The notes below the pieces were generated by a model. It was not told the DNA's origin. It ran no database searches and saw only the letters and a program-made list of their open reading frames with translations. A stretch of DNA of 64,000 bases. Source: Verminephrobacter eiseniae EF01-2 (GTDB lineage Bacteria > Pseudomonadota > Gammaproteobacteria > Burkholderiales > Burkholderiaceae_C). The stretch's first letter is position 1. The number at the start of each line of letters is the position of its first letter. Positions 1 to 64,000 of the stretch are shown here, piece by piece. The position numbers and the translations under genes were made by a program. The DNA lies in the NCBI RefSeq assembly GCF_000015565.1, contig NC_008786.1, positions 3,832,501 to 3,896,500 of the forward strand, in the 5' to 3' direction.

Positions 1-440
1 TCCTGATTCACGAACCATGAACGTTTCAACAAGATGGCCATGGGCTTTTGGCGCAGCAACCGCAGTGGGCTCCATTGGCCCATTGGCTCTACCCGGTTAC
101 CCGGTGCGGTTTCTTTTGCCCGGCATCGCGCTCTTTGGCACGATCATCGCCGCTTCTGCGGTGCAGAGCGTGTGGATCGGCTTGCACGACCGGGACGGCA
201 TCGGCGCAAAGACCTGGGTCGGTTCGGATGACTACCGGGAATGACTCGACGACCCGCAGTGCTGCCGGTCGTTGACGAACAATGTCATCCGGGTGCTGGT
301 GTCCATGCGCGCGCCTGCCATGGGTCTGGCGCTCGCGCTGGCCACCACGATGGCATTCCTTGCGGCTTCGTGCCCCCGCAGGACGATCTCTTGCGCCTGA
401 CGGTTTTCTTCATCGCGCATGGGGGTCAATGGGGGTCAAT
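1..440. other. Stretch without a supported gene
   Basis: I see no recognisable gene here. The longest sensible reading is a 75-residue frame at 17..244 (+) with two short hydrophobic segments, but it has no clear ribosome binding site and resembles no family I know. The right-hand part runs into the tandem repeat and the glycoside hydrolase remnant, so the whole stretch is probably decayed sequence. Confidence 0.4.
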
Positions 441-449
441 GGGGGTCAT
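421..449. repeat. 10-bp tandem repeat, GGGGGTCAAT
   Basis: Two exact copies of GGGGGTCAAT are followed by a third partial copy (GGGGGTCA). The repeat sits at the left edge of the recognisable part of the glycoside hydrolase remnant and may mark the deletion or slippage point that truncated it. Confidence 0.8.
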
Positions 450-765
450 CTGCAAGGATGCGTGGACTCAGGCAATCGAGGCGTTCGCTCGCGCAGGAGG
501 AACGGTGATCGCCGGCGCCCGCACCGGCACACGCGATGCCAACCGCCACGTCATTCGGGACACTGCGCCCGGCCGCGCGCTGCCCGCGCCATGTGGCGTG
601 GAGGTGCAGGAGTTTGGCCTCATGCCTTCGTCGGCAGACGGGGCGGACATCGAAGGCGTTCCCGTCGGTGTCGAACGACGGACCGATCGCGTACATGGCA
701 CCGGTGCGCTCAGGCGCGCGGCGCATGGCTGCGCCGTCATCAAACCGGCCAGCGCGCACGCATGA
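439..765 (+). pseudogene. Remnant of a GH42-like beta-galactosidase (trimerisation domain)
   Basis: The frame from 439 reads AFARAGGTVIAGARTGTRD and then CGVEVQEFGLM. I recognise the pattern of the beta-galactosidase (GH42) trimerisation domain, where a glycine-rich strand precedes a G-D-N segment and a G-V-x-V-x-E-Y-like segment. Only about 65 residues match. The catalytic TIM barrel is absent upstream and the frame loses similarity after about position 640. It lies immediately before a GntR/FadR regulator that may once have controlled a sugar-use operon containing it. Assignment is from memory of the family and is moderately secure. Confidence 0.55.
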
Positions 766-810
766 ATTCCGGCAGGATGGGCACGCCAATCTTTTCTTCG
801 AGCCACCACC

Positions 811-1557
811 ATGGGACTGCACCAATCTGACCTCGGGTACCGTTGCCCACCGGAACGCAAAAGCAGGCATTCGCGCATCGTGCACGAACTCGGCATTCGA
901 ATCGTGGCGGGGGACTACAAGCCCGGGGAGAAACTGCCGCAGGAGGCGCGGCTTTGCGCAACTTACTCGGTCAGCAGGCCCGTCCTGCGCGAAGTCATGC
1001 GCGTGCTCGTCGCCAAGGGCCTGGTGATATCCCGGCAAGGCGCTGGCGCAATCGTCAGGGAGCGGATCGACTGGCACTTGCTCGATCCCGATGTCTTGTA
1101 CTGGATGATCCAGTCCAGACCGGCGCAAGAGTTCGTCGAGACGCTGATGACGATGCGGCGAATCTTTGAGCCGGCCACGGCGGCGCTTGCGGCAAAGGTA
1201 GCTTCCGCGCAAGCGCTGGAGAAAATCGCACAGGCATTCGCCGGGATGGAAGCGGCCAGCACGCCCCAAGAGCTGCTCGAGCCCGACCTGGCGTTCCACC
1301 GGAGCATCGCCCAGGCCACCGGCAACGACCTGGTCGCCTACATTGCAAACATGCTGTCGCTTGCGTTGAGCGAGTCCATCAAACTCAGCAGCAAGCACCC
1401 GAACACACACGCATTGTCCCTGCCCCGCCACAAGGCGATTCTCACCGCGCTGGTGAACCGTGACCCGCTCGCCGCGCGCCAAGCGACGCTTGTGCAACTC
1501 GACGAAACCCACGGTGACATTGCGCGCATCCTCGATTCCGGCATCGATCTGGCGTAA
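811..1557 (+). CDS. GntR-family transcriptional regulator, FadR/FCD subfamily
   Basis: This 248-residue protein is a DNA-binding repressor of the FadR/FCD type. Residues 20-85 form the winged helix-turn-helix (PGEKLPQEARLCATYSVSR, then VLREVMRVLVAKGLV). Residues 110-240 form the all-helical FCD ligand-binding domain, with the acidic and histidine residues that usually hold a metal (DLAFHRSIAQATGN, then RHKAILTALVNRD). The segment IDWHLLDPDVLYWM between the domains is typical of the galactonate-regulator (DgoR-like) branch. The ATG at 811 gives the usual length. Its neighbour is the remnant of a beta-galactosidase-like gene, so the regulator may be an orphan whose target operon has been lost. 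The ligand is unknown. Confidence 0.9.
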   Translation: MGLHQSDLGYRCPPERKSRHSRIVHELGIRIVAGDYKPGEKLPQEARLCATYSVSRPVLREVMRVLVAKGLVISRQGAGAIVRERIDWHLLDPDVLYWMIQSRPAQEFVETLMTMRRIFEPATAALAAKVASAQALEKIAQAFAGMEAASTPQELLEPDLAFHRSIAQATGNDLVAYIANMLSLALSESIKLSSKHPNTHALSLPRHKAILTALVNRDPLAARQATLVQLDETHGDIARILDSGIDLA

Positions 1558-1836
1558 CGCAGCGACCCATTCGCCGCCACGGCACGGGTGCGCAAGCCCA
1601 AGGGCGCATCGAACATTGCGTCAACGAAGCCCATGGGTTCGTCGGACGCCTCGATCGCCTGCTCCGCATGGCCGTTGGCGCCGGCGCCGGGCAAGGCCCG
1701 GTGCACATCGATGGTCTTGGCCAATCCGTCGCCGGGCGCGATCGTGCCGTTGCTGCTGGAGTAAACACTGTGCGCCGGAGCCGGAGCGCTTGCCGGGGTG
1801 GCGGCAAGATACCGCCGCTGCCGATGGCTCGGTCGC

Positions 1837-3273
<1,437 letters not shown>

Positions 3274-3361
3274 CTACCGGGCGGCCTCGGTCATGCGAAT
3301 GTCGGGCGGACGTTGGGCATGCACATTGCCGGGCACGCCGAATTTTCGCCCGCCGAGGACT

Positions 3362-3527
3362 CTAGTGTCGCGTCACCGATCATCTGTCGGTCCGCGCTGG
3401 CCATCGAAGCGCATCGCGGCGTTGCATCGCTTGCCAATACGCTCGGTATTGGCTGCGCGATGCGCCTTGCGCTGCGCTCCGATGGCTGCGCGCAGCCTAC
3501 AACATCTGATCGGTGACGCGACACTAG
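3362..3527. mobile_element. MITE-like element, copy 1 (argG-murB intergenic)
   Basis: The core is 158 bp (3366-3523) and is bounded by CTAG on both sides. Its ends are perfect inverted repeats: TGTCGCGTCACCGATCA at the left and its complement TGATCGGTGACGCGACA at the right. There is no transposase frame. The inner part is nearly the same as copies 3 and 4 but in the opposite orientation. The CTAG flanks look like a 4-bp target duplication, which would suit mobilisation by an IS5-type transposase supplied elsewhere; that last point is inference. Confidence 0.88.
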
Positions 3528-3651
3528 GCCAATGGCCGGCGTCTGCGAGCATACCCTGCCCGGCTCCTGTCTGAAGTCCGGCCGGACCAGCACCTGATAT
3601 CGACCGGCCCGGCGCCCCGCAGCCCTGCGGCCAACCCCATCCCGCCCCGCC

Positions 3652-4734
3652 CTACACCACCACCGGCTCGGGTTCGAGCCGGATGCCGAAGCGCTCGTAG
3701 ACACTGGTTTGTATGGCTTTGGCCAGCGTCATGACCTCGCCGCCGGTCACGCTGTCACCGTTGCTGCCCCGGTTCACCAGCACCAGGGCCTGCTTTTCAT
3801 ACACGCCGGCCTTGCCGATCGTTTTGCCCTTCCAGCCGCAGACCTCGATCAGCCAGCCGGCGGCCAGTTTGAAGCTGCCGTCGAGCATGGGGTAATGCAC
3901 AACCCTGGGGTCGCGCGCGATGATGTCGGCGCATTGGTCGGGCGACACCGTGGGGTTTTTGAAGAAGCAGCCGACGTTGCCGAGCACCGCCGGGTCCGGC
4001 AGCTTGGCGCGGCGGATGTCGCAGACCCAGTCGAAGATTTGTCTGGCATCGGGGTGCGCGACACCGGTCTCGACGCAGCGACGCTCCAGGTCGAGATAGC
4101 CCAGCACGGGCTTCCAGGGCCGGGGCAGCCGAAACCGCACATGGGTGATCACGGCCCTGCCCGCCAGGCCCATGCCACGGGGCAAGCCGCTGCCGGTCTG
4201 CGCACCAGGGTCGGCAGCGGCGGCATGCCGGAAAACGGAATCCCGGTAAGCGAAGCCGCAGCCGGCTGCATCCAGCGTGAAAGCCTGGCCCGTGGCCAGA
4301 TCGATGGCGTCCAGCGACTCGAAGCGGTCTTGCAACTCGACCCCATAGGCGCCGATGTTTTGCACCGGCGACGCACCCACCGTGCCCGGGATCAGGGCCA
4401 GGTTCTCCAGCCCCGGAAGCCCCTGCGCCAGCGTCCAGGTCACGAAGTCGTGCCAGTTCTGGCCCGCAGCGGCCTCGATGATCCAGGCTTTGGGGCCTGC
4501 TGCCAGCACACGCAGCCCCATGATCTCCATCTTGAGCACCACCGGCTTGACATCGCCCGTCAGGACGATGTTGCTGCCGCCGCCCAGCACCAGTTTCGGC
4601 AACGGGGCCAGTTCGGCATCGGCGGCTACGGCTTGCAAATCAGCCACAGAGCGCACGCGCACCAGGGCCTGGGCGCGCGCGGCGATGCCAAAGGTGTTCC
4701 AAGGCTGCAAAGAGACGTTGTTCTCGACTACCAT
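3652..4734 (-). CDS. murB: UDP-N-acetylenolpyruvoylglucosamine reductase
   Basis: MurB reduces UDP-GlcNAc-enolpyruvate to UDP-MurNAc with NADPH and FAD in cell-wall synthesis. The 360-residue protein begins [16 protein letters not shown], the usual MurB start. The FAD-binding motif [14 protein letters not shown] follows, then [19 protein letters not shown]. The C-terminal domain carries [10 protein letters not shown] with the proton-donor cysteine/serine position, and LIEVCGWKG. The length fits the E. coli-type enzyme. The frame stays open far upstream of 4734, but only the ATG at 4734 gives the family N-terminus, so I chose it. The gene is divergent from yajQ. Confidence 0.96.
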
Positions 4735-4798
4735 TGGCCCGATTGTCGCATTGGGCCGTCTGCGCCATGCCCCGTGTTTTCCGAGACCGAGAGCCACC

Positions 4799-5284
4799 AT
4801 GCCATCTTTTGACACTGTTTGCGAAGCCAACCTGGTTGACGTCAGGAACGCGGTCGAGAACACCGCCAAGGAAATCGCCACCCGTTTCGACTTCAAAGGC
4901 ACTGCGGCCAGCATAACGATCCAGGAGCGCGAGATCACGCTCATCGGCGACGCCGACTTCCAACTCACCCAGATCGAAGACGTGCTGCGCAACAAGTTGA
5001 CCAAGCGCAGCGTCGATGTGCGCTTTCTCGACATCGGCGAGGTGCGCAAGATCGGCGGCGACAAGGTCAAACAGTTGCTCAAGGTGCGCAGCGGCATCGA
5101 AAGCGAACTGGCCAGGAAGATCCAGAAGCTGCTCAAGGACAGCAAGCTCAAGGTCCAGGGCGCGATCCAGGAAGACAAGGTGCGCGTGACCGGCGCCAAG
5201 CGCGACGACTTGCAGGCCGCGATGGCCCTGATCCGCAAGGAGGTGACCGATGTGCCGCTGTCGTTCGACAACTTCCGCGATTGA
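4799..5284 (+). CDS. yajQ: YajQ family nucleotide-binding protein
   Basis: The 161-residue protein begins [20 protein letters not shown] and contains TRFDFKGT and [20 protein letters not shown], which are signatures of the UPF0234/YajQ family. It consists of two ferredoxin-like alpha/beta domains. Members bind RNA or nucleotides, and some bind cyclic di-GMP in Xanthomonas and Pseudomonas; the role here is not visible from sequence. The ATG at 4799 gives the family start, although the frame is open much further upstream. It starts 64 bp from the divergent murB. Confidence 0.95.
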
Positions 5285-5324
5285 GCCGGCGCAGCGTCGT
5301 CCTCCCCCCCACCATCCATCGACC

Positions 5325-5999
5325 ATGACCGAGCCACGGACATTGCGCCAGCAGCCAACCGCCCGGCGCGCCTTGGCGGCCCTGTGCGGCGCGCTCTGGC
5401 TGCTGCCCTCGGCGGGCCATGCCCAGTCGGTCACCCTGGCCGGCATGCTCGGCAGCAAAGCCTTGCTGGTGGTGGATGCCAACCCGCCGCGTGCCGTGGG
5501 CGTGGGGGAGCAATACCAGGGGGTGAAAGTGATCGCGACCACCAGGGAAGAGGCGACCGTCGAAATCCGGGGCGTGCGCAACACCCTGCGGCTGGGTGCG
5601 CCGGTGAGCGTCGGCGGGCGCAGCGGCAGCGGCAAGCGCATCACGCTGATCGCCGACAGCCGTGGCCATTTCGTGAACAGCGGCACCATCAATGGGCAGG
5701 TGATGCAGTTCATGATAGATACCGGAGCCTCCACCGTCGCCGTCGGGCGCACGGACGCCGACCGGATGGGGCTGAAATACAAAAACGGCCAGCCGATGCG
5801 CATGAACACCGCCAATGGCATCGGCCAAGGCTGGTGGATGAAGCTCGACTCGGTGCGCATCGGTGATGTCGAGGTGTTTGACGTGGATGCGGTCATCACC
5901 GAGCAACCCATGCCCTATGTGCTGCTGGGCAACAGCTTTCTGACCGAGTTTCAAATGACCCGCATCAACGACCGGTTGGTGCTGGAAAAACGCCAGTGA
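5325..5999 (+). CDS. Retropepsin-like aspartic protease, secreted (TIGR02281-type)
   Basis: The 224-residue protein has a twin-arginine-free signal peptide (ARRALAALCGALWLLPSAGHAQS, cleaved near residue 34) and a C-terminal single-domain aspartic protease. The active-site triad is FMIDTGASTVAVG at about residues 135-147, and the flap-to-end segment is YVLLGNSFLTEFQMTR. Retroviral-type proteases need dimers, so a periplasmic homodimer is expected. The gene lies between yajQ and the HD-GYP-like gene, 40 bp after yajQ, so the three may be co-transcribed. The ATG at 5325 is chosen because an upstream start would destroy the signal peptide. Its substrate is unknown. Confidence 0.88.
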   Translation: MTEPRTLRQQPTARRALAALCGALWLLPSAGHAQSVTLAGMLGSKALLVVDANPPRAVGVGEQYQGVKVIATTREEATVEIRGVRNTLRLGAPVSVGGRSGSGKRITLIADSRGHFVNSGTINGQVMQFMIDTGASTVAVGRTDADRMGLKYKNGQPMRMNTANGIGQGWWMKLDSVRIGDVEVFDVDAVITEQPMPYVLLGNSFLTEFQMTRINDRLVLEKRQ

Positions 6000-6007
6000 G
6001 GGCCGCC

Positions 6008-7000
6008 ATGTCTGCCTCCCCCAACACCGCCGGCAACCCGGACCCCGAGGGCGAGTACGAAGACCTGCTGGGCCTGTGGTCCGATCTGGAATCGGGGCTG
6101 TCCGCGCTGCTGTCCTGGCCATTGCAGGCGCAGGACTTTGCGCAAAAGCTGCGGCAGTTCGATGCCTGGTTGCAGGACCTGGTGGCGCACGACATCGATG
6201 CCGCGCTGTACCTGATGTTTCAGTTGGCGTCGACCTCCACCGTCGGCTACAGCGCTTCGCACGCACTGGTTTGCGGCACGCTGTGCCACATCATGGCGCA
6301 TGAGCTGCAACTGCCCCGGCCAGAGCGCGACAGCCTGGTGCGGGCCGCGCTGACGATGAACATCGGCATGACCGCGCTGCAAAACGAACTGGCCGAACAA
6401 CGCGAACGCCCCAGCGCCATGCAGCAGCAGGCGATCGACAAGCATCCCGCTGCGGGCCAGGCCCTGCTCGAGCGGCTGCACATCACCGACGCGCTGTGGC
6501 TGGCGGTCGTCGGACAGCACCACGCCAGCAGCGCGCAGCGCGTGCCGCTGGCCACGCAGACAGCGCCAGCGCGGCTGGCGCGCATCCTGGGCACCATAGA
6601 CCGCTACGCGGCGATGATCAGCCCGCGAAAATCACGCGCCGGGCGCAGCGCCACCGACTCGGTGCGCGCCATCGTGGGACAGCAAGTCGATCAGCGCGAC
6701 GAACTCAGCCATGCGCTGGTGCGCTGCATCGGACTATGCCCTCCGGGCACCTTCGTCAAGCTGGACAACGGCGATACGGCCCTCGTGCTGCGCCGCAGCG
6801 ACAAGCCCAACCATCCGCTGGTGGCCAGCCTGCTCGAACGCAACGGCAGCCCGTATTCCCGGCCCAGCCTGTACCAGACCGCGAGCGGAAAACCCCGCAT
6901 ACAGTTCGCGCTGGCACGCTCTGCCGTGAGCCTGGAACTCGACCACCGCACCATGGTGCGCCTGGGCTTGTATGCAGCGCAGGCCTGTGTCGACGAATGA
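6008..7000 (+). CDS. HD-GYP-like protein with degenerate catalytic motifs
   Basis: The 330-residue protein shows the helical layout of an HD-GYP phosphohydrolase: SASHALVCGTLCHIMAHEL, then LVRAALTMNIGM, IDKHPAAGQALLERL and VVGQHHAS, followed by the C-terminal region PPGTFVKLDNGDTALVLRR usual in these proteins. The HD pair is replaced (MNIG instead of HDIG) and no GYP triplet follows the HH. It therefore probably does not cleave cyclic di-GMP and may act as a sensor or scaffold. The ATG at 6008 is 8 bp past the stop of the protease gene, which suggests co-transcription. Confidence 0.8.
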   Translation: MSASPNTAGNPDPEGEYEDLLGLWSDLESGLSALLSWPLQAQDFAQKLRQFDAWLQDLVAHDIDAALYLMFQLASTSTVGYSASHALVCGTLCHIMAHELQLPRPERDSLVRAALTMNIGMTALQNELAEQRERPSAMQQQAIDKHPAAGQALLERLHITDALWLAVVGQHHASSAQRVPLATQTAPARLARILGTIDRYAAMISPRKSRAGRSATDSVRAIVGQQVDQRDELSHALVRCIGLCPPGTFVKLDNGDTALVLRRSDKPNHPLVASLLERNGSPYSRPSLYQTASGKPRIQFALARSAVSLELDHRTMVRLGLYAAQACVDE

Positions 7001-7009
7001 CCGGATGGG

Positions 7010-7651
7010 TCACCGAACGGCTTTGCGCCCCCCCAGGCGCGCCTCCTTGCCCGCGATCAGCCGCCGGATATTGTCCCTGTGCCGCCAGGCCAGCAGCAGC
7101 GCCATCGCCCCCATCGCCGCCGCCATCGGTGCCGCGCCCCCCATCAGCAGGTAGCAGACCGGCGCAAACGCCGCAGCCACCAGCGAGGCCAGCGACGAAT
7201 AGCGCGAAACCAGGGCCACGACGAGCCAGGCCACGGCCGTGGCCAGCCCCAACCAGCCGCTGATGCCGAGCAGCACACCCAGCGCCGTGGCCGCGCCCTT
7301 GCCACCGGCAAAGCGGAAGAACACCGGCCACAGATGCCCCACGAATGCCGCCAGCCCCACGCTGGCCGCGCAGCCATCTTCCAGACCATGGGGGCGCCCG
7401 AACTCCAGCACCAGCGCCACCGGCAACCAGCCTTTGAGCGCGTCGAGCAGCAGCGTCACGACCGCCGCAACCGGGCTGCCGGAGCGCAGTACATTGGTCG
7501 CGCCGGGGTTCTTGCTGCCATAGGTGCGCGGATCGCTCAGACCCATGAGCCGCGTCACGATGACCGCGAACGACAGCGAGCCCAGCAGGTAGGCGGCCAC
7601 GGTGGCAAGTACGGGATACAGGGCGGTCAAAACGACTCCTTGGGAATTCAT
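7010..7651 (-). CDS. plsY: Glycerol-3-phosphate acyltransferase PlsY
   Basis: PlsY transfers the acyl group from acyl-phosphate to glycerol-3-phosphate, the first step of phospholipid synthesis, in the inner membrane. The 213-residue protein has several membrane spans and the family motifs GSKNPGATN (residues about 45-53) and GHLWPVFFRFAGGKGAAT (about 105-122). I chose the ATG at 7651. The frame is open upstream and would add a Lys-Pro-Asp repeat segment encoded by the 9-bp tandem repeat, which no PlsY has. Its stop lies 9 bp from the end of the convergent HD-GYP-like gene. Confidence 0.93.
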   Translation of the reverse strand: MNSQGVVLTALYPVLATVAAYLLGSLSFAVIVTRLMGLSDPRTYGSKNPGATNVLRSGSPVAAVVTLLLDALKGWLPVALVLEFGRPHGLEDGCAASVGLAAFVGHLWPVFFRFAGGKGAATALGVLLGISGWLGLATAVAWLVVALVSRYSSLASLVAAAFAPVCYLLMGGAAPMAAAMGAMALLLAWRHRDNIRRLIAGKEARLGGRKAVR

Positions 7652-7660
7652 GGCGGTTTT

Positions 7661-7696
7661 GTCGGGCTTGTCGGGCTTGTCGGGCTTGTCGGGCTT
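7661..7696. repeat. 9-bp tandem repeat, GTCGGGCTT x4
   Basis: Four exact copies of GTCGGGCTT lie 10 bp upstream of the plsY start codon. Because the unit is a multiple of three it keeps the upstream frame open and encodes Lys-Pro-Asp repeats on the minus strand. It occupies the place of the plsY ribosome binding site and leader, so copy-number changes could alter translation. Confidence 0.9.
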
Positions 7697-7843
7697 GCGG
7701 GTGTTGCGCGCCAGGCCCGCTTGCACGCGGCATGGCCCGAGCGGCCACGGCGGCCTATTTTGCCAGCACTGTCTTGCCGCGCCTCAACAAAGAGTCATGG
7801 CCGCAGGCCGCCAACGGCGTTTCGTTTTGCGCAGGTGGTCGAG

Positions 7844-8084
7844 TTATCCACAACGGCCAAGGTTTTAAGGTTTTATATATGTTTTAAGAGTTTTAGAGCG
7901 AAAAACCACCGAAAAATCGTTACAAATCAATGACTTGCATGGGTGCCCGGTTCCTGATGGACGGGCTATCCACAAGCTGGACGCTCGAAACAGGCCGGCT
8001 CCGTCGATTAGGAACCGTTGGCGACAAAATCCCCCGACCAGGTGGCCGCCCTGTCGCCATCTCTGCGTCTATCAGGAACCGGCG
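7844..8084. other. Origin-like region: DnaA boxes, AT-rich tract, short repeats
   Basis: A perfect DnaA box, TTATCCACA, is at 7844-7852 and an eight-of-nine match, CTATCCACA, at 7966-7974. Between them is a clearly AT-rich tract at about 7861-7935 in otherwise GC-rich DNA. ATCAGGAACCGG occurs at 8071-8082 and as its complement at 7947-7958, and ATTAGGAACCG at about 8007. This lies at the 3' side of a broken plasmid replication gene, so I read it as the remains of that plasmid's origin. It is not the chromosomal oriC, as dnaA, dnaN and gyrB are absent. Confidence 0.5.
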
Positions 8085-8672
8085 CGATGACGCGCCTTGC
8101 TCGATGCGCTGGCCGCTGGACTGGTGACGCCGGCACGCTGGCCGCACGGGCCTTGCCAGCAGCGCGGCGGGCAAGCCGATACAGGAACCGGCCTATGCCC
8201 GGCTCGATCAGAAAATACTCGGGATGGACGGTCAAGACGGCCGGGGATTTCACCTCGACCACCTCGCTATAGAGCCACTGCGGCACCTCGATAGAAACGC
8301 TCGTAAGCCGGCCATTGTCGGCATAGGAAACCGTCTCGTAGCGTTAATCAGTCCTACCCCCTTGGCCGTGCGCAAAGCCCGCTTGCCCTTGGCCTGCGTC
8401 ACCATCTCCACGAACGTGGTGCCAAGGCGCTTCAACGCCCCTTCGATTTCCTCGTACTGGCGGCCACCATCGGAGCGGCGGCAGAACTTGAGAATTTCCG
8501 ACATATGCGGTCGAAAGATGCGGCTCGGCTTCTCGCCACGCCCTTCGCGGTAGCGGTTCATGGCGTCGGTCAGATGAGAAATTGCCATCAGCACTATGTC
8601 ATAGTCCCAAACTGAAGCCATGCCGGCCTCGCCTGAACTCGCATTCGATCCGGCCAGCTTGCATTGCATCAC
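8008..8672 (-). pseudogene. repA: Plasmid replication initiator RepA (RPA family), frameshifted
   Basis: Two overlapping frames together match the plasmid 'replication initiator protein A' family. The frame 8250..8672 gives SVWDYDIVLMAISHLTDAMN and RQYEEIEGALKRLGTTF. The frame 8008..8286 continues with VPQWLYSEVVEVKSPAVLTV and EYFLIEPGIGRFLYRLARRA. A small indel at about 8343-8350, near the LINA segment, breaks the frame. The N-terminal hundred or so residues and the C-terminus are also missing or out of frame. The gene cannot make a working initiator. It lies beside DnaA boxes and three toxin-antitoxin genes, as expected for an integrated and decayed plasmid. Confidence 0.8.
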
Positions 8673-8708
8673 CGCCAGCTCACATTATTTGCAAATCACC
8701 CACTTGCA

Positions 8709-8734
8709 CAATCGTACCAATGTTGGTACGATTG
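8709..8734. promoter_or_regulatory. 26-bp palindrome, probable toxin-antitoxin operator
   Basis: CAATCGTACCAA, a two-base TG centre, and TTGGTACGATTG form a perfect 12-bp inverted repeat. It ends four bases before the start codon of the HigB-like toxin gene. The position fits an operator bound by the downstream helix-turn-helix antitoxin for autoregulation. Confidence 0.75.
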
Positions 8735-8738
8735 CATC

Positions 8739-9089
8739 ATGCTTAGCCCAACTCCTCCTATCCTCCTTGTTTTCTTTTTCAAATACGAGTCGGGCAATGA
8801 GCCAGTGCGAGACTGGCTGAAAAATTTGCCAGCCATCGAGCGGAAGGCTATCGGCGAAGATATCAAAACCGTGCAATTCGGCTGGCCATTGGGAATGCCT
8901 TTGGTGCGCAAAATGGGCAAGGATCTTTGGGAAGTGCGTATCCACCTTCAGACTCGAATTGCCCGTGTTTTATTCACCGTCAACGGGAACACCATGGTGC
9001 TGCTCCATGGGTTCATCAAAAAATCCAGCAGCACCCCGGCGGATGACCTCGCGCTCGCGAAAAACCGACTAAAACAAGTCAAGGAGTGA
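8739..9089 (+). CDS. HigB/RelE-type toxin (phage Gp49-like family)
   Basis: The 116-residue protein contains WLKNLPAIERKAIGEDIKTV, LVRKMGKDLWEVRIHL, RVLFTVNGNTMVLLHGFIKK and ends with lysine-rich helix residues. This is the pattern of the HigB-like/Gp49-like branch of RelE-fold mRNA interferases, which cut mRNA on the ribosome. The frame is open from 8664, but the ATG at 8739 gives the family start and sits directly after the operator palindrome. The antitoxin gene follows after 5 bp, in the toxin-first order typical of HigBA. Confidence 0.87.
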   Translation: MLSPTPPILLVFFFKYESGNEPVRDWLKNLPAIERKAIGEDIKTVQFGWPLGMPLVRKMGKDLWEVRIHLQTRIARVLFTVNGNTMVLLHGFIKKSSSTPADDLALAKNRLKQVKE

Positions 9090-9094
9090 AGACC

Positions 9095-9379
9095 ATGGAA
9101 AACAAACACATCGGCAGCAATTTCGACGATTTTCTGGCCGAGGAAGCTTTATTGGAAGACGCGATGGCGACGGCTATGAAGCGGGTCATTGCCTGGCAGA
9201 TTGAGCAGGAAATGAAAGCACAGAAGCTTTCCAAGACGGCCATGGCCACCAAGATGCATACCAGCCGTGCGGCGCTGAATCGGTTGCTCGATGCCACTGA
9301 TACCAGCCTGACCCTGACAACGCTGGCCAGCGCCGCTGCCGCTTTGGGAAAGCGGGTCCGGGTAGAGTTGGTTGTTTGA
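9095..9379 (+). CDS. HigA-like antitoxin, XRE helix-turn-helix
   Basis: The 94-residue protein carries a helix-turn-helix of the XRE type at about residues 42-80 (LSKTAMATKMHTSRAALNRLLD), preceded by an N-terminal helix that probably covers the toxin. It should bind the HigB-like toxin and repress the pair through the 26-bp palindrome. AAGGAG lies about 11 bases before the ATG at 9095. A GTG at 9086 is an alternative start. Confidence 0.87.
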   Translation: MENKHIGSNFDDFLAEEALLEDAMATAMKRVIAWQIEQEMKAQKLSKTAMATKMHTSRAALNRLLDATDTSLTLTTLASAAAALGKRVRVELVV

Positions 9380-9389
9380 TTCCAGCATG

Positions 9390-9698
9390 TCAGGCTGAGG
9401 TATAGCTCGCCAGCGTCGTGAGCGCCTTTTCAAACGTCCGAAAGCGCACCGGGCGGCCTTCGTGGGTGATGGCGTGCAAGGTCTGTCCCTGACGGGCATA
9501 CAAGGCGAAGCCTTGGCCGTCGTCGGGGTAAAGCACGGCCTACACGCGCTCCGCGTTCGGGGTGTCGCAAGCGGCATTCAGGCGGTGGAACGTCCACGCC
9601 CTGCCCTTCCTTACCTTCGGTTCGATCTGCTCAAAAAAAGCGTTTGCCATCGTCTCTGCCTGTTCGGTCGATACGCCCAATTCTTGGTTCGTGTTCAT
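9390..9698 (-). pseudogene. Unknown ~100-residue protein interrupted by one amber stop
   Basis: From the ATG at 9698 the minus strand reads 51 codons, then TAG at 9540-9542, then about 49 codons to TGA at 9390. The frame is otherwise unbroken. Before the stop it reads NAFFEQIEPKVRKGRAWTFH, and after it PDDGQGFALYARQGQTLHAI and RPVRFRTFEKALTTL. I do not recognise the family. Its place among plasmid-type genes suggests an accessory plasmid protein. Either it is a young pseudogene or the stop is a sequencing or suppressor case. Confidence 0.6.
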
Positions 9699-9791
9699 CT
9701 CTGCAGCTCCTGAAAAAACCGGCGTTAGCGCGCCGGGTTGGTATTGGTGACAAGTAGATCTCGCCGGCGAGATTCGTTTGTCACCACATCG

Positions 9792-9968
9792 TCACGGCGC
9801 TTTCCGCGCCGCGTGTTCTGTCGGCCTGCCCTCTCCCAAGCGGGCAAGCTGGGCATCCATCCGGGCCATGACTTCCTCATGCGAGATGCTTGGCCGGGGG
9901 TCGTCGATGGCCGCCTGAATCTCGGCGGCCAGCCAACGGGTGTAAGCGTCTCGGCGCTGCTGTTTCAC
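9792..9968 (-). CDS. StbD-like stability determinant / antitoxin, orphan
   Basis: The 58-residue protein reads RWLAAEIQAAIDDPRPSISH and EEVMARMDAQLARL, which fits the small 'stability determinant' antitoxins that accompany ParE/RelE toxins. The GTG start at 9968 overlaps the vapC stop in GTGA, so it is translated from the same mRNA as the VapBC-like pair. No RelE/ParE toxin follows it; the next leftward gene is a different, broken one. It therefore looks like an antitoxin that has lost its toxin and been appended to another pair. Confidence 0.6.
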   Translation of the reverse strand: MKQQRRDAYTRWLAAEIQAAIDDPRPSISHEEVMARMDAQLARLGEGRPTEHAARKAP

Positions 9969-10390
9969 GGCAAAGCCTCCCAAGGGTCGATGACCTGAAG
10001 CCCTCCGGCCTCAAATGGGCTGGTGTCGCGTGTCGCCACTATCAGGCCGTGCGCGGCGGCCGTGGCCGCGATGTAGCCGTCTGCCTTGGCGATGGCTTTG
10101 CCCCCTGCCCTGGCCCGCGCCATCAGCTCGGCATAGGTCTTGGACATGTCCAGGTCGAAGGCCAGCACGCGGCCGGCGAAGTTCGGCAAAACCTCATCCT
10201 CTAGCCGTTGTTGGTAGATCGTGCGGCGCTTGCCCTCGGGCATCGTCGCAAGGCCATAGCGCAGCTCTGCGACCGTAACGGCAGACAGATAGAGCGTTTC
10301 AATAGCCTGAGCATCGATCCACGCCAGCACGTTGGAATCCGGGTTAACCTTCCACAACTCGGAAATGACGTTGGTATCGAGGACGATCAT
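9965..10390 (-). CDS. PIN-domain ribonuclease toxin (VapC/FitB-like)
   Basis: The 141-residue PIN domain shows the acidic active-site residues: MIVLDTNVISEL (Asp5, Glu11), AVTVAELRYGLATMPEGKRR, AKADGYIAATAAAHG and ATRDTSPFEAGGL. The GLATMPEGKRR segment is typical of the FitB/VapC branch. These are Mg-dependent RNases, often against tRNA. Its start codon overlaps the antitoxin stop (ATGA), giving coupled translation. Confidence 0.92.
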   Translation of the reverse strand: MIVLDTNVISELWKVNPDSNVLAWIDAQAIETLYLSAVTVAELRYGLATMPEGKRRTIYQQRLEDEVLPNFAGRVLAFDLDMSKTYAELMARARAGGKAIAKADGYIAATAAAHGLIVATRDTSPFEAGGLQVIDPWEALP

Positions 10391-10644
10391 TCAAACCTCA
10401 TCGGCTCGGCCGGCGTCCTGTCACGCACGCTCTCAAACAGGGCGTGTTCTTCATCTGTCAGGCCGCCCGCCTCGCGGGCGATGGATGCCAACAAGGAACC
10501 CAGCTTGACGCGCTCGGGCGGCCGGGTGGCGATTTCCAGAATGTCGCGGATTTCCGCCTCTGTGCTGCGGCCATGATGTGCGGCACGCACGCGAAGCGCA
10601 CGGTGCACGGCATCAGGCAGGTTTCTTACATGTACGTTTGCCAT
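10387..10644 (-). CDS. FitA/VapB-like antitoxin, Arc-type ribbon-helix-helix
   Basis: The 85-residue protein begins MANVHVRNLPDAVHRALRVR, then AAHHGRSTEAEIRDILE, the FitA-type ribbon-helix-helix with a C-terminal tail that inhibits the PIN toxin. It is the first gene of a three-gene leftward operon (antitoxin, PIN toxin, StbD-like). The upstream 10645-10690 is AT-rich and should hold the promoter. The ATG at 10644 gives the family start; an upstream extension has no support. Confidence 0.92.
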   Translation of the reverse strand: MANVHVRNLPDAVHRALRVRAAHHGRSTEAEIRDILEIATRPPERVKLGSLLASIAREAGGLTDEEHALFESVRDRTPAEPMRFE

Positions 10645-10743
10645 TTGGCAGTCCTCCGTAGGTAACGCTATCGATGATACCATTTTATATTATGTGATAT
10701 CAAAACTGCCTGCCACCGGCACCCCTTTGCTGCGGGCGCGCAA

Positions 10744-10778
10744 GGGCGTATAGGGGCGTACAGGGGCGTATAGGGGCG
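10744..10778. repeat. 10-bp tandem repeat, GGGGCGTATA type
   Basis: About three and a half units of TAGGGGCGTA or CAGGGGCGTA lie between the toxin-antitoxin operon and the 3' end of the aldo/keto reductase gene. They mark the right edge of the plasmid-like patch. Confidence 0.75.
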
Positions 10779-10833
10779 CGGACCGTGCCCTGCGACTGCC
10801 CACCAGCCCCGAATCGCATCCTGCGGCGGCTGC

Positions 10834-11895
10834 TCACAAGGCCGGATCGCGTATCTCCCACCGGATCGCATCGATGCCCTGCAACACCTCGGGCGACAAG
10901 GTCGTGCCCCAGGCATTCAGGTTTTCGTCGAGCTGTGCCACCGAGGTCACGCCAATGATGGTGCTGCTCACCTGCCACTTGGTGTAGCAAAACGCCAGCG
11001 CCATCTGCGTCGGCGTGAGGCCGTTGGCGCGGGCCAGCGCGTTGTAGCGCCGCGCAGCGAGCAGCGCTTCGGCCCGCCCCCAGCGCTGCTTGCGCATCGA
11101 CTCGTAAACGGTGATGCGCGCGCCCCGGGGCGCGGACGGGCCTGTGGCGCCGCCCTGGTCGTACTTGCCCGTCAGCAGACCGAAACCCAGCGGCGAGTAG
11201 GCCAGCAGAGAGACCCCGAGCCGGTGGCAGGTTTCGTCCAGCCCGTTTTCCCAGGTGCGGTTGATCAGGCAGTACGGGTTCTGCACCGTCGCCACCCGTG
11301 GCAGACCATGCTGCTCGGCCAGGCGCACGAATTCGTGCACGCCATAGGGCGTCTCGTTGGACAGGCCGATCGCGCGCACCTTGCCTGCCTTGACCAGCCC
11401 GGCGAGCGTGTCGAGTTGCTCGCGGATGGGCGTGGCCGAGGTCTCCCGGACAGGGTCGTAGTAGAGATTGCCGAATGCGGGCACATGGCGCTCGGGCCAG
11501 TGGATCTGGTACAGGTCGATCACATCGGTCTGCAAGCGGCGCAGGCTGCCCTCGCACGAGGCCACGATGTCGGCGGCCGTCATGCCCTTGCCAGTGCGCA
11601 CCCAGGACGTGCCACGCGACGGACCTGCCACCTTGGTGGCCAGCACCAGTTGCTGGCGCGCGCCCGGATTTTTGGCCAGCCAGCGGCCAATGATGGTCTC
11701 GGTGGCGCCATAGGTCTCGGCCCTGACGGGCACCGAGTACATCTCGGCGGTGTCGATGAAATTCACGCCACGCGCCAGCGAGTGGCTCAAGATGGCATGC
11801 GCATCGGCCTCGCCCACCTGCTCGCCGAAAGTCATGCTGCCCAGGCAGATCGGGGTGACGAGCAGGCCGCTGTGACCCAGGGATACTTTGTTCAT
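10834..11895 (-). CDS. Aldo/keto reductase, Tas-like
   Basis: The 353-residue protein is an NADPH-dependent aldo/keto reductase. It opens LGHSGLLVTPICLGSMTFGE and has the catalytic tetrad: Asp and Tyr in NFIDTAEMYSVP, Lys in LVLATKVAG, and His in YQIHWPERHVP. The insert DIVASCEGSLRRLQTDVIDL and the length near 350 fit the E. coli Tas branch. The C-terminal coenzyme segment SSTIIGVTSVAQLDENL is intact. The ATG at 11895 gives the family N-terminus. The substrate is unknown. It stands between the plasmid-like patch and the sulfur amino-acid operon. Confidence 0.92.
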   Translation of the reverse strand: MNKVSLGHSGLLVTPICLGSMTFGEQVGEADAHAILSHSLARGVNFIDTAEMYSVPVRAETYGATETIIGRWLAKNPGARQQLVLATKVAGPSRGTSWVRTGKGMTAADIVASCEGSLRRLQTDVIDLYQIHWPERHVPAFGNLYYDPVRETSATPIREQLDTLAGLVKAGKVRAIGLSNETPYGVHEFVRLAEQHGLPRVATVQNPYCLINRTWENGLDETCHRLGVSLLAYSPLGFGLLTGKYDQGGATGPSAPRGARITVYESMRKQRWGRAEALLAARRYNALARANGLTPTQMALAFCYTKWQVSSTIIGVTSVAQLDENLNAWGTTLSPEVLQGIDAIRWEIRDPAL

Positions 11896-12277
11896 GCGGG
11901 GAAAACTCCAAAAAACAGGCAACGCAGCCAAGAACGAAAAACCACCGATGCCACCCATGCGAGCGGTGGTGCAGCCGCTGCCACATGCATGCACCCGAGC
12001 GATGGCATGGCGATGGTACCCAAACGGGCGCCGCTCAGCGTGGGCGGCTGCGCGATGACGGCGATCGAGGCGATGGCGCATGTGGCGTATCTGGCGCATC
12101 GGCTGTCTCCGGCGCTCCATGACCGATGGCGCAGTGGCCTGCTACCTGCCGCAGCGCCGCGTGCGGGCGGGGTGAAAATCCGAAGGCCCGGCAGAAGATT
12201 CCCGGCTGCTTGCAGACGCCCCAAGGGGCCGGTATCTCTGCTGCATCATCCATTCCTGCCGGGCGCCCTCTCACCCC
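11896..12277. other. Intergenic region without a supported gene
   Basis: Open frames exist on both strands here, but they are arginine/proline-rich GC artefacts without start signals or similarity I recognise. The region separates two leftward units and probably carries the promoter of the aldo/keto reductase gene. Confidence 0.5.
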
Positions 12278-13459
12278 TCATGGCCCGAGCACACCCGCAA
12301 TCGCCTGCTCCAGATCGGCGATCAGATCCGCGCAATTTTCCAGGCCGACATGCAATCGCAAAACGCCGGCCGCCCCATGCCAACTGCGATGCGCCGAGAG
12401 TTTTTCGCAGGTTGCCGGCAACACCAGGCTCTCGTAGCCACCCCATGAGGCGCCTATGTCGAAAAGCACCAGCGCATCGGCGATGGCAAACAGGCGCGCC
12501 TCGCTGCAGTCACGAAATTGCACCGACAGCAAGCCGTTGGCCCCCCGGAAATCGCGCCGCCACAGCGCATTGCCGGGGTCGGTCGCCAGCGCCGGGCAGT
12601 AGACCCGCTCGACCTTCGGATGCGCGGCCAACCACTGTGCGACGGCCAGCGCATTGTGCTGATGCTGCTGCATGCGCACGGCCAGCGTGCGCAGTCCGCG
12701 CAGCGCCAGGTAGGCTTCATCGGGGCTGACGGCCAGGCCCAGCGCATCGTAGGTTTTTGTCAGTTGCGCCGCATGGGCGGCGTCCTGGGTGACGATCACG
12801 CCCTGCATCAGGTCGGAGTGGCCGCCGATGTATTTGGTCCCGGCCATCAGCGAGATGTCGGCCCCCAGCGCCAACGGATTGAACCAATAGCCCGAGGCCC
12901 AGGTGTTGTCCGCCACCACGCTGATGCCGCGCGCGTTGCAGATGGCCACGATGGGCACCAAATCGATCATCTCGAACAGCAGCGAGCCGGGCGTCTCGAC
13001 ATAGACCACCCGGGTATGGGGCTGCAAGCAGTCTTCTATCGGCTGCGTCGACGGATCGAAATAACCCACTTGCACGCCCATGCGGGCCAAATGGCCGGCA
13101 TCGAGCTTGCGCACCGGTTGGTAGACGCTGTCGGTGACCAGCACATGGTCTCCCGGGGCCGTGAGCGCCAGCAGTGACAGCGAGATTGCCGCCAGCCCGG
13201 ACGGTGTCAGCCAGGCCCGCGTCCCGCCTTCGAGTTCGCATAGCGCCTGCTCCAGCGCGCGCTGCGTGTCCATGCCATGCCGGCCGTAGGTGCTGACGGG
13301 CTGGCCGCTGGCACGCTTGCCGACCTGCGCCTGCATCGCCGCAATGCTCTGGAAACGCACGGTGCTGGTTCGGACCACGGGTGTGTTGACCGGGCCACTT
13401 TCAGCGTTCAGCGCGGGGCGGCCGCAATGGGCCAGGCGGGTATCGAGATGAAGTGGCAT
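12278..13459 (-). CDS. metC: Cystathionine beta-lyase (MetC-like), PLP-dependent
   Basis: The 393-residue protein belongs to the Cys/Met-metabolism PLP enzymes. The PLP-binding lysine is in SLMAGTKYIGGHSDLMQG at about residue 205. RTSTVRFQS, STYGRHGMDTQRALE and VVADNTWASGYWFNP are the substrate and cofactor segments of the MetC branch, which cleaves cystathionine, cystine and related thioethers to a thiol, pyruvate and ammonia. It is the last gene of the leftward operon, 28 bp after the ABC ATPase gene. In that setting, degradation of an imported sulfur amino acid is more likely than a role in methionine synthesis; this is inference. Confidence 0.88.
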   Translation of the reverse strand: MPLHLDTRLAHCGRPALNAESGPVNTPVVRTSTVRFQSIAAMQAQVGKRASGQPVSTYGRHGMDTQRALEQALCELEGGTRAWLTPSGLAAISLSLLALTAPGDHVLVTDSVYQPVRKLDAGHLARMGVQVGYFDPSTQPIEDCLQPHTRVVYVETPGSLLFEMIDLVPIVAICNARGISVVADNTWASGYWFNPLALGADISLMAGTKYIGGHSDLMQGVIVTQDAAHAAQLTKTYDALGLAVSPDEAYLALRGLRTLAVRMQQHQHNALAVAQWLAAHPKVERVYCPALATDPGNALWRRDFRGANGLLSVQFRDCSEARLFAIADALVLFDIGASWGGYESLVLPATCEKLSAHRSWHGAAGVLRLHVGLENCADLIADLEQAIAGVLGP

Positions 13460-13487
13460 GGGGCGAACTCTTCAAAAAAGGGGATGC

Positions 13488-14216
13488 TCAGGCACGGCGC
13501 ACATCGGCCAGGAAAGTCCGCAAACGCGGATTGCCGGGGTGGGTAAAAAATGGCTCCGGCGGCGCATCCTCGACGATGGCGCCATCGGCCATGAAGATCA
13601 CGCGGTCGGCCACCTCGCGCGCGAAACCCATCTCGTGCGTCACGCACACCATGGTCATTCCGTCGCTGACCAATTCGCGCATCACGGCCAGCACCTCGCC
13701 CACCATCTCCGGGTCGAGCGCGCTCGTGGGTTCGTCAAACAGGATCAGCGGTGGTTTCATCGCCAGCGCACGCGCGATCGCCACGCGCTGCTGCTGGCCA
13801 CCCGACAGATGGTCCGGGCGGACATGGGCCTTGTCCTGCAGACCCACGCGCCCGAGCAGACGGATGCCGCTGGCCTGTGCCTCTTGCACGGACTGGCCCT
13901 GCAGGCGGCGCAGCGCCAGCGTGACGTTTTCCAGCGCGCTCAGGTGCGGAAAAAGATTGAAGCTCTGGAACACGAAGCCGACCCCTTGCCGGTATCGATT
14001 GATGTCCCGCTCGCGCGTGGGCAGCGGCCGGCCATTGACCGATATCAGGCCCGCGTCGATCTTTTCCAGGCGGTTGATGGTGCGCAGCAAGGTTGACTTG
14101 CCGGAGCCCGAAGGCCCGCAGATCACGACCACTTCACCGCGCTTGAAGACCAGGTTGATGTCCTTGAGCACATGCAGGCTGCCGTAGTGTTTGTGGACAT
14201 GCGAGAAGTCGATCAT
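13488..14216 (-). CDS. Polar amino-acid ABC transporter ATPase (GlnQ/HisP type)
   Basis: The 242-residue ATPase has Walker [19 protein letters not shown] (about residues 34-51), the Q-loop [16 protein letters not shown], the signature [16 protein letters not shown], Walker [17 protein letters not shown] and the switch histidine in [16 protein letters not shown]. The NRLE and SFNLFPH segments define the polar amino-acid uptake group. The ATG at 14216 overlaps the permease stop by four bases. It energises the two permeases encoded upstream. Confidence 0.95.
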
Positions 14217-14962
14217 GCTTTCCCTTCCGGCGCCGGCGCTGTGGCCATGGGCGCGGGCGCTGTGGCCATGGGTGGCGCCGCAGGGCTTTGGGTATAGCGC
14301 TTTTCGAGCCAGCGGCCGATCAGGGTCAACGGGTAGCACAGCGCGAAGAACGTCAGTGACAGCAACGCAAAGACCTGCAGCGATCGGTTGCCCAGGCGAT
14401 CGTTCAGGTCGAGAAACTGCTGGGTGGTCTCGGCCAAGCCTATGAGTGAGCCTAGCGATGTTTCCTTGATCAGGATCACGAGCTGGCCGACGATGCTGGG
14501 CGTCACGTTGCGCATGGCCTGTGGCCCGACGACGCGCCGCAAAGCGGCCAGGTGGCCAAAGCCCATCGCGCGCGCGGCCTCGTACTGGCCCCGGTGCAGG
14601 GCCTGCATGCCGGCGCGGATCGTCTGCGACAGATAGGCGCCGTTGAAGATCACCAACGTCACCAGCACCGAGGTGAATCCCGACAGCCCATGGCCCATCA
14701 GCCATGGCAAGACCAGGTAATGGATCCACAGCAGATGCATCAACAGCGGCACGCTGCGCATGTAAAAGACCAGTCCGGTCGAGGCCGCTGCCACCGCTGG
14801 CCAGGTCGATGTCAGGCCCAGTGCCAGGATCACCCCGGCGGGCAAGGCCAGCACCAGCCCGGCGAGCGCCAGCAGCAGCGTCAGCACCACGCCGCCCAGC
14901 GGTCCGTTCGGGTAGTGGCCGATCAGGATCTGCAACCAATACCCGTGCACGATCTCAAGCAA
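14213..14962 (-). CDS. Polar amino-acid ABC transporter permease (second subunit)
   Basis: The 249-residue membrane protein has about five spans and the His/Glu/Gln-type permease signature: [18 protein letters not shown] near residue 66 and the EAA loop [20 protein letters not shown] at about 128-147. It should pair with the permease encoded just upstream. The C-terminus carries a tandem PMATAPAP duplication from a short DNA repeat, outside the membrane domain. The gene overlaps its upstream neighbour by 8 bp and the ATPase gene by 4 bp. Confidence 0.93.
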
Positions 14963-15650
14963 CTGCGCCTCCTTTGGCCCAGCGCTCGTAGCGCATGGCC
15001 AGCAAAGTCAATAGCGAGCAGACGATCAGATAGGACAAGGTGGCGAACGCATACGGCTCGACGATTCTGAAAGTGGCGTCCTGGACCCGCCGCGTGGCGT
15101 TGATCAACTCGACGACGCCTATCATCAGCGTGACGCTGGTGTTCTTCGTGATGACCATGGCCTGGCCGATCAACGGCGGAATCACGGCCTCGATGGCCTG
15201 CGGAAAAATCACCCACCGGAAACTGCGCAGGAAGCCGAACCCGAGGGCGCGCGCGGCTTCGATCTGTCCGCCGGAGATCGAGCGGATGCCGCTGCGGATG
15301 TCCTCGGCGACGAAGGACGCCGAATACACGATCAGCGCGGTGGCCCCCGCGATCATGCTCAGGTCCTGCTCGTAAATCCACTCCTTGACCGCCAGCGGCA
15401 AGAGTTCGGTGGCGCCGAAGTACCAGAACATCGCGTGCACCAGCAGCGGCACGCAGCGAACGAAGTCGACATAGGCGGCGGCGATGGCGCGGATCGGCCG
15501 CCAGCGCGACAGACTGGCCAGCGACACCAGGGTGCCGAGCAACAAACTGCCGGCGATCGCAATCGCGGCAAGCTCCAGCGTGGTCGCCAGGCCGGCGAGC
15601 AGCGAGGCGCCGTATTGCGCCCAGAGCACGACCGTCGCGTTCCATGTCAT
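14955..15650 (-). CDS. Polar amino-acid ABC transporter permease (first subunit)
   Basis: The 231-residue membrane protein shows the same family signature: VDFVRCVPLLVHAMFWYFGA and the EAA loop IEAARALGFGFLRSFRWVIF, with five predicted spans. I chose the ATG at 15650. The frame continues upstream into the MITE and would add about 50 arginine-rich residues that are plainly element sequence. The MITE separates this gene from the binding-protein gene, so expression may depend on read-through across the hairpin or on a promoter inside the element. Confidence 0.93.
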   Translation of the reverse strand: MTWNATVVLWAQYGASLLAGLATTLELAAIAIAGSLLLGTLVSLASLSRWRPIRAIAAAYVDFVRCVPLLVHAMFWYFGATELLPLAVKEWIYEQDLSMIAGATALIVYSASFVAEDIRSGIRSISGGQIEAARALGFGFLRSFRWVIFPQAIEAVIPPLIGQAMVITKNTSVTLMIGVVELINATRRVQDATFRIVEPYAFATLSYLIVCSLLTLLAMRYERWAKGGAVA

Positions 15651-15667
15651 GGGGGTGTTCCTGTTGG

Positions 15668-15803
15668 GTGTCGCGTCACCGACGCATCTGTCGGTCTGCG
15701 CGGGCCATCGAAGCGCATCGCGGCGTTGCATCGCTTGCCGATACGCTCGGTCGCTCGGTATGGGCGGAGCGCAGCCTGCGACATCTGAGCGGTGACGCGA
15801 CAC
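15668..15803. mobile_element. MITE-like element, copy 2 (shortened, inside an operon)
   Basis: The ends GTGTCGCGTCACCG and CGGTGACGCGACAC match copy 1, as does the interior from the GGCCATCGAAGCGC segment to GCATCGCTTGCC. The right half is shortened and rearranged, and the CTAG flanks are not preserved. It is the oldest-looking of the four copies. It lies between the binding-protein and permease genes of the sulfur amino-acid operon, where a stable hairpin in the mRNA could shield the upstream message. Confidence 0.85.
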
Positions 15804-15824
15804 TGGCCGCGCCGACGCCTGCGG

Positions 15825-16649
15825 TCATTGCGTGTCGGCAGAGAAGGTGAAGTTGCGCTTGCGCTTGAGCGGTGAGTTGGCGCCGAACCAGCGGTCGTAG
15901 CTGACCTGGGCCTGGCCCGATTTTTCCATGTCGAGCATGGTCTGGTTGACGGCGGCCAGCAGTTTGGGCCGCTCCTTGTGCACGCCGATACCCAGCTTTT
16001 CGAGCACCAGATATTCATTGAACATCGCGTATTTGCCCGGGGTCGAGCGCATCAGGCCGAGCAGCGTCGTCTCGTCGGCGGCCATGGCTTGCACCTTGCC
16101 TTGTTCCAGCGCCAGAAAGGCCGTGGCCGGCGTCACGAAGCCGATCGGCTTGGCGCCCGGTATCTTCTGGCTCACGGCCGGACCGGTGAGCCCCCCCTCG
16201 ATCACCGACACCCGCTTGTTCTCCATGTCCGACAAAGCCTTCATCGGACGGCTCGCCGGCGTGATGATCGCGGTGCCGGTGACCAGGTGGGGGTGGCTGA
16301 AACTGATCAGTTCCTGGCGCTCGGGGGTGATCGTGACCGAGGCCAGCGCCAGATCGACCCGGCCCTGCTGCACTTCGGGAATCCGGGTGGCCGTGGTGAC
16401 GAATTTCAGTTCCGGCTTCACCCCCAGGGTCTTGGCAACGGCCTCGCACAGATCGATGTCATAGCCCACGTTCTTGCGGGTTTGCGGGTCTTCGATGTAG
16501 GAAAAGGGAACGGTATTGCTGCCCACGCCGCAAATCAGCGTTCCGCGCGCCTTGATGGTGTCGATTTCGTCTGCGCTGGCCGTGCCGGCCAGGCTTGCCG
16601 CGAGCACCAGCAAGGCTGCTGCCGCGCACGAGGTGATGGCGTTTTTCAT
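15825..16649 (-). CDS. Polar amino-acid ABC transporter substrate-binding protein
   Basis: The 274-residue protein has a signal peptide (AALLVLAASLAGTASA, cleaved near residue 26) and the SBP_bac_3 fold: GTLICGVGSNTVPFSY, VGYDIDLCEAVAKTLG, ELKFVTTATRIPEVQQGRVD and LALASVTITPERQELISFS. The Arg in TATRIP and the Asp of GRVDLA contact the amino-acid backbone in this family. Whether it prefers cystine, cysteine or another ligand cannot be read from sequence. The operon contains a thiol dioxygenase and a MetC-like lyase, so a sulfur amino acid is my inference. It begins 28 bp after the dioxygenase gene. Confidence 0.92.
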   Translation of the reverse strand: MKNAITSCAAAALLVLAASLAGTASADEIDTIKARGTLICGVGSNTVPFSYIEDPQTRKNVGYDIDLCEAVAKTLGVKPELKFVTTATRIPEVQQGRVDLALASVTITPERQELISFSHPHLVTGTAIITPASRPMKALSDMENKRVSVIEGGLTGPAVSQKIPGAKPIGFVTPATAFLALEQGKVQAMAADETTLLGLMRSTPGKYAMFNEYLVLEKLGIGVHKERPKLLAAVNQTMLDMEKSGQAQVSYDRWFGANSPLKRKRNFTFSADTQ

Positions 16650-16677
16650 GGGTTCATGGCTCCTGCAAGAATGCGCG

Positions 16678-17304
16678 TCATGCGCGGGCATCGGTCGCCA
16701 GCCTCGACGGGGCGAGATTTTTCAGATTGAAGCGCGTCACCGCGCCGGTTTGCAGGTCAAACCCCTGGCGCTCGTCCAGCGCTTCCAGCGGCCTGCCATA
16801 CAGGTGAAAGTGCCGCGTGCCGCCGTCGCCCTGGATGTGAATGCTGTGTATGTCTTGCGCCAGAAACTGAATGCCGGCACCACGGCGCACCGTGAATTCC
16901 CTCTCGAGCCTGATCTGCGCGCGGGTCGCGTCCGAGCCGTCATCGAGCCGCTGGTAGATCCGGTTGAGCTCCTCGCCCTCCAGCGCCTCGATCACTGCCC
17001 AGGTCATGTGGTTGTGCGCCAATGTGCTCTTGCCCGGGTTGAGCACGTTCAGGTAGAGCGAGAAATCGGTCTGCGGATCGGTATGGACAAGATAGCGCAC
17101 GCTGCCCGCGTCCTGCGCACCCGGCGGTGGAAAGCTCGTTGCCGGAAACAGCGCTGCGTGCTCTGTCACCAGTTTGCGCAGTTCGGCGCCGACCTTGGAC
17201 AATGCCGCGCGCGTCGTTCCTTCGCTTTCGAGATGCCGGCGTACCGCCTGCATCAGCGCCTTGGCAGCCGCATCGCGGCGCTGTGGCAGGGACAGCTCAT
17301 TCAT
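16678..17304 (-). CDS. Cysteine/thiol dioxygenase-like cupin protein
   Basis: The 208-residue cupin has the thiol dioxygenase pattern. TLAHNHMTWAVIEALEGEE provides two of the iron-binding histidines with the H-x-H spacing, and IHSIHIQGDGGTRHFHLYG provides the C-terminal histidines. Family members add O2 to cysteine or 3-mercaptopropionate to give the sulfinate. The first gene of the operon overlaps it by four bases (ATGA), which suggests that the rhodanese protein and the oxygenase are made together. The exact thiol substrate is uncertain. The usual Cys-Tyr crosslink cannot be judged from sequence alone. Confidence 0.85.
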   Translation of the reverse strand: MNELSLPQRRDAAAKALMQAVRRHLESEGTTRAALSKVGAELRKLVTEHAALFPATSFPPPGAQDAGSVRYLVHTDPQTDFSLYLNVLNPGKSTLAHNHMTWAVIEALEGEELNRIYQRLDDGSDATRAQIRLEREFTVRRGAGIQFLAQDIHSIHIQGDGGTRHFHLYGRPLEALDERQGFDLQTGAVTRFNLKNLAPSRLATDARA

Positions 17305-19013
17305 CGCACATTCTCCTGGGGTTGCAAAAAATTGTCCTGCGCTGCGGCAGCGCAGTTGAAATCGACGCCGCTTTCCTTGCTGATTTGCCCGAGCAGATCG
17401 ACCTCCCACTGCAGGTAGGCCGTCATCGCGGCGCTGCGATCGTCATGGTCGTAGGGGCTGTACCAGATGTCGTCGTTGCGGTCAGCCATGTGCTGGAAGC
17501 CGGTCGCGCAAGGCAGTCCCGCCGTGCGCCAAGCCTGCGTGCCGCCACGCAGCACCCGAACCGGCACGCGGCTGGCAGCTTGCGCATCGGCAGCGGCCAG
17601 CGCGGCGAACTGCCCATCGCGCGAAGCGAGCACCAGCAGGCGGTGCTCCGGCAGCCGGCCCAGGCTTTGGCGCAGGCGTGACCGGACCGCAAACCAGGCG
17701 CCGGGGATATGGCCTGCGGCATAGGTCAGGCTGTCGTCCAGATCGACGACCAGCGCCTGGCCTGGCTGCTCCAGCCATGCCTTGAGCTCGAAGACCGGGA
17801 GCCAGTCGACCTGCGCCAGGTGCTCGCCGCCGAGAATCCTCGGCCCTTGCCAGCCACGGCGGAGCGCCGCGCCTGCGGAATGCAGCCCATCGCGCAGCAC
17901 ATGCACATCCTTGCAGCCCATTTGCAGCAGCCACGAGGCGGTCACCCGCGCGCGCACGCCGTTGTCGTCGACCAGCACCAGGCAAGCGTTGCGCACACCC
18001 ACGTAATCGTCGGTGGACTGGACCAATTGCCCGCCCGGAGCACTGCGCGAGCCGGGCAGATGGCCGGCCTGGTATTCCTCGGGCGTTCTGACATCGAGCA
18101 GGTAGAGATTGCGCCCGCTGCGCTGCCGCAGCGCGGCCAACTGCCCGGCATCGATTTCGCTCACGCCGAAGCGCCGCGCAATGCGCTGCGATGCCGCGAT
18201 GGCCTTGTGCAGCGCTCGTGGCGTGGGCGGCGGCGCCACTTCGGTCCGAGCATGCACCAGCGTGCCGCCGCTCAGATGCCATCCGGCGGTGCCGTTCTCG
18301 ACGACGACGACGGGGTTGGCAATGCCGGCGTTGATCAGCGCCTGTGCGCCGATGATTCCACGGGTGCGTCCGGCACAGTTGACGACGATCGTCGTCTGAT
18401 CGTTGTCGACCAAACCGAACACGCGATGAACCAACTCGGCGCCCGGGCAGGCGATGCCGCCCGGCAGGCTGTAGCGGTGGAACTCCTCATAAGGACGGCT
18501 GTCGAGCAGCAACATGTCCTTGCCCGATCGCATCCAATCGCGCAACGTGGCCGCAGAGATGCAAGGCGTCGCGCACGCGTGCTCGACATACTCCCCGAAA
18601 GCCTTGCTCGGCACGTAGACCCCCGAGAAAACCTGCAACCCGGCCGCCTTCCATGCGCTCAGCCCACCGCCGAGCAGGCTCAGGTTCGAGTAGCCCCAAG
18701 CGGCCAGCCGGCCGGCAGCGATCGCCGCCATGCCGTCCTGCGCGTCGCAGTCGTCGACCAGCACCATCCGCGTGTCGCGCCGCGGCACCAGCGCGTCGAC
18801 GAGCCATTCCATCCGGTTCAGCGGCAGCGAGACCGCCGCAAAGATATGCCCGGCGGAAAACTGGCCGCCGTCACGCACATCCAGCAGCGCCAGTTCTGCG
18901 CCGTCGGACAGCAACCGCTGTAGTTCGATGGCGCTCACCCGGCGCCGGGCAAGCGGGGACGCGGAGCCGTCGTCACGGGACTTCGACAGGAGAAGGGGTT
19001 GAGCTTGTGTCAT
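17301..19013 (-). CDS. Four-domain rhodanese-like sulfurtransferase
   Basis: The 570-residue protein is built of four rhodanese-like repeats, at about residues 27-130, 150-255, 285-390 and 415-510. Each has the LLDVR or VVDLDD strand and the AGHIPGA-type loop. Domain 2 has a classic active-site loop VNCAGRTRG with the persulfide cysteine. Domain 1 has a cysteine in VDDCDAQDG. Domain 3 (VDDNGVRAR) and domain 4 (LASRDGQF) lack it, so they are probably structural. It should carry sulfane sulfur between partners and is co-translated with the thiol dioxygenase. It is the first gene of the seven-gene operon. The ATG at 19013 is chosen over an in-frame start at 19211, which would cross the regulatory region. 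Confidence 0.88.
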   Translation of the reverse strand: MTQAQPLLLSKSRDDGSASPLARRRVSAIELQRLLSDGAELALLDVRDGGQFSAGHIFAAVSLPLNRMEWLVDALVPRRDTRMVLVDDCDAQDGMAAIAAGRLAAWGYSNLSLLGGGLSAWKAAGLQVFSGVYVPSKAFGEYVEHACATPCISAATLRDWMRSGKDMLLLDSRPYEEFHRYSLPGGIACPGAELVHRVFGLVDNDQTTIVVNCAGRTRGIIGAQALINAGIANPVVVVENGTAGWHLSGGTLVHARTEVAPPPTPRALHKAIAASQRIARRFGVSEIDAGQLAALRQRSGRNLYLLDVRTPEEYQAGHLPGSRSAPGGQLVQSTDDYVGVRNACLVLVDDNGVRARVTASWLLQMGCKDVHVLRDGLHSAGAALRRGWQGPRILGGEHLAQVDWLPVFELKAWLEQPGQALVVDLDDSLTYAAGHIPGAWFAVRSRLRQSLGRLPEHRLLVLASRDGQFAALAAADAQAASRVPVRVLRGGTQAWRTAGLPCATGFQHMADRNDDIWYSPYDHDDRSAAMTAYLQWEVDLLGQISKESGVDFNCAAAAQDNFLQPQENVR

Positions 19014-19031
19014 GGGCCGATACAAAAGGAA

Positions 19032-19052
19032 TGCGATGAGGCTAACATCGCA
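19032..19052. promoter_or_regulatory. LysR-type operator candidate between divergent genes
   Basis: TGCGATG, seven bases, then CATCGCA form a perfect interrupted palindrome. It contains the T-N11-A spacing of LysR-type binding sites and lies between the rhodanese operon and the divergent lysR gene. An AT-rich tract (19055-19100) follows and should hold the promoters. Confidence 0.65.
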
Positions 19053-19106
19053 ACAAAATAAGTATTTCTGTATTTTTGGAATTTCAACTTTCATTTTTCT
19101 GAAGTC

Positions 19107-20021
19107 ATGTCGATTCGCGAACTCGAAAGCCTGGTCGCGATCGCTGACAGCGGCAGCATCACGGCGGCAGCGGAGCGACTGTTTCTCAGCGTGCCGGCGG
19201 TCAGCGCGCAAATTGCCAGCCTGGAAGCGGCGCTGGGCACACCCATGCTGGACAGGAGGTACAAGCCGGCGCGCCTGAACCCGGCCGGCACGCTGCTGTG
19301 CGAGCGTGCACGCGCCGTGTTGAATTCATACCGGCAGTTCTACGAAACCGTGGCCAACACAGCCGACCTGGCCGGTGTGCTGGCGGTCGGCGCCTCGCCC
19401 ACCGTCTTGACCACCGTGATTCCGAAAACACTGGTGGCATTGCGCAGCGCCCATCCCCGCATCCAGATCCGTATGCAATACGGCCGCGCCTGGAACCTCC
19501 TGAAAGATTTGCAGCATGGCCAGATCGATGCGCTGATCATCAGCCAGCCCCCGGTCTCGATGGGCAACACCCAATGGACGCAGTTCGCGCAAGAACCGGT
19601 GACGGTGATTGCCCCGCCCGGAGCCAAAGGGCGCAACGATGAATCACTGCTGGCCGAATATCCCTACATCCGCTTCGGCCAACGGTTCTGGGTGGCCGAC
19701 ACCATCGCCGCCCATCTGGCCGAACGCGGCATCGTGCCGCAACAGATCATGCAAGCCGACTCGCGCGAAGCCATCGCGCTGATGGTGCGCCACGGGCTTG
19801 GCGTGTCCATCGTTCCGGAGAGCGACCCGCCGCTGTCCAAGCTCTACGGGCTGCGCGAGGTCGCGCTCGGCAAACCGCCGTTGACGCGCAACATCGGCCT
19901 GGCGCAAACCCCCGGCAATCCCAAGCAGGCCCTGATCGATGCGCTGCTGCATGGACTCACGGAAGCCACCGTATCGAGCAGGATGAAGCCTGCGCCATCC
20001 CGCTCACTTGGTGGGACATAA
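19107..20021 (+). CDS. LysR-family regulator, divergent from the sulfur operon
   Basis: The 304-residue protein has the LysR winged helix-turn-helix (IRELESLVAIADSGSITAAA, then ERLFLSVPAVSAQIASLEAA) and a periplasmic-binding-protein-like effector domain from about residue 90 (LAVGASPTVLTTVIPKTL). It is transcribed away from the rhodanese-dioxygenase-transporter-lyase operon, with the palindrome at 19032-19052 between them, so it most likely controls that operon in response to the imported compound. The effector is unknown. Confidence 0.92.
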   Translation: MSIRELESLVAIADSGSITAAAERLFLSVPAVSAQIASLEAALGTPMLDRRYKPARLNPAGTLLCERARAVLNSYRQFYETVANTADLAGVLAVGASPTVLTTVIPKTLVALRSAHPRIQIRMQYGRAWNLLKDLQHGQIDALIISQPPVSMGNTQWTQFAQEPVTVIAPPGAKGRNDESLLAEYPYIRFGQRFWVADTIAAHLAERGIVPQQIMQADSREAIALMVRHGLGVSIVPESDPPLSKLYGLREVALGKPPLTRNIGLAQTPGNPKQALIDALLHGLTEATVSSRMKPAPSRSLGGT

Positions 20022-20048
20022 GGATATTTGATGCCATTGCCCCGCCCC

Positions 20049-20096
20049 ATGACAACGACTATGACAACGACTATGACAACGACTATGACAACTACT
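20049..20096. repeat. 12-bp tandem repeat, ATGACAACGACT x4
   Basis: Three exact units of ATGACAACGACT and a fourth ending ACTACT lie between the convergent lysR gene and the restriction-subunit gene, and run into the stop codon of the latter. The repeat marks the left boundary of the defence locus. Confidence 0.88.
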
Positions 20097-23000
20097 GCAC
20101 CAACGCCATCAACTTCCCAAAACTGTCCACCACGTCATACCTCACATTCGCAGAGTTGATCCCATTGAAGAACTTGCGCGCGCACTCGGTCTTGGTTTCT
20201 TCAATTTTATTGAGCACCATGGATGAAATATCCCCTTTGGTCTCGGCAACGAAATACACATGCTTGACCATCCCCTCCTTGAACGAAATGGCCCAGTCGG
20301 GGGTGTAGTTGCCCACGGGGGTGGGGATATGGAAGCCGCGTGGCAATTTGGCGTAGACGACGACTTCGGCGCAGGTGTCCAATTCTTTCGCAAAATCCCG
20401 CTCGATGCCGGAATCGGTGACCACGTAATCGTAGATATGCCGCCGGAGCTTGTCCCCGGCCTTGCTGAAATCTTGCCCGGATTGCGCCACCGTGAAAATA
20501 TCCAGATCAAACCTGTCCTCGGCCAGATCATAGGCCAGGTGCTCGATGAGCATCGTCCCCTTCTGCTCGTTGATCAGCCGTATGGCCTCGGTGATGAAAC
20601 TCTCCGGGTTGGTGCAGAACTGCGCGAATGCGGCGGCATCGATCCCCTTGAGAATCTCTGCCGTCGTGCGTCGGGTCAGTTGGGTGCCGTCGGCGATTTT
20701 GCCGATCAGGTCGTACTTCACCTTTGAATGAATCGAATGCGCACTCTTTTCGGTCTTGCTGCTGCTGAGCACGAAGACCCTGCGGTTATCCAGTTCGTCA
20801 TGGCCCACATGGTCGGCCTGCTCGCCGGTTTGAATCAGATAATGCAGGGGCGGCACGCGCAGATTCTTGTCCAGTTCGGCGATGGCCTTGTCGACCAATT
20901 CGGCGGAATCAAAATCAACGCTGTAAAACGCCTTGCGATTGATCCGGTTCCATAGTTCCTTGAACTCCTGCTTGTCGAAGTTGTCATTGAGCGGATTTGT
21001 CTTTGAACGGCGACCATCGCCGATCTTGGGCAACTGGCTGTCATCAAAGACGCTATCGATCAACTGGTACACCTGATCGGCATGGGCTTGCAATTCCGGT
21101 GGCAGCATTGCCGGGGTGCCGTCCTTTCTGGCCTGGTGATAAGCCTCCGTGATGTGATTCGCATTGCCCCTGTAACCGTTCTTGAGCAGGTACTTGTAAA
21201 TCTGCCTGGCCAACTGCGGCGTGACCTCGACATCGCCGCTTGCGGTCTTGAGCAGTTTGCCGGTGAACCAGGCTTCATCAGCCACCCTGGGCCGCGCCGA
21301 CAAGGATTCGCTGATATCCTTCTGCAGCGCCGCCACAAAATCCTTGTAACTCTCGCTGGCCACCACCGTCAGCACATTCACCTCATGCACGGTAGCGGGA
21401 TCATCCATCCGGTCACCGCTCTGGTTGACAGACAAGCGCAGACCGCGCCCCACCTCCTGGCGCCGCGACACGGTATTGTCGCTGTGCTTGAGCGCACAGA
21501 TCACGAACACATTCGGATTATCCCAACCCTCACGCAGGGCGGAGTGCGAAAAGATGAAGCGCACCGGCTCGGCGAAGGATAGCAAGCGCTCCTTGTCCCT
21601 CAAAATCAGATCATAGGCATCCACGTCATTGGACAAACCCGCATTCTCGCCGCGCTTGTCCATATCGGGATCGGCAAGCCGCTTGGTTTTTTTGTCGATG
21701 GCAAAATAACCGCTATGCGTTGCTGCGGCATCCATGCCCTTCAGGTACTGGATATAGGGACACTGGGAGGGCATTTCATCCAGACTCAGCACCTCGTTCA
21801 GATACTGGCGATATTCCTCCTCGAAAATCCGCGCATAATCGCCCTTCTCATCGGCTGCAGAATAATCGCGGTACTTGGCCACTTCATCGATAAAGAACAA
21901 GGTCAGCACCTTGATGCCTTGCTGGAACAGCGCCCGTTCCTTATCGACGTGCGCCTTGATCGCCTCGCGAATCTGAATGCGGCGCAGCGCCGCCTCGTCC
22001 ACATCCCCAAGAACCTCGCCAGCGCAGAGTTCCACGCCATTGGTGAAACCCAAGGTATCGGTATTGGCGTTGATATCCGACACCACATAGCCATCATGGT
22101 ACTGACCAAGTTCATCCGAAAGGTCGAACAGATTATCGCCCCTGGAGAGCTTGCGCACGATGCGCCTGATCTCGCCACTCTTGAGCTTGCACTCGAATTC
22201 GACACGCGCCTCGGGCGGTTTCTTGGTGGAAGTTTCGATGGACTGCAAATACAGATAGGCATTGGTTCCCGCCAAACCCTTCACCGCAATGCCACGCACG
22301 GCGATCTTCTTGACCAGTTTCTGGTTATAGGCATCCAGTGCGTCCAGGCGATGGATTTTATTGTGCGTGGTCTTGTGGGTGGCCGAATAACGCAAGGCCA
22401 TCAACGCCTTGAATGCCTGCAGAGACTCCTGGGTCTGCGCACCTTCCATTTTCTGCGGCTCGTCCAGAATCAGGATGGGGCGGTTGGCGCTGATCACATC
22501 AATCGGCTTGCGGGACTGGAAATCGTCCAACTCTTCATAGATACGCCGGTTATCCGCCCCGCGTGCAGCAAACGCCTGCACATTGATCACCATCACATTG
22601 ATGCCGGCATCTGAAGAAAAACTCTCCAGATGATGCAATTGCCTGGAGTTGTAAATGAAAAAGCGCGCCTTTCTGTTGTAGGTCTCCTGAAAATGCTCCG
22701 CCGTCATCGCCAACGACTTCGCCACACCTTCACGGATGGCGATGCTGGGCACAACGATGATGAACTTGCTCCAGCCATATTGCCTGTTCAGCTCGAAAAT
22801 GGTCTTGATGTAGCAATAGGTCTTGCCGGTGCCGGTTTCCATCTCGATGTCGAGATTGAGCCGACTGACCTTGGTTTTGATCAACTCGTCGGACTGCGGC
22901 AGGTTCTGCTGGCGCTGAACCTGGATGATGTTCTTCAGCAAGCCGTCGTCTGTGAGCATCAGATCGGCGTTTTTGAATCCGTCTTGCATGTCTTGCGCAA

Positions 23001-23151
23001 AGATGGTTTCGGTGCTACCCGTCTTGGCTCGGCCCGGGTCGATGCGATAGCGGGTGGCTGGCGCCGAGGCAGGGGGCTGGCCTTTGAAGCAGTCGAGTAC
23101 GGCTTGCACGGCTGCTGTTTGGTAGGGTTGGGTTTTGAATTTGAGTTTCAT
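20092..23151 (-). CDS. Type III restriction-modification Res subunit (helicase-nuclease)
   Basis: This 1019-residue protein has the Res layout. The N-terminal segment is [20 protein letters not shown]2 motif I is [11 protein letters not shown] at residues about 105-114; motif II is [11 protein letters not shown] near 230; and motif VI lies in [19 protein letters not shown]. The C-terminal PD-(D/E)xK nuclease is visible as [10 protein letters not shown] and FVAETKG. In type III systems Res needs a Mod methyltransferase for DNA recognition, and none is encoded next to it. Its ATG at 23151 overlaps the HerA stop in ATGA; an ATG at 23160 is also possible. Its base composition is close to the helicase gene and less AT-rich than the two genes between them. 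Confidence 0.92.
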
Positions 23152-24872
23152 TTGGTACATCCGTTATTCGTCGAGGCAGCCGCTTTCCAATGGGATGAAT
23201 ATTGCGGCCCTTCAGATTGAGGTGTTGCCTGTGGCGGTATAATATGTACTGGCAATGGCATCGGCGAATCGACTCCAACAAGGATTGCCTCGCCTTGGCC
23301 TAACGTGGGCAAAAATGCAGCAGCAGAAGCATCCATGTTTCCGCAAGCCCTCTCTACAACTTGCCTGTCTTTCTCATTGATTAGACGATGAACAATAAAC
23401 ATCCCCATCTGACTGAGTACATCTTCAGGAATATCCCTTGGTCGTTGAGTTGCCAGCACTGTAGTTAATCCGTACTTGCGCCCCTCTTTTGCAATCACAC
23501 CAAATGACTCCAGGGACACCCTGCTGTATTCGTCCCCCAAAGATTTATCCAAAAACTGATGAGCTTCATCAAGTACAACTACAGTTGGATTGGTGCGAAA
23601 CGAGCCAGTACGAGCCAACTTCAACAGATAGCGACCGACTGCATTTGTAACCAATTCACGGGTATTGTGTTCAAACGGAAGGTACTCCATAGAAATTCGG
23701 AGAGCTGAATGATTTGATTTCATAAAATCCTCTACCATTTGTGGCAGTGGGATCAAGCCATCTGGTTTAAAGATGCATGCCATGAACGGGGATTTGAGGG
23801 TGGTTTCGATACGCGCAATAAGACTGGTGCAATAGGTCAGCTCGTTGCCCGCATCCCCCCACTTGGTATGATCTTTACCGAAATTTGCGGAAGGATAAGC
23901 GCATTCTTCCTGAATTTGTTTCGCCAAAAACTGTATGTCATAGAAAGCACCGTCTTGATCAAGCAATGCGGTATTTTGAATCAACTGTTGCTGAACTATT
24001 TCTTTGGTCCTATTAATTTTTGGGATGTAACCTTCAGGTGCCAGATCTTTGCAAAGGTGCGCAAGTTTGAGGCTTCGCAGAGCCTCACGTAACTTCGGTG
24101 CCTGAGACGCTCCGGTAGGATTGAAAAGCACAAATATATCTGACTCACTCAATTGATAGAAAGGATAGCCGACGAATTCCCGCTTGTCCTCGTCATTTTC
24201 CTTTTGTCCCCCTAAATAAACGTGCCTGACGCCAGTATTCAATGCCTTGAATTCACCTGTCGCATCGAACAGAATTACTTTCCCATTCAGTCGAACTATT
24301 TCTTCGACAAGACGCGCAACCGTCCAACTCTTCCCGCCGCCTGTCGTTCCCAAAACTGCACAGTGACGACCAAAAAGAGCTTCGGGAGTCAGCGACACTA
24401 CTGTGTTCAATGAATGTGACAGTGAAGCCAAGCGGATGCTTCGATCAGTTTCGTACCCTTGCTCTATAGCGTATTTTATCAATGAGGGATGGGCCGAAAA
24501 TACGTGTTGTGCAATGCGTGGGAGCGCTGGTATTCCACGAACGGCTTTTCCTGATGCAAGTTCGAGTGAGGTAAGTAGCTGAACCAGTCCTATCGGATTG
24601 GCAACGCTGTCAGTGTCTGCGGTGGGTTCTACCGTCAATCTGTCGCGCTCAGGAAGTTTTACTTCTGTAATCCGACCAACAATTGCGTATTCTTCGCCCT
24701 CAATCAGAACAAACTCGCCAACTTGTCCGGCAGGCATAGCATAACCCGCATGGTGGCCTGACACGGGCGAAGCTGCGTGAGGAAGATTTACCCTGACCAT
24801 ACTCGGATCAATCTGACAGACGGTGCCAATGTAACGAGCCGGATCAAATGGCGCTACTGGAAATCTACTCAT
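23148..24872 (-). CDS. HerA-like hexameric ATPase/translocase (DUF87)
   Basis: The 574-residue protein has an N-terminal HAS-barrel-like segment ([17 protein letters not shown]), Walker [21 protein letters not shown] at about residues 174-193, Walker [21 protein letters not shown] at about 445 and [19 protein letters not shown] with the sensor motif. HerA ATPases form hexameric rings. SIR2-HerA pairs are known anti-phage systems in which the two form one large complex that depletes NAD+ and attacks DNA. Start and stop overlap both neighbours by four bases (ATGA), so SIR2, HerA and Res are translationally coupled. The gene is visibly more AT-rich than its outer neighbours. Confidence 0.93.
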
Positions 24873-26149
24873 GCTGTATCTCCTTCAATGCCGCGCATTC
24901 GTACCATGTGCTTTTCGAGATCAGTTTCCGCCACCATATCAGGTATTTCTCTGGCGATATCTTCAAATGTACCATTCAAAAATGTCAACCTGGCATCGCC
25001 TTGATCCATCATCTGCATGATGACTTTTAGATATTTATTTGCATTTTCCTTTTTCAAATTGGATTCCAAATATGGATCAACGACCACAACCTTCAAACCA
25101 AGATTTGATCGGATGGCAGACAAAACAGGTTCGGCAATGTGGTTATCATTAAATCCAAATCCAACAATCACTAACCCCGTATTAGGTTCACGTAAGGCTG
25201 CTTGGAGTGCGGCCATCATTTCAAGATAAGGTTGTGAGAATGCTTGTTCGTACTTGCTGCTACGCGGATAAATCAGCAATGGTTTATCGGTATTGTGTTT
25301 CTTTTCAATATCACTTTCACATCGCTCCCAATCAATTGAACCGTGCAATTTGTAAAGATGAAACACATTCGGTATGAATGCCGATGCGTTACCATCAGTG
25401 CCGCGACGTACTATGTCGTAGGTGAAATAAACAGGATCGAATGTTGGTGGTAACGTGGGAGAAAACCCATCGATTACAACAAAGCGCCCGCTTTTGGCCG
25501 CGTGCTCAAAGCAAAGATCATAGTTGGTTGTAAATATCTTTGTCCTACCCTTGCCCGATGAACGACGTGCGATTCGTTGAAGGAATGTGCGATGTATAGG
25601 CAGCGGATCTGTACTTTTTAAGAAGTCAACAGCGGCACGAATTTCTTTTTCCGCCAATGATTTGAATTTTTCAAGGCGTTTCAATTCACCGTTACGCAGG
25701 AAATTTTCAGCGACCTTGCACGCAGATAGTAGTTCTTCAATATTCTTATTACCAGCCGGGTGTCTTACGCTGGCAAGGAGCTTTGTCCACAGTGCTTTAT
25801 TCTTTGAAGTATATGCGGTTTCCACTCGTTGCCAAAGGTCTTGCATAGTCGGGGCCTTGCACTTCGAGGGATCTGAGTCGTCCAGCACGCAAAGTGAAGT
25901 CCCAAGGCCAGACAATACAACCAGATTCTGACAGCGAATTACCTCCGACAGCGAACGCCGAATCTGGTCGGTTGCTTTATTTCGTTCAGGTTTCTTATCT
26001 GCTGACTGCTGCCCATTACTAGTTTTGGGCGAAAGCCATGACTGATTGGTATATGCTGATCTTATTTTCATATCGCTATTTCCATTTTTTAGGCAATCAT
26101 CTGGATCGATCAAAACCTGAGAATTACTGTTACCCGTTATTTCGTTCAT
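24869..26149 (-). CDS. SIR2-family NADase, defence type
   Basis: The 426-residue protein carries the SIR2-like Rossmann core used in anti-phage systems. NLVVLSGLGTSLC at residues 76-87 is the NAD-binding glycine motif, KIFTTNYDLCFEH at 204-216 holds the key Asn-Asp, LYKLHGSIDW at 265-274 holds the catalytic-type histidine, and VIVGFGFNDNHIAEP lies at 328-341. There are no zinc-finger cysteines, unlike deacetylase sirtuins. GAGG lies five to six bases before the ATG at 26149, only 9 bp past the helicase stop. It pairs with HerA downstream. Base composition is clearly AT-rich, which points to separate origin. Confidence 0.93.
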   Translation of the reverse strand: MNEITGNSNSQVLIDPDDCLKNGNSDMKIRSAYTNQSWLSPKTSNGQQSADKKPERNKATDQIRRSLSEVIRCQNLVVLSGLGTSLCVLDDSDPSKCKAPTMQDLWQRVETAYTSKNKALWTKLLASVRHPAGNKNIEELLSACKVAENFLRNGELKRLEKFKSLAEKEIRAAVDFLKSTDPLPIHRTFLQRIARRSSGKGRTKIFTTNYDLCFEHAAKSGRFVVIDGFSPTLPPTFDPVYFTYDIVRRGTDGNASAFIPNVFHLYKLHGSIDWERCESDIEKKHNTDKPLLIYPRSSKYEQAFSQPYLEMMAALQAALREPNTGLVIVGFGFNDNHIAEPVLSAIRSNLGLKVVVVDPYLESNLKKENANKYLKVIMQMMDQGDARLTFLNGTFEDIAREIPDMVAETDLEKHMVRMRGIEGDTA

Positions 26150-26159
26150 GAGTGCCTCA

Positions 26160-28250
26160 TCAAATACATTTAACTTCAGTGGATGGTGACAACAGGGCGT
26201 CGATGATTTCCAGATCGCCCTTGAGTTCGTGCTCCCAGGAGGGGAGGTCTATATCGGCGAGTTTGATTTTGATTTTGTCACCGATGGTGGCGTCAAGGGA
26301 TGAAGGATCGTCGCTGTCGCTGTCCCATGGCAGATCATCTTCGTCGAGGTTTTCCAACTGCTCAGTCTGGATGCTGGCGGCGTTGCCGGTCTGGTGAAAG
26401 GCGCTGATCGTGTCGAGCATGTTGGTGTGCTTGTCGCGCAGTGACTGTAGCGTCAGGCGGAAGGATGCGACCGAGCTTTCCAGGCGCTTGAGCAGGTTGA
26501 TCGTCATCAAGGCTTGCAGGCTTTTTTCGCGGTCGGTTTGTTTGAATCTGCCTTTGCCTGCGACTTGCGTGTCGTATTGCTCTTCGTATTTTTTGAGCCG
26601 GCTCGGCAGGATGTGGCTGACAGGGGCGTACACGGCGAGTTTGAGGCGGGACAGTTGCTCGAATATCTGGTTGAAGCTCATCACCTCGCTGCGGGCATTG
26701 ACCACCAGGGGGCAGCGCAGCGACAAGGGCTTGCGGCGTTCGGGGAAGGGGCCGATGTCCTTGGTGTCGTAAAAGGTCTGGATGTGCTTGCGCGAGCGCG
26801 CAATGGTGACGCTATCGAGTAATTCAAAGAAGTCGAAATCCAAAGCCTCCAGAATGGCGCGCGCGGTGCGCTCCGCTGGCGGGCGTTTGGCCCAGTCGTT
26901 GAAGCGGGCCTGCGCGGTGCGGAAAATGTCTTCCACCGTTTTGCCGGTGCGCAGCTTTTTGCTGAGTTGGCCGGAGTCGCCTTCGTAGGCCAGCGCCAAT
27001 TGATTGCGCAGGTCGTTGAAGCGGTTGTTGACCGGGGTGGCGGAGAGCATCAGCACCTTGGTTTTCACCCCTGCCTTGATGACTTGGTTCATCAGTTTCT
27101 GGTAGCGGGTCTCGCGCTCCTTGAAGGCGTCGTTGTTGCGGAAATTATGCGATTCGTCGATGACAACGAGGTCGTAGTTGCCCCAGTTGACGCGGTTGAG
27201 CGGCGTGCCGGACGATGCGCCACTGGTGCGGCCAAGGTCGGTGTGGCAGAGCACGTCATAATTGAAGCGGTCGCGGGCGAAGATATTGGTGGTGAGGTTG
27301 CGGTTGTAGTTGAGCCAGTTGTCGGCCAGTTTTTTGGGGCAGAGCACCAGCACCGAGCGATTGCGCAATTCGTAATATTTGACCACGGCCAGGGCAGTGA
27401 AGGTTTTGCCCAGGCCAACGCTGTCGGCCAGGATGCAGCCGCTGTAGGTTTCGAGTTTGTTGATGATGCCGGTGGCGGCATCCTTTTGGTAGTTGAAGAG
27501 TTTTTTCCAGATGAGCGTGTCCTGATAACCCGTGCGGTCGTTCGGCAGGACATCTTCGTCGAGGTCGTTCAAAAACTCATTGAAGATATGATGGAGCATC
27601 AGGAAGTAGATGTTTTCGGGTGAGTTCTCCTGGTACACCGAGGCGATATGTTCGAAAATCTGCACCGTCACATCTTCGAGCTTCTCGCTGTCTTGCCAGA
27701 TTTGATCGAACAGGCTGAGGTAGCTTGCGGTGAAGCCCGGTTCGTCCATTTTGTTGACGAAGTTGGAGATGGCGTTGCCCGGCTGGTAGACAATATCGAC
27801 GGCGGTAAAGCCGTGCAGGGGCATGTAGGTGGTGTCCGTGGCGGCACTCTGCACGCAGGCGAATTGCTGCATGGGGGCTTGGTGGCGATTGCTTTTGAAG
27901 CTGGCCTTGCGGCGTATCCAGTCGGCGCACTCTTTGGCAATGGCGCGCTGATTGAGTTGGTTGCGCAACTGAATCTCGAATTCGCTGCCGTGCAGACTGC
28001 GTTCCCGATCGAGTTTGGGGATGTGGAATTCCTTGCGCTCCTTGCGAATCTTGTCCGTGACTTGGTTGGCGACGAAGGTGGGCGCGGTGAAGATGAAGCG
28101 CAGTTCGTCGATTTTTTCCAACTCTGCCTTGAGCGCTTCAAATGCGTACATCGAAAAGCAGGATGCGGCAATCTTCAGGCGGGCGCCGGGTTGGAGGGTC
28201 CGCTTCAGGTCGTCGCCGAGCAGGTGGGTGATGTTGTCGATGAGTTCCAT
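26160..28250 (-). CDS. SNF2-type helicase with PLD-like N-terminus, C-terminally truncated
   Basis: The 696-residue protein has an N-terminal PLD-like region (LKIAASCFSMYAFEALKAEL and IQLRNQLNQRAIAKECADWI) and helicase domain 1, with Walker A ILADSVGLGKTFTALAVVKY, DEAH-type box LVVIDESHNFRNND and motif III LMLSATPVNNRF. It stops after HELKGDLEIIDALLSPSTEV. Members of this family known to me continue for several hundred residues with helicase domain 2 (motifs IV-VI), which is wholly absent here. The SIR2 gene begins 10 bp beyond the stop. The protein should therefore lack normal translocase activity unless another subunit completes it. The ATG at 28250 is preferred to a TTG at 28253. Confidence 0.85.
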   Translation of the reverse strand: MELIDNITHLLGDDLKRTLQPGARLKIAASCFSMYAFEALKAELEKIDELRFIFTAPTFVANQVTDKIRKERKEFHIPKLDRERSLHGSEFEIQLRNQLNQRAIAKECADWIRRKASFKSNRHQAPMQQFACVQSAATDTTYMPLHGFTAVDIVYQPGNAISNFVNKMDEPGFTASYLSLFDQIWQDSEKLEDVTVQIFEHIASVYQENSPENIYFLMLHHIFNEFLNDLDEDVLPNDRTGYQDTLIWKKLFNYQKDAATGIINKLETYSGCILADSVGLGKTFTALAVVKYYELRNRSVLVLCPKKLADNWLNYNRNLTTNIFARDRFNYDVLCHTDLGRTSGASSGTPLNRVNWGNYDLVVIDESHNFRNNDAFKERETRYQKLMNQVIKAGVKTKVLMLSATPVNNRFNDLRNQLALAYEGDSGQLSKKLRTGKTVEDIFRTAQARFNDWAKRPPAERTARAILEALDFDFFELLDSVTIARSRKHIQTFYDTKDIGPFPERRKPLSLRCPLVVNARSEVMSFNQIFEQLSRLKLAVYAPVSHILPSRLKKYEEQYDTQVAGKGRFKQTDREKSLQALMTINLLKRLESSVASFRLTLQSLRDKHTNMLDTISAFHQTGNAASIQTEQLENLDEDDLPWDSDSDDPSSLDATIGDKIKIKLADIDLPSWEHELKGDLEIIDALLSPSTEVKCI

Positions 28251-28540
28251 CAAGTGTCGGCTTTTGAAGGCATGGCGTGGCCCGGAATTTGCCGATCGGG
28301 CGGCGCAGACGGCGAAAAAGAGGGTGGAAACGGATTCAGATCGTCGTCGATTCTAAATGCCGGCGTATCTTCTGGCCGGATTCGCTCGCAGATTGATACG
28401 CAGGCATCCAATGCCTGAATGCTGGAGGTTGTGCTGGCGTGTAAGCTATACGGGTTTCGGCGCCGGGGCGCTTTGCTTTGGCGTCGCCTTGCAAGCCTGC
28501 GCTTGCCAGCGCATGTTGCGCGCCAGGAGATGAGGCACCG

Positions 28541-29296
28541 ATGAAACTGGCACTGCTGTCAGACATCCATTCCAACCGCCAGGCCCTGCACGCCTGCATC
28601 GAGCACGCCCGCGCGCAAGGTGCGCAGCAGTTTGCCCTGCTGGGCGACCTCGTGGGCTATGGCGCCGACCCCGTTGCCGTGGTCGAGCAGGCCATGGAAC
28701 TGGCGCACCAGGGTGCGTTGCTGGTGCAAGGCAACCACGACGCGATGGCGCTGTCACCGCCGGCCACGCCACGCAAGCATGGCGAATTGGGCGCGCAGTG
28801 GACACACGCGCAGTTGGGCGCGGAGCACCGGGCCTTTCTGCAGTCGCTGCCGCTCACCGCGCGCTGGGGCAGCGTTTTGCTGGTGCACGCCAGTGCCGAT
28901 GCGCCTGAGCAATGGCGCTATGTCGAAGACTCCGACGCCGCCGAGCGCAGCCTGAGCGCCGCCTTGGCCATGGACCCGGCCATCCGCTATGTGTTTTGCG
29001 GCCATGTGCATGTGCAGACGCTGTATTTCCTCAGTTCCACGGCCAAACTGATGCGCTTTGCCCCCGTGCCCGGGGTGCGTGTGCCCGTGCTGGCGCACCG
29101 CCAGTGGCTGGGCATCGTCGGCTCGGTGGGGCAGCCGCGCGATCGCGACGCCCGCGCCATGTACGCGCTGTTCGACGATGTGGCTGCGCAGTTGACCTTC
29201 CACCGCCTGCCCTATGACCACCTGGCTGCGGCGGCCGCCATCCGTGCGGCGGGACTGCCTGCCTTCTACGCCGAACGGCTGGCGAGCGGCCGATGA
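28541..29296 (+). CDS. Calcineurin-type metallophosphoesterase
   Basis: The 251-residue enzyme has the metal-binding motifs of the family: LLSDIHSNRQAL (D-x-H), LLGDLVGYGADP (GD), VQGNHDAM (GNHD) and FCGHVHVQTL (GHxH). This branch often contains phosphodiesterases or protein phosphatases. Its stop overlaps the start of a Ser/Thr kinase gene by four bases, so it is a candidate to reverse that kinase's phosphorylation. The ATG at 28541 directly precedes the first conserved motif. Confidence 0.9.
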   Translation: MKLALLSDIHSNRQALHACIEHARAQGAQQFALLGDLVGYGADPVAVVEQAMELAHQGALLVQGNHDAMALSPPATPRKHGELGAQWTHAQLGAEHRAFLQSLPLTARWGSVLLVHASADAPEQWRYVEDSDAAERSLSAALAMDPAIRYVFCGHVHVQTLYFLSSTAKLMRFAPVPGVRVPVLAHRQWLGIVGSVGQPRDRDARAMYALFDDVAAQLTFHRLPYDHLAAAAAIRAAGLPAFYAERLASGR

Positions 29297-30738
29297 AGCG
29301 CCTGGAAGCCGGCGCCGAGATGGACGGTTTTCGCGTGCGCGAATGCCTGCACGCAGGCGGCATGGCGCATATCTACACGGTGGACTACGCCCAGGCCGGA
29401 CGCAGCCCCGGCTTTGCCATGGCGATGAAGATCCCGCGCATGACGGCCGGTGACGGCGCAGAGAACATTGTCAGCTTCGAGGTCGAGCTGCAGATACTGC
29501 CCGTGCTCACCGGCCCGCATGTGCCGCGTTTCGTCGCCGCCGGCGATCTGCTGCGCCTGCCCTACCTGGTGATGGAATACATACCGGGGCAGACGCTGCA
29601 GCACTGGATCGATGCCCCCGAGCGCAGCGACAGCAGCACCATTGCGCGCCTGGGCACGGCCGTCGCGCATGCCGCCCACAGCCTGCACCAGCAGAACGTA
29701 TGCCACCTGGATCTGAAGCCCGCCAACGTGCTCATCCGGGATGACGGCAGCGCCGTGCTGCTCGATTTCGGCCTCTCGTGCCACGCGCATTACCCCGACC
29801 TGCTGGCCGAAGAGATGCGCCAGGCCGTCGGCTCGCCCGCGTGGATCGCGCCCGAGCAGGTCGTGGGCGTGCGCGGCGACCCGCGCAGCGACATCTTTGC
29901 CATCGGCGTCATGCTGTACGAGCTGGCCACCGGCGAACTGCCTTTTGGCGCCCCCGGCACCCGCAGCGGCATGAGGCAGCGCCTGTGGATGACGCCGGCA
30001 CCACCGCGCCAGCACCGCGCCGACATCCCGCCCTGGTTGCAAGAGGTCATCCTGCGCTGCCTGGAGCCCGAGGCCGCCAACCGCTACCCATCGGCCGCCC
30101 ATCTGGCCTTTGACCTGTCCAACCCGGGGCAGATATCGATCACCGAACGCGGCCAGCGCACCCGGGGCCTGTCGCTGCGCAGCCATTTCAAGCGCTGGAT
30201 CCGCGCCGCCGGCATGCACTACCAGCCCAGCCCCCGGCCCGCACAGCAGATCGAGGACACCCCCATCCTGATGGTGGCCGTGCCACATGCGGACGTGACG
30301 GACGCCACGCTGTACTCGCTGCGCCAGGCCGTGTCCCGCTCGCTCGGCATCAGGCCCGGCGCGCGGCTGGCCTGCGTGACGGTGCTGTCGCCGTCGGCCA
30401 GCAGTGCCAGCGACAGCGAACGCAGCGAAACCGCCCTGCACCGACAGCATATGGCGCGCTTGCAGCAATGGGCCCAGGCGCTTGAGCTCGGCGCGCACCC
30501 CGTGAGCTACCATGTGCTCGAATCGGGCGACGTGGCCCAGGCGCTGGTGCGCTACGCAAGCAGCAACCATGTGAGCATGATGATCCTCGGCGCCGCCACC
30601 CACGGCCTGCAGATGCAGCGCTTCATGGCCACCGTGCCCATGCGCGTGGCGCGCGATGCGCCCTGCACGGTGCTCCTGGTCAAGCAGGCGCTGCCGTTTG
30701 AGCAGTTGATCCGGGTTGCGGCGGATCGAGCTGTTTGA
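29293..30738 (+). CDS. Hanks-type Ser/Thr protein kinase fused to a UspA domain
   Basis: The 481-residue protein has an N-terminal protein kinase domain (about 12-275): catalytic lysine in FAMAMKIPRM, HLDLKPANVLI (His-Leu-Asp instead of His-Arg-Asp), LLDFGLS and SPAWIAPEQVV, with SDIFAIGVMLYEL. A universal stress protein domain occupies about 320-465 (TPILMVAVPHADVTDATLYS, and SNHVSMMILGAATHGLQMQR with the G-x2-G-x9-G-like nucleotide segment). The kinase lacks the HRD arginine, as in kinases not needing activation-loop phosphorylation. It is co-translated with the phosphoesterase, forming a likely kinase/phosphatase pair. Targets are unknown. Confidence 0.9.
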   Translation: MKRLEAGAEMDGFRVRECLHAGGMAHIYTVDYAQAGRSPGFAMAMKIPRMTAGDGAENIVSFEVELQILPVLTGPHVPRFVAAGDLLRLPYLVMEYIPGQTLQHWIDAPERSDSSTIARLGTAVAHAAHSLHQQNVCHLDLKPANVLIRDDGSAVLLDFGLSCHAHYPDLLAEEMRQAVGSPAWIAPEQVVGVRGDPRSDIFAIGVMLYELATGELPFGAPGTRSGMRQRLWMTPAPPRQHRADIPPWLQEVILRCLEPEAANRYPSAAHLAFDLSNPGQISITERGQRTRGLSLRSHFKRWIRAAGMHYQPSPRPAQQIEDTPILMVAVPHADVTDATLYSLRQAVSRSLGIRPGARLACVTVLSPSASSASDSERSETALHRQHMARLQQWAQALELGAHPVSYHVLESGDVAQALVRYASSNHVSMMILGAATHGLQMQRFMATVPMRVARDAPCTVLLVKQALPFEQLIRVAADRAV

Positions 30739-30879
30739 CAAGCGCGTCGATCAGAGATGACCACAACAGGTTCGCGCTGTGCCCGGCAGACCAGGGCCTG
30801 CCATCTTGTCGGCGCGGCCCTGGCTCCGTTTCCCGGTTCCCGGTTCAGCCGAGGCATTTGCCGGAAACCGCCGCCTGAT

Positions 30880-31228
30880 TCAGCCCTTCACGCGCACGAC
30901 TTGCTCGAGGGTGTGCAGGGTCTCGGTCGGACCGCGCTGGTTTGCCATCACCTGGTCGATGTCCTTGTCCGCGCCTGGAATCTCATCGATCACGCCTTTG
31001 TCCTTGCGGCAGAGGATGCCGGCGGTCTGAGCCTCCAGGTCGGCTTGGGTGACGTGCTTCTCGGCATCGGTTCTGCGCATGCGGCTCCAGCGCCGTGGGC
31101 GCTGGAGCAGAAGCGCTCGGGATTGCCCTTGCCACGGACGATGTGTAATGTGTAACTGCGCGCCCCATGCTGCCCGGCACGATGCCCAAGTCGCCTTCGC
31201 GGGCGCGAATGGCGCCTTTGCGGGTCAC
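30880..31228 (-). pseudogene. rtcB: 3' fragment of an RNA ligase RtcB gene
   Basis: One minus-strand frame reads VTRKGAIRAREGDLGIVPGS. After a frame change another reads SSAHGAGA with the catalytic-type HGAG, then CRKDKGVIDEIPGADKDIDQ and LEQVVRVKG at the exact C-terminal end. These are the final third of RtcB, the GTP-dependent RNA ligase. The N-terminal two thirds and the Mn-binding Cys-Asp-His region are gone, and at least one frameshift is present. Confidence 0.8.
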
Positions 31229-31255
31229 CCAGAGCAGACTTCCAGCCGCCCTTGC

Positions 31256-32227
31256 TCAGTCGGCCTTGATGCCCTCCCTGAAGATCAGGGCCTTGAAGAA
31301 CGCGCTGTCCTTCCGGACCCGGGTTGCGAATGCTGTCGGGCCTTCGAAGTCCGGGTACATGGATGCCATCAGCAGTTGCTGGCGCACATCAGGTGCGCGC
31401 AACGCCTTGCCCGCTTCTTCCTCCATGCGCGCCACGATCTCTGCGGGTGTTCCCTTTGGGGCAAAAATGCCGAACCAACTGCGTGTGTCGAGGTTGAAGC
31501 CGAGTTCCGCCAGCGTGGGGACATCGGGAATTTCGGGGTGTCTCTCGGCACTGCTGGTTGCCAGGCCCACCAGATCGCCACTTTTCACGCGCGGCAGTGT
31601 CACCGGGTCATACATGATGTCGATGCGCCCGCCGAGAAGGTCCATCATCGATTCCATCGAGCCCTTGTAAGGCACATGCAATACGTCGATACCGGCCTGC
31701 TTGTGCAAGAGCACTCCGGTCAGGTGCACGATGGTCCCGACTCCATTGGAGGCGAAGGTGTATTTGCCCGGCGCGGCCTTGGCGGCGGCGACGAATTTTC
31801 TGTAGTCGTCGAAAGCCTCGTTTTTGCGCCCTGTGATCAGGCCGTATCCGCAAGCGAGCTTGGCCACGGGGATGAAGTCCTGCGCCGAGAAATTGACCTG
31901 TCGCAGCCATGGCGCGATCGCGACGGCGGCGGTCGGCGCGACCAGGAAGGTGTAGCCGTCCGGCGCTGCGCGGGCTGCATATTCAGTGCCCAGGGTGGCG
32001 CCGGCACCGGGCTTGTTGTCGACGATGATGGATTGCCCGAGCGCCTTGGCAATGCGCTCGGCGGCAAACCGCGTGATCTGGTCTGACAGCCCGGCCGGAG
32101 GGTAAGGCGTAACGAAGTGGATTGGTTTGTGGGGCCAGCCGCGCGCGCCCTGGCTCCAGGCACGATGGCTGAGCAAGGACGCGCCCACCGAAGCGGCTAT
32201 GCAGAAACGGCGTCGATGCAGGTGCAT
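31256..32227 (-). CDS. Bug-type periplasmic solute-binding receptor
   Basis: The 323-residue protein has an N-terminal export signal (HRRRFCIAASVGASLLSHRAW) and the Bug/TctC fold: PIHFVTPYPPAGLSDQITR, SIIVDNKPGAGATLGTEYAA and IDVLHVPYKGSMESMMDLL. Bug receptors bind carboxylates and other small acids in the periplasm; many are orphans without a TctAB membrane partner, as here. The gene is the last of a leftward cluster with enoyl-CoA hydratase, acyl-CoA synthetase and another Bug receptor, suggesting uptake and activation of an organic acid. I chose the ATG at 32227; a TTG at 32251 is less likely. Confidence 0.9.
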   Translation of the reverse strand: MHLHRRRFCIAASVGASLLSHRAWSQGARGWPHKPIHFVTPYPPAGLSDQITRFAAERIAKALGQSIIVDNKPGAGATLGTEYAARAAPDGYTFLVAPTAAVAIAPWLRQVNFSAQDFIPVAKLACGYGLITGRKNEAFDDYRKFVAAAKAAPGKYTFASNGVGTIVHLTGVLLHKQAGIDVLHVPYKGSMESMMDLLGGRIDIMYDPVTLPRVKSGDLVGLATSSAERHPEIPDVPTLAELGFNLDTRSWFGIFAPKGTPAEIVARMEEEAGKALRAPDVRQQLLMASMYPDFEGPTAFATRVRKDSAFFKALIFREGIKAD

Positions 32228-32263
32228 GGCTGCGTTCTCATGGTTCGGCAAGTGACGCGAGGC

Positions 32264-33001
32264 TCAACGCCCGGTGAAGCAGGGGGCGCGTTTCTCACGA
32301 AACGAGGCCACTCCTTCCTGCAGGTCCGCGCTTTGGGCGATCGCGTCGAGCATGATGCGCTGGGGCAGATACAGTTCGGTGGAGGATTTGGGCATCGTGC
32401 TGCGGGCGATCGACTTCATCGCTTGCACTACCAGCGGGGCATTGCGAGCGATCTTCGCCGCAGTTTCGAGCGCTGACGCCAGGGCCTGCCCTTTGGGCAC
32501 CACGCGGTTGACCAATCCGATCTCGTAAGCGCGCTGGGCGCCCATCGCATCGCCCGTCATCAGCCATTCGAGTCCGGCCTTGTATTGCATGCGCGGCGGA
32601 AAACCCGCCATCACGCCGGCAAAGGCACCAATCTTCGCCTCGGGATAGATGAATTGGGCCTGCTCCTCGGCCACGGCCATGTCTGCCAGCATGACCATGG
32701 TGGCACCGGCGCCCACGGCAAAGCCATTGACTGCGCAGATGATGGGTTTGTCGCAGGGCACGAGGAGGTTGGGCATGCACAACCACACGTTTTTCGGCAG
32801 GTCCTTGAGGTCAGCGCCGGCGCTGAAGGCTTGCTCCCCCTGTGCTGTCAGCACGGCAACGCGATCGTCCCCGCAGGCGAAGCGCTTCCATGCTTCATGC
32901 AAACCCTGGACGACGGCGTTGTCGATGCAGTTGCGGGCTTCGGGGCGCCTGATGGTGATGAGGGCGATGTTTTCGCTCGATTCATAGGTGATGGCGGTCA
33001 T
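32264..33001 (-). CDS. Enoyl-CoA hydratase/isomerase family protein
   Basis: The 245-residue crotonase-fold enzyme shows the CoA-binding and oxyanion-hole segments AFSAGADLKDLPKN and ICAVNGFAVGAGATMVMLAD. The catalytic glutamates of true hydratases are at FIYPEAKIGAFAG, where one position is replaced, so the exact reaction is uncertain. It sits between an acyl-CoA synthetase and a Bug receptor, which suggests catabolism of an acid imported through the receptor. It starts with ATG at 33001. Confidence 0.88.
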   Translation of the reverse strand: MTAITYESSENIALITIRRPEARNCIDNAVVQGLHEAWKRFACGDDRVAVLTAQGEQAFSAGADLKDLPKNVWLCMPNLLVPCDKPIICAVNGFAVGAGATMVMLADMAVAEEQAQFIYPEAKIGAFAGVMAGFPPRMQYKAGLEWLMTGDAMGAQRAYEIGLVNRVVPKGQALASALETAAKIARNAPLVVQAMKSIARSTMPKSSTELYLPQRIMLDAIAQSADLQEGVASFREKRAPCFTGR

Positions 33002-33046
33002 GAAAAGCGTCTCCGCAGATGAGAATGGATGGGAATGGCCGGAGGA

Positions 33047-35206
33047 TCAGCCCAGCGTCGCGCGCGCGTCGGCGGCGGCAATCCGGGCGCCATTGACGAG
33101 CAGCGGGTTGATGTCCAGTTCGCGCAATCGGCCCCGCGAAGATGCGGCCAGCGAACCCAGCCGCACCAGCATGTCCGCAATGGCGTCCACATCGGCGGCC
33201 GGCCGGCCTCTGTAACCGGCCAGCAGCGCGCGGCTCTTGAGCGCCCCGAGCATCTGCAAAGCGGCGGCCTGCGAGAGTGGCGCGGGCGCGAGCTGAACGT
33301 CCTTCATCAGTTCCACCAACAGGCCGCCCGCGCCGACCATCACCAGCGCGCCAAAATCCGGGTCATGCCGGATTCCAAGAATCAGCTCGAAGTCGGCACG
33401 CCACATTTCGGTGACGAGGTAGCCGTCCAGCGCCTGAACGCCCGCCCTGCGCGCGGCCTCGGCAATGGCGGTGCAAGCGGCGCGCACGGCTTCGTCGCCC
33501 TGTACGCTCAGGCGCACGCCACCGATGTCGCTCTTGTGGACGATCTTTGCGCTCACGGCCTTGATGGCGACCAAAGTACCGATGCCGCGCGCTGCCCGCA
33601 CTGCGCCTTCAGGGTCGGCGGCAAATTGCCAGCGCGTGGTGGGAATGCCGTTGGCCTCCAGCAGGCGACGTGCGTCGGGCTCGGTCAGAAAGCCCGAGGG
33701 CAGATCGGCTGGAATGCCGCCGTCGGGCAGCAACCCGGCGGCAACTGCCGGCTCGGTTCTGCTGGCCAGCGCCGCCAGCACTTTCAGCGCGTCGTGCGGG
33801 CTATCGAAATAGCCGTGTCCGGCTGCGCGCAGCATCTGGCGCGCGATGTCGCCGTGGTTGCCTGCCCCTTGCACGAACAGCAGGGGTTTGCTGCTGCGGT
33901 CGGCGACCAAAATGGCGGCGGTGGCCACGCGCTCTTGCTGAGGTTGCGTGGTGAGCAACACGATGCCGGCGCCTATTGCGGGGTCCGCCATCACACGGTC
34001 GAGCGCAATCCCGACCGAGCCGCCGCCGACCTCGGGATCCGGGGGCGACAGGTGGTTGAGCATGCCGAAGTCGAACGGCAACTGTCGGTGCGATGCGGGC
34101 AGGACGCTTTGCACGGCAAGCTGCGTGGCATCGGACAGGATCGGCAACTCCAGGCCATGGGCCTCCAGCGCGTCGGCCAGCAGCGCACCTGCGCCGCCCG
34201 AGCCGGACGTCACGGCCACGCCGCGCGATTCGACCCGCTTGCCCCGCTGCAGCAGTTGGGCGCCTTGCAACAGGTCGTAGATGGTCTCGAAAAGGTAGAC
34301 CCCCCAGCGTCGGCAGATGGCCTCGAAAGCGGGCCAGGCGCCCGCCAAACTGGCCGTATGCGAGGCGGCGGCACGCGCGCCCGCTTCGCTGCGTCCGGAC
34401 TTGACGATGCACACTGGCTTGCGGACCGCTGCGGCCCGGGCCAGCAACGCCGTAAAGCGTGGGGCGTCCTTGACCGCTTCCATGTAGAGGCAGACGACAT
34501 CCGTCATCGGATCGTCGATCAGGTATTCAAAAAAGTCATTGAGGTCCAGATCGCTCTGGTTGCCTACCGAAATCGTGCTCGAAAAACCTGTGCCGATGTC
34601 CACGCCGCGCGAGATCATGGCCCCCATCAGCGCACCGCTCTGGCTGGCCAGGCCGATCCCGCCCGCAGGCAATGTGTCGATGCCGCCCATGACCACTGCC
34701 GTGGTGGCGCACAGACGGTGGTGGGTATTCATCAGCCCCATGCAGTTGGGGCCGATCAGCCGCACCCCGCCGGCGCGCGCGAGTGCGACCAGCGCTTGCT
34801 CGTCAGCGCACCCTTTCGGGCCTGTTTCCGCGAAACCGGCAGTGATGCAAAGGGCACACCCGACCTCTTTTTCGACACAGTCTTCGATGGCGGCGTACAC
34901 ATGCTCCCTGGGGACGAGCAGGATGGCCAGGTCCACCGCAGCGGGGCAATCCGGCAGTGTGCGGTAGGCTGGCAGCCCCATGAGTTCGGTGGCGCGCGCG
35001 TTGATCGGGTAAAGGGCACCGCCATGGTGGTGCCTGAGCATGTAGCGCAGCAGGCGCCCACCCCATTTGTCTTGGCTGTCGGACGCGCCGACGATGGCCA
35101 CCGAGGTCGGGTGCAGGATCTGGCGCACCGTTTGCCGGGGTGCCAGATGGAGACGGGATGCCGTGCCGGCGTGAAGGTTCATGACTTCCTCTTCGTTCAT
35201 TCGCAT
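33047..35206 (-). CDS. ADP/GDP-forming acyl-CoA synthetase (acetate-CoA ligase family)
   Basis: The 719-residue protein unites the alpha and beta parts of the NDP-forming synthetases. The CoA-binding domain begins ILHPTSVAIVGASDSQDKWG, the succinyl-CoA-synthetase-like domain has LIGPNCMGLMNTHHRL and GIGLASQSGALMGAMISRGV, the phospho-histidine segment is ARAAASHTASLAGAW, and an ATP-grasp C-terminus has AIKAVSAKIVHKSDIGGVRL and LRELDINPLLVNG. It makes an acyl-CoA from an acid with nucleotide hydrolysis. The ATG at 35206 overlaps the stop of the upstream Bug gene, so the cluster is one transcript. The substrate acid is unknown. Confidence 0.92.
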   Translation of the reverse strand: MRMNEEEVMNLHAGTASRLHLAPRQTVRQILHPTSVAIVGASDSQDKWGGRLLRYMLRHHHGGALYPINARATELMGLPAYRTLPDCPAAVDLAILLVPREHVYAAIEDCVEKEVGCALCITAGFAETGPKGCADEQALVALARAGGVRLIGPNCMGLMNTHHRLCATTAVVMGGIDTLPAGGIGLASQSGALMGAMISRGVDIGTGFSSTISVGNQSDLDLNDFFEYLIDDPMTDVVCLYMEAVKDAPRFTALLARAAAVRKPVCIVKSGRSEAGARAAASHTASLAGAWPAFEAICRRWGVYLFETIYDLLQGAQLLQRGKRVESRGVAVTSGSGGAGALLADALEAHGLELPILSDATQLAVQSVLPASHRQLPFDFGMLNHLSPPDPEVGGGSVGIALDRVMADPAIGAGIVLLTTQPQQERVATAAILVADRSSKPLLFVQGAGNHGDIARQMLRAAGHGYFDSPHDALKVLAALASRTEPAVAAGLLPDGGIPADLPSGFLTEPDARRLLEANGIPTTRWQFAADPEGAVRAARGIGTLVAIKAVSAKIVHKSDIGGVRLSVQGDEAVRAACTAIAEAARRAGVQALDGYLVTEMWRADFELILGIRHDPDFGALVMVGAGGLLVELMKDVQLAPAPLSQAAALQMLGALKSRALLAGYRGRPAADVDAIADMLVRLGSLAASSRGRLRELDINPLLVNGARIAAADARATLG

Positions 35207-36189
35207 CACTGCCCGCCCACGCCGATGACGGGCAGCAACTGGCTGTACATCTTCTGGTTGGCCGCGAGGCTGGCGCGAAATTCATCGGGTGCCTGCCAGG
35301 ATGCAAAGGCGTTGGCGCGCACGAAGACTTCCTGGATGCCCTTGTGTTGCAGGGCCGTGCGCAGCGCGGCAGAAAGCCGCGCCAGCACATCCTTTGGCGT
35401 GCCCTTGGGGGCAAGCAATCCCCAGCCTGAACCTGCCGGAATGGTGACGCTGAAACCGGTCTCGGCCAGCGTCGGGACATTCGGCAACTCCGGATGGCGT
35501 TGGCGGTAGATGGTGGCCAGCGGCACTACGCGACCGGCCTTGGCCATCGGGGTGACGGCGCCGTCGATGATGAAGTCGATCGCGCCGGCCACCAGCGCAT
35601 TGACCGCGTCCATGGAACCACGAAAGGGCACATGCAGCACCGAGATGCCGGTGTCCAGCGCCAGCGTCGCGCCATACACATGCCCTGCCGACGCCTCGCC
35701 GGCGGAGCCGAAGGACAGCTTTCCCGGGTTCTTTTTTGCGTGCTCGACGAACTGCGCCAAGTTCTTGACAGGCAAAGATTCGCGCACTGCGATGACGGCC
35801 AGGTACTCGGCCACGCCACCTATGAAATCGAAACTGTCCGCCGAGTAGCCGAGCTTGCGGATATTGGGCAGCAGTGTGAAGCTCGAAGCAGCACCGAACA
35901 ACAGCGTGTAGCCGTCAGGCGCCGCCTTGGCGACAAACTCGGTGCCGATCTGCGTGGTCGCCCCGGGCTTGTTGTCGACGATGATCGACGCATTCCCGCC
36001 CAACGCCTTGACCAGGCGGTCGGCCACGAGCCGGCCCAGGATGTCGGAAGAGCCGCCGGGAGGATAAGGCACCACCATGTGGATCGGATGCGCAGGCCAC
36101 GCATCCTGCGCCCTGGCAGGCCCACTGATGAGCCACGGCGCCAGCAGAGCCAACGGCGCCAACAGGCGCATTCGGTGTGGTTCTTCCAT
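35206..36189 (-). CDS. Bug-type periplasmic solute-binding receptor
   Basis: The 327-residue protein has a signal peptide (MRLLAPLALLAPWLISGPARA) and Bug motifs PIHMVVPYPPGGSSDILGR, SIIVDNKPGATTQIGTEFVA and ISVLHVPFRGSMDAVNALV. It is the first gene of the leftward acid-use cluster. The start at 36189 gives a short N-region before the signal peptide; a start at 36171 is also possible. It has no TctA/TctB partner in the window. Confidence 0.9.
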   Translation of the reverse strand: MEEPHRMRLLAPLALLAPWLISGPARAQDAWPAHPIHMVVPYPPGGSSDILGRLVADRLVKALGGNASIIVDNKPGATTQIGTEFVAKAAPDGYTLLFGAASSFTLLPNIRKLGYSADSFDFIGGVAEYLAVIAVRESLPVKNLAQFVEHAKKNPGKLSFGSAGEASAGHVYGATLALDTGISVLHVPFRGSMDAVNALVAGAIDFIIDGAVTPMAKAGRVVPLATIYRQRHPELPNVPTLAETGFSVTIPAGSGWGLLAPKGTPKDVLARLSAALRTALQHKGIQEVFVRANAFASWQAPDEFRASLAANQKMYSQLLPVIGVGGQ

Positions 36190-36451
36190 CTTTCTGTCCC
36201 CTGTAGAAATCCGCACGCTACGCCTCGTTGCGCATTTTTCATCCATTCATCGGGCGTGGGGGTCGAGCGGCCGGTCTGGTTCGATGTTAACCAGCGCCGT
36301 CCACTTGGCGACGCGGGATAACCCCGGTGGTGGCGCGCATCTGTCCTTGCGGGGCGGTGGCCCGTCTTCCAAGCCGCTGCCGGCTGTGATAGAACAGGCC
36401 GTCAGCGCATGGTATTCAAGTACAGTTTGCTACATATTCAATAGCATCATC

Positions 36452-37297
36452 ATGGAGCGCAGAAAGTTCCTGGCCTGGTGGGCGCTCGCCGCGCTGCCCG
36501 TTCGGGCGGCCGATGCCCCGGCCCTGCTGCTGGCCAATGTGTACCGGCCCGGCCTGCCGCTGGCCGACTACTGGGTGAGCGAAAAGTATGACGGCGTGCG
36601 CGGCTACTGGGACGGTCGCGCGCTGCGCACCCGCAGCGGTGAAACCGTGGCGGCACCTGCCTGGTTCACGGCCGGTTGGCCCGGCACGGCGCTGGATGGC
36701 GAACTGTGGGCCGGGCGCGGACGGTTTGGCCATGCGCAGTCGACCACGCGGCAGCAGCAGGCCGATGACAACGCATGGCGCTCCATGCGGTTCATGGTGT
36801 TTGACCTGCCCCGGCATGGGGGCAGGTTCGATCAGAGGCTCCCGGCGCTCAAGGCCCTGGTCGCAAGCATCGGGCAGCCCTGGGTGCAGGCCGTGCCGCA
36901 ACAGCGCGTCGCCACCGATGCCGCGCTGCAGGCATTGCTGCAACGCACGGTGCGCGCCGGCGGCGAGGGCCTGATGCTGCACCGGGGCGCTTCGCTGTAC
37001 CAATCAGGCCGCAACGATGATCTGCTCAAGCTCAAGACGCATGAAGACGCCGAGGCCCGCGTGCTCGCCCACCTGCCTGGCAAGGGCCGCCATGCCGGGC
37101 GCCTGGGGGCGCTGCTGGTGGCCATGCCCTCGGGCCAGCGCTTCAAGCTGGGGTCGGGTTTCAGCGATGCGCAGCGGGCCGATCCGCCACCGGTGGGCAG
37201 TTGGGTCACCTACCGGTTTCGCGGCCTGCATGAAAGCGGCCTGCCGCGCTTTGCCAGCTTTGTGCGAGTGCGGGAAGACATGCCGCCCGACCGCTGA
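36452..37297 (+). CDS. Exported ATP-dependent DNA ligase (LigE-like minimal ligase)
   Basis: The 281-residue protein has a signal peptide (RKFLAWWALAALPVRAADA) followed by a minimal ATP-dependent DNA ligase: adenylation motif SEKYDGVRGYWDG with the nucleotidyl lysine, LDGELWAG (motif III), RAGGEGLMLHRG (motif IV), LLKLKTHEDAEARVL (motif V) and an OB-fold ending VTYRFRGLHESGLPRF. Periplasmic ligases of this type (LigE/Lig B-like) seal nicked DNA outside the cytoplasm and have been linked to DNA uptake and biofilm. The gene stands alone between divergent and convergent neighbours. Confidence 0.9.
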   Translation: MERRKFLAWWALAALPVRAADAPALLLANVYRPGLPLADYWVSEKYDGVRGYWDGRALRTRSGETVAAPAWFTAGWPGTALDGELWAGRGRFGHAQSTTRQQQADDNAWRSMRFMVFDLPRHGGRFDQRLPALKALVASIGQPWVQAVPQQRVATDAALQALLQRTVRAGGEGLMLHRGASLYQSGRNDDLLKLKTHEDAEARVLAHLPGKGRHAGRLGALLVAMPSGQRFKLGSGFSDAQRADPPPVGSWVTYRFRGLHESGLPRFASFVRVREDMPPDR

Positions 37298-37369
37298 TCA
37301 GGACGCCTTGCGGGCAGCCGCTGCACGGGATGCCCGGTGACCGTGGGGCCGGCGCCGCAGTGTCAGTGT

Positions 37370-39688
37370 CTATGGGTGGCGCGGCCCGCCAGCGCGTCGT
37401 GCGTCCACACCATTGGCCACGCAGTCGGCGTAGTAGCGTATCCGGCCATTGTCGTCTTCCACCTCCACCAGGCCGTGGATGTCGGTCTCGAAGCCTGGGC
37501 ACAGATTGGCGAATTCGCGGGCGAACTTGAGGTAGTCGACGATCTTTTTGTTGAACACCTCGCCCGGGATCAGCAGCGGGATGCCCGGTGGGTACGGTGT
37601 GACCAGGCCCACGGTGATGCGGCCTTCGAGCTGGTCGATCTCCACGCGCTCGGTCCTGCGGTGCGCAATGTGCGCGTAGGCGTCCGAGGGCTTCAGCGCG
37701 GGCCGGAGGTCCGACAGATACATCTCGGTCGTCAGCCGCGCGATGTCGTACCTGGCGTACATCTCGTGCACATGCTGGCACAAGTCCTTCAAGCCCATGC
37801 GCTCGTAGCGCCGGTGCTGCTGGCAGAACTCGGGCAGGATGCGCCACATCGGCTGGTTCTTGCCGTAGTCGTCCTTGAACTGCTGCAATGCCGTCAGCAG
37901 CGTGTTCCAGCGGCCCTTGGTGATGCCGATGGTGAACATGATGAAAAAGCTGTACAGCCCGGTCTTTTCCACCACCACGCCATGCTCGGCCAAGTACTTG
38001 GTGACGATGGAGGCCGGAATGCCGGTCTGGTCGAACTTGCCATCGAGGCGCAGGCCCGGCGTGACGATGGTCGATTTGATCGGGTCAAGCATGTTGAAGC
38101 CGTCGGCCAACTGGCCAAAGCCATGCCACTTGCTGCCGGTCTTGCGGCTCTTGCTGTCGCTGCGGATGATCCAGTCATCGGCCCGGCCTATGCCTTCCTC
38201 GACCAGTTTGTCCGGCCCCCAGACCTTGAACCACCAGTCGTTCTTGCCGAACTCCTCTGCCACCTGGCGCATCGCGCGGCGAAAGTCCAGCGCTTCGAGG
38301 ATGCTCTCTTCCACCAGCGCAGTGCCGCCGGGCGGCTCCATCATCGCGGCGGCCACATCGCAACTGGCAATGATGCTGTATTGCGGACTGGTGCTGGTGT
38401 GCATCAGATAGGCTTCGTTGAACAGGTGGCGGTCGAGCTTGGCGGTCTGCGAATCCTGCACCAGCACATGGCTGGCCTGGCTGATCCCGGCCAGCAGCTT
38501 GTGGATCGATTGGGTGGCATAGGTCACCGAATACCGGGGGCGCATGCGCTTCTTGCCCATCGCGTGGTAGCTGCCATAAAACGGATGGAATGCGGCGTGC
38601 GGCAGCCAGGCTTCGTCGAAATGCAGGTTGTCGACATAGCCATCGAGCATGCCCTTGATGGCCTCGGTGTTGTAGAGCACGCCGTCGTAGGTCGACTGTG
38701 TGAGCGTCAGCACGCGCGGCTTGACCTTGCCGGCGTCCACCCCCTGGAGCAGCGGGTTGGCCTCGATCTTGGCCTGAATCGTCGCCGGCTCGAACTCGCT
38801 TTTCGGAATCGGGCCGATGATGCCAAAGTGGTTGCGCGTGGGCTTCATGAACACCGGCACCGCGCCGGTCATGATGATGCAATGCAAGATCGACTTGTGG
38901 CAGTTGCGATCGACCACCACCACATCACCGGGCGCCACGGTATGGTGCCAGACCATCTTGTTGCTGGTGGACGTGCCATTGGTCACGAAAAAGCAGTGGT
39001 CGGCATTGAAGATGCGCGCCGCGTTGCGCTCGCTCGCGCCAATGGCGCCGTTGTGATCGAGCAGTTGGCCGAGTTCTTCCACCGCGTTGCAGACATCGGC
39101 GCGCAGCATGTTCTCGCCGTAGAACTGGTGGTACATCTGGCCCACAGGGCTTTTGAGGAAAGCCACGCCGCCGGAATGACCCGGGCAATGCCAACTGTAC
39201 GAGCCGTCTTCGGCGTAATCCAGCAGCGCCTTGAAAAACGGCGGCTGCACGCTCTCCAGATAGCTCTTGGCCTCGCGGATGATGTGGCGCGCAACGAACT
39301 CGGGCGTGTCCTCGAACATGTGGATGAAGCCGTGCAACTCGCGCAGGATATCGTTGGGCAGATGGCGACTGGTCTTGGTCTCGCCGTGCACATAAATCGG
39401 AACCTCGGCGTTCTTGCGGCGCACCTCACCGATGAAGTTGCGCAGGCTCAGCACGATCGGGTCAAGCCCCCCGCCCAGCGTGAACTCCTCATCGTCGATC
39501 GACAAGATGAAAGCGCTGGCGCGGCTTTGCTGCTGCGCAAACTGCGACAGATCACCATAGCTGGTGACCCCGACCACCTCGAAGCCCTCGGCCTCTATGG
39601 CCTGTGCCAGCGCACGGATGCCCAGGCCCGAGGTATTCTCGGAACGGTAGTCTTCATCGATGATGATGATGGGAAAGCGAAATTTCAT
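37370..39688 (-). CDS. Orn/Lys/Arg decarboxylase, PLP-dependent
   Basis: The 772-residue protein is a fold-I decarboxylase with an N-terminal response-regulator-like wing (PIIIIDEDYRSENTSGLG), the core motif HCPGHSGGVAFLKSPVG, the PLP lysine in YATQSIHKLLAGISQ at about residue 390 and VEKTGLYSFFIMFTIG near the C-terminal domain. Length and the FFVTNGTSTSNKMVWH segment fit arginine/lysine/ornithine decarboxylases, with arginine the likeliest substrate given similarity to the AdiA-like group; this is not certain. Decarboxylation yields the amine for polyamine synthesis or acid resistance. The ATG at 39688 gives the usual start; the frame is open further upstream. Confidence 0.93.
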   Translation of the reverse strand: MKFRFPIIIIDEDYRSENTSGLGIRALAQAIEAEGFEVVGVTSYGDLSQFAQQQSRASAFILSIDDEEFTLGGGLDPIVLSLRNFIGEVRRKNAEVPIYVHGETKTSRHLPNDILRELHGFIHMFEDTPEFVARHIIREAKSYLESVQPPFFKALLDYAEDGSYSWHCPGHSGGVAFLKSPVGQMYHQFYGENMLRADVCNAVEELGQLLDHNGAIGASERNAARIFNADHCFFVTNGTSTSNKMVWHHTVAPGDVVVVDRNCHKSILHCIIMTGAVPVFMKPTRNHFGIIGPIPKSEFEPATIQAKIEANPLLQGVDAGKVKPRVLTLTQSTYDGVLYNTEAIKGMLDGYVDNLHFDEAWLPHAAFHPFYGSYHAMGKKRMRPRYSVTYATQSIHKLLAGISQASHVLVQDSQTAKLDRHLFNEAYLMHTSTSPQYSIIASCDVAAAMMEPPGGTALVEESILEALDFRRAMRQVAEEFGKNDWWFKVWGPDKLVEEGIGRADDWIIRSDSKSRKTGSKWHGFGQLADGFNMLDPIKSTIVTPGLRLDGKFDQTGIPASIVTKYLAEHGVVVEKTGLYSFFIMFTIGITKGRWNTLLTALQQFKDDYGKNQPMWRILPEFCQQHRRYERMGLKDLCQHVHEMYARYDIARLTTEMYLSDLRPALKPSDAYAHIAHRRTERVEIDQLEGRITVGLVTPYPPGIPLLIPGEVFNKKIVDYLKFAREFANLCPGFETDIHGLVEVEDDNGRIRYYADCVANGVDARRAGGPRHP

Positions 39689-39853
39689 GCGCCGCCTTTG
39701 TGCAACCGTGCCCTGCCCGGCAAAAACCGCAAATAGCCGCGAAGTGTAAGGAAATAACGCCGACCGGCCTGTAAACTGCAATCCTTTTGCGCCGGGATGT
39801 GGTGTGCCCAACACAGCCACCCAACCCGCGCACCGACAAACAGGAAAAGCGTC

Positions 39854-40279
39854 ATGCAGGACTCCTCCATCTGGTGGCTTGTAGCAGGGGCTGCGATCGT
39901 GGCCGAACTGCTCACGGGCACGTTCTATCTGCTGATGATGACCCTGGGTCTGGTCGCTGCCGCCATTGCCGCGCACCTGGGCCTGCCGGTGGCGCTGCAA
40001 ATGGTCACGGCGGCCAGCGTCGGCGGCGGCGCCGTGTTTGCCTGCTACTACCTGAAGAAAAAACGCCCGGGCGACCCCTCAGCGCACGCCGACTGCAGTG
40101 TGAACCTGGATATCGGCGAGACCATCCTGATCGACCGCTGGGGCGCCGATGGCACCGCCACCGTCAAGTACCGTGGCGCCCAATGGACCGCCATCCATCG
40201 CCCCGGTGTCACGCCATGCGCCGGAACGCACCGCGTCGCGGAACTGGTGGGCAACCGCCTGCTGGTGGACCCACTGTAA
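39854..40279 (+). CDS. NfeD-family membrane protein
   Basis: The 141-residue protein has two to three N-terminal membrane spans (WWLVAGAAIVAELLTGTFYL and MMTLGLVAAAIAAHLGLPV) and a C-terminal OB-fold (GETILIDRWGADGTATVKYR, ending AELVGNRLLVDPL). NfeD proteins work with stomatin-like proteins, which this gene precedes by 27 bp. The pair is thought to organise membrane microdomains or assist membrane protein quality control. Confidence 0.9.
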   Translation: MQDSSIWWLVAGAAIVAELLTGTFYLLMMTLGLVAAAIAAHLGLPVALQMVTAASVGGGAVFACYYLKKKRPGDPSAHADCSVNLDIGETILIDRWGADGTATVKYRGAQWTAIHRPGVTPCAGTHRVAELVGNRLLVDPL

Positions 40280-40306
40280 TCACTCACCCTGAAAGAGAGA
40301 CCACCC

Positions 40307-41227
40307 ATGGAAGTCGCCATCGTCATCCTGATCATTGCCGCGATCTTCATCGCCCGTTCCGTCAAGGTCGTTCCCCAACAAAACGCCTGGGTCAGGGAAC
40401 GCCTGGGCAAATACGCCGGCACCCTCACGCCGGGCCTGAACTTCCTGGTGCCCTTCATCGACAAGGTAGCCTACAGACACAGCCTCAAGGAAATCCCGCT
40501 CGATGTGCCCAGCCAAGTCTGCATCACACGCGACAACACCCAGTTGCAGGTCGATGGCATCTTGTACTTCCAGGTCACCGACCCGATGCGCGCCAGTTAC
40601 GGCTCGTCCAACTACATCATGGCCGTGACCCAGTTGGCGCAAACCTCGCTGCGCTCGGTCATCGGCAAGCTGGAACTGGACAAGACCTTTGAAGAACGCG
40701 ACATCATCAACGCCCAGGTGGTGCAAGCCATCGACGAGGCGGCGCTGAACTGGGGCGTGAAGGTGCTGCGCTACGAAATCAAGGACCTGACCCCGCCGAA
40801 GGAAATCCTGCACGCGATGCAGCAGCAAATCACCGCCGAGCGCGAAAAGCGCGCGCTGATTGCCGCATCCGAAGGCCGCCGCCAGGAGCAAATCAACATC
40901 GCCACAGGCGAGCGCGAGGCATTCATCGCCCGCTCCGAAGGCGAGAAACAGGCCGTCATCAACAAGGCGCAAGGCGAAGCCGAATTCATCAAAGCCGTCG
41001 CCGAAGCCACGGCACAGGGCATCGAACGTGTAGCCAGCGCGATACGCCTGCCAGGCGGCGAACAGGCAGTCCAACTCAAGGTGGCCGAAAAGGCCGTCGC
41101 CGCCTACAGCCAGGTGGCATCGGATGCCAACACCACCCTGATCGTGCCGAGCAACATGACCGAGGTATCGGCACTGATAGGCTCGGCGATGAAGATGCTC
41201 CAGGCCACGACGACCAAGGCCGGGTAG
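40307..41227 (+). CDS. qmcA: SPFH/stomatin-like membrane protein (QmcA-type)
   Basis: The 306-residue protein has one N-terminal span (VAIVILIIAAIFIARSVKVV), then the SPFH domain (VPQQNAWVRERLGKYAGTL, LDVPSQVCITRDNTQLQVDG) and a long charged coiled-coil (AEREKRALIAASEGRRQEQ and EGEKQAVINKAQGEAEFIK). QmcA-like proteins form large membrane-bound rings. Spacing and order with nfeD are the usual ones. Confidence 0.93.
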   Translation: MEVAIVILIIAAIFIARSVKVVPQQNAWVRERLGKYAGTLTPGLNFLVPFIDKVAYRHSLKEIPLDVPSQVCITRDNTQLQVDGILYFQVTDPMRASYGSSNYIMAVTQLAQTSLRSVIGKLELDKTFEERDIINAQVVQAIDEAALNWGVKVLRYEIKDLTPPKEILHAMQQQITAEREKRALIAASEGRRQEQINIATGEREAFIARSEGEKQAVINKAQGEAEFIKAVAEATAQGIERVASAIRLPGGEQAVQLKVAEKAVAAYSQVASDANTTLIVPSNMTEVSALIGSAMKMLQATTTKAG

Positions 41228-41241
41228 GCGACGGGCCACAG

Positions 41242-41257
41242 AAAACCGGGGGTTTTT
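41242..41257 (+). terminator. Weak rho-independent terminator candidate after qmcA
   Basis: AAAACC, a GGG loop and GGTTTTT lie 15 bp after the qmcA stop. The stem is short and only partly GC, so it is a weak candidate. Confidence 0.35.
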
Positions 41258-41321
41258 CCGGCTTGAATGACCCAAACCTGCCCGGACGGACTCTTGCCCT
41301 GTGGCTACAATGGCGGGCTTC

Positions 41322-41416
<95 letters not shown>

Positions 41417-41480
41417 ATTCCGCCAAGCCCCGGGAAATCCCCGCCGCAGATCGTTCAGGGATGAAGTGGCCGGCTGCGGC

Positions 41481-42395
41481 TCACAGGGTCGCGGCCACGG
41501 CTTCCAGTTGCTTGAGTTGACGAACCAGCCGCGCGACGAAGGTCTGGGCGACGTGCGGCAGGGCGCGGTGGCTCGGCAGCAAAATGCCGACCTGCAGCGC
41601 GTTCAGTTCCGCGATGTCGAACGGTCGCCAGACGACATCACCGCGCCGCAGTTCTTCGATGAAGGCGATCTTCGAGAAGAACGAGATGCCCTTGCCGGCG
41701 ATGATCAGCCGCTTGACCATCGTCGTCCAATTGCAGGTCACGACCGGCTCCAGTTCGTCCCAGAACTGGGCGAACTCGCGTGACATCGATCTGTCGATCG
41801 GCGGCTGGCCGAGCGAGCGCAGGAACGGTTGCCGCGCGCAGTCGGCCAGGCTGACCGCAGCCTTTGCCGCCAGCGGGTGACCGGCCGCCATCACCACGCC
41901 GGTCGGCAGCGCTGCCAGGGCCACCGTTTCGATGCCGGCCGGCAGCCGGCCGACAAAGGTCATCCCGATATCGAAGCGTCCGGACTGCAACTGCGGCAGC
42001 ACTTCCATCGGGCCGAACGAGGCGACCGTGTACGTCACCGCCGGGTAGACCTGCGAGAACTCCTCGATCGATGCCGGCAGAAAGTCCACGAAGAGCGAAT
42101 CCATCGACGCGAGCTTCACATGACCGGTGCGCTCGCCCTTGAGCGCATCGAGTTCGCTGCGCATGACCTGAAAATCATGCAGGGTCGATTGCACATGCCT
42201 GAGCAGCCGCTCGCCCGCAGCGTTCAGGCGCATGCCGTTCGGCATCCGATCGAACAGTTCGCCGCCGAGTTCGTCCTCGATCTTCAGGATCTGCCGGTTG
42301 ACCGCACTCGCGGCGACGTACAGGTTCTCGGACGCCTTGCGCACCGAGCCGCAACGGGCCACCTCGACGAAGTATTTCAGGACGCTGGCGTGCAT
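41481..42395 (-). CDS. LysR-family regulator at the end of a catabolic operon
   Basis: The 304-residue protein has the LysR helix-turn-helix (VLKYFVEVARCGSVRKASE, LYVAASAVNRQILKIEDELG) and the effector domain from about residue 90 (GHVKLASMDSLFVDFLPASI). It is the last gene of the leftward operon starting with the ABC receptor, 30 bp after the ferredoxin gene. It probably regulates the operon that contains it, an arrangement giving feedback. The effector is unknown. Confidence 0.92.
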   Translation of the reverse strand: MHASVLKYFVEVARCGSVRKASENLYVAASAVNRQILKIEDELGGELFDRMPNGMRLNAAGERLLRHVQSTLHDFQVMRSELDALKGERTGHVKLASMDSLFVDFLPASIEEFSQVYPAVTYTVASFGPMEVLPQLQSGRFDIGMTFVGRLPAGIETVALAALPTGVVMAAGHPLAAKAAVSLADCARQPFLRSLGQPPIDRSMSREFAQFWDELEPVVTCNWTTMVKRLIIAGKGISFFSKIAFIEELRRGDVVWRPFDIAELNALQVGILLPSHRALPHVAQTFVARLVRQLKQLEAVAATL

Positions 42396-42425
42396 GGGCA
42401 GGACGATCCGGTGCTCGGGTAACGC

Positions 42426-42767
42426 TCACCCGCCGGATGCACCTTGCGCCGGCCAGGCAGCAACGACCGGATGATCGCAGGTTACGGCGCCCACGTCGGC
42501 GGCACCGCCCGGCGAGCCCAGGGCACTGACTTGCGCCCCGAAGAACTCACGGTTGATCGCCAGGAACGGCCGCAGCGGCGCCGGCAAGCGGTGATCCTCG
42601 TAAATGGCCTGGGTCGGACAGGCCGGCTCGCAGACCCCACAGTCGATGCACTCGTCCGGGTGGATATACAGCGTGCGCCCGCCGGTGTAGATGCAATCGA
42701 CCGGACAGCACTGCACGCAGGCGCCGTCCTTGACATCGATGCAGCCAGTGGTGATGACGTAGGCCAC
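42426..42767 (-). CDS. Ferredoxin with two iron-sulfur clusters (FdxA-like)
   Basis: The 113-residue protein has CIDVKDGACVQCCPVDC and CIDCGVCEPACPTQAI, the cysteine patterns of a seven- or eight-iron bacterial ferredoxin. The C-terminal part is alanine- and glycine-rich and lacks the usual FdxA helix pattern beyond residue 80. The GTG at 42767 is the start, with GGAG seven bases before it. In this operon it may carry electrons for the FAD oxidoreductase encoded three genes upstream. Confidence 0.9.
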   Translation of the reverse strand: MAYVITTGCIDVKDGACVQCCPVDCIYTGGRTLYIHPDECIDCGVCEPACPTQAIYEDHRLPAPLRPFLAINREFFGAQVSALGSPGGAADVGAVTCDHPVVAAWPAQGASGG

Positions 42768-42777
42768 GACGCGCTCC

Positions 42778-43551
42778 TCAGCGCCCTTGCCACTGCGGCT
42801 TGCGCTTTTGCTGGAACGCGAGCACGCCCTCGTCGGCGTCCTGCGATTGCAGGGCTGCCACCAGCGCGGGCAGGCGCACCGCCTGGGCCTGCGCCGGCGA
42901 CAACGTGGCCGTCTGCCGCACGACCTGCTTGATCGCCTTCAGCGACAGCGGGGCACAGGCCAGGATCGCCGCGCTCCAGCGCCCGACCGCAGCGTCGAGT
43001 CCGGCGCGCGGCACGACCTCGTTGACCAGGCCGAGTTCGAGCGCGCGCTGCGCGTTGATGCGTTGTCCGGTGAACATCATTCCCATCGCCTGGCGAAACG
43101 GAATCTGGCGCTGCAACAGCGTCATGCCGCCATCGAGTGGCATGCGCCCGAGCAGTGCCTCGGGCAAGCCGAAGCTCGCCTCCTCGCAGGCCACGGCGAT
43201 GTCGCAGCCAAGCACCATCTCGAAGCCGCCGCCGAGCGCCAAGCCGTTGACACGGGCGATCACCGGCACGTTCAGCGTCTCGCGCAACGCAATGCCGCCA
43301 AAGCCGCCGGGGCGCGCCGTGGCCCAGTAGTCGAGGCCCTTGACCGAGGGGTTCTTCAGGTCTGCGCCAACGCAGAACGCACGCTCGCCGGCGCCGGTGA
43401 GCACCACCAGGCGCACGCCGTCGTCGGCTTCCAGTGCGCTCCAGATGCGCTGCAACTCGGCCTCGGTCGCAAGGTCGATCGCGTTCATCACCTGCGGGCG
43501 ATCGATCGTGACGGTGGCGACATGCCCGGCGAGTTCCAGACGCGCGCTCAC
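42778..43551 (-). CDS. Enoyl-CoA hydratase/isomerase family protein
   Basis: The 257-residue crotonase-fold protein has AFCVGADLKNPSVKG and VIARVNGLALGGGFEMVLG, the CoA and oxyanion-hole segments, and EASFGLPEALLGRMPLDGG with the catalytic-glutamate region. The GTG at 43551 overlaps the CoA-transferase stop (GTGA), so the two are co-translated. It would hydrate an unsaturated acyl-CoA made by the CoA transferase. Confidence 0.92.
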   Translation of the reverse strand: MSARLELAGHVATVTIDRPQVMNAIDLATEAELQRIWSALEADDGVRLVVLTGAGERAFCVGADLKNPSVKGLDYWATARPGGFGGIALRETLNVPVIARVNGLALGGGFEMVLGCDIAVACEEASFGLPEALLGRMPLDGGMTLLQRQIPFRQAMGMMFTGQRINAQRALELGLVNEVVPRAGLDAAVGRWSAAILACAPLSLKAIKQVVRQTATLSPAQAQAVRLPALVAALQSQDADEGVLAFQQKRKPQWQGR

Positions 43552-44747
43552 GACGCGACTCCTTGAACGAGGCGGCGCGCCTGGGCCAGCACCTCGGCGG
43601 TGTGCTGCCCCAGGCGCGGCGGCCCGCAGCGCAAGCCGGCCTGCACCCCCGACAGCCCGATCGGGCTGGCGACGAAGCGCAGCGCCCGCCCGCCCGCATC
43701 GCGGCCCTCGATGATCATGTCGTTGTGCAGCGTCTGCGGGTCGGCCAACGCCTCGCGCATATCACGCACCGGCGCCGAAAGCAGGTCCTGCTCCTCAAGC
43801 CGGGCCAGCCAGTGCTCGCGCGTGTCGCTGGCGAAGCGCTCGCGCAGCAGCCGGTGCAGTTCGGCCTTGTGCTCGAACTGCTGCGCGAGCGAATCGAAGC
43901 GGGCATCGAGCGATAGATCGGGCAGGCCGAGCGCGGTGCAGATGTCGCGCAGCGGATGGGTCTTGAACGCGCCGACCAGCACCAGCGCGCCGGTCTTGGT
44001 CTCGAACACGCCCGACAGCGGCATCGCCGCCCAGTTGACCTCCGAGTCGGCCATCATGATCATGGCTGCCTCCTGCATCTGCATCGCCAGCATCGAGTTG
44101 TACAGCGACACGCTGACCTTCTGGCCGACGCCGGTGCGCCCGCGTTGCAGCAGCGCGAACAAGATGCCCTGCACCATGTGCATGCCCGCAGCGTAGTCGG
44201 CCAGCGCGGTCGGGTAGATCGACAGCGGCAACTCGGCGTCGGCGCGGCGCGCCATCACGCCGCTCAGCGCCTGGGCCAGAACGTCCTGACCGCCCTTGTG
44301 CGCATAGGGGCCGGTCTCGCCGAAGCCGGTGCCGACCGCGTAGATGATGCGCGGGTTGATGCGCCGGCAGTCTTCGTAGCCGAGGCCGAGCCGCTCCATC
44401 ACGCCGGCGCGGAAATTGTTGGCCACCACGTCGGCGTCGGCGATCAGGGCCTTGACCAGCGCCATCTGCGCAGCGTCGCGCAGATCGATCTCGACGCTGC
44501 GCTTGTTGCGGTTCAGGCTACAGAAGATCGGGTTGTCCTGGCCCGCAACCGGCCCGAAGGTCGAGCGGCTCAGGTCGCCCGCGCCCTGGCGTTCGATCTT
44601 GATCACGTCGGCACCATGATCGGCGAGCATCTGCGTGCACACCGGCCCCATCATGACCTGGGTGAAGTCGATCACGCGCACGCCGTCGAGCGGCAGTCCG
44701 CTGGTGATGGTGGCGGCTGCGGCTGCGGCTGCGGCTGCGGCGTTCAT
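43548..44747 (-). CDS. CaiB/BaiF-type (class III) CoA transferase
   Basis: The 399-residue protein shows the family start GVRVIDFTQVMMGPVCTQML and the active-site segment EIDLRDAAQMALVKAL, with Asp at the expected position in LIADADVVANNFRAGVMERL. It moves CoA between acids. The N-terminus begins with 11 alanines encoded by a GCCGCA repeat before the conserved region, an unusual feature. It overlaps both neighbours by four bases. The long open frame running upstream through the next three genes is an artefact of GC content. Confidence 0.92.
   Translation of the reverse strand: MNAAAAAAAAAATITSGLPLDGVRVIDFTQVMMGPVCTQMLADHGADVIKIERQGAGDLSRSTFGPVAGQDNPIFCSLNRNKRSVEIDLRDAAQMALVKALIADADVVANNFRAGVMERLGLGYEDCRRINPRIIYAVGTGFGETGPYAHKGGQDVLAQALSGVMARRADAELPLSIYPTALADYAAGMHMVQGILFALLQRGRTGVGQKVSVSLYNSMLAMQMQEAAMIMMADSEVNWAAMPLSGVFETKTGALVLVGAFKTHPLRDICTALGLPDLSLDARFDSLAQQFEHKAELHRLLRERFASDTREHWLARLEEQDLLSAPVRDMREALADPQTLHNDMIIEGRDAGGRALRFVASPIGLSGVQAGLRCGPPRLGQHTAEVLAQARRLVQGVAS
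44712..44741. repeat. 6-bp repeat encoding the polyalanine start of the CoA transferase
   Basis: About four to five GGCTGC units follow the CoA-transferase start codon (read on the minus strand as alanine codons). The unit length keeps the frame, so copy changes would lengthen or shorten the leader without breaking the gene. Confidence 0.85.
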
Positions 44748-46132
44748 GCGGCCACCCCGGTTTCGGCCTGGATGCGCGCCAGCGCAGGCACGTCCGGATT
44801 CGCGCCGGTCTGCTCGCCGGGATCGGCGCCTTGCGCACGCAGCAGGCGCTGCACCGCGCCGACATCGACATTGCGCACGCTGACGCCGGCATCGAGCGCA
44901 AGCGCTGCGGCAACGCCCGCCGCCTCGCCCATGGCCATGCACGGCGGGATCTCGCGCGAGATCTTCTGCGCCGCCGCTGTCGACGAATAATGCCGCCCGG
45001 CCACCAGCAGGTTCTCGACGCTGCGCGGCAGCAGCACGCGGTACGGGTAGTAGTAATCGCGGCCACGCGCCACGCTGTCGGCAAACCGGGTGCGCTGCAT
45101 CACGTCTGCCTTGCTCATCACATGCTCGCCTTCCAGAAGGCGGGTCTGGCGCACGCCAGTCTGCGGCGCCATGTCCACCAGAAAACAGCGGCCGAAGCCC
45201 GGCATCTTCGCGCGCACCAGCCCGATGGCCTCGTGGACGATGCGCCGGCCTTCGACCTCGGCGCGCGTCAGGTCGGCCACCTTGAGCGGATCGAGCCCCT
45301 GCATGTGCGGGCAATTGCACCAGACCACGCCAGGCAGCGGTGTCTTGAGCCACCAGTAGGCCCAACTGCCGCCGAGGACCCGTTTGACCTCGCGATCGAG
45401 CGCCTCGAAGGCTTCCGGCTCCTCGCGCTCGAAGCACTCGGCCTCGTCGGTATCGACGCCGCCGAGGCGGAACACGGTCGTGACGATGTAGCCGCCACCG
45501 ACATGCGGCGCACCGGCCGACGCAGCGACGTCGAGGTCGCCCGTGGTGTCGATCACCACCTTGCCAAGGAGCGCTTCGCGGCCGCTCTTGGTGTCGCAGA
45601 TCACGCCCCTGGCCTGCTTGCCTTCGAGCAACGTGCGCGAGAACCACGAATGCAGGCGCAACTCGATGCCGAGCTTCTTGACCATCTCCATCGAGACGCG
45701 CTTCCAGGCATCCGGGTCGAACGCTGCGGCAAAGCAGATCGGGGGCGACTTGTCCTTGCTGTGCAAGTCGAACGTACCCCAGCGCGCCCAACGCGCCACC
45801 GAAGCCGGCGCGCTCCCCCACTCGTCCTGCCTGGGGAACGCCGCGAGGCCGAGCGCGGCCATGCGGTCGATCATCTCCATGCAGGTGCCGCGCACCGAGA
45901 TCTCTTGCAGGTGGCTGTCCCACATGTCGTCGAGCACCAGCACCATGCCACCGGAGGCCAGGCCGCCGAGGTGGTTGTAGCGTTCGAGCAGCGTGACCCG
46001 CGCGCCGTTGCGGGCTGCAGCAAACGCGGCCGACAGGCCGGCCGGACCGCCGCCCACCACGACCACGTCGGCCTCGGCAGCGACGCGCACATCGCTCGCC
46101 GGCTCTTTGATCCAGTCTCCGATTTGGCTCAT
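44744..46132 (-). CDS. FAD-dependent oxidoreductase (FixC/HdrA-like, PF12831 type)
   Basis: The 462-residue protein has the dinucleotide motif DVVVVGGGPAGLSAAFAAAR at about residues 23-42, and the later VVIDTTGDLDVAASAGAP and GRHYSSTAAAQKISREIPPC with MGEAAGVAAALALDAG, the usual C-terminal FAD segment. The family contains poorly characterised oxidoreductases of organic acids. It begins 42 bp after the permease gene and overlaps the CoA-transferase gene. Its substrate is unknown. Within this operon, oxidation of the imported compound before CoA activation is a reasonable guess. Confidence 0.88.
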   Translation of the reverse strand: MSQIGDWIKEPASDVRVAAEADVVVVGGGPAGLSAAFAAARNGARVTLLERYNHLGGLASGGMVLVLDDMWDSHLQEISVRGTCMEMIDRMAALGLAAFPRQDEWGSAPASVARWARWGTFDLHSKDKSPPICFAAAFDPDAWKRVSMEMVKKLGIELRLHSWFSRTLLEGKQARGVICDTKSGREALLGKVVIDTTGDLDVAASAGAPHVGGGYIVTTVFRLGGVDTDEAECFEREEPEAFEALDREVKRVLGGSWAYWWLKTPLPGVVWCNCPHMQGLDPLKVADLTRAEVEGRRIVHEAIGLVRAKMPGFGRCFLVDMAPQTGVRQTRLLEGEHVMSKADVMQRTRFADSVARGRDYYYPYRVLLPRSVENLLVAGRHYSSTAAAQKISREIPPCMAMGEAAGVAAALALDAGVSVRNVDVGAVQRLLRAQGADPGEQTGANPDVPALARIQAETGVAA

Positions 46133-46174
46133 TGCATTCTCCTCGTTGATTCGCGCGCACCGCAGGCTGCGGGC

Positions 46175-47023
46175 TCAGCGCATGTCTTCGGGCTGCCAGC
46201 GGATCAGCCAGCGCTCGGCCAGCGTGACCAGCAGGAAGAAAGTTCCCGACAGGGTCGCGCTCATCACGATCGCCGCGTACAGCAGCGCCGAGTCGAAGTT
46301 GAAGGTGGCCTGGATGATCATCGCGCCGACCCCGGCGTTGGCGCCGACCCATTCGCCGACCACCGCACCGATCACGCACATCGAGGCCGCGATGCGCAGC
46401 GCCGAGAACAGATGCGGCAGCGCGTTGAACAGCCGCAGCCGAAAAAATATCTCGACCTTGCTGGCCGACAGCATGCGCATCAGTTCCATCGCCTGCGGGT
46501 TCACCGACTCCAGCCCGCGCACCACATTGACCAGCGTCGGGAAGAAGCACACCAGGGCCGCGATCGTGATCTTGGGCGCGATACCGTTGCCCATCATCAG
46601 CACCAGGATCGGCGCCTTGGCGACGATCGGGATCGCGTTGAACATCAGCACGACCGGAAAGAAGATGTCTTGCAGCGTCTTGTGGTGCACGAACACCGTC
46701 GCCACCAGGATCGCCGCAAGGTTGCCGATCGCGAAGCCGCCGGCGGCCTCGATGGCGGTCGGAATCAGGTTGGACAGCAGCATGTCGCGCTTCGCGTACA
46801 GCGTCTGCAACACCAGCACCGGCGACGGCGCGATGAAGGGCTCGACGCCGAACCAGGCGACGACCGCCCACCACATCAGCAGCAGCCCGACGATGCCGAG
46901 CGTCGGCAGTACGCGGCGGCGCCAGAGGCGCCGGTGGCGTGCCGCAGCCCATGCCGCGCGCTCTGCGTCATCGCTTCGGGCAAGCGCACCAGGGGCTTGC
47001 GTTTCGATCGGACGGATGGCCAT
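46175..47023 (-). CDS. ABC transporter permease (SsuC/TauC/ThiX type)
   Basis: The 282-residue membrane protein has about six spans and the permease signature ELMRMLSASKVEIFFRLRLF, then PHLFSALRIAASMCVIGAVV, typical of taurine/sulfonate/pyrimidine-precursor importers. It follows the ATPase gene by 11 bp. It should form the channel with the ATPase dimer. Confidence 0.92.
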   Translation of the reverse strand: MAIRPIETQAPGALARSDDAERAAWAAARHRRLWRRRVLPTLGIVGLLLMWWAVVAWFGVEPFIAPSPVLVLQTLYAKRDMLLSNLIPTAIEAAGGFAIGNLAAILVATVFVHHKTLQDIFFPVVLMFNAIPIVAKAPILVLMMGNGIAPKITIAALVCFFPTLVNVVRGLESVNPQAMELMRMLSASKVEIFFRLRLFNALPHLFSALRIAASMCVIGAVVGEWVGANAGVGAMIIQATFNFDSALLYAAIVMSATLSGTFFLLVTLAERWLIRWQPEDMR

Positions 47024-47034
47024 GGCAGCTCCCT

Positions 47035-47820
47035 TCAGCAGGTCGCGAGCACATGCCGCAGATGAGCGGTCAGGCGAACGAACTCGGGGGTCTCACGCAC
47101 CGCGAGCGTGCGCTCCCCGGGCAGTTCGACCGGCACGATCTCGCGCACCCGTCCCGGGTTCGCGGCCAGCATCAGCACGCGCTGGCCGAGATAGGCGGCC
47201 TCGTGGATGCTGTGCGTAACGAACAGGATCGTCAGGCCGGTTTCCTTCCAGACCCGGCGCAACTCTTCATTGAGGCGGTCGCGGGTGATTTCGTCGAGGG
47301 CGCCGAAAGGTTCGTCCAGCAGCAGGATCTTCGGGTCGCTGACCAGCGCGCGGGCGATCGACACGCGCTGGCACTGGCCGCCCGAAAGCTCGTGCGGCCA
47401 GGCGTTCGCGCGCTCCTTCAGACCCACCATGTCGAGCAGTTCGAGTGGCCCGCGGCAACTCTGGCGCGCCGCACCGCCGCCGACCTGCAGCGGCAATTGG
47501 ACATTCTGCAGCGCAGTGCGCCACGGCAGCAACGCCGCATCCTGAAACACGAAGCCGATATCGCGCCGCTGGCGCGCCGCCTGCGGTGTCGTCGAGAGAA
47601 CATCGACCTGGCCGCTGCTGGGCGCGATCAGGTCGGCGATGACACGCAGGAAGGTCGACTTGCCGCAGCCCGACGGACCGAGCAGCGTCAGGAATTCGCC
47701 GGCCGCGACATCGATGTCCAAGCCCTGGATCGCGGTGACGTTGCCGCGCCCGGTGAAGAAGCGGACGCCGACATTGCGCGCGCGGATCGCGGGTTCGACG
47801 CCAGCCACGGTCGCGTCCAT
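47035..47820 (-). CDS. ABC transporter ATPase (SsuB/TauB type)
   Basis: The 261-residue ATPase has Walker A LLGPSGCGKSTFLRVIADLI, Q-loop FVFQDAALLPWRTALQNV, signature ELSGGQCQRVSIARALV, Walker B ILLLDEPFGALDEITRDRLN and LFVTHSIHEAAYLGQRVLM. The LPWRTALQN segment places it with the nitrate/sulfonate/taurine importers. The ATG at 47820 lies 4 bp from the receptor stop. Confidence 0.94.
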   Translation of the reverse strand: MDATVAGVEPAIRARNVGVRFFTGRGNVTAIQGLDIDVAAGEFLTLLGPSGCGKSTFLRVIADLIAPSSGQVDVLSTTPQAARQRRDIGFVFQDAALLPWRTALQNVQLPLQVGGGAARQSCRGPLELLDMVGLKERANAWPHELSGGQCQRVSIARALVSDPKILLLDEPFGALDEITRDRLNEELRRVWKETGLTILFVTHSIHEAAYLGQRVLMLAANPGRVREIVPVELPGERTLAVRETPEFVRLTAHLRHVLATC

Positions 47821-47824
47821 CGGC

Positions 47825-48853
47825 TCAGGCTCTCAGCCGCGCGGCACTTGTCGCCTTCAGCACGTCGAGTGTCATCACGTCGTCGAGTTCAGGGGTCTTG
47901 GCGCTGAACTGGCCGAGCCGTGCGTACAGCGAAATCTGCGCCTGCCAGCCGTCCGGGTCCATTGCGCCCCAGCCCTGCCTCCTGGTCAGTTCGCTGAAGC
48001 TGTAGCGCAGCATCACGTCGAGCGCGACCCGCTCATCGCCGTGGTTCAGGTTCGGGTATTCCTTGATCAGCAGATCGACCGCTGCATCGCGATTCGCGTT
48101 GGCATAACTCCAGCCGCGCGCGGTGGCGCGCAGGAACGCGGCGAGCACCTGCGGCTGGCGCCGCAGCGTCTTGGTCGTCGCGTAGTACGGCAGCGCATAC
48201 AGGTGCACGCCGGAATCCCACAGGCTCAATTCGACGCGCTCCTTGCCCAGCACCTTCAGCGCGGTGGTGTTCGTGAGCCAGCCGGTCACGACATCGACCT
48301 GTCCGCTCATCAGCGGCGTCATGTCGCTGCCGATCGGGATGATGTCGACATCCTTCTCGGCGATCTTGTTTTGCACCAGCAAGGCGCGCAGCAGCACCAT
48401 GCCGGTGGCCTGGATGCCGACCCTCTTGCCTGCCATGTCGGCGGGTTTGCGCACCGGGTTTTTCTGCAGCGAGAAAAAGCAGTACGGGTGGCGCTGGGCG
48501 CCGACGGCGAAGCACTTGACAGGAATCCCCTGGGAGGTCGCCAGCATGATCGACGGGCTGGACGACACCTGGCCCACCTCGTTGCGACCGGACGCGACGA
48601 CCGCCACGCCATCGATGTTCGGCCCGCCGGGCTGGATCGTCAGGTTCACGCCCTCCTGTTCGTAGTAACCCAGACGCTTGGCCACCACCTCGCCGATCTG
48701 GTTGCCACCGATGAGCCAGCCCAGTTGCAGGCTGACGTTCGCCTTGTCTGCGGCAAACGCATCGATCGGGATGACACCGCTTGTGGCTGCCAGTCCGCCG
48801 GCCAGCAGCGACGCATCGAGCATTTGCCGGCGTTGCGCATCGAAGTTCGACAT
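47825..48853 (-). CDS. NMT1/SsuA-type ABC substrate-binding protein
   Basis: The 342-residue protein begins with a twin-arginine-like export signal (QRRQMLDASLLAGGLA) and continues with the NMT1/ThiY fold: LGWLIGGNQIGEVVAKRLGY, INIQ-like VNLTIQPGGPNIDGVAVVA and SGQVDVVTGWLTNTTALKVL. It is the first gene of the eight-gene leftward operon. Members bind sulfonates, pyrimidines or aromatic acids; the ligand here is unknown, and the CoA-linked downstream enzymes favour an organic acid. Confidence 0.9.
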   Translation of the reverse strand: MSNFDAQRRQMLDASLLAGGLAATSGVIPIDAFAADKANVSLQLGWLIGGNQIGEVVAKRLGYYEQEGVNLTIQPGGPNIDGVAVVASGRNEVGQVSSSPSIMLATSQGIPVKCFAVGAQRHPYCFFSLQKNPVRKPADMAGKRVGIQATGMVLLRALLVQNKIAEKDVDIIPIGSDMTPLMSGQVDVVTGWLTNTTALKVLGKERVELSLWDSGVHLYALPYYATTKTLRRQPQVLAAFLRATARGWSYANANRDAAVDLLIKEYPNLNHGDERVALDVMLRYSFSELTRRQGWGAMDPDGWQAQISLYARLGQFSAKTPELDDVMTLDVLKATSAARLRA

Positions 48854-49695
48854 GACAAGTTCCGATCTTGCGGGAGATGGAGGGTGGGCATGTTGACCGC
48901 ATCCGCTTGCGGGAGCGTTTGCTGCGCGCCAGCATGGCCGATCCGGATGGATCATGGGCGACGAAGGTCCGCCCGGCAAGCATGACTTTTCGCCGTGTGC
49001 GTTGCCCAAATGAGTACGCGGCCCGTGGGGGATGATCGGCAGTGAAAGCGGATCGGGCCCACCGATGAAACCGATGAGACCGATGCATTGGCAGGACGAA
49101 TCCATCGCGCCTGCGCTGCCGTCGGACCCATCATCGGTCGTCACCGAACCGGAGCGACCCGTGGGACGGAGCCCGAGGCGTCCATCCGGACGGAACACGC
49201 CAAGGCGCGTGCTTTCGAAAACCGGGGCCACAGCCGAAGGCTACCTCCGGCGATCCACGAAGCAGTGGCGCAAACCGGCGTGCCCGTCAACAAAAGCGTC
49301 AGCGCACTCAAGGATCGAATCGGGAGCGCCGTATCAGCCAAGTTGCGCCCCTGCGCGACCATCGCCGCGTATCGAGGCGTGCTGGCGCGCAGGAGGGACG
49401 CGAAGTCACCCCCATGCAGCGTGCAACGACCAGCAGCATGCGCCGTCTGCGTCATTCACCGCAGCGCATCAGGATCTTGCGTGCCTTGCGTGCCTCCTCC
49501 GAAGGGCTGCGCGGCCCGCCACCACGAGGCAGGGCACCGGCATGGTTCGGGCAGCAGGGCTGGCTGGTGGTAGCAGCCGGCTGCGACCGGCGCAGGAACG
49601 GCGCCGCAAAGGCATCGCAAAGGCACCGCAAACGCGCTTGGCCGACGGGCATGGCCCCACAAGCGCGCTTGATCAACGAACCTCCGGCGGGAGCC
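48854..49695. other. About 840 bp without a supported gene
   Basis: I find no recognisable protein on either strand. Frames are arginine- and proline-rich GC artefacts. The region must hold the promoter of the leftward operon just left of it, and its right end abuts the stop of the aldehyde dehydrogenase gene. Decayed genes may be present but I cannot identify any. Confidence 0.5.
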
Positions 49696-51129
49696 TCAGG
49701 CAGCCTGGGCCGCAAACCCGAGCACCGCCTTGACTTCGAGGAACTCGCCGAAGGCGTGGTCGCCCCACTCGCGGCCATTGCCCGATTGCTTGAAGCCACC
49801 AAACGGCGCCATCAGATCCATGGCTGCGCTGTTGATGTTCACCTGCCCGGCGCGCAGCCGTGCGGCAACCTTGCGCGTCGCTTCAGGGTCGGTGCCCGAC
49901 ACATATGCCGCCAGCCCATAGGGCGTGTCATTGCCGATCGCCACCGCTTCATCGACCGTGTCGTAGCCCAGGATCGACAGCACCGGGCCGAAGATCTCCT
50001 CGCGGGCCACCGTCATCCGGTTGTTGACGTTGGCCAAGACCGTCGGCTTGACGTAGTAGCCGGTCTCCAGGCCCGCAGGTTTGCCCGGGCCGCCTGCCAC
50101 CACCGTGGCGCCCTCTTCGATGCCCTTGTTGATCAACCGCTGGATCCTGTCCCACTGCGTGGCCGAGATCACCGGGCCGATGTGCGCGCCGCTGGCCGGG
50201 TCTCCCACCGTCGTGGCCTCGGCCGCAGTCTTGGCGATCGCAATCGCCTCGGCCATGCGCGAGTTCGGTACCAGCATGCGCGTGGGCGCGTTGCACGATT
50301 GGCCGGAATTGCCCATGACGCCGCGCACGCCCGCCGTGACGGCGCTCTTGAAGTCGGCATCGGCGAGGATGATGTTCGGCGATTTGCCACCGAGTTCCTG
50401 GTGCACGCGCTTGACGGTCTGGGCCGCGTTGCGCGCCACTTCGATGCCCGCGCGCGTCGAACCGGTGAACGACACCATGTCGATGTCCGGATGGCTGGCG
50501 ATCGCCGCGCCAACCGTCGGACCGTCGCCGTTCACGAGGTTGAAGACCCCTGCCGGGACGCCGGCCGCGTGCATGATCTCGGTCCACACTTGGGCCGAGA
50601 ACGGCGCAATCTCGGACGGCTTCAACACCATCGTGCAGCCCACGGCGAGCGCTGGCGTCACCTTGCAGGCAATCTGATTGATCGGCCAGTTCCACGGCGT
50701 GATGAAGCCGCACACGCCGATCGGCTCCTTGACCAGCAGCGTCGTTGCGCGCTGTTCCTGGAACGAGTACTTGCCCAGCACGCTGAGCGCCGTCTGCAGA
50801 TGCGCCAAGCCTATTGCCGCCTGCGCATCCTTGGCCAGCGCGACCGGAGCGCCCATCTCTTCGGTGATCGCCGCAGCCATGTCGGCGTAGCGCTTCTTGT
50901 ACTCGGCAATGATGCGCTCCAGCAGGGCCATACGCTCGCCGACACTGGTCTGCGAAAAGCTGGAAAAGGCCGCGCGCGCGGCCTTCACGGCACGGTCCAC
51001 ATCCTCGGCCGAGCCCACCGAGATGCGCCCGGCCGAGGCCTCGGTCGCGGGGTTGATGACATCGATGCTCCGTGCCGTTACCGGATCGACCCAGTGGCCA
51101 TCGATGTAAAACTTCAGGTAGTTACGCAT
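49696..51129 (-). CDS. NAD(P)-dependent aldehyde dehydrogenase
   Basis: The 477-residue enzyme has the cofactor segment FITPWNWPINQIACKVTPAL, the glutamate motif [16 protein letters not shown] at about residue 240 and the catalytic cysteine in GNSGQSCNAPTRML at about 275. AREEIFGPVLSILGYD and PFGGFKQSGNGREWGDH are the C-terminal family segments. The ATG at 51129 gives the usual start; the frame is open upstream into MITE copy 3. The natural aldehyde is unknown. Confidence 0.93.
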   Translation of the reverse strand: MRNYLKFYIDGHWVDPVTARSIDVINPATEASAGRISVGSAEDVDRAVKAARAAFSSFSQTSVGERMALLERIIAEYKKRYADMAAAITEEMGAPVALAKDAQAAIGLAHLQTALSVLGKYSFQEQRATTLLVKEPIGVCGFITPWNWPINQIACKVTPALAVGCTMVLKPSEIAPFSAQVWTEIMHAAGVPAGVFNLVNGDGPTVGAAIASHPDIDMVSFTGSTRAGIEVARNAAQTVKRVHQELGGKSPNIILADADFKSAVTAGVRGVMGNSGQSCNAPTRMLVPNSRMAEAIAIAKTAAEATTVGDPASGAHIGPVISATQWDRIQRLINKGIEEGATVVAGGPGKPAGLETGYYVKPTVLANVNNRMTVAREEIFGPVLSILGYDTVDEAVAIGNDTPYGLAAYVSGTDPEATRKVAARLRAGQVNINSAAMDLMAPFGGFKQSGNGREWGDHAFGEFLEVKAVLGFAAQAA

Positions 51130-51359
51130 GTCTTCTTGCTCCAAAAAAGTGCCATCGTAGTACCTTCTACAGAATATATCCAACGACTGCCCACACACGC
51201 TGGTGACAGCCGCCGGCCCCGTCGCCGAATGACCCACCGGCAGGCCAATCGCCTGAAGTGCTTGCGCGCCAAGCGGCCAGTGGGGATCTGCGGCGCGGCG
51301 CGGCGCGATGCGATGCGGGCCTGCCAGTTGCGCACACCCCGGTGCGCAATGCCTCTGCG

Positions 51360-51526
51360 CTAGTGTCGCGTCACGGATCAGATGTCGTAGGCTGCGCGCC
51401 GCCATCGGAGCGCAGCGCAAGGCGCATCGCGCAGCCCATACCGAGCTGTATTGGCAAGCGATGCAACGCCGCGATGCGCTTCGATGGCCAGCGCAGACCG
51501 ACAGATGATCGGTGACGCGACACTAG
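51360..51526. mobile_element. MITE-like element, copy 3
   Basis: The core is 159 bp (51364-51522), flanked by CTAG on both sides, with terminal repeats that differ at one position (CACGGATCA at left against TGATCGGTG at right). By eye it is identical to copy 4, which lies about 260 bp further right in the same orientation. It has no coding capacity of its own. Confidence 0.9.
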
Positions 51527-51541
51527 GTTCAGCCACGGTGT

Positions 51542-52094
51542 TCATGCCGTTCCCGCCGCCGGCCGCGCATCGACATACACCCAGGCCGACAAGCCGGATG
51601 CGAGGGTGATGCGCTCGCGCCGATAGTCGGCGACCTCGTAGGAATCGGCATGCCGCAGTTCCTCGGGCGTGATCGCAAAGACCGTTCCGTCCACCAGGTC
51701 CCGAGGCTGCCCCGTAGGCACGAGCATCGGGTGATGCGTCATGCCACTGGTCCGGACGACGGCTGCGTCCCGGATCTCCAGCAGGGCTAGTGTCGCGTCA
51801 CGGATCAGATGTCGTAGGCTGCGCGCCGCCATCGGAGCGCAGCGCAAGGCGCATCGCGCAGCCCATACCGAGCTGTATTGGCAAGCGATGCAACGCCGCG
51901 ATGCGCTTCGATGGCCAGCGCAGACCGACAGATGATCGGTGACGCGACACTAGCCTGTGCCCGGGCAAACGGTCCGGGGCACCGTCGAGCTTGCGGCCGA
52001 AGGTCGCGATCTGGACCGGCTCCAGCCTCAACGTGCCATAGGAAAACAGATACTCCGTGCGGTCAGTGGGCAGCGACATGGCCAGGCCGTTCAT
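51542..52094 (-). pseudogene. Gamma-glutamylcyclotransferase-like gene split by a MITE
   Basis: The N-terminal part (from the ATG at 52094) reads EYLFSYGTLRLEPVQIATFG and ends at GHRL where MITE copy 4 begins. The rest (51542-51786) reads GQPRDLVDGTVFAITPEELR and YEVADYRRERITLASG. Both belong to the GGCT/AIG2-like family, including the catalytic-type glutamate in LRHADSYEVADY. Removing the element and one CTAG gives one continuous 128-residue frame with no stop. As it stands the insertion of 163 bp shifts the frame, so the gene is dead. Confidence 0.9.
51787..51953. mobile_element. MITE-like element, copy 4 (inserted in a gene)
   Basis: CTAG at 51787-51790 and again at 51950-51953 bracket a 159-bp core with terminal repeats TGTCGCGTCACGGATCA and TGATCGGTGACGCGACA. 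The host gene shows a clean insertion with a 4-bp CTAG duplication, which defines the ends of the family. No transposase is encoded. Confidence 0.93.
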
Positions 52095-52100
52095 CGTGCA

Positions 52101-52772
52101 TCAGGATGGATCGGCGCTGAGCAGATCTTCGAAGAACGCGCCGAAAGGGCGCTGCGGGTGCGCGATCTGTATCTCCAAAACCCAAAGTCCGGTCGTCGGG
52201 CACAGGCCGAAGTCGCCGAGCCTGCCCGCCTTGTAGATGGCATGCGGAAAGTCGCAGGCGCGATGCCCCTTGACCTCCAGGTTCAGGCGCCAGCCCAGTG
52301 CTTGGGCGCGTTCTTCGGCGTATCGGTACAGCGCCTCGCCGCTGAGGCCATCGCGTCGCCAGCGATCGCTGACTTCGCGCCACAACTGGTGTGCCGCCTG
52401 CGCGCAGGCGGCCATTTCGGGGTCATCGCCGACGACGAAGGTGTCGCCGGCGTCGCCTTCGTGCCCGTCCCACACCGGCCCGATGTCGATGAAGAAAATA
52501 TCGTTCGCGCCGAGGATGTTCTCTGCCGCGACCGGCTCGTTGAACATCTTCAGCGTGTCGCAGCCGAAACGCACGAGCGTGCGATGCCAGATGCGCTGCA
52601 TGCCCATTTGCTGCAGCACCTGCATGGCAAGCCCGGTGGCCTGGTCCTGCGTCATGCCGGGCCGGATCGCCCGCGCGATGCGCTCGACCGCCGCCAACGA
52701 CAGGCTGCGCGCCCGCAGCATGGCGGGCATGGAAAAGCCGGCACCGACGGCTTCGCGAGAGACTGCATCCAT
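52101..52772 (-). CDS. M24-family metallopeptidase-like protein (aminopeptidase P/creatinase fold)
   Basis: The 223-residue protein is the pita-bread domain alone. Metal ligands are visible: IFFIDIGPVWDGHEGDAGDT has the two aspartates, GHRACDFPHAIYKAG the histidine, WVLEIQIAH the first glutamate and PFGAFFEDLL the last. The usual N-terminal domain of aminopeptidase P or creatinase is absent. It starts at the ATG 52772 and ends 7 bp before the broken cyclotransferase-like gene, so the two were probably one operon. The substrate is unknown. Confidence 0.83.
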   Translation of the reverse strand: MDAVSREAVGAGFSMPAMLRARSLSLAAVERIARAIRPGMTQDQATGLAMQVLQQMGMQRIWHRTLVRFGCDTLKMFNEPVAAENILGANDIFFIDIGPVWDGHEGDAGDTFVVGDDPEMAACAQAAHQLWREVSDRWRRDGLSGEALYRYAEERAQALGWRLNLEVKGHRACDFPHAIYKAGRLGDFGLCPTTGLWVLEIQIAHPQRPFGAFFEDLLSADPS

Positions 52773-52964
52773 CGTGCTCAAAGGGGACTCCTCGCAGGAA
52801 AGGCCGGCAATCGGCCCATACGCTGTATTCTGCCGAACATATTGCGTGCCTGTGCGATCCAGAATCCAGGATCGCGCACGAGCCGGCGTAAAAACATGCC
52901 AAAGCGCGCCGCTTCCGGCAACAAAAAGCCAGCGCGGCCTCGGCATGGCGCTGCTGGTCGGCGT

Positions 52965-53014
52965 CGCGCTCACGGGGGAGCCTTCGCCTGCGGCTGCGCC
53001 ATGAGCGCCTTCGC
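52965..53014. repeat. Single copy of the repeat that is tripled in gspJ
   Basis: From GCGCTCAC to ATGAGCGCCTTCG the sequence aligns with the 60-bp gspJ unit with roughly eight mismatches in 48 positions. Both start with GGCGCTCA-like and end with TGAGCGCC-like bases, forming an interrupted palindrome. It suggests a dispersed REP-type repeat. Confidence 0.6.
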
Positions 53015-53130
53015 CAAGCCCGCCCCCGCATCCGGCCAGGCGCTGGCCCAGTCGAGGTCGACTCCCGTCGCTATCGGGGGCGGTCGAATGGCTCCATTCT
53101 CCGCCGCTGACGGCCGACGATCGGCGCGGC

Positions 53131-53352
53131 AAGGAACGGTGGCGGATGGCAGGCCGGTTCGCTTTCGCGTTCGTATCGATGGCAAGCCACCCTTGTCTGA
53201 CCATGGCGCCGACATCGATGACCAAGGCAACGGGGCACGATCAGCGGACCGTGGCTGTACCGGTTGATTCGCCAGGCGTCGCCGATCACCCACCGCCGGT
53301 TCGAGATCGAGTTCCTCGACCTGGCGCGCAGGTCTTCGCGTTCACCTGCGGC
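53131..53352 (+). pseudogene. C-terminal remnant of a DipZ-type thioredoxin-family protein
   Basis: Three frames joined by two small shifts read DGRPVRFRVRIDGKPPLSDH, then GPWLYRLIRQASPITHRRFE and IEFLD, then PGAQVFAFTCG. This matches the last domain of cytochrome-c-biogenesis DipZ-type proteins, whose end pattern is FEIEFLDPGVxAFAFTFG. The membrane and thioredoxin parts are gone. Based on memory of the family. Confidence 0.6.
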
Positions 53353-53587
53353 CGAGCATGGGTCTGCTGCATGGGGAAGGTGCCAACGCGGGGTCGAACG
53401 GGGATTCTACGGACGCCTCCAAGCGCCATGGCCCGTGGTCTGATGCCCTGGCGTCCGTTGCACTCCAGGCGCACCCGGGCCCGCCCGCGAAACGTCGGAC
53501 CAGCGCCGGACGCCATCCTGCGTGACACACAGGCCATATACCGCGCGCGATGTACACCGGGATGCACTGGGCGCGGCTGCCCCGACC

Positions 53588-53974
53588 TCAGGCCACCCTC
53601 GTTCGCTCGGCCGCTTCGAGCGTGGCCCATTCCTCGTCGCTGTACAGGCGCGAGCGCGTCAGGAACCGCTGCCCGGTCGGGCCTTCGAGCGAGAACATGC
53701 CGCCACGGCCCGGCACCACGTCGATGATCAGATGCGTGTGCTGCCAGTACTCGAACTGCGGCCCGCTGATGTAGAACGGCACACCGCCGATATGCCCGAG
53801 CAGCCGGTCGTAGTCGCCGACGATGAACTCGGCCTGCGGGTAACACATCGGCGCGCTGCCGTCACAGCAGCCCCCGGACTGGTGGAACATCAGCGGCCCG
53901 TACTTCGTGCGCAACTGGTCGATCAGCGCAATCGCGGCCTCGGTCGCCGTGACGCGCAAGACTTTTTCTGTCAT
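53588..53974 (-). CDS. DUF779 family protein
   Basis: The 128-residue protein contains GPLMFHQSGGCCDGSAPMCY and HLIIDVVPGRGGMFSLEGPT, the signatures of DUF779, a small cysteine-containing family nearly always found next to acetaldehyde-type dehydrogenases, as here. Its function is not established. An intrinsic terminator separates it from the upstream aldehyde dehydrogenase gene, so it gets only read-through or has its own promoter. Confidence 0.92.
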   Translation of the reverse strand: MTEKVLRVTATEAAIALIDQLRTKYGPLMFHQSGGCCDGSAPMCYPQAEFIVGDYDRLLGHIGGVPFYISGPQFEYWQHTHLIIDVVPGRGGMFSLEGPTGQRFLTRSRLYSDEEWATLEAAERTRVA

Positions 53975-53999
53975 CGGAGCCTCCGATGTGTGGCCAGCG

Positions 54000-54027
54000 A
54001 AAAAGACCCGGCCGCGCGGGCCGGGTC
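54000..54027 (-). terminator. Strong rho-independent terminator after the aldehyde dehydrogenase
   Basis: On the minus strand GACCCGGCC, a five-base loop and GGCCGGGTC form a perfect 9-bp GC-rich stem followed at once by TTTTT. It lies 28 bp after the dehydrogenase stop and 26 bp before the DUF779 start. Confidence 0.88.
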
Positions 54028-54054
54028 AGCGGTGTGACGATGGATCGGAATCGA

Positions 54055-55575
54055 TCAGAAGAACCCGAGCTTGTTCTCGCTGTAGCTCACCATCAGGTTC
54101 TTCGTCTGCTGGTAGTGGTTGAGCATCATCTTGTGGTTCTCGCGCCCGATGCCCGAGTTCTTGTAGCCGCCGAACGCAGCGTGGGCCGGGTAGAGGTGGT
54201 AGCAGTTGGTCCACACGCGCCCGGCCTGTATGCCCTTGCCCATGCGGAACGCGGTGTTCATGTCGCGGCTCCACACGCCGGCGCCGAGGCCATACAGCGT
54301 GTCGTTGGCGATCTCCAGCGCGTCTTCCTCGTTCTTGAAGGTCGTGACCGAAACGACGGGGCCGAAGATCTCCTCCTGGAAGATGCGCATCTTGTTGTGG
54401 CCCTTGAACACCGTAGGCTTGATGTAATAGCCGCCTTCGAGATCGCCCTTGAGCAGGTTGCGCTCACCGCCGATCAGCACCCGTGCGCCTTCCTGCTTGC
54501 CGATGTCGAAGTAGGACAGGATTTTCTCCAACTGCTCGCTGGAAGCCTGGGCGCCGATCATCGTGGCCATATCCAGCGGGCTGCCCTGCGTGATCGCAGC
54601 AACCCGCCCGATGGCGCGCTCGATGAAGCGGTCGTAGATCGACTCCTGCACCAGCACGCGCGACGGGCAGGTGCAGACCTCCCCCTGGTTCAGCGCGAAC
54701 ATCGCAAAGCCTTCGAGCGCCTTGTCGAAGAACGCATCGTCCTTGTCCATCACGTCGGCGAAGAAGATGTTCGGTGACTTGCCGCCGAGTTCCAGCGTCA
54801 CCGGAATCAGGTTCTGGCTGGCATATTGCGAGATCAGCCGGCCGGTGGTGGTCTCGCCGGTGAAGGCGATTTTGCCGATGCGGTTGCTCGACGCGAGCGG
54901 CTTGCCGGCCTCCAGGCCGAAGCCGTTGACGATGTTGACCACACCCGGCGGCAGCAAATCGCCGACCAACTCCATCAGCACCAGGATGGACACCGGGGTC
55001 TGCTCAGCCGGCTTCATGACCACGCAGTTGCCCGCCGCCAGCGCAGGCGCCAATTTCCAGATGGCCATCAGGATCGGAAAGTTCCAGGGGATGATCTGGC
55101 CGACCACTCCGATGGGCTCGTGCAAGTGATAAGCATAGGTATCGTTGTCGATCTGGCTGATGCTGCCTTCCTGCGCGCGGATGCAAGACGCGAAGTAGCG
55201 CAAGTGGTCGACGGCCAGCGGTATGTCGGCCAGGGTGGTTTCGCGGATCGGCTTGCCGTTGTCCCAAGTCTCTGCGGCCGCAAGCATTGGCAGATTCTGT
55301 TCGATCCGGTCGGCCATCTTGTTCAGGATGGTGGCCCGCTCCGTGGGCGAGGTCTTGCCCCACGCGGTCTTTGCCTTGTGCGCGGCGTCCAGCGCGCGCT
55401 CCACGTCCGCTGCGGTCGAGCGCGGGATATCGCAGAACGGCTTGCCCGTCACTGGCGTAATGTTCTCGAAATACTGGTTTTCCACCGGCGCGACCCATGC
55501 GCCGCCGATGTAGTTGCCGTAGCGCTTCTTGAAGTTCACCGGGGTACCGAATTTGCCCGGTTCGAGCATGTCCAT
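54055..55575 (-). CDS. Acetaldehyde-type NAD-dependent aldehyde dehydrogenase (ExaC/AcoD-like)
   Basis: The 506-residue enzyme has the cofactor segment [20 protein letters not shown], the glutamate motif [16 protein letters not shown] at about residue 265 and the cysteine motif [20 protein letters not shown] at about 300, with two cysteines as in ExaC. The long N-terminal [20 protein letters not shown] and the length fit the ethanol/acetoin-linked branch. The neighbouring DUF779 gene supports this. The ATG at 55575 is used. Confidence 0.94.
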
Positions 55576-55827
55576 GTGCGTCTCCTGATGTGTCGATGAT
55601 CGCGGCGGCGACATCTGCGGTCGCTCATCCGCTGGCTTTGCCGACCGTGCCCGCGCAGGTTCGTGGTTGCGCGGGGTCGGTGCCGCATTCTACGTCGTAT
55701 TCCATCGGATATGTCAAAGGACGGCGCTTGCAAGCGGCGTTCCGGCCAGCGGCGGCCTTGCTGCGCGGTCTGCCTTATGCTTGGCGCACCGCATTCGTCG
55801 TCCCGCGCCGGTTCACGCCCACCACAT

Positions 55828-56241
55828 ATGCCCGACACCCCCTCTCCCACGACCGGCAAAAACCAAGCCACGCCGGCGCGGACACGCTCGGCCCCGGGTC
55901 CGGTGCTCAAGTTCCGCATACGGATCACCCATGGTGATGCGATCGCCGTCGGCCCGGGCAAAATCGCGCTGCTCGAAGCCATCGAAGCCACGGGCTCCAT
56001 CACTGCCGCAGCCAAAACCCTGGGTATGTCGTACCGCCGGGCCTGGTTGCTTCTGGACGAAACGAACCGGTCGTTGAAACGGCCGGCGGTCGACTCCACC
56101 AAGGGTGGTCCGCATGGCGGCGGCAGCCTGCTGACCGATGAAGGCAGGAAACTGATCGCGCTGTACCGACACATCGAGGCCACTGCGCGCACCGCTTGCC
56201 GCAGCGACATCAGGCGCCTCATGGAGATGCTCGCCCGTTGA
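55828..56241 (+). CDS. ModE N-terminal-like winged-helix regulator
   Basis: The 137-residue protein has RIRITHGDAIAVGPGKIALL, then EAIEATGSITAAAKTLGMSY and RRAWLLLDETNRSLKRPAVD, the winged helix of ModE/LysR-like repressors without the molybdate-binding C-terminal domain. It may sense molybdate through another protein or not at all. A broken molybdopterin-oxidoreductase-like gene lies just to its right. The ATG at 55828 gives a short proline-rich lead-in; earlier starts are possible. Confidence 0.83.
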   Translation: MPDTPSPTTGKNQATPARTRSAPGPVLKFRIRITHGDAIAVGPGKIALLEAIEATGSITAAAKTLGMSYRRAWLLLDETNRSLKRPAVDSTKGGPHGGGSLLTDEGRKLIALYRHIEATARTACRSDIRRLMEMLAR

Positions 56242-56299
56242 ACATGGGGCAGCAGCCCCGATTCCGATGCGTTGCGGCCGGCCCCGAGCGTCGGTCGAG

Positions 56300-56743
56300 C
56301 GGCAAGGCGTTCTTCTCGTACACCACCAGCACACCAGCCCCCGTCACGGTGCTGTACAGCTCGCTCCAACGGAACAACGCCCGGTAGCCGTCGTCGCCGC
56401 AAGCGATGATCATGCATTCCTTGAGCGCCGGTCTCGGCAACTGCGGCAAGTCTGTCAACGCCAGGATGTCCAACAGCGACACGCCGCGATAGCCTTCGGC
56501 CAGTTCGATCTGGCGACTGCTGATGCAAACGATCGCGGTGGGGATCTGATTCGCGCCCTGACTGACAAGACTGGCCCGTTTCGCGCCAAGGGACATGTCA
56601 TCCAGGTCGGCAACCGCGTCTGCATTGCCGAAGGACGTATCGTCGATGTCGATGGCAGAATCGATGCGCCTGCGACCACGATTTGCCTGGTATTTCCGTG
56701 GCCTTGAATTTTCTGACTGGTAAGTGGCAGAACGGCCCTCCAT
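56300..56743 (-). pseudogene. Remnant of a molybdopterin-binding oxidoreductase-like protein
   Basis: The frame (open over 56219..56743) reads YRGVSLLDILALTDLPQLPR, ACGDDGYRALFRWSELYSTV and GAGVLVVYEKNALPL, which resembles the Moco-binding domain of small sulfite-oxidase-like proteins. It then loses similarity at a probable frameshift near 56290. No signal peptide or conserved cysteine is present. It borders the PvuII-like restriction system. Confidence 0.5.
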
Positions 56744-56749
56744 GCCGAC

Positions 56750-57325
56750 TCAGGGTGACTTCTTCCTTCTCGCTTTGGCAAGTCTGTTGGGGCCTGGCTT
56801 TGGGCGCACAAAGCCAGCAGAACCTTCAGGAAGCCATATAATTTCACCATACTCCATCACGTGAGCCAGCGGAATTTTTGGATTATTGATGTCTTTGCCT
56901 CCGTCGTCATGCCACTTCTTTTCCCACCGTGCATAAAATGATTCCATGTGATCAGGTTTGAGGCGATAAATGACCTGGAGCTCTATGTTCTTGAATGCGG
57001 CAAAATACCAATCGACCTTCCTGTATTTTGCGATAATGGCAGGGTTCATATGGTGGTGCGTTGTAAACTGGTGTTGCAACTCCAGATTTACAGTCTTGAT
57101 TTCATACTCGTTGCCAAATGAATCGACGGCATCATTGCCTTCTCTCGTGCCGTCAGTAGTGAGACCAAGTATCATCAACAACTGAAGGTACTTTCCTCCA
57201 TTGTCTTGAAAAATGTCGTTGATTTTGTACTTTGAAGCAAGCACCTGATATTCCCTGATGCAAGGAAAAAGGCGCTCAAATTTTTGCTTATCCGTTTCTT
57301 CGGCTGAGTGATTAGCTTGCGTCAT
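56750..57325 (-). CDS. pvuIIR: PvuII-like type II restriction endonuclease
   Basis: The 191-residue protein matches R.PvuII, which cuts CAGCTG. It has INDIFQDNGGKYLQLLMI and REGNDAVDSFGNEYEIKTVN, with the catalytic Asp, Glu and Lys of the PD-ExK site (D, E and K of NDAVD and EYEIK), the DNA-reading HHHMNPAIIAKYR and the dimer segment DINNPKIPLAHVMEYG. PvuII is 157 residues; this one has about 10 extra residues at the N-terminus and 24 basic ones at the C-terminus. Its start overlaps the controller gene by 14 bp, as in the PvuII system. Confidence 0.95.
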   Translation of the reverse strand: MTQANHSAEETDKQKFERLFPCIREYQVLASKYKINDIFQDNGGKYLQLLMILGLTTDGTREGNDAVDSFGNEYEIKTVNLELQHQFTTHHHMNPAIIAKYRKVDWYFAAFKNIELQVIYRLKPDHMESFYARWEKKWHDDGGKDINNPKIPLAHVMEYGEIIWLPEGSAGFVRPKPGPNRLAKARRKKSP

Positions 57326-57536
57326 CTGGATTCAAAAGTACTCTGATGTCAACACCAAGAGCCACAGCCAACCGTTCCATGTTGTCTACGGTAATGTTCC
57401 TTTCTCCGCGCTCGACCGAACTGACATAAGTTCTATGCAGATCACAAAGATCAGCAAGCCTCTCTTGCGAGATGCCTTGGCCGGTGCGAACCTTCCGCAG
57501 GTTGCGAGAAAAAGTGAGTCGGGCTGTCATGCTCAT
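57312..57536 (-). CDS. pvuIIC: Controller protein of the PvuII-like system (C protein)
   Basis: The 74-residue protein is a single XRE helix-turn-helix (GQGISQERLADLCDLHRTYV, then SSVERGERNITVDNMERLAV). C proteins activate their own gene and the endonuclease gene after the methyltransferase has protected the host, which delays restriction. The DNA upstream contains ACT-N3-AGT type boxes (57575-57598). It overlaps the endonuclease start and is divergent from the methyltransferase gene. Confidence 0.93.
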   Translation of the reverse strand: MSMTARLTFSRNLRKVRTGQGISQERLADLCDLHRTYVSSVERGERNITVDNMERLAVALGVDIRVLLNPDDAS

Positions 57537-57568
57537 GGCACATGGATGAAGTTCTCAATGATCTCCGC

Positions 57569-57598
57569 TTGACAACTTTGAATCTACAGACTATAAGT
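57569..57598 (+). promoter_or_regulatory. Methyltransferase promoter overlapping C-protein boxes
   Basis: TTGACA at 57569-57574, 17 bases, then TATAAG at 57592-57597 form a near-consensus sigma-70 promoter pointing at the methyltransferase gene. Two direct ACT-N3-A(G/A)T boxes, ACTTTGAAT (57575-57583) and ACTATAAGT (57590-57598), lie within it. C-protein binding here could switch transcription from the methyltransferase to the controller and endonuclease. Confidence 0.75.
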
Positions 57599-57637
57599 TT
57601 CATCCTTTGAGGATTGCACAAATCTGACCACATCGCC

Positions 57638-58633
57638 ATGACACCTGATCTGCCCGTTTTCAACCAGCAGCCGCTCTACCACACTGACTTGGGGGCGGCT
57701 TACGTCGCTGATTCGCTCGACATGCTCCGGCAGTTGCCTGACAACAGCATCAACTTGGTCATGACCTCTCCCCCTTTTGCGCTTCAGCGTCAGAAGGACT
57801 ACGGAAACAAGGATCAGCATGAATACATTGACTGGTTAACCGAATTCGCCACGCTCGTTTACCAAAAGCTCACACCTGATGGTTCTTTTGTGCTGGACTT
57901 GGGGGGAGCGTATCAGAAGGGCTTACCCGTTCGCAGCCTCTACAACTATCGTGTCCTGATCAGGTTCTGTGACGAGATCGGCTTCCACTTGGCCGAAGAA
58001 TTCTTCTGGTTCAATCCCTCCAAGTTGCCCTCCCCGATCGAGTGGGTCAACAAGCGGAAAATTCGTGCCAAAGACTCCGTTAACACCGTTTGGTGGTTGT
58101 CAAAAACTGAGTGGCCGAAGGCAGATGTCTCCAAGGTCCTGGCCGAATATTCGGAGCGGATGAAAAAACTCATCAAAGATCCAGAAGCCTACTACTCACC
58201 GGCGAAACGACCATCAGGCCATGATATTGGTTCTTCTTTTGGCAAGGACAACGGAGGATCCATTCCTTCCAACTTGCTTCAAATTTCCAACTCTGAAGCA
58301 AATTCCCAATATCTGAAGCTGTGCAAAGAAGTCGGGATTCAAGCTCACCCTGCGCGATTTCCCGCCAAATTACCTGAATTTTTCATCAGGTATCTGACAG
58401 AACCCAACGACCTGGTTGTGGACATCTTCGGCGGCTCAAACACCACGGGTCATGTTTGCGAATCGGAAGGCAGGCGCTGGCTGGCATTTGAACAACTTCA
58501 AGAGTATCTGTCTGCTTCCGTGTTCAGGTTCATGCAGGATCAACCAATCGAGAGCATCAAGACCACCTTTGCAGAATTAATGGAAAACAAGATCAAACAC
58601 ATCAAATCAAATGGGCAAGGCAAGTTGTTCTAA
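57638..58633 (+). CDS. pvuIIM: PvuII-like DNA methyltransferase (N4-cytosine type)
   Basis: The 331-residue protein matches M.PvuII. The catalytic motif IV is MTSPPFALQRQKDYGN near residue 45, and the SAM-binding motif I is DLVVDIFGGSNTTG near residue 265, in the order of beta-class methyltransferases. Further matches are LPSPIEWVNKRKIRAKDSVN and RPSGHDIGSSFGKDNGGSIP. It should methylate the cytosine of CAGCTG. The ATG at 57638 is preferred; a TTG at 57614 would leave no room for a ribosome site. Confidence 0.95.
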   Translation: MTPDLPVFNQQPLYHTDLGAAYVADSLDMLRQLPDNSINLVMTSPPFALQRQKDYGNKDQHEYIDWLTEFATLVYQKLTPDGSFVLDLGGAYQKGLPVRSLYNYRVLIRFCDEIGFHLAEEFFWFNPSKLPSPIEWVNKRKIRAKDSVNTVWWLSKTEWPKADVSKVLAEYSERMKKLIKDPEAYYSPAKRPSGHDIGSSFGKDNGGSIPSNLLQISNSEANSQYLKLCKEVGIQAHPARFPAKLPEFFIRYLTEPNDLVVDIFGGSNTTGHVCESEGRRWLAFEQLQEYLSASVFRFMQDQPIESIKTTFAELMENKIKHIKSNGQGKLF

Positions 58634-58778
58634 CCTGGCCATCCCGGAATATGAACTGGCAAAAGCCGCAGATCGTCCAGCGTGAACGTCCGCTCGCGCG
58701 ACACATGGCCGGTGACCCTCAAGACCGGCTCGGGTACGGACTGAAAACCTCGATGTTGCGCGATCGGATCAGTGAGGC

Positions 58779-59330
58779 TCACTTGGCCGTATCGTCCCGG
58801 ACAATGGCCGCCAGTTCTTCGGGCGAGGAACTCCTGGGCTCTGCGCCGGACTGCACGATCTTTGCGTTGGCCGTCGGGTCCGCAACCGCCTGGCGCACAG
58901 CCTGGCTCAGTGGCTGCACGATATCAGCCGGCGATCAGCCGGCGTCTCGGCGGAAACGAACATCGCGTACCAACCAGTTCGTTGTTCGTATCCACATTCA
59001 TCCACATTCGCAAATCCCTGCTCCTGGAAAGTCCTGGCCTCGGGAAGCGCCGGATGGCGTTTCGCAGCCGCGATGCCCAGCGCCTTCAAGCGGCCAGCCC
59101 GAACATGGGCCAGCACAGCGGGCACATCGGCAAAAGCACCCGCCACCCGACCGCCGAGCAGGTCGTTCAGAGGTCGTTCAGAACCGGGGTTATGCCGTCG
59201 TAGGGGATGTGCGCCAGTTCCACACCGGCGGCCAATTCCAGTTGCACCAAGGCCAAGTGGGGGATGCTGCCCGTGCCGGAGGAAGGGCCGATGGTTTGGT
59301 TTTCCTGCTCTACGGCCGGGGCAATTCCTG
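58779..59330 (-). pseudogene. C-terminal remnant of a Bug-type receptor gene
   Basis: Fragments in several minus-strand frames read PHLALVQLELAAGVELAHIP, YDGITPVLNDL, GAFADVPAVLAHVRAGRLKA, LGIAAAKRHPALPEARTF and WYAMFVSAETPAD, and end in AIVRDDTAK with a TGA at 58779. These are the second lobe of a Bug receptor. The N-terminal half is missing and there are at least two frame changes. It separates the PvuII-like genes from the secretion cluster. Confidence 0.85.
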
Positions 59331-59795
59331 ATCCCTCGGCGGCATGTCCAGAATCACCGTGGCAGGCCCGCCCATATGGGGGCCCAGTCGCGCCTGACGG
59401 GGGGCCAGGGTTTGCAGCAGCAGTCCTTGGTCGACCGCAGCCCCGATGCGAAATGGTCGGGCCGGTTTGCCATCGACCGCAATCAGCGCCGCGCCGCCGC
59501 CACTGCGGCGACCCGACAGCACACCGATCAGCGCGAACCGGCCCGGCGGCGCAGCCACCGGCGCTGCCGCGCCGGGCGCCGAAGAAGGCAGCGCGCCCAG
59601 CAAGCGCGCCAGGGCCTGGGCGTCGGGCGCCACGGCGTCGGGCACGGCGGGCAGCATGGCTTGGGCTGCGGGCGCGGACAGGCGCAGCCCCCAAAAAACC
59701 ACGCTGGCGCCGGCTGCGGCCCACAGCGCCAGAGTCCCCAGACGGGCGCCCCATGGGCTATGCGGGCCGTGCGGGCTGTGCGAATTGGTCACCAT
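59310..59795 (-). CDS. gspC: Type II secretion system protein C (GspC-like)
   Basis: The 161-residue protein has one N-terminal span (LGTLALWAAAGASVVFWGL) and a homology-region domain (RFALIGVLSGRRSGGGAALI and AVDGKPARPFRIGAAVD), with the short periplasmic form found in betaproteobacteria and no PDZ domain. GspC links the inner-membrane platform to the secretin. It is divergent from gspG, with the promoters in the 50 bp between them. Its 3' end overlaps the Bug remnant. Confidence 0.82.
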   Translation of the reverse strand: MVTNSHSPHGPHSPWGARLGTLALWAAAGASVVFWGLRLSAPAAQAMLPAVPDAVAPDAQALARLLGALPSSAPGAAAPVAAPPGRFALIGVLSGRRSGGGAALIAVDGKPARPFRIGAAVDQGLLLQTLAPRQARLGPHMGGPATVILDMPPRDQELPRP

Positions 59796-59845
59796 GCGGG
59801 GATTATGATTCAGGCGCTTGTCCCCCTGCCCGGAGATCCTCTGCA

Positions 59846-60298
59846 GTGAACCATTTCCTCCCCCTTGCGCTGCGCGGCGCCCGCCGCAGCCTTGCCAGAG
59901 GCTTTACCCTTCTCGAACTGATGGTGGTTTTGGTCATCATCGGCGTGCTGGCCGCTCTCATCGTGCCCAATTTGCTCGATCGCGCCGACGACGCCCGCAT
60001 GACCGCCGCCAGGACCGACATCACCAATCTGATGCAGGCGCTCAAGCTGTACCGCCTGGACAACCAGCGCTACCCCACGGCCGAGCAGGGTTTGCAGGCG
60101 CTGCTCGTCAAGCCCGGCGCAGGCCCGATGCCGAACAACTGGAAGCCGTACCTCGATAAACTGCCCAACGATCCCTGGGGACGCCCGTACCAATACCTGA
60201 ATCCGGGCATCAAGGGCGAGGTCGATGTGATGTCGTTCGGCGCCGACGGGCAATCGGGCGGCGAAGGCAAGGATGCAGACATCGGCAGTTGGCAGTAG
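59846..60298 (+). CDS. gspG: Type II secretion major pseudopilin G
   Basis: The 150-residue prepilin has the peptidase site RGFTLLELMVVLVIIGVLAA with Glu5 of the mature protein, and the GspG-specific AARTDITNLMQALKLYRLDN, RYPTAEQGLQALLVKP and YQYLNPGIKGEVDVMSFGAD with the calcium-binding end. I chose the GTG at 59846, preceded by GGAGA nine bases before it, since no ATG gives the correct leader. Confidence 0.94.
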   Translation: MNHFLPLALRGARRSLARGFTLLELMVVLVIIGVLAALIVPNLLDRADDARMTAARTDITNLMQALKLYRLDNQRYPTAEQGLQALLVKPGAGPMPNNWKPYLDKLPNDPWGRPYQYLNPGIKGEVDVMSFGADGQSGGEGKDADIGSWQ

Positions 60299-60300
60299 CC

Positions 60301-60789
60301 ATGCCAGCCCGCGGCCCTGGCAGCCATGCACCCCCACGCTGGCGCGGCTTTACTTTGCTGGAACTGCTGATCGTCATCTGCATCATGGCCCTGGCCACGG
60401 CCGGGGTGGGGCTGGCCTTGCGCGACGACGGGCAGATGCTGCTCGAACGCGAGGCCGCCAGGCTGGCCGCGCTGCTCGAATCGGCCCGCGCGCAGTCGCG
60501 TGCCGCCGGGGTGCCGGTGCGCTGGCGCGTGCTGCCGCAGGGCTTTCGGTCCGGGGGCCTGCGGCAGGACTTCCGTTTCGAGGGCCTGCGCCCCAACGCG
60601 CAGGCCGCGTTGCCCAGCCAGTGGCTCGACGCCGGCACCGTGGTGCACGGGCAGACGGTGCTGCAACTGGGCCCCGAGCCGCTGATTGGCCCGCAGCAGG
60701 TGCAAATCGGCCACCCCTCGTACCCCGGGCGCAGCTTGCGCGTCGTCACCGATGGTGTGCGCCCTTTCGCCGTCGAGTCGGTGCCGTGA
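60301..60789 (+). CDS. gspH: Type II secretion minor pseudopilin H
   Basis: The 162-residue protein has the prepilin leader WRGFTLLELLIVICIMALA and a beta-rich C-terminal domain. Its size and its place between gspG (2 bp away) and gspI support GspH. Its stop overlaps the gspI start. Confidence 0.88.
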   Translation: MPARGPGSHAPPRWRGFTLLELLIVICIMALATAGVGLALRDDGQMLLEREAARLAALLESARAQSRAAGVPVRWRVLPQGFRSGGLRQDFRFEGLRPNAQAALPSQWLDAGTVVHGQTVLQLGPEPLIGPQQVQIGHPSYPGRSLRVVTDGVRPFAVESVP

Positions 60790-61148
60790 TGCAGCCCTGG
60801 CAGCGCGGCTTTACGCTGGTGGAAGTGCTGGTGGCCCTGGCCATCGTGGCGATTGCGCTGATGGCGGGCCTGCAGGCCACCACCGCGCTGACGCGCAACG
60901 CATTGCGGCAGGCCGACATCATGCTGGCCCAACTGTGCGCCGAAAACGAGCTGGTCAAGGCCCGTCTGTCGAGCCAGATGCCCAGTGTGGGCGACAGCTC
61001 GCTGGTCTGCGAACAGGCCGGGCGCCAGTTGCAGGTTCTGCTGATCGTGCGCCCCACGCCCAACCCGGCCTTCAGGCGCGTCGATGCGCAGGTGTTCGAT
61101 GGCGACCGTTCGATCTTGCGCATTTCCACCATCATCGGGCGCTATTGA
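60789..61148 (+). CDS. gspI: Type II secretion minor pseudopilin I
   Basis: The 119-residue protein has the leader QRGFTLVEVLVALAIVAIAL and the GspI segment LMAGLQATTALTRNALRQAD. GspI starts the pseudopilus tip complex with J and K. The ATG overlaps the gspH stop (TGATG). Confidence 0.92.
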   Translation: MQPWQRGFTLVEVLVALAIVAIALMAGLQATTALTRNALRQADIMLAQLCAENELVKARLSSQMPSVGDSSLVCEQAGRQLQVLLIVRPTPNPAFRRVDAQVFDGDRSILRISTIIGRY

Positions 61149-61158
61149 GCGACTGGAC

Positions 61159-62007
61159 ATGACCGGGACCATCGCGCGATCACTGGAGCACCTCCGCCTT
61201 CGGCTGCGGTATGAGCGCCTCCGGGCGGCCGCGCGGCGCTCACCGGAGCACCTCCGCCTTCGGCTGCGGTATGAGCGCCTTCGGGCGGCCGCGCGGCGAT
61301 CACCGGAGCACCTCCGCCTGCGGCTGCGGTATGAGCGCCTCCGGGCGGCCGCGCGGCGCTCATGCCGCCAGCAGGGCTTCACGCTCATCGAGCTACTGCT
61401 GGCCATCGGCGTGATGGCGCTGCTGGCCGTCCTGAGTTGGCGCGGGCTGGACGGCATGGTGCGGGCGCAGGAAACGACGCGCCAGCGGGCCGATGAAATG
61501 CTGGTGCTGCAAGCGGCGCTGGGCCAGTGGGGCAGCGACCTGGACGCGCTGCTGCCGATGGCCAACACCACGGCGCTGGACTGGGACGGCCAGGTGCTGC
61601 GCATGACGCGCCGCAGCAGCGCCGTCCCCGACGAGGGCGCGCTGGTGGTGGCCTGGACCCGCCGCAGCGCCGCCGGCACGGGCCAGTGGCTGCGCTGGCA
61701 ATCGCCGCCGGTGCGCACACGCGGGCAGTGGCAGCAGGCTTGGCTGCAGGCGGCCCAATGGGCGCGCACCCCGGGTGTCGACGAGCGGCGCTACGAGGTC
61801 GCGCTGCTGCCGCTGGACGGTTGGCAGATCTTCTATTACCGGGGCGGGGCCTGGTCCAACCCCTTGTCCAGCAGCGACTCGGGCAGCAGTTCCGCCGCCA
61901 TCCCCGACGGCCTGCGCCTGCAAATCACCTTGCCGGCCAGCCAGGCGCTGGCCGGCCAGCTCACGCGCGACTGGGTCAACCCGGTGCTCGGCGGGAGGCG
62001 TTCATGA
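61159..62007 (+). CDS. gspJ: Type II secretion minor pseudopilin J with an extended leader
   Basis: The prepilin site QQGFTLIELLLAIGVMALLA and the later GMVRAQETTRQRADEMLVLQ, YEVALLPLDGWQIFYYRGG are typical of GspJ. The start is odd. The only in-frame ATG is at 61159 and gives a basic leader of about 70 residues, made of three copies of a 20-residue segment (EHLRLRLRYERLRAAARR), where GspJ normally has fewer than 15. No other in-frame start exists between the repeat and the prepilin site. The leader may be tolerated or may impair processing. Confidence 0.9.
   Translation: MTGTIARSLEHLRLRLRYERLRAAARRSPEHLRLRLRYERLRAAARRSPEHLRLRLRYERLRAAARRSCRQQGFTLIELLLAIGVMALLAVLSWRGLDGMVRAQETTRQRADEMLVLQAALGQWGSDLDALLPMANTTALDWDGQVLRMTRRSSAVPDEGALVVAWTRRSAAGTGQWLRWQSPPVRTRGQWQQAWLQAAQWARTPGVDERRYEVALLPLDGWQIFYYRGGAWSNPLSSSDSGSSSAAIPDGLRLQITLPASQALAGQLTRDWVNPVLGGRRS
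61181..61360. repeat. 60-bp tandem repeat x3 at the 5' end of gspJ
   Basis: Three 60-bp units begin at 61181, 61241 and 61301 and differ at only a few positions. Each contains the palindrome half-sites GGCGCTCA and TGAGCGCC. The unit is a multiple of three and is read in frame as part of gspJ. A related single copy is at 52965-53014. Confidence 0.95.
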
Positions 62008-63020
62008 GGCCCCCCGGCCTGCGCGCCAGCCCCGGCCTGCGCCAGCGTGCCCGGGGCGCGGCGTTGCTGCTGGCCATGCTCACCGTCACGCTGGTGGCCA
62101 CGTTTGCCGCTGCCGCGATGTGGCAGCAGTGGCGCGCGGTCGAGATCGAGTCGGCCGAGCGCGCCCGCGTGCAGTCCGCCTGGATACTGGTCGGCGCGCT
62201 CGACTGGTCGCGCCTGATCCTGTTCGAGGACAAGCGCTCGGACGACGGCACCGACCACCTGGCCGAGCCCTGGGCCGTGCCGCTGCAGGAAGCGCGCCTG
62301 TCTACTTTTTTGGCCGCCGATCGCAATGTGACGCAGATGCAGGACGCCAGCACCGACACCACCGAAGCCTTTCTCTCGGGTGCGGTCTCTGATCTGCAGG
62401 GGCGCCTGAACATTGGCAATCTGTTCCAGGGCGGCCGGGTGCAGCCGCTGGCGCAGCGGCAGTTTGGCCGTTTGTTTGCGCGGCTGGGCCTGTCCGATCA
62501 GCAGTTGAACCTGCTGGTGGACGGCATGCGCGAGGCGCAGGCCGGCGCCGGCGGCGAGGGCGGCACGGCGCCGCTGCTGCCGCCTGGCGTCACCCAACTC
62601 GGCTGGCTGGGCCTGACACCGGCCACCGTGGCCGCGCTGGCGCCGCATGTCGCGCTGCTGCCGGTGCCCACGCCGGTCAATATCAACACCGCCGATACCG
62701 AGGTGCTGCTGGCCGCCATCGACGACCTGGACAGCGCCAGCGCCCAGAAGATCGTGCAGGCCCGCGAGGCCAAGCATTTCCGCACGCTCGACGATGTGCG
62801 CAAGCTGCTGGCCGGCAGCGGCGTCAACCTCGGCGACGACAACGCCTACTCCGTCAACTCGTCCTGGTTCGAGGTGCACGGCCGCCTGCGGCTGAACGAC
62901 ACGGTGGTCGACGAGCGTTCGCTGCTGCGCAGGGATGGCCGTCTGGTCACCACCATCTGGCGCGAGCGCGGCGCGCTCGCGCGCGAGCCCTCCGGAGCGG
63001 CGCCCGAGGCCCGGCGCTGA
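62004..63020 (+). CDS. gspK: Type II secretion minor pseudopilin K
   Basis: The 338-residue protein has the leader RGAALLLAMLTVTLVATFAA, lacking the Glu5 as GspK does, and a long helical domain. LLPVPTPVNINTADTEVLLA with the helix-hairpin-helix-like DDLDSASAQKIVQAREAKHF is typical of the second GspK domain. GspK caps the pseudopilus tip. It overlaps gspJ by four bases. Confidence 0.93.
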   Translation: MRPPGLRASPGLRQRARGAALLLAMLTVTLVATFAAAAMWQQWRAVEIESAERARVQSAWILVGALDWSRLILFEDKRSDDGTDHLAEPWAVPLQEARLSTFLAADRNVTQMQDASTDTTEAFLSGAVSDLQGRLNIGNLFQGGRVQPLAQRQFGRLFARLGLSDQQLNLLVDGMREAQAGAGGEGGTAPLLPPGVTQLGWLGLTPATVAALAPHVALLPVPTPVNINTADTEVLLAAIDDLDSASAQKIVQAREAKHFRTLDDVRKLLAGSGVNLGDDNAYSVNSSWFEVHGRLRLNDTVVDERSLLRRDGRLVTTIWRERGALAREPSGAAPEARR

Positions 63021-63125
63021 GCATGTCCGGGCATGTCTGTGGCATGCCATGGCCCGCGCCCGGCGCCGCCGCCGGGGCGGGGCATCCGGGCCAGCGCCTA
63101 AAATGGCCCGCAAAATCCGTCCTCC

Positions 63126-64000
63126 ATGAGCACCCTGATCCTTTTCCTGCCGCCCGGCCGCCCAGGGCCGGCCACCGAGTACAGCTACACGCTGACGGCA
63201 GACGGCCACCATGCCACCGGCCACGCCAGCGCCCCGGCCGCCCTGCTGCCGGAACCGGCCAGGCCGGGCGCTGAAGTGGTGGCCGTGGTGCCGGCGCGGG
63301 CGCTGTCCTGGCAGCGCCTGCTGTTGCCGCCCGGCCTGCCGCTCGGCGCAGGCCAGCAAACACCACGCTTGCGCTCGGCGCTCGAAGGTCTGCTCGAAGA
63401 CCGGGTGCTCGACGATGTCGGCCAACTGCACTTTGCCATCGAGCCTGGCGCGCAGGTCGGCCAAGCGCTGTGGGTGGCGGTATGTGACCGCGACTGGCTG
63501 CGCGAGAACCTGCAAGCCCTGGAGGCCGCCGGCCGCCGCGTTGCGCGCGTGGTGCCCGAGTTTGCCCCCGGCCCCACGGCCAGCGCCGGCCCTGAGCTGT
63601 GCGCGCTGGGCACGCCCGAGGATGCCTATCTGGTCCTCAGCGGCCAGGGCGCCGACCAGGGGGTGGCCGTTTTGCCGCTGAGCCGCATGGCACTGGCACT
63701 GGCGCAAACCGGCAGCGCCGCCGACCAGACCCCGGTGCTGCGTGCCGAGCCTGCCGTGGCGGCGCTGGCCGAACGCACGCTGGGCCAGAGCGCGGGCTTG
63801 TACACCGCCAGCCAGCGCGCACTGGACGCCGCGCGCAGCCATTGGGACCTGGCCCAGTTCGACCTGGCCAGCAGCGGCAGCCGGCGGGCCATGCGCAAAG
63901 CCGGCAGCACGCTCAGCGCCTGGCTCTACGCCCCGCGATGGCGCGCGGCACGCTGGGGCGCCGGCCTGCTGGCGCTGACGCAACTGGCGGGCCTGAACGT
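63126..64000 (+). CDS. gspL: Type II secretion protein L, cut by the window end
   Basis: The frame from 63126 to the window edge (more than 290 residues, no stop) has the GspL cytoplasmic actin-like domain: STLILFLPPGRPGPATEYS, VVPARALSWQRLLLPPGLPL, RLRSALEGLLEDRVLDDVGQ and LHFAIEPG. The membrane span and periplasmic domain are only beginning at the edge (WGAGLLALTQLAGLN). It follows gspK by 105 bp, in the usual order. Confidence 0.9.
   Translation, partial: MSTLILFLPPGRPGPATEYSYTLTADGHHATGHASAPAALLPEPARPGAEVVAVVPARALSWQRLLLPPGLPLGAGQQTPRLRSALEGLLEDRVLDDVGQLHFAIEPGAQVGQALWVAVCDRDWLRENLQALEAAGRRVARVVPEFAPGPTASAGPELCALGTPEDAYLVLSGQGADQGVAVLPLSRMALALAQTGSAADQTPVLRAEPAVAALAERTLGQSAGLYTASQRALDAARSHWDLAQFDLASSGSRRAMRKAGSTLSAWLYAPRWRAARWGAGLLALTQLAGLN

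Follow-up and report, generated by a model that had tools for sequence, protein, structure and literature searches.

In this study of a 64,000-nt stretch of the Verminephrobacter eiseniae EF01-2 genome (contig NC_008786.1, positions 3,832,501 to 3,896,500; hereafter the window), we describe what appears, from its gene content, to be a two-gene, suicide-type phage defence (SIR2-HerA) lodged between two core genes of a restriction operon. Our preferred reading, to which we give a probability of about 0.78, is that an intact NADase defence is riding a dead restriction-modification (R-M) operon, and that the locus arose by insertion into a cargo slot and by a separate in-frame deletion.

The locus comprises four leftward open reading frames (ORFs) free of internal stops: helicase (28250-26160; the TTG at 28253 is the mechanical start), SIR2 (26149-24869), HerA (24872-23148) and Res (23160-20092), all on the minus strand. 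Ten base pairs lie between the helicase stop and the SIR2 ATG, SIR2 and HerA overlap by 4 bp (ATGA), and HerA overlaps Res by a further 4 bp (ATGA) at the Res family start, 23151, or by 13 bp if the ATG at 23160 is used. The order and the 10-, 4- and 4-bp junctions reported in a first-pass annotation, including the retained overlap with Res, are thus borne out by the ORF coordinates. The same annotation had called SIR2 and HerA more AT-rich than the outer genes, and composition is indeed not uniform: in 400-bp steps, GC is ~0.40-0.47 across SIR2 and 0.45-0.50 across HerA, compared with 0.52-0.62 across the helicase and Res and 0.59-0.72 in the flanks. The SIR2-HerA pair is probably a later, AT-richer arrival in the operon. 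When relatives in the genus were searched for an unoccupied site, six matched the phosphatase/kinase flank of the locus, and none of these six matched the LysR side; a promoter and terminator scan of the locus gave scores not above those of shuffled sequence.

The helicase gene proves to be more than truncated. Its N-terminal part (26196..28250, minus strand) is of the C3a139 type (HKD+Snf2; PADLOC C3a139, 2.2e-66) and ends in ...LEIIDA. Of the two RecA domains expected in such an SNF2 helicase it has the first only, and Pfam finds SNF2-rel, ResIII and DEAD but no Helicase_C, in keeping with the earlier description of a helicase without domain 2. Its C-terminus, in turn, needs correction. The residues SPSTEVKCI and the stop that follow in frame (26160..26189, minus strand) correspond to the last nine codons of Mod, which end as SPATEVKCI in four relatives (L027, L028, L120 and L121), SPSTEVKCI in L122 and SPHTEVKAI in L029. 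Between the two parts lies CTGTTG (26190..26195, minus strand), a 4-6 bp microhomology common to the LL codons of the helicase and of Mod, as judged by eye against the helicase DNA of L121, L028, L027, L178 and L179 and the Mod DNA of L120, L121, L028 and L027. The 'truncated helicase' is thus a fusion, helicase to ...IIDALL joined in frame to the end of Mod, and an in-frame deletion of ~3.8 kb took out the second helicase domain and DUF4391 together with almost the whole of Mod. Beyond the Mod stop come the canonical 10-bp Mod-Res spacer and ATGAA (26145..26159, minus strand), as at empty junctions (L120, L121, L027 and L028). At the other end of the gene, 28250..28285 (minus strand) is the probable end of an upstream WYL regulator gene, with 11 codons (PGHAMPSKADT) and a stop that overlaps the helicase ATG; by eye, six of the 11 residues are alike in the L178 tail (PGYATSPKADS), and the entire WYL gene is found in L027, L120, L178 and L179.

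A stable short helicase, which would have undercut the idea of a truncation, was rejected as a recurrent form. Full-length homologues of ~1,090 aa are 79-84% identical to the fragment among the matches listed, and Helicase_C is present in 117 of the best 120 of 7998 scored homologues; those without it are the window protein (P0121), P0221 (816 aa) and P0238 (691 aa), the last two of which have no Mod tail at their ends. A search of the genome, which is rated 100% complete, found no further copy of the missing C-terminal half of the helicase. The fragment, whose branch is long (0.17), carries 13 private changes of 337, which may be somewhat many for its branch, and is most likely non-functional.

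Res itself (20092..23151, minus strand, from the family start) is a complete, EcoP15I-like type III helicase-nuclease (PADLOC REase_III, 1104.6 bits; Pfam RE_endonuc, 1.7e-30; PDB 4zcf, 1e-72) with SF2 motor, endonuclease domain and the motifs GTGKT, DEPQ, GRGLR, PDWA and ETKG. As had been noted from the sequence, no Mod methyltransferase adjoins it; the last nine codons are all that remain. Nor was another copy of the family Mod found in the same genome, where its only match is 130 residues at 33% identity in a methylase of another R-M locus (L203), and a Mod elsewhere serving this Res was rejected on that basis. Six other N6_N4 methylase matches occur in the genome, five of them above the cut-off. 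An N6_N4 methylase does lie in the window, at 57614-58633, but is unmatched by the family Mod at E <= 0.001. In EcoP15I, DNA is recognized by Mod and cleaved by Res, according to the excerpt of PMC4490356, and Res amount rises with Mod expression, with stabilization of Res postulated in the available portion of PMC3874151. Deletion of the DNA-marking gene has probably left the restriction system dead, and a Res without its recognition subunit is most likely inert. No clear signal of decay was obtained from private changes (12 at ~415 sites invariant in 15 others; 12, 14 and 11 in the Res of L122, L029 and L130), from pairwise dN/dS against seven relatives (~0.10-0.12 where computable) or from branch length, although the window branch is long (0.22). 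These observations count against our explanation, and the lack of a decay signal means that the deletion is of recent date or that selection continues to act on Res.

The passenger looks intact. It fills an interval of ~3.0 kb (23151..26149, minus strand) that reaches from the former Mod-Res spacer to the ATG of Res, with a near-repeat, ACGAA(A)TAACGG, near both ends, whose score was attained in 53 of 5000 mononucleotide shuffles. Its SIR2 NADase gene opens at 26149 but runs from a family start, M27, at 24869..26071 (minus strand); this start is used by 21 of 23 relatives, and the 26 codons ahead of it may therefore be junction sequence that happens to be in frame. The protein gives Pfam SIR2_2 (3.2e-12) and PADLOC SIR2 as best model (2.3e-89, score 298), matches PDB chains 8yhx, 8j4u and 8w9l, and has M27, N209 (TTNYD) and H269 (LHGS) invariant across 24 sequences. 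The catalytic Asn and His correspond, by motif and not by direct alignment, to N168 and H227 of Vibrio cholerae Nezha in the excerpt of PMC11559045, where immunity is impaired by SIR2 active-site mutations or herA deletion. The HerA ATPase gene (23148..24872, minus strand; DUF87, 2.2e-19; best PADLOC model HerA, 6.9e-178, score 590.6) encodes 574 aa. Its DNA similarity to the nearest relatives stops at 23184-23199 (blastn ends); an extension past the usual HerA end was rejected, as its length falls within the 559-579 aa of eight relatives.

Adjacent SIR2-like NADase and HerA-type ATPase genes with a 4-bp overlap, and matches to PDB entries holding both partners (8yhx, 8j4u, 8woc and others), are as in SIR2-HerA/Nezha systems. 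The window pair differs in its setting, inside a type III R-M operon where Mod meets Res, and in lying far from curated members (NCBIfam SIR2_antiphage, 123.5 bits against a cut-off of 500; HerA_antiphage, 161.1 against 800). It thus resembles SIR2-HerA/Nezha but is not a member of the curated NCBIfam equivalogs; that the characterized SIR2 and HerA equivalogs are so distant counts against our explanation. Among 83 related SIR2 loci, 81 have a HerA match (two of them partial), and pairs with their own 4-bp overlap also exist apart from this operon.

Related operons are ordered [WYL]-SNF2 helicase-DUF4391-Mod-Res, and the window shares this accessory-helicase form of EcoP15I-like type III R-M in its Res family and in operon order and spacer (as in L027, L029 and L120). 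It differs in that Mod and DUF4391 have gone, along with domain 2 of the helicase and the greater part of WYL, and the operon itself encodes no modification enzyme. We surveyed 66 loci, of which 28 came from named plasmids and genome draws (L027-L029, L120-L122, L125-L132 and L178-L191, with L123 omitted for want of Res) and 38 were viral-collection contigs (L204-L243, with L216 and L227 omitted for want of Mod). L125-L132 are eight of 60 listed plasmid rows (273 records matched), L125 having been chosen partly for its large-looking spacing, and the near-duplicate-looking L208/L236 and L239/L243 were counted separately. Cargo, taken as a gap >300 bp, occupies the Mod-Res junction in 24/66 loci (gaps in L183 and L231 are just 370 and 310 bp), the DUF4391-Mod junction in 19/52 and the helicase-DUF4391 junction in 2/51. 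In a genome-drawn subset, the Mod-Res junction holds cargo in 7 of 15 loci; these were read from 16 genomes, window's excluded, with Res at least 45% identical (matches at 37-40% were left out), and G512 among the 16 had no upstream sequence. The Mod-Res junction is thus a recurrent cargo slot, and the window pair, tightly set between Mod stop and Res start, sits in it.

Much of this cargo matches known or candidate defence families, with PADLOC matches to PDC-S02 (L122), HEC-01A/B (L125), PDC-S05 (L187) and AbiJ (L223), a weak match in L230 and none in L206; a Pfam search covered 35 of 48 neighbour ORFs, and a ~224-aa cargo protein (L206, L208, L209 and L222 examined) has no Pfam match. In L122, L187, L190, L223, L224 and L234 there is a 4-bp overlap between the final cargo gene and the start of Res, just as there is with HerA. 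Neither SIR2 nor HerA occurs at the Mod-Res junction of the 66 loci, although in one of them, L130, a DUF4297-HerA pair follows Res at a distance of 2.3 kb. A literature search over titles and abstract openings in the open-licence PMC subset returned no description of cargo between mod and res; as only open-licence papers were covered, this is weak evidence of novelty.

The history that we propose starts from a type III R-M operon that also carried accessory genes, in the order [WYL]-SNF2 helicase-DUF4391-Mod-Res. A Nezha-like SIR2-HerA pair would have entered the Mod-Res slot, leaving SIR2 behind the Mod stop and the HerA stop overlapping the Res start. A separate in-frame deletion at the CTGTTG microhomology would have joined codon ~687 of the helicase to the final nine of Mod, removing what lay between while the downstream reading chain stayed open. 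SIR2-HerA would form a complex that needs no other partner, breaking down NAD+ when a phage infects and so aborting its growth. The predicted intermediate, an intact Mod followed by SIR2-HerA-Res, was found in no genome, which counts against this history.

The absence of that intermediate, and the fact that both changes fall within one operon, would suit the first-pass proposal that SIR2-HerA DNA, as it came in, itself took the place of the helicase end, DUF4391 and Mod in one step. Part of that proposal stands: the operon has lost the helicase end and Mod, and comparison with related helicase-Mod-Res loci upholds the ancestry. However, the break points are not where it placed them. The helicase break and the module stand some 45 bp apart, and as the intervening sequence is native (Mod tail, stop, spacer and ATGAA), the two novel joints are separate; since the module lies after the Mod stop and before the Res start, it did not replace the helicase end. 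Direct replacement was rejected on these grounds, and a single event is improbable. An assembly or sequencing artefact is scarcely credible: the arrangement was found in no other species here, but near-identical SIR2 and helicase proteins (two and three member sequences on four and five contigs, matched separately) include one on a contig of 5,545,361 bp in addition to the contig that holds the window (5,566,749 bp), and the joints are in frame.

The first-pass annotation left a choice between a remodelled wreck, which our results favour, and a hybrid defence in which HerA replaces Mod or the lost helicase domain. A working hybrid, with HerA or SIR2-HerA as the DNA-sensing partner of Res, could draw on the complete Res ORF with its catalytic motifs and unremarkable number of changes, the reading chain still open across the deletion and the HerA-Res ATGA overlap. 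That overlap is no mark of partnership, however, because unrelated cargo (YhcG, RhuM, ORF6N and Abi_C) shares it. Moreover, a window-type Res is found in 0/83 SIR2 loci in the stretch read (often <10 kb per side where contigs end), SIR2 or HerA in 0/66 Mod-Res junctions, and EcoP15I target recognition resides in Mod as excerpted from PMC4490356, all of which make such a hybrid quite improbable. Somewhat better placed, though still unlikely, is the idea that junction cargo monitors the R-M complex in the way that PrrC does in EcoprrI, and that SIR2-HerA did or does so via Res. Abortive-infection-type and candidate defence families are well represented in the cargo, SIR2-HerA relatives adjoin a type I HsdS in L038, a type ISP enzyme in L034 and a methylase with RhuM in L051, and PrrC, embedded in a type IC locus in the excerpt of PMC12707154, is a precedent for an abortive-infection-type effector inside an R-M operon, albeit with another effector and another R-M type. 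Against this stand the 0/83 count and, in the excerpt of PMC11559045, the persistence of V. cholerae Nezha immunity when the rest of its island is deleted; a PrrC-like trigger is doubtful in the window, where the R-M enzyme is broken. Equally doubtful is a broader version for the family, in which the Mod-Res junction is a swappable slot for abortive-infection effectors that are translationally coupled to Res and back up or monitor restriction, with SIR2-HerA outliving Mod and keeping Res as a working partner.

With an intact defence on a dead operon as the preferred reading, the comparison offers a testable rule for this type III family, namely that the Mod-Res and DUF4391-Mod junctions take cargo while the helicase-DUF4391 junction is nearly closed. 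Because so much of the tested Mod-Res cargo falls into known or candidate defence families, new phage-defence genes may be sought at that junction, the ~224-aa cargo protein being one to examine. Furthermore, cargo may, as the window suggests, survive the loss of the R-M system around it, with implications for how an operon of this kind can decay without harm to the cell.

The four leftward genes at this locus (helicase, 28250-26160; SIR2, 26149-24869; HerA, 24872-23148; Res, 23160-20092, or from 23151 at the family start) stand in the order, and with the tight junctions, that the first-pass annotation had described, as a reading of the ORFs and junctions confirmed. The helicase, 696 aa counted from the ATG at 28250, was also rightly said to lack domain 2: it matches Pfam SNF2-rel_dom, ResIII and DEAD and has no Helicase_C match, leaving the first RecA domain only, and its top PADLOC model, C3a139 (HKD+Snf2), covers model positions 163-538 of 948. 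Similarly, SIR2 and HerA are indeed more AT-rich (GC 0.40-0.50) than the helicase and Res (0.52-0.62); as the flanks lie at 0.59-0.72, the 8-kb locus is unlike the surrounding chromosome, with GC stepping a second time at the borders of SIR2-HerA. A 12-bp tandem repeat (ATGACAACGACT), in four copies at 20049-20096, is found at the Res stop codon. What has to be corrected is the interpretation: as read from its sequence, this is a type III operon that has been gutted, and an intact-looking SIR2-HerA pair occupies its cargo slot (the space between the Mod stop and the Res start).

Helicase relatives of full length have about 1,090 aa and belong to operons of the order [WYL]-helicase-DUF4391-(UvrD-like)-Mod-Res, as in a Raoultella plasmid (L027), an E. 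coli plasmid (L029), L120, L121, L028 and further loci. Tandem Mod genes precede a single Res in L222 (two, 5018-9306) and L189 (three, 3601-9431). Mod proteins of this family end in SPATEVKCI, SPSTEVKCI or SPHTEVKAI, and the window helicase itself ends in IIDALL-SPSTEVKCI. At the DNA level, helicase sequence (...ATCATCGACGCC) gives way at CTGTTG to the tail and stop codon of Mod; a 10-bp spacer and ATGAA then follow, in the arrangement of an empty Mod-Res junction. The full-length helicases compared continue from the same point with LLASMNKIT (4/5) or LLTSMNKIT (1/5). By this comparison of helicase and Mod-tail DNA, the deletion is in frame and falls at 4-6 bp of microhomology; its size is about 3.8-3.9 kb when the gene coordinates of L120 and L028 are subtracted and indels ignored. 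The proposal that SIR2-HerA replaced the 3' half of the helicase therefore falls, because the pair starts only beyond the Mod stop and spacer. Before the helicase ATG stand the apparent last 11 codons of a WYL regulator (6/11 residues alike, compared by eye).

On the Res side, the match to the DNA of the closest SIR2-HerA relatives stops at 23184-23199, and HerA ends in a TGA that forms an ATGA overlap with the family Res start (23151). Each end of the SIR2-HerA interval has an imperfect copy of ACGAA(A)TAACGG nearby; a target duplication is only suggested, since 53/5000 shuffles reach an equal score. M27 of SIR2 is invariant across 24 aligned sequences and is the protein start in 21/23 relatives; translation may or may not begin at the ATG at 26149, in the old Res start context, and so include a 26-codon extension.

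Among 66 loci carrying Mod and Res of the window's type, 42 have an empty Mod-Res junction, of about 0-50 bp, and 24 have more than 300 bp there; intervals above 300 bp occur at DUF4391-Mod in 19/52 and at helicase-DUF4391 in 2/51. The slot is occupied in 7/15 of the genome-drawn subset (L121, L178-L191). Pfam assigned the cargo to YhcG/DUF1016 (L122, L182), Fic (L182), AAA_21 with DUF4276 (L125, L126), AlbA_2 with HATPase_c_4 (L128, L191, L230; HATPase_c_4 only in L188), RhuM (L187, L229), ORF6N (L190), PLD-like (L186, L207), Abi_C (L223, L224) and HEPN_AbiV (L221), with no match for L234. PADLOC identified PDC-S02 (L122), HEC-01A/B (L125), PDC-S05 (L187) and AbiJ (L223), and gave a weak match in L230 (Aga_SIR2 class, 2.9e-7). 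A cargo protein of ~224 aa (L206:6422-7099, L208:9298-9969, L209:9290-9964, L222:9310-9984, L236:9298-9969), with no Pfam match in L206, L208, L209 and L222 and no PADLOC match in L206, is a candidate new defence gene. In six loci (L122, L187, L190, L223, L224, L234), the cargo gene nearest to Res shares 4 bp with the Res start; coupling is thus ordinary for cargo at this junction, and between HerA and Res it does not mark a new partnership.

Neither the SIR2 nor the Mod-Res survey found the four-gene arrangement in another species. A search of 84,980 species genomes for SIR2 relatives contributed 80 loci, the best of 150, and viral contigs contributed three; HerA follows SIR2 in 81 of these 83 loci (two HerA matches partial), window-type Res occurs in none within the stretch read around each, and one, L051, has a distant methylase relative (33%). 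The Mod-Res junction has a SIR2 or HerA match in 0/66 loci. HerA systems do occur near such operons: in a Methylotuvimicrobium plasmid operon among the 66 (L130), a HerA gene situated 3.5 kb past Res matches, together with its upstream neighbour, the DUF4297-HerA pair (PADLOC DUF4297 2.2e-43, HerA 1.5e-172), the two genes lying at 14444-17402, ~2.3 kb downstream of Res. The helicase entry of the window (P0121) is on five contigs and the SIR2 entry (P0001) on four, one being a second chromosome-size contig. In viral-collection contig L118, SIR2-HerA is followed 5 kb on by a WYL regulator (17981-18913) that shares 81% identity with its counterpart in the type III operon from Raoultella.

Other R-M genes adjoin SIR2-HerA in three of 35 close neighbours given to Pfam. 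In Ottowia (L038; HerA 84% identical), the pair lies 20 bp after an HsdR-(339 aa)-HsdM-HsdS operon; in L051, from a Comamonadaceae MAG, HerA and a PF01555 methylase share a 4-bp overlap, with RhuM next; and the Variovorax pair (L034) is preceded by a type ISP enzyme, whose end lies ~0.1 kb before SIR2. RVT_1 (reverse transcriptase) was matched in 6/35 and T5orf172/MUG113 (GIY-YIG-type) in four; the latter gene immediately precedes SIR2 at L044:8826-10022 (the one tested), and similar ~400-aa genes lie upstream of SIR2 in L055, L067 and L102.

The window SIR2 retains TTNYD and LHGS, HerA retains its ATPase domains, and each matches chains of solved SIR2-HerA complexes. In Vibrio cholerae, SIR2 active-site changes are reported to abolish immunity and herA deletion to raise plaquing of three phages (PMC11559045). 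On these grounds, the window pair would be expected to act as an NADase defence of its own. The structural match for Res is EcoP15I Res (4zcf, 1e-72), an enzyme in which Mod is reported to carry target recognition (PMC4490356); Mod is also reported to raise the amount of Res, and is postulated to protect it (PMC3874151). Res without Mod should be inert, which would also account for tolerated loss of Mod. Complete decay is counted against by a Res with no stop, retained motifs and changes without clear excess; this intact-looking gene is as compatible with a deletion that happened recently as with Res still being used. PF01555 has six matches in the genome, five above cut-off, and the N6_N4 DNA methylase in the window (339 aa, 57614-58633) is not matched by Mod of this family at E <= 0.001. 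The genome also holds a second type III-like R-M locus (L203, G000:C2:4584000-4600000, 86-9936), with a Res-like ORF (1020 aa, ResIII 7.5e-10), an AAA_21 ATPase (399 aa), a DUF4276 gene (196 aa), a methylase (972 aa) and a further AAA-like ATPase (583 aa, assigned by eye); here again an ATPase-DUF4276 pair lies between Res and Mod.

More generally, the evidence for a cargo slot at the Mod-Res junction is stronger than that for any hybrid enzyme.
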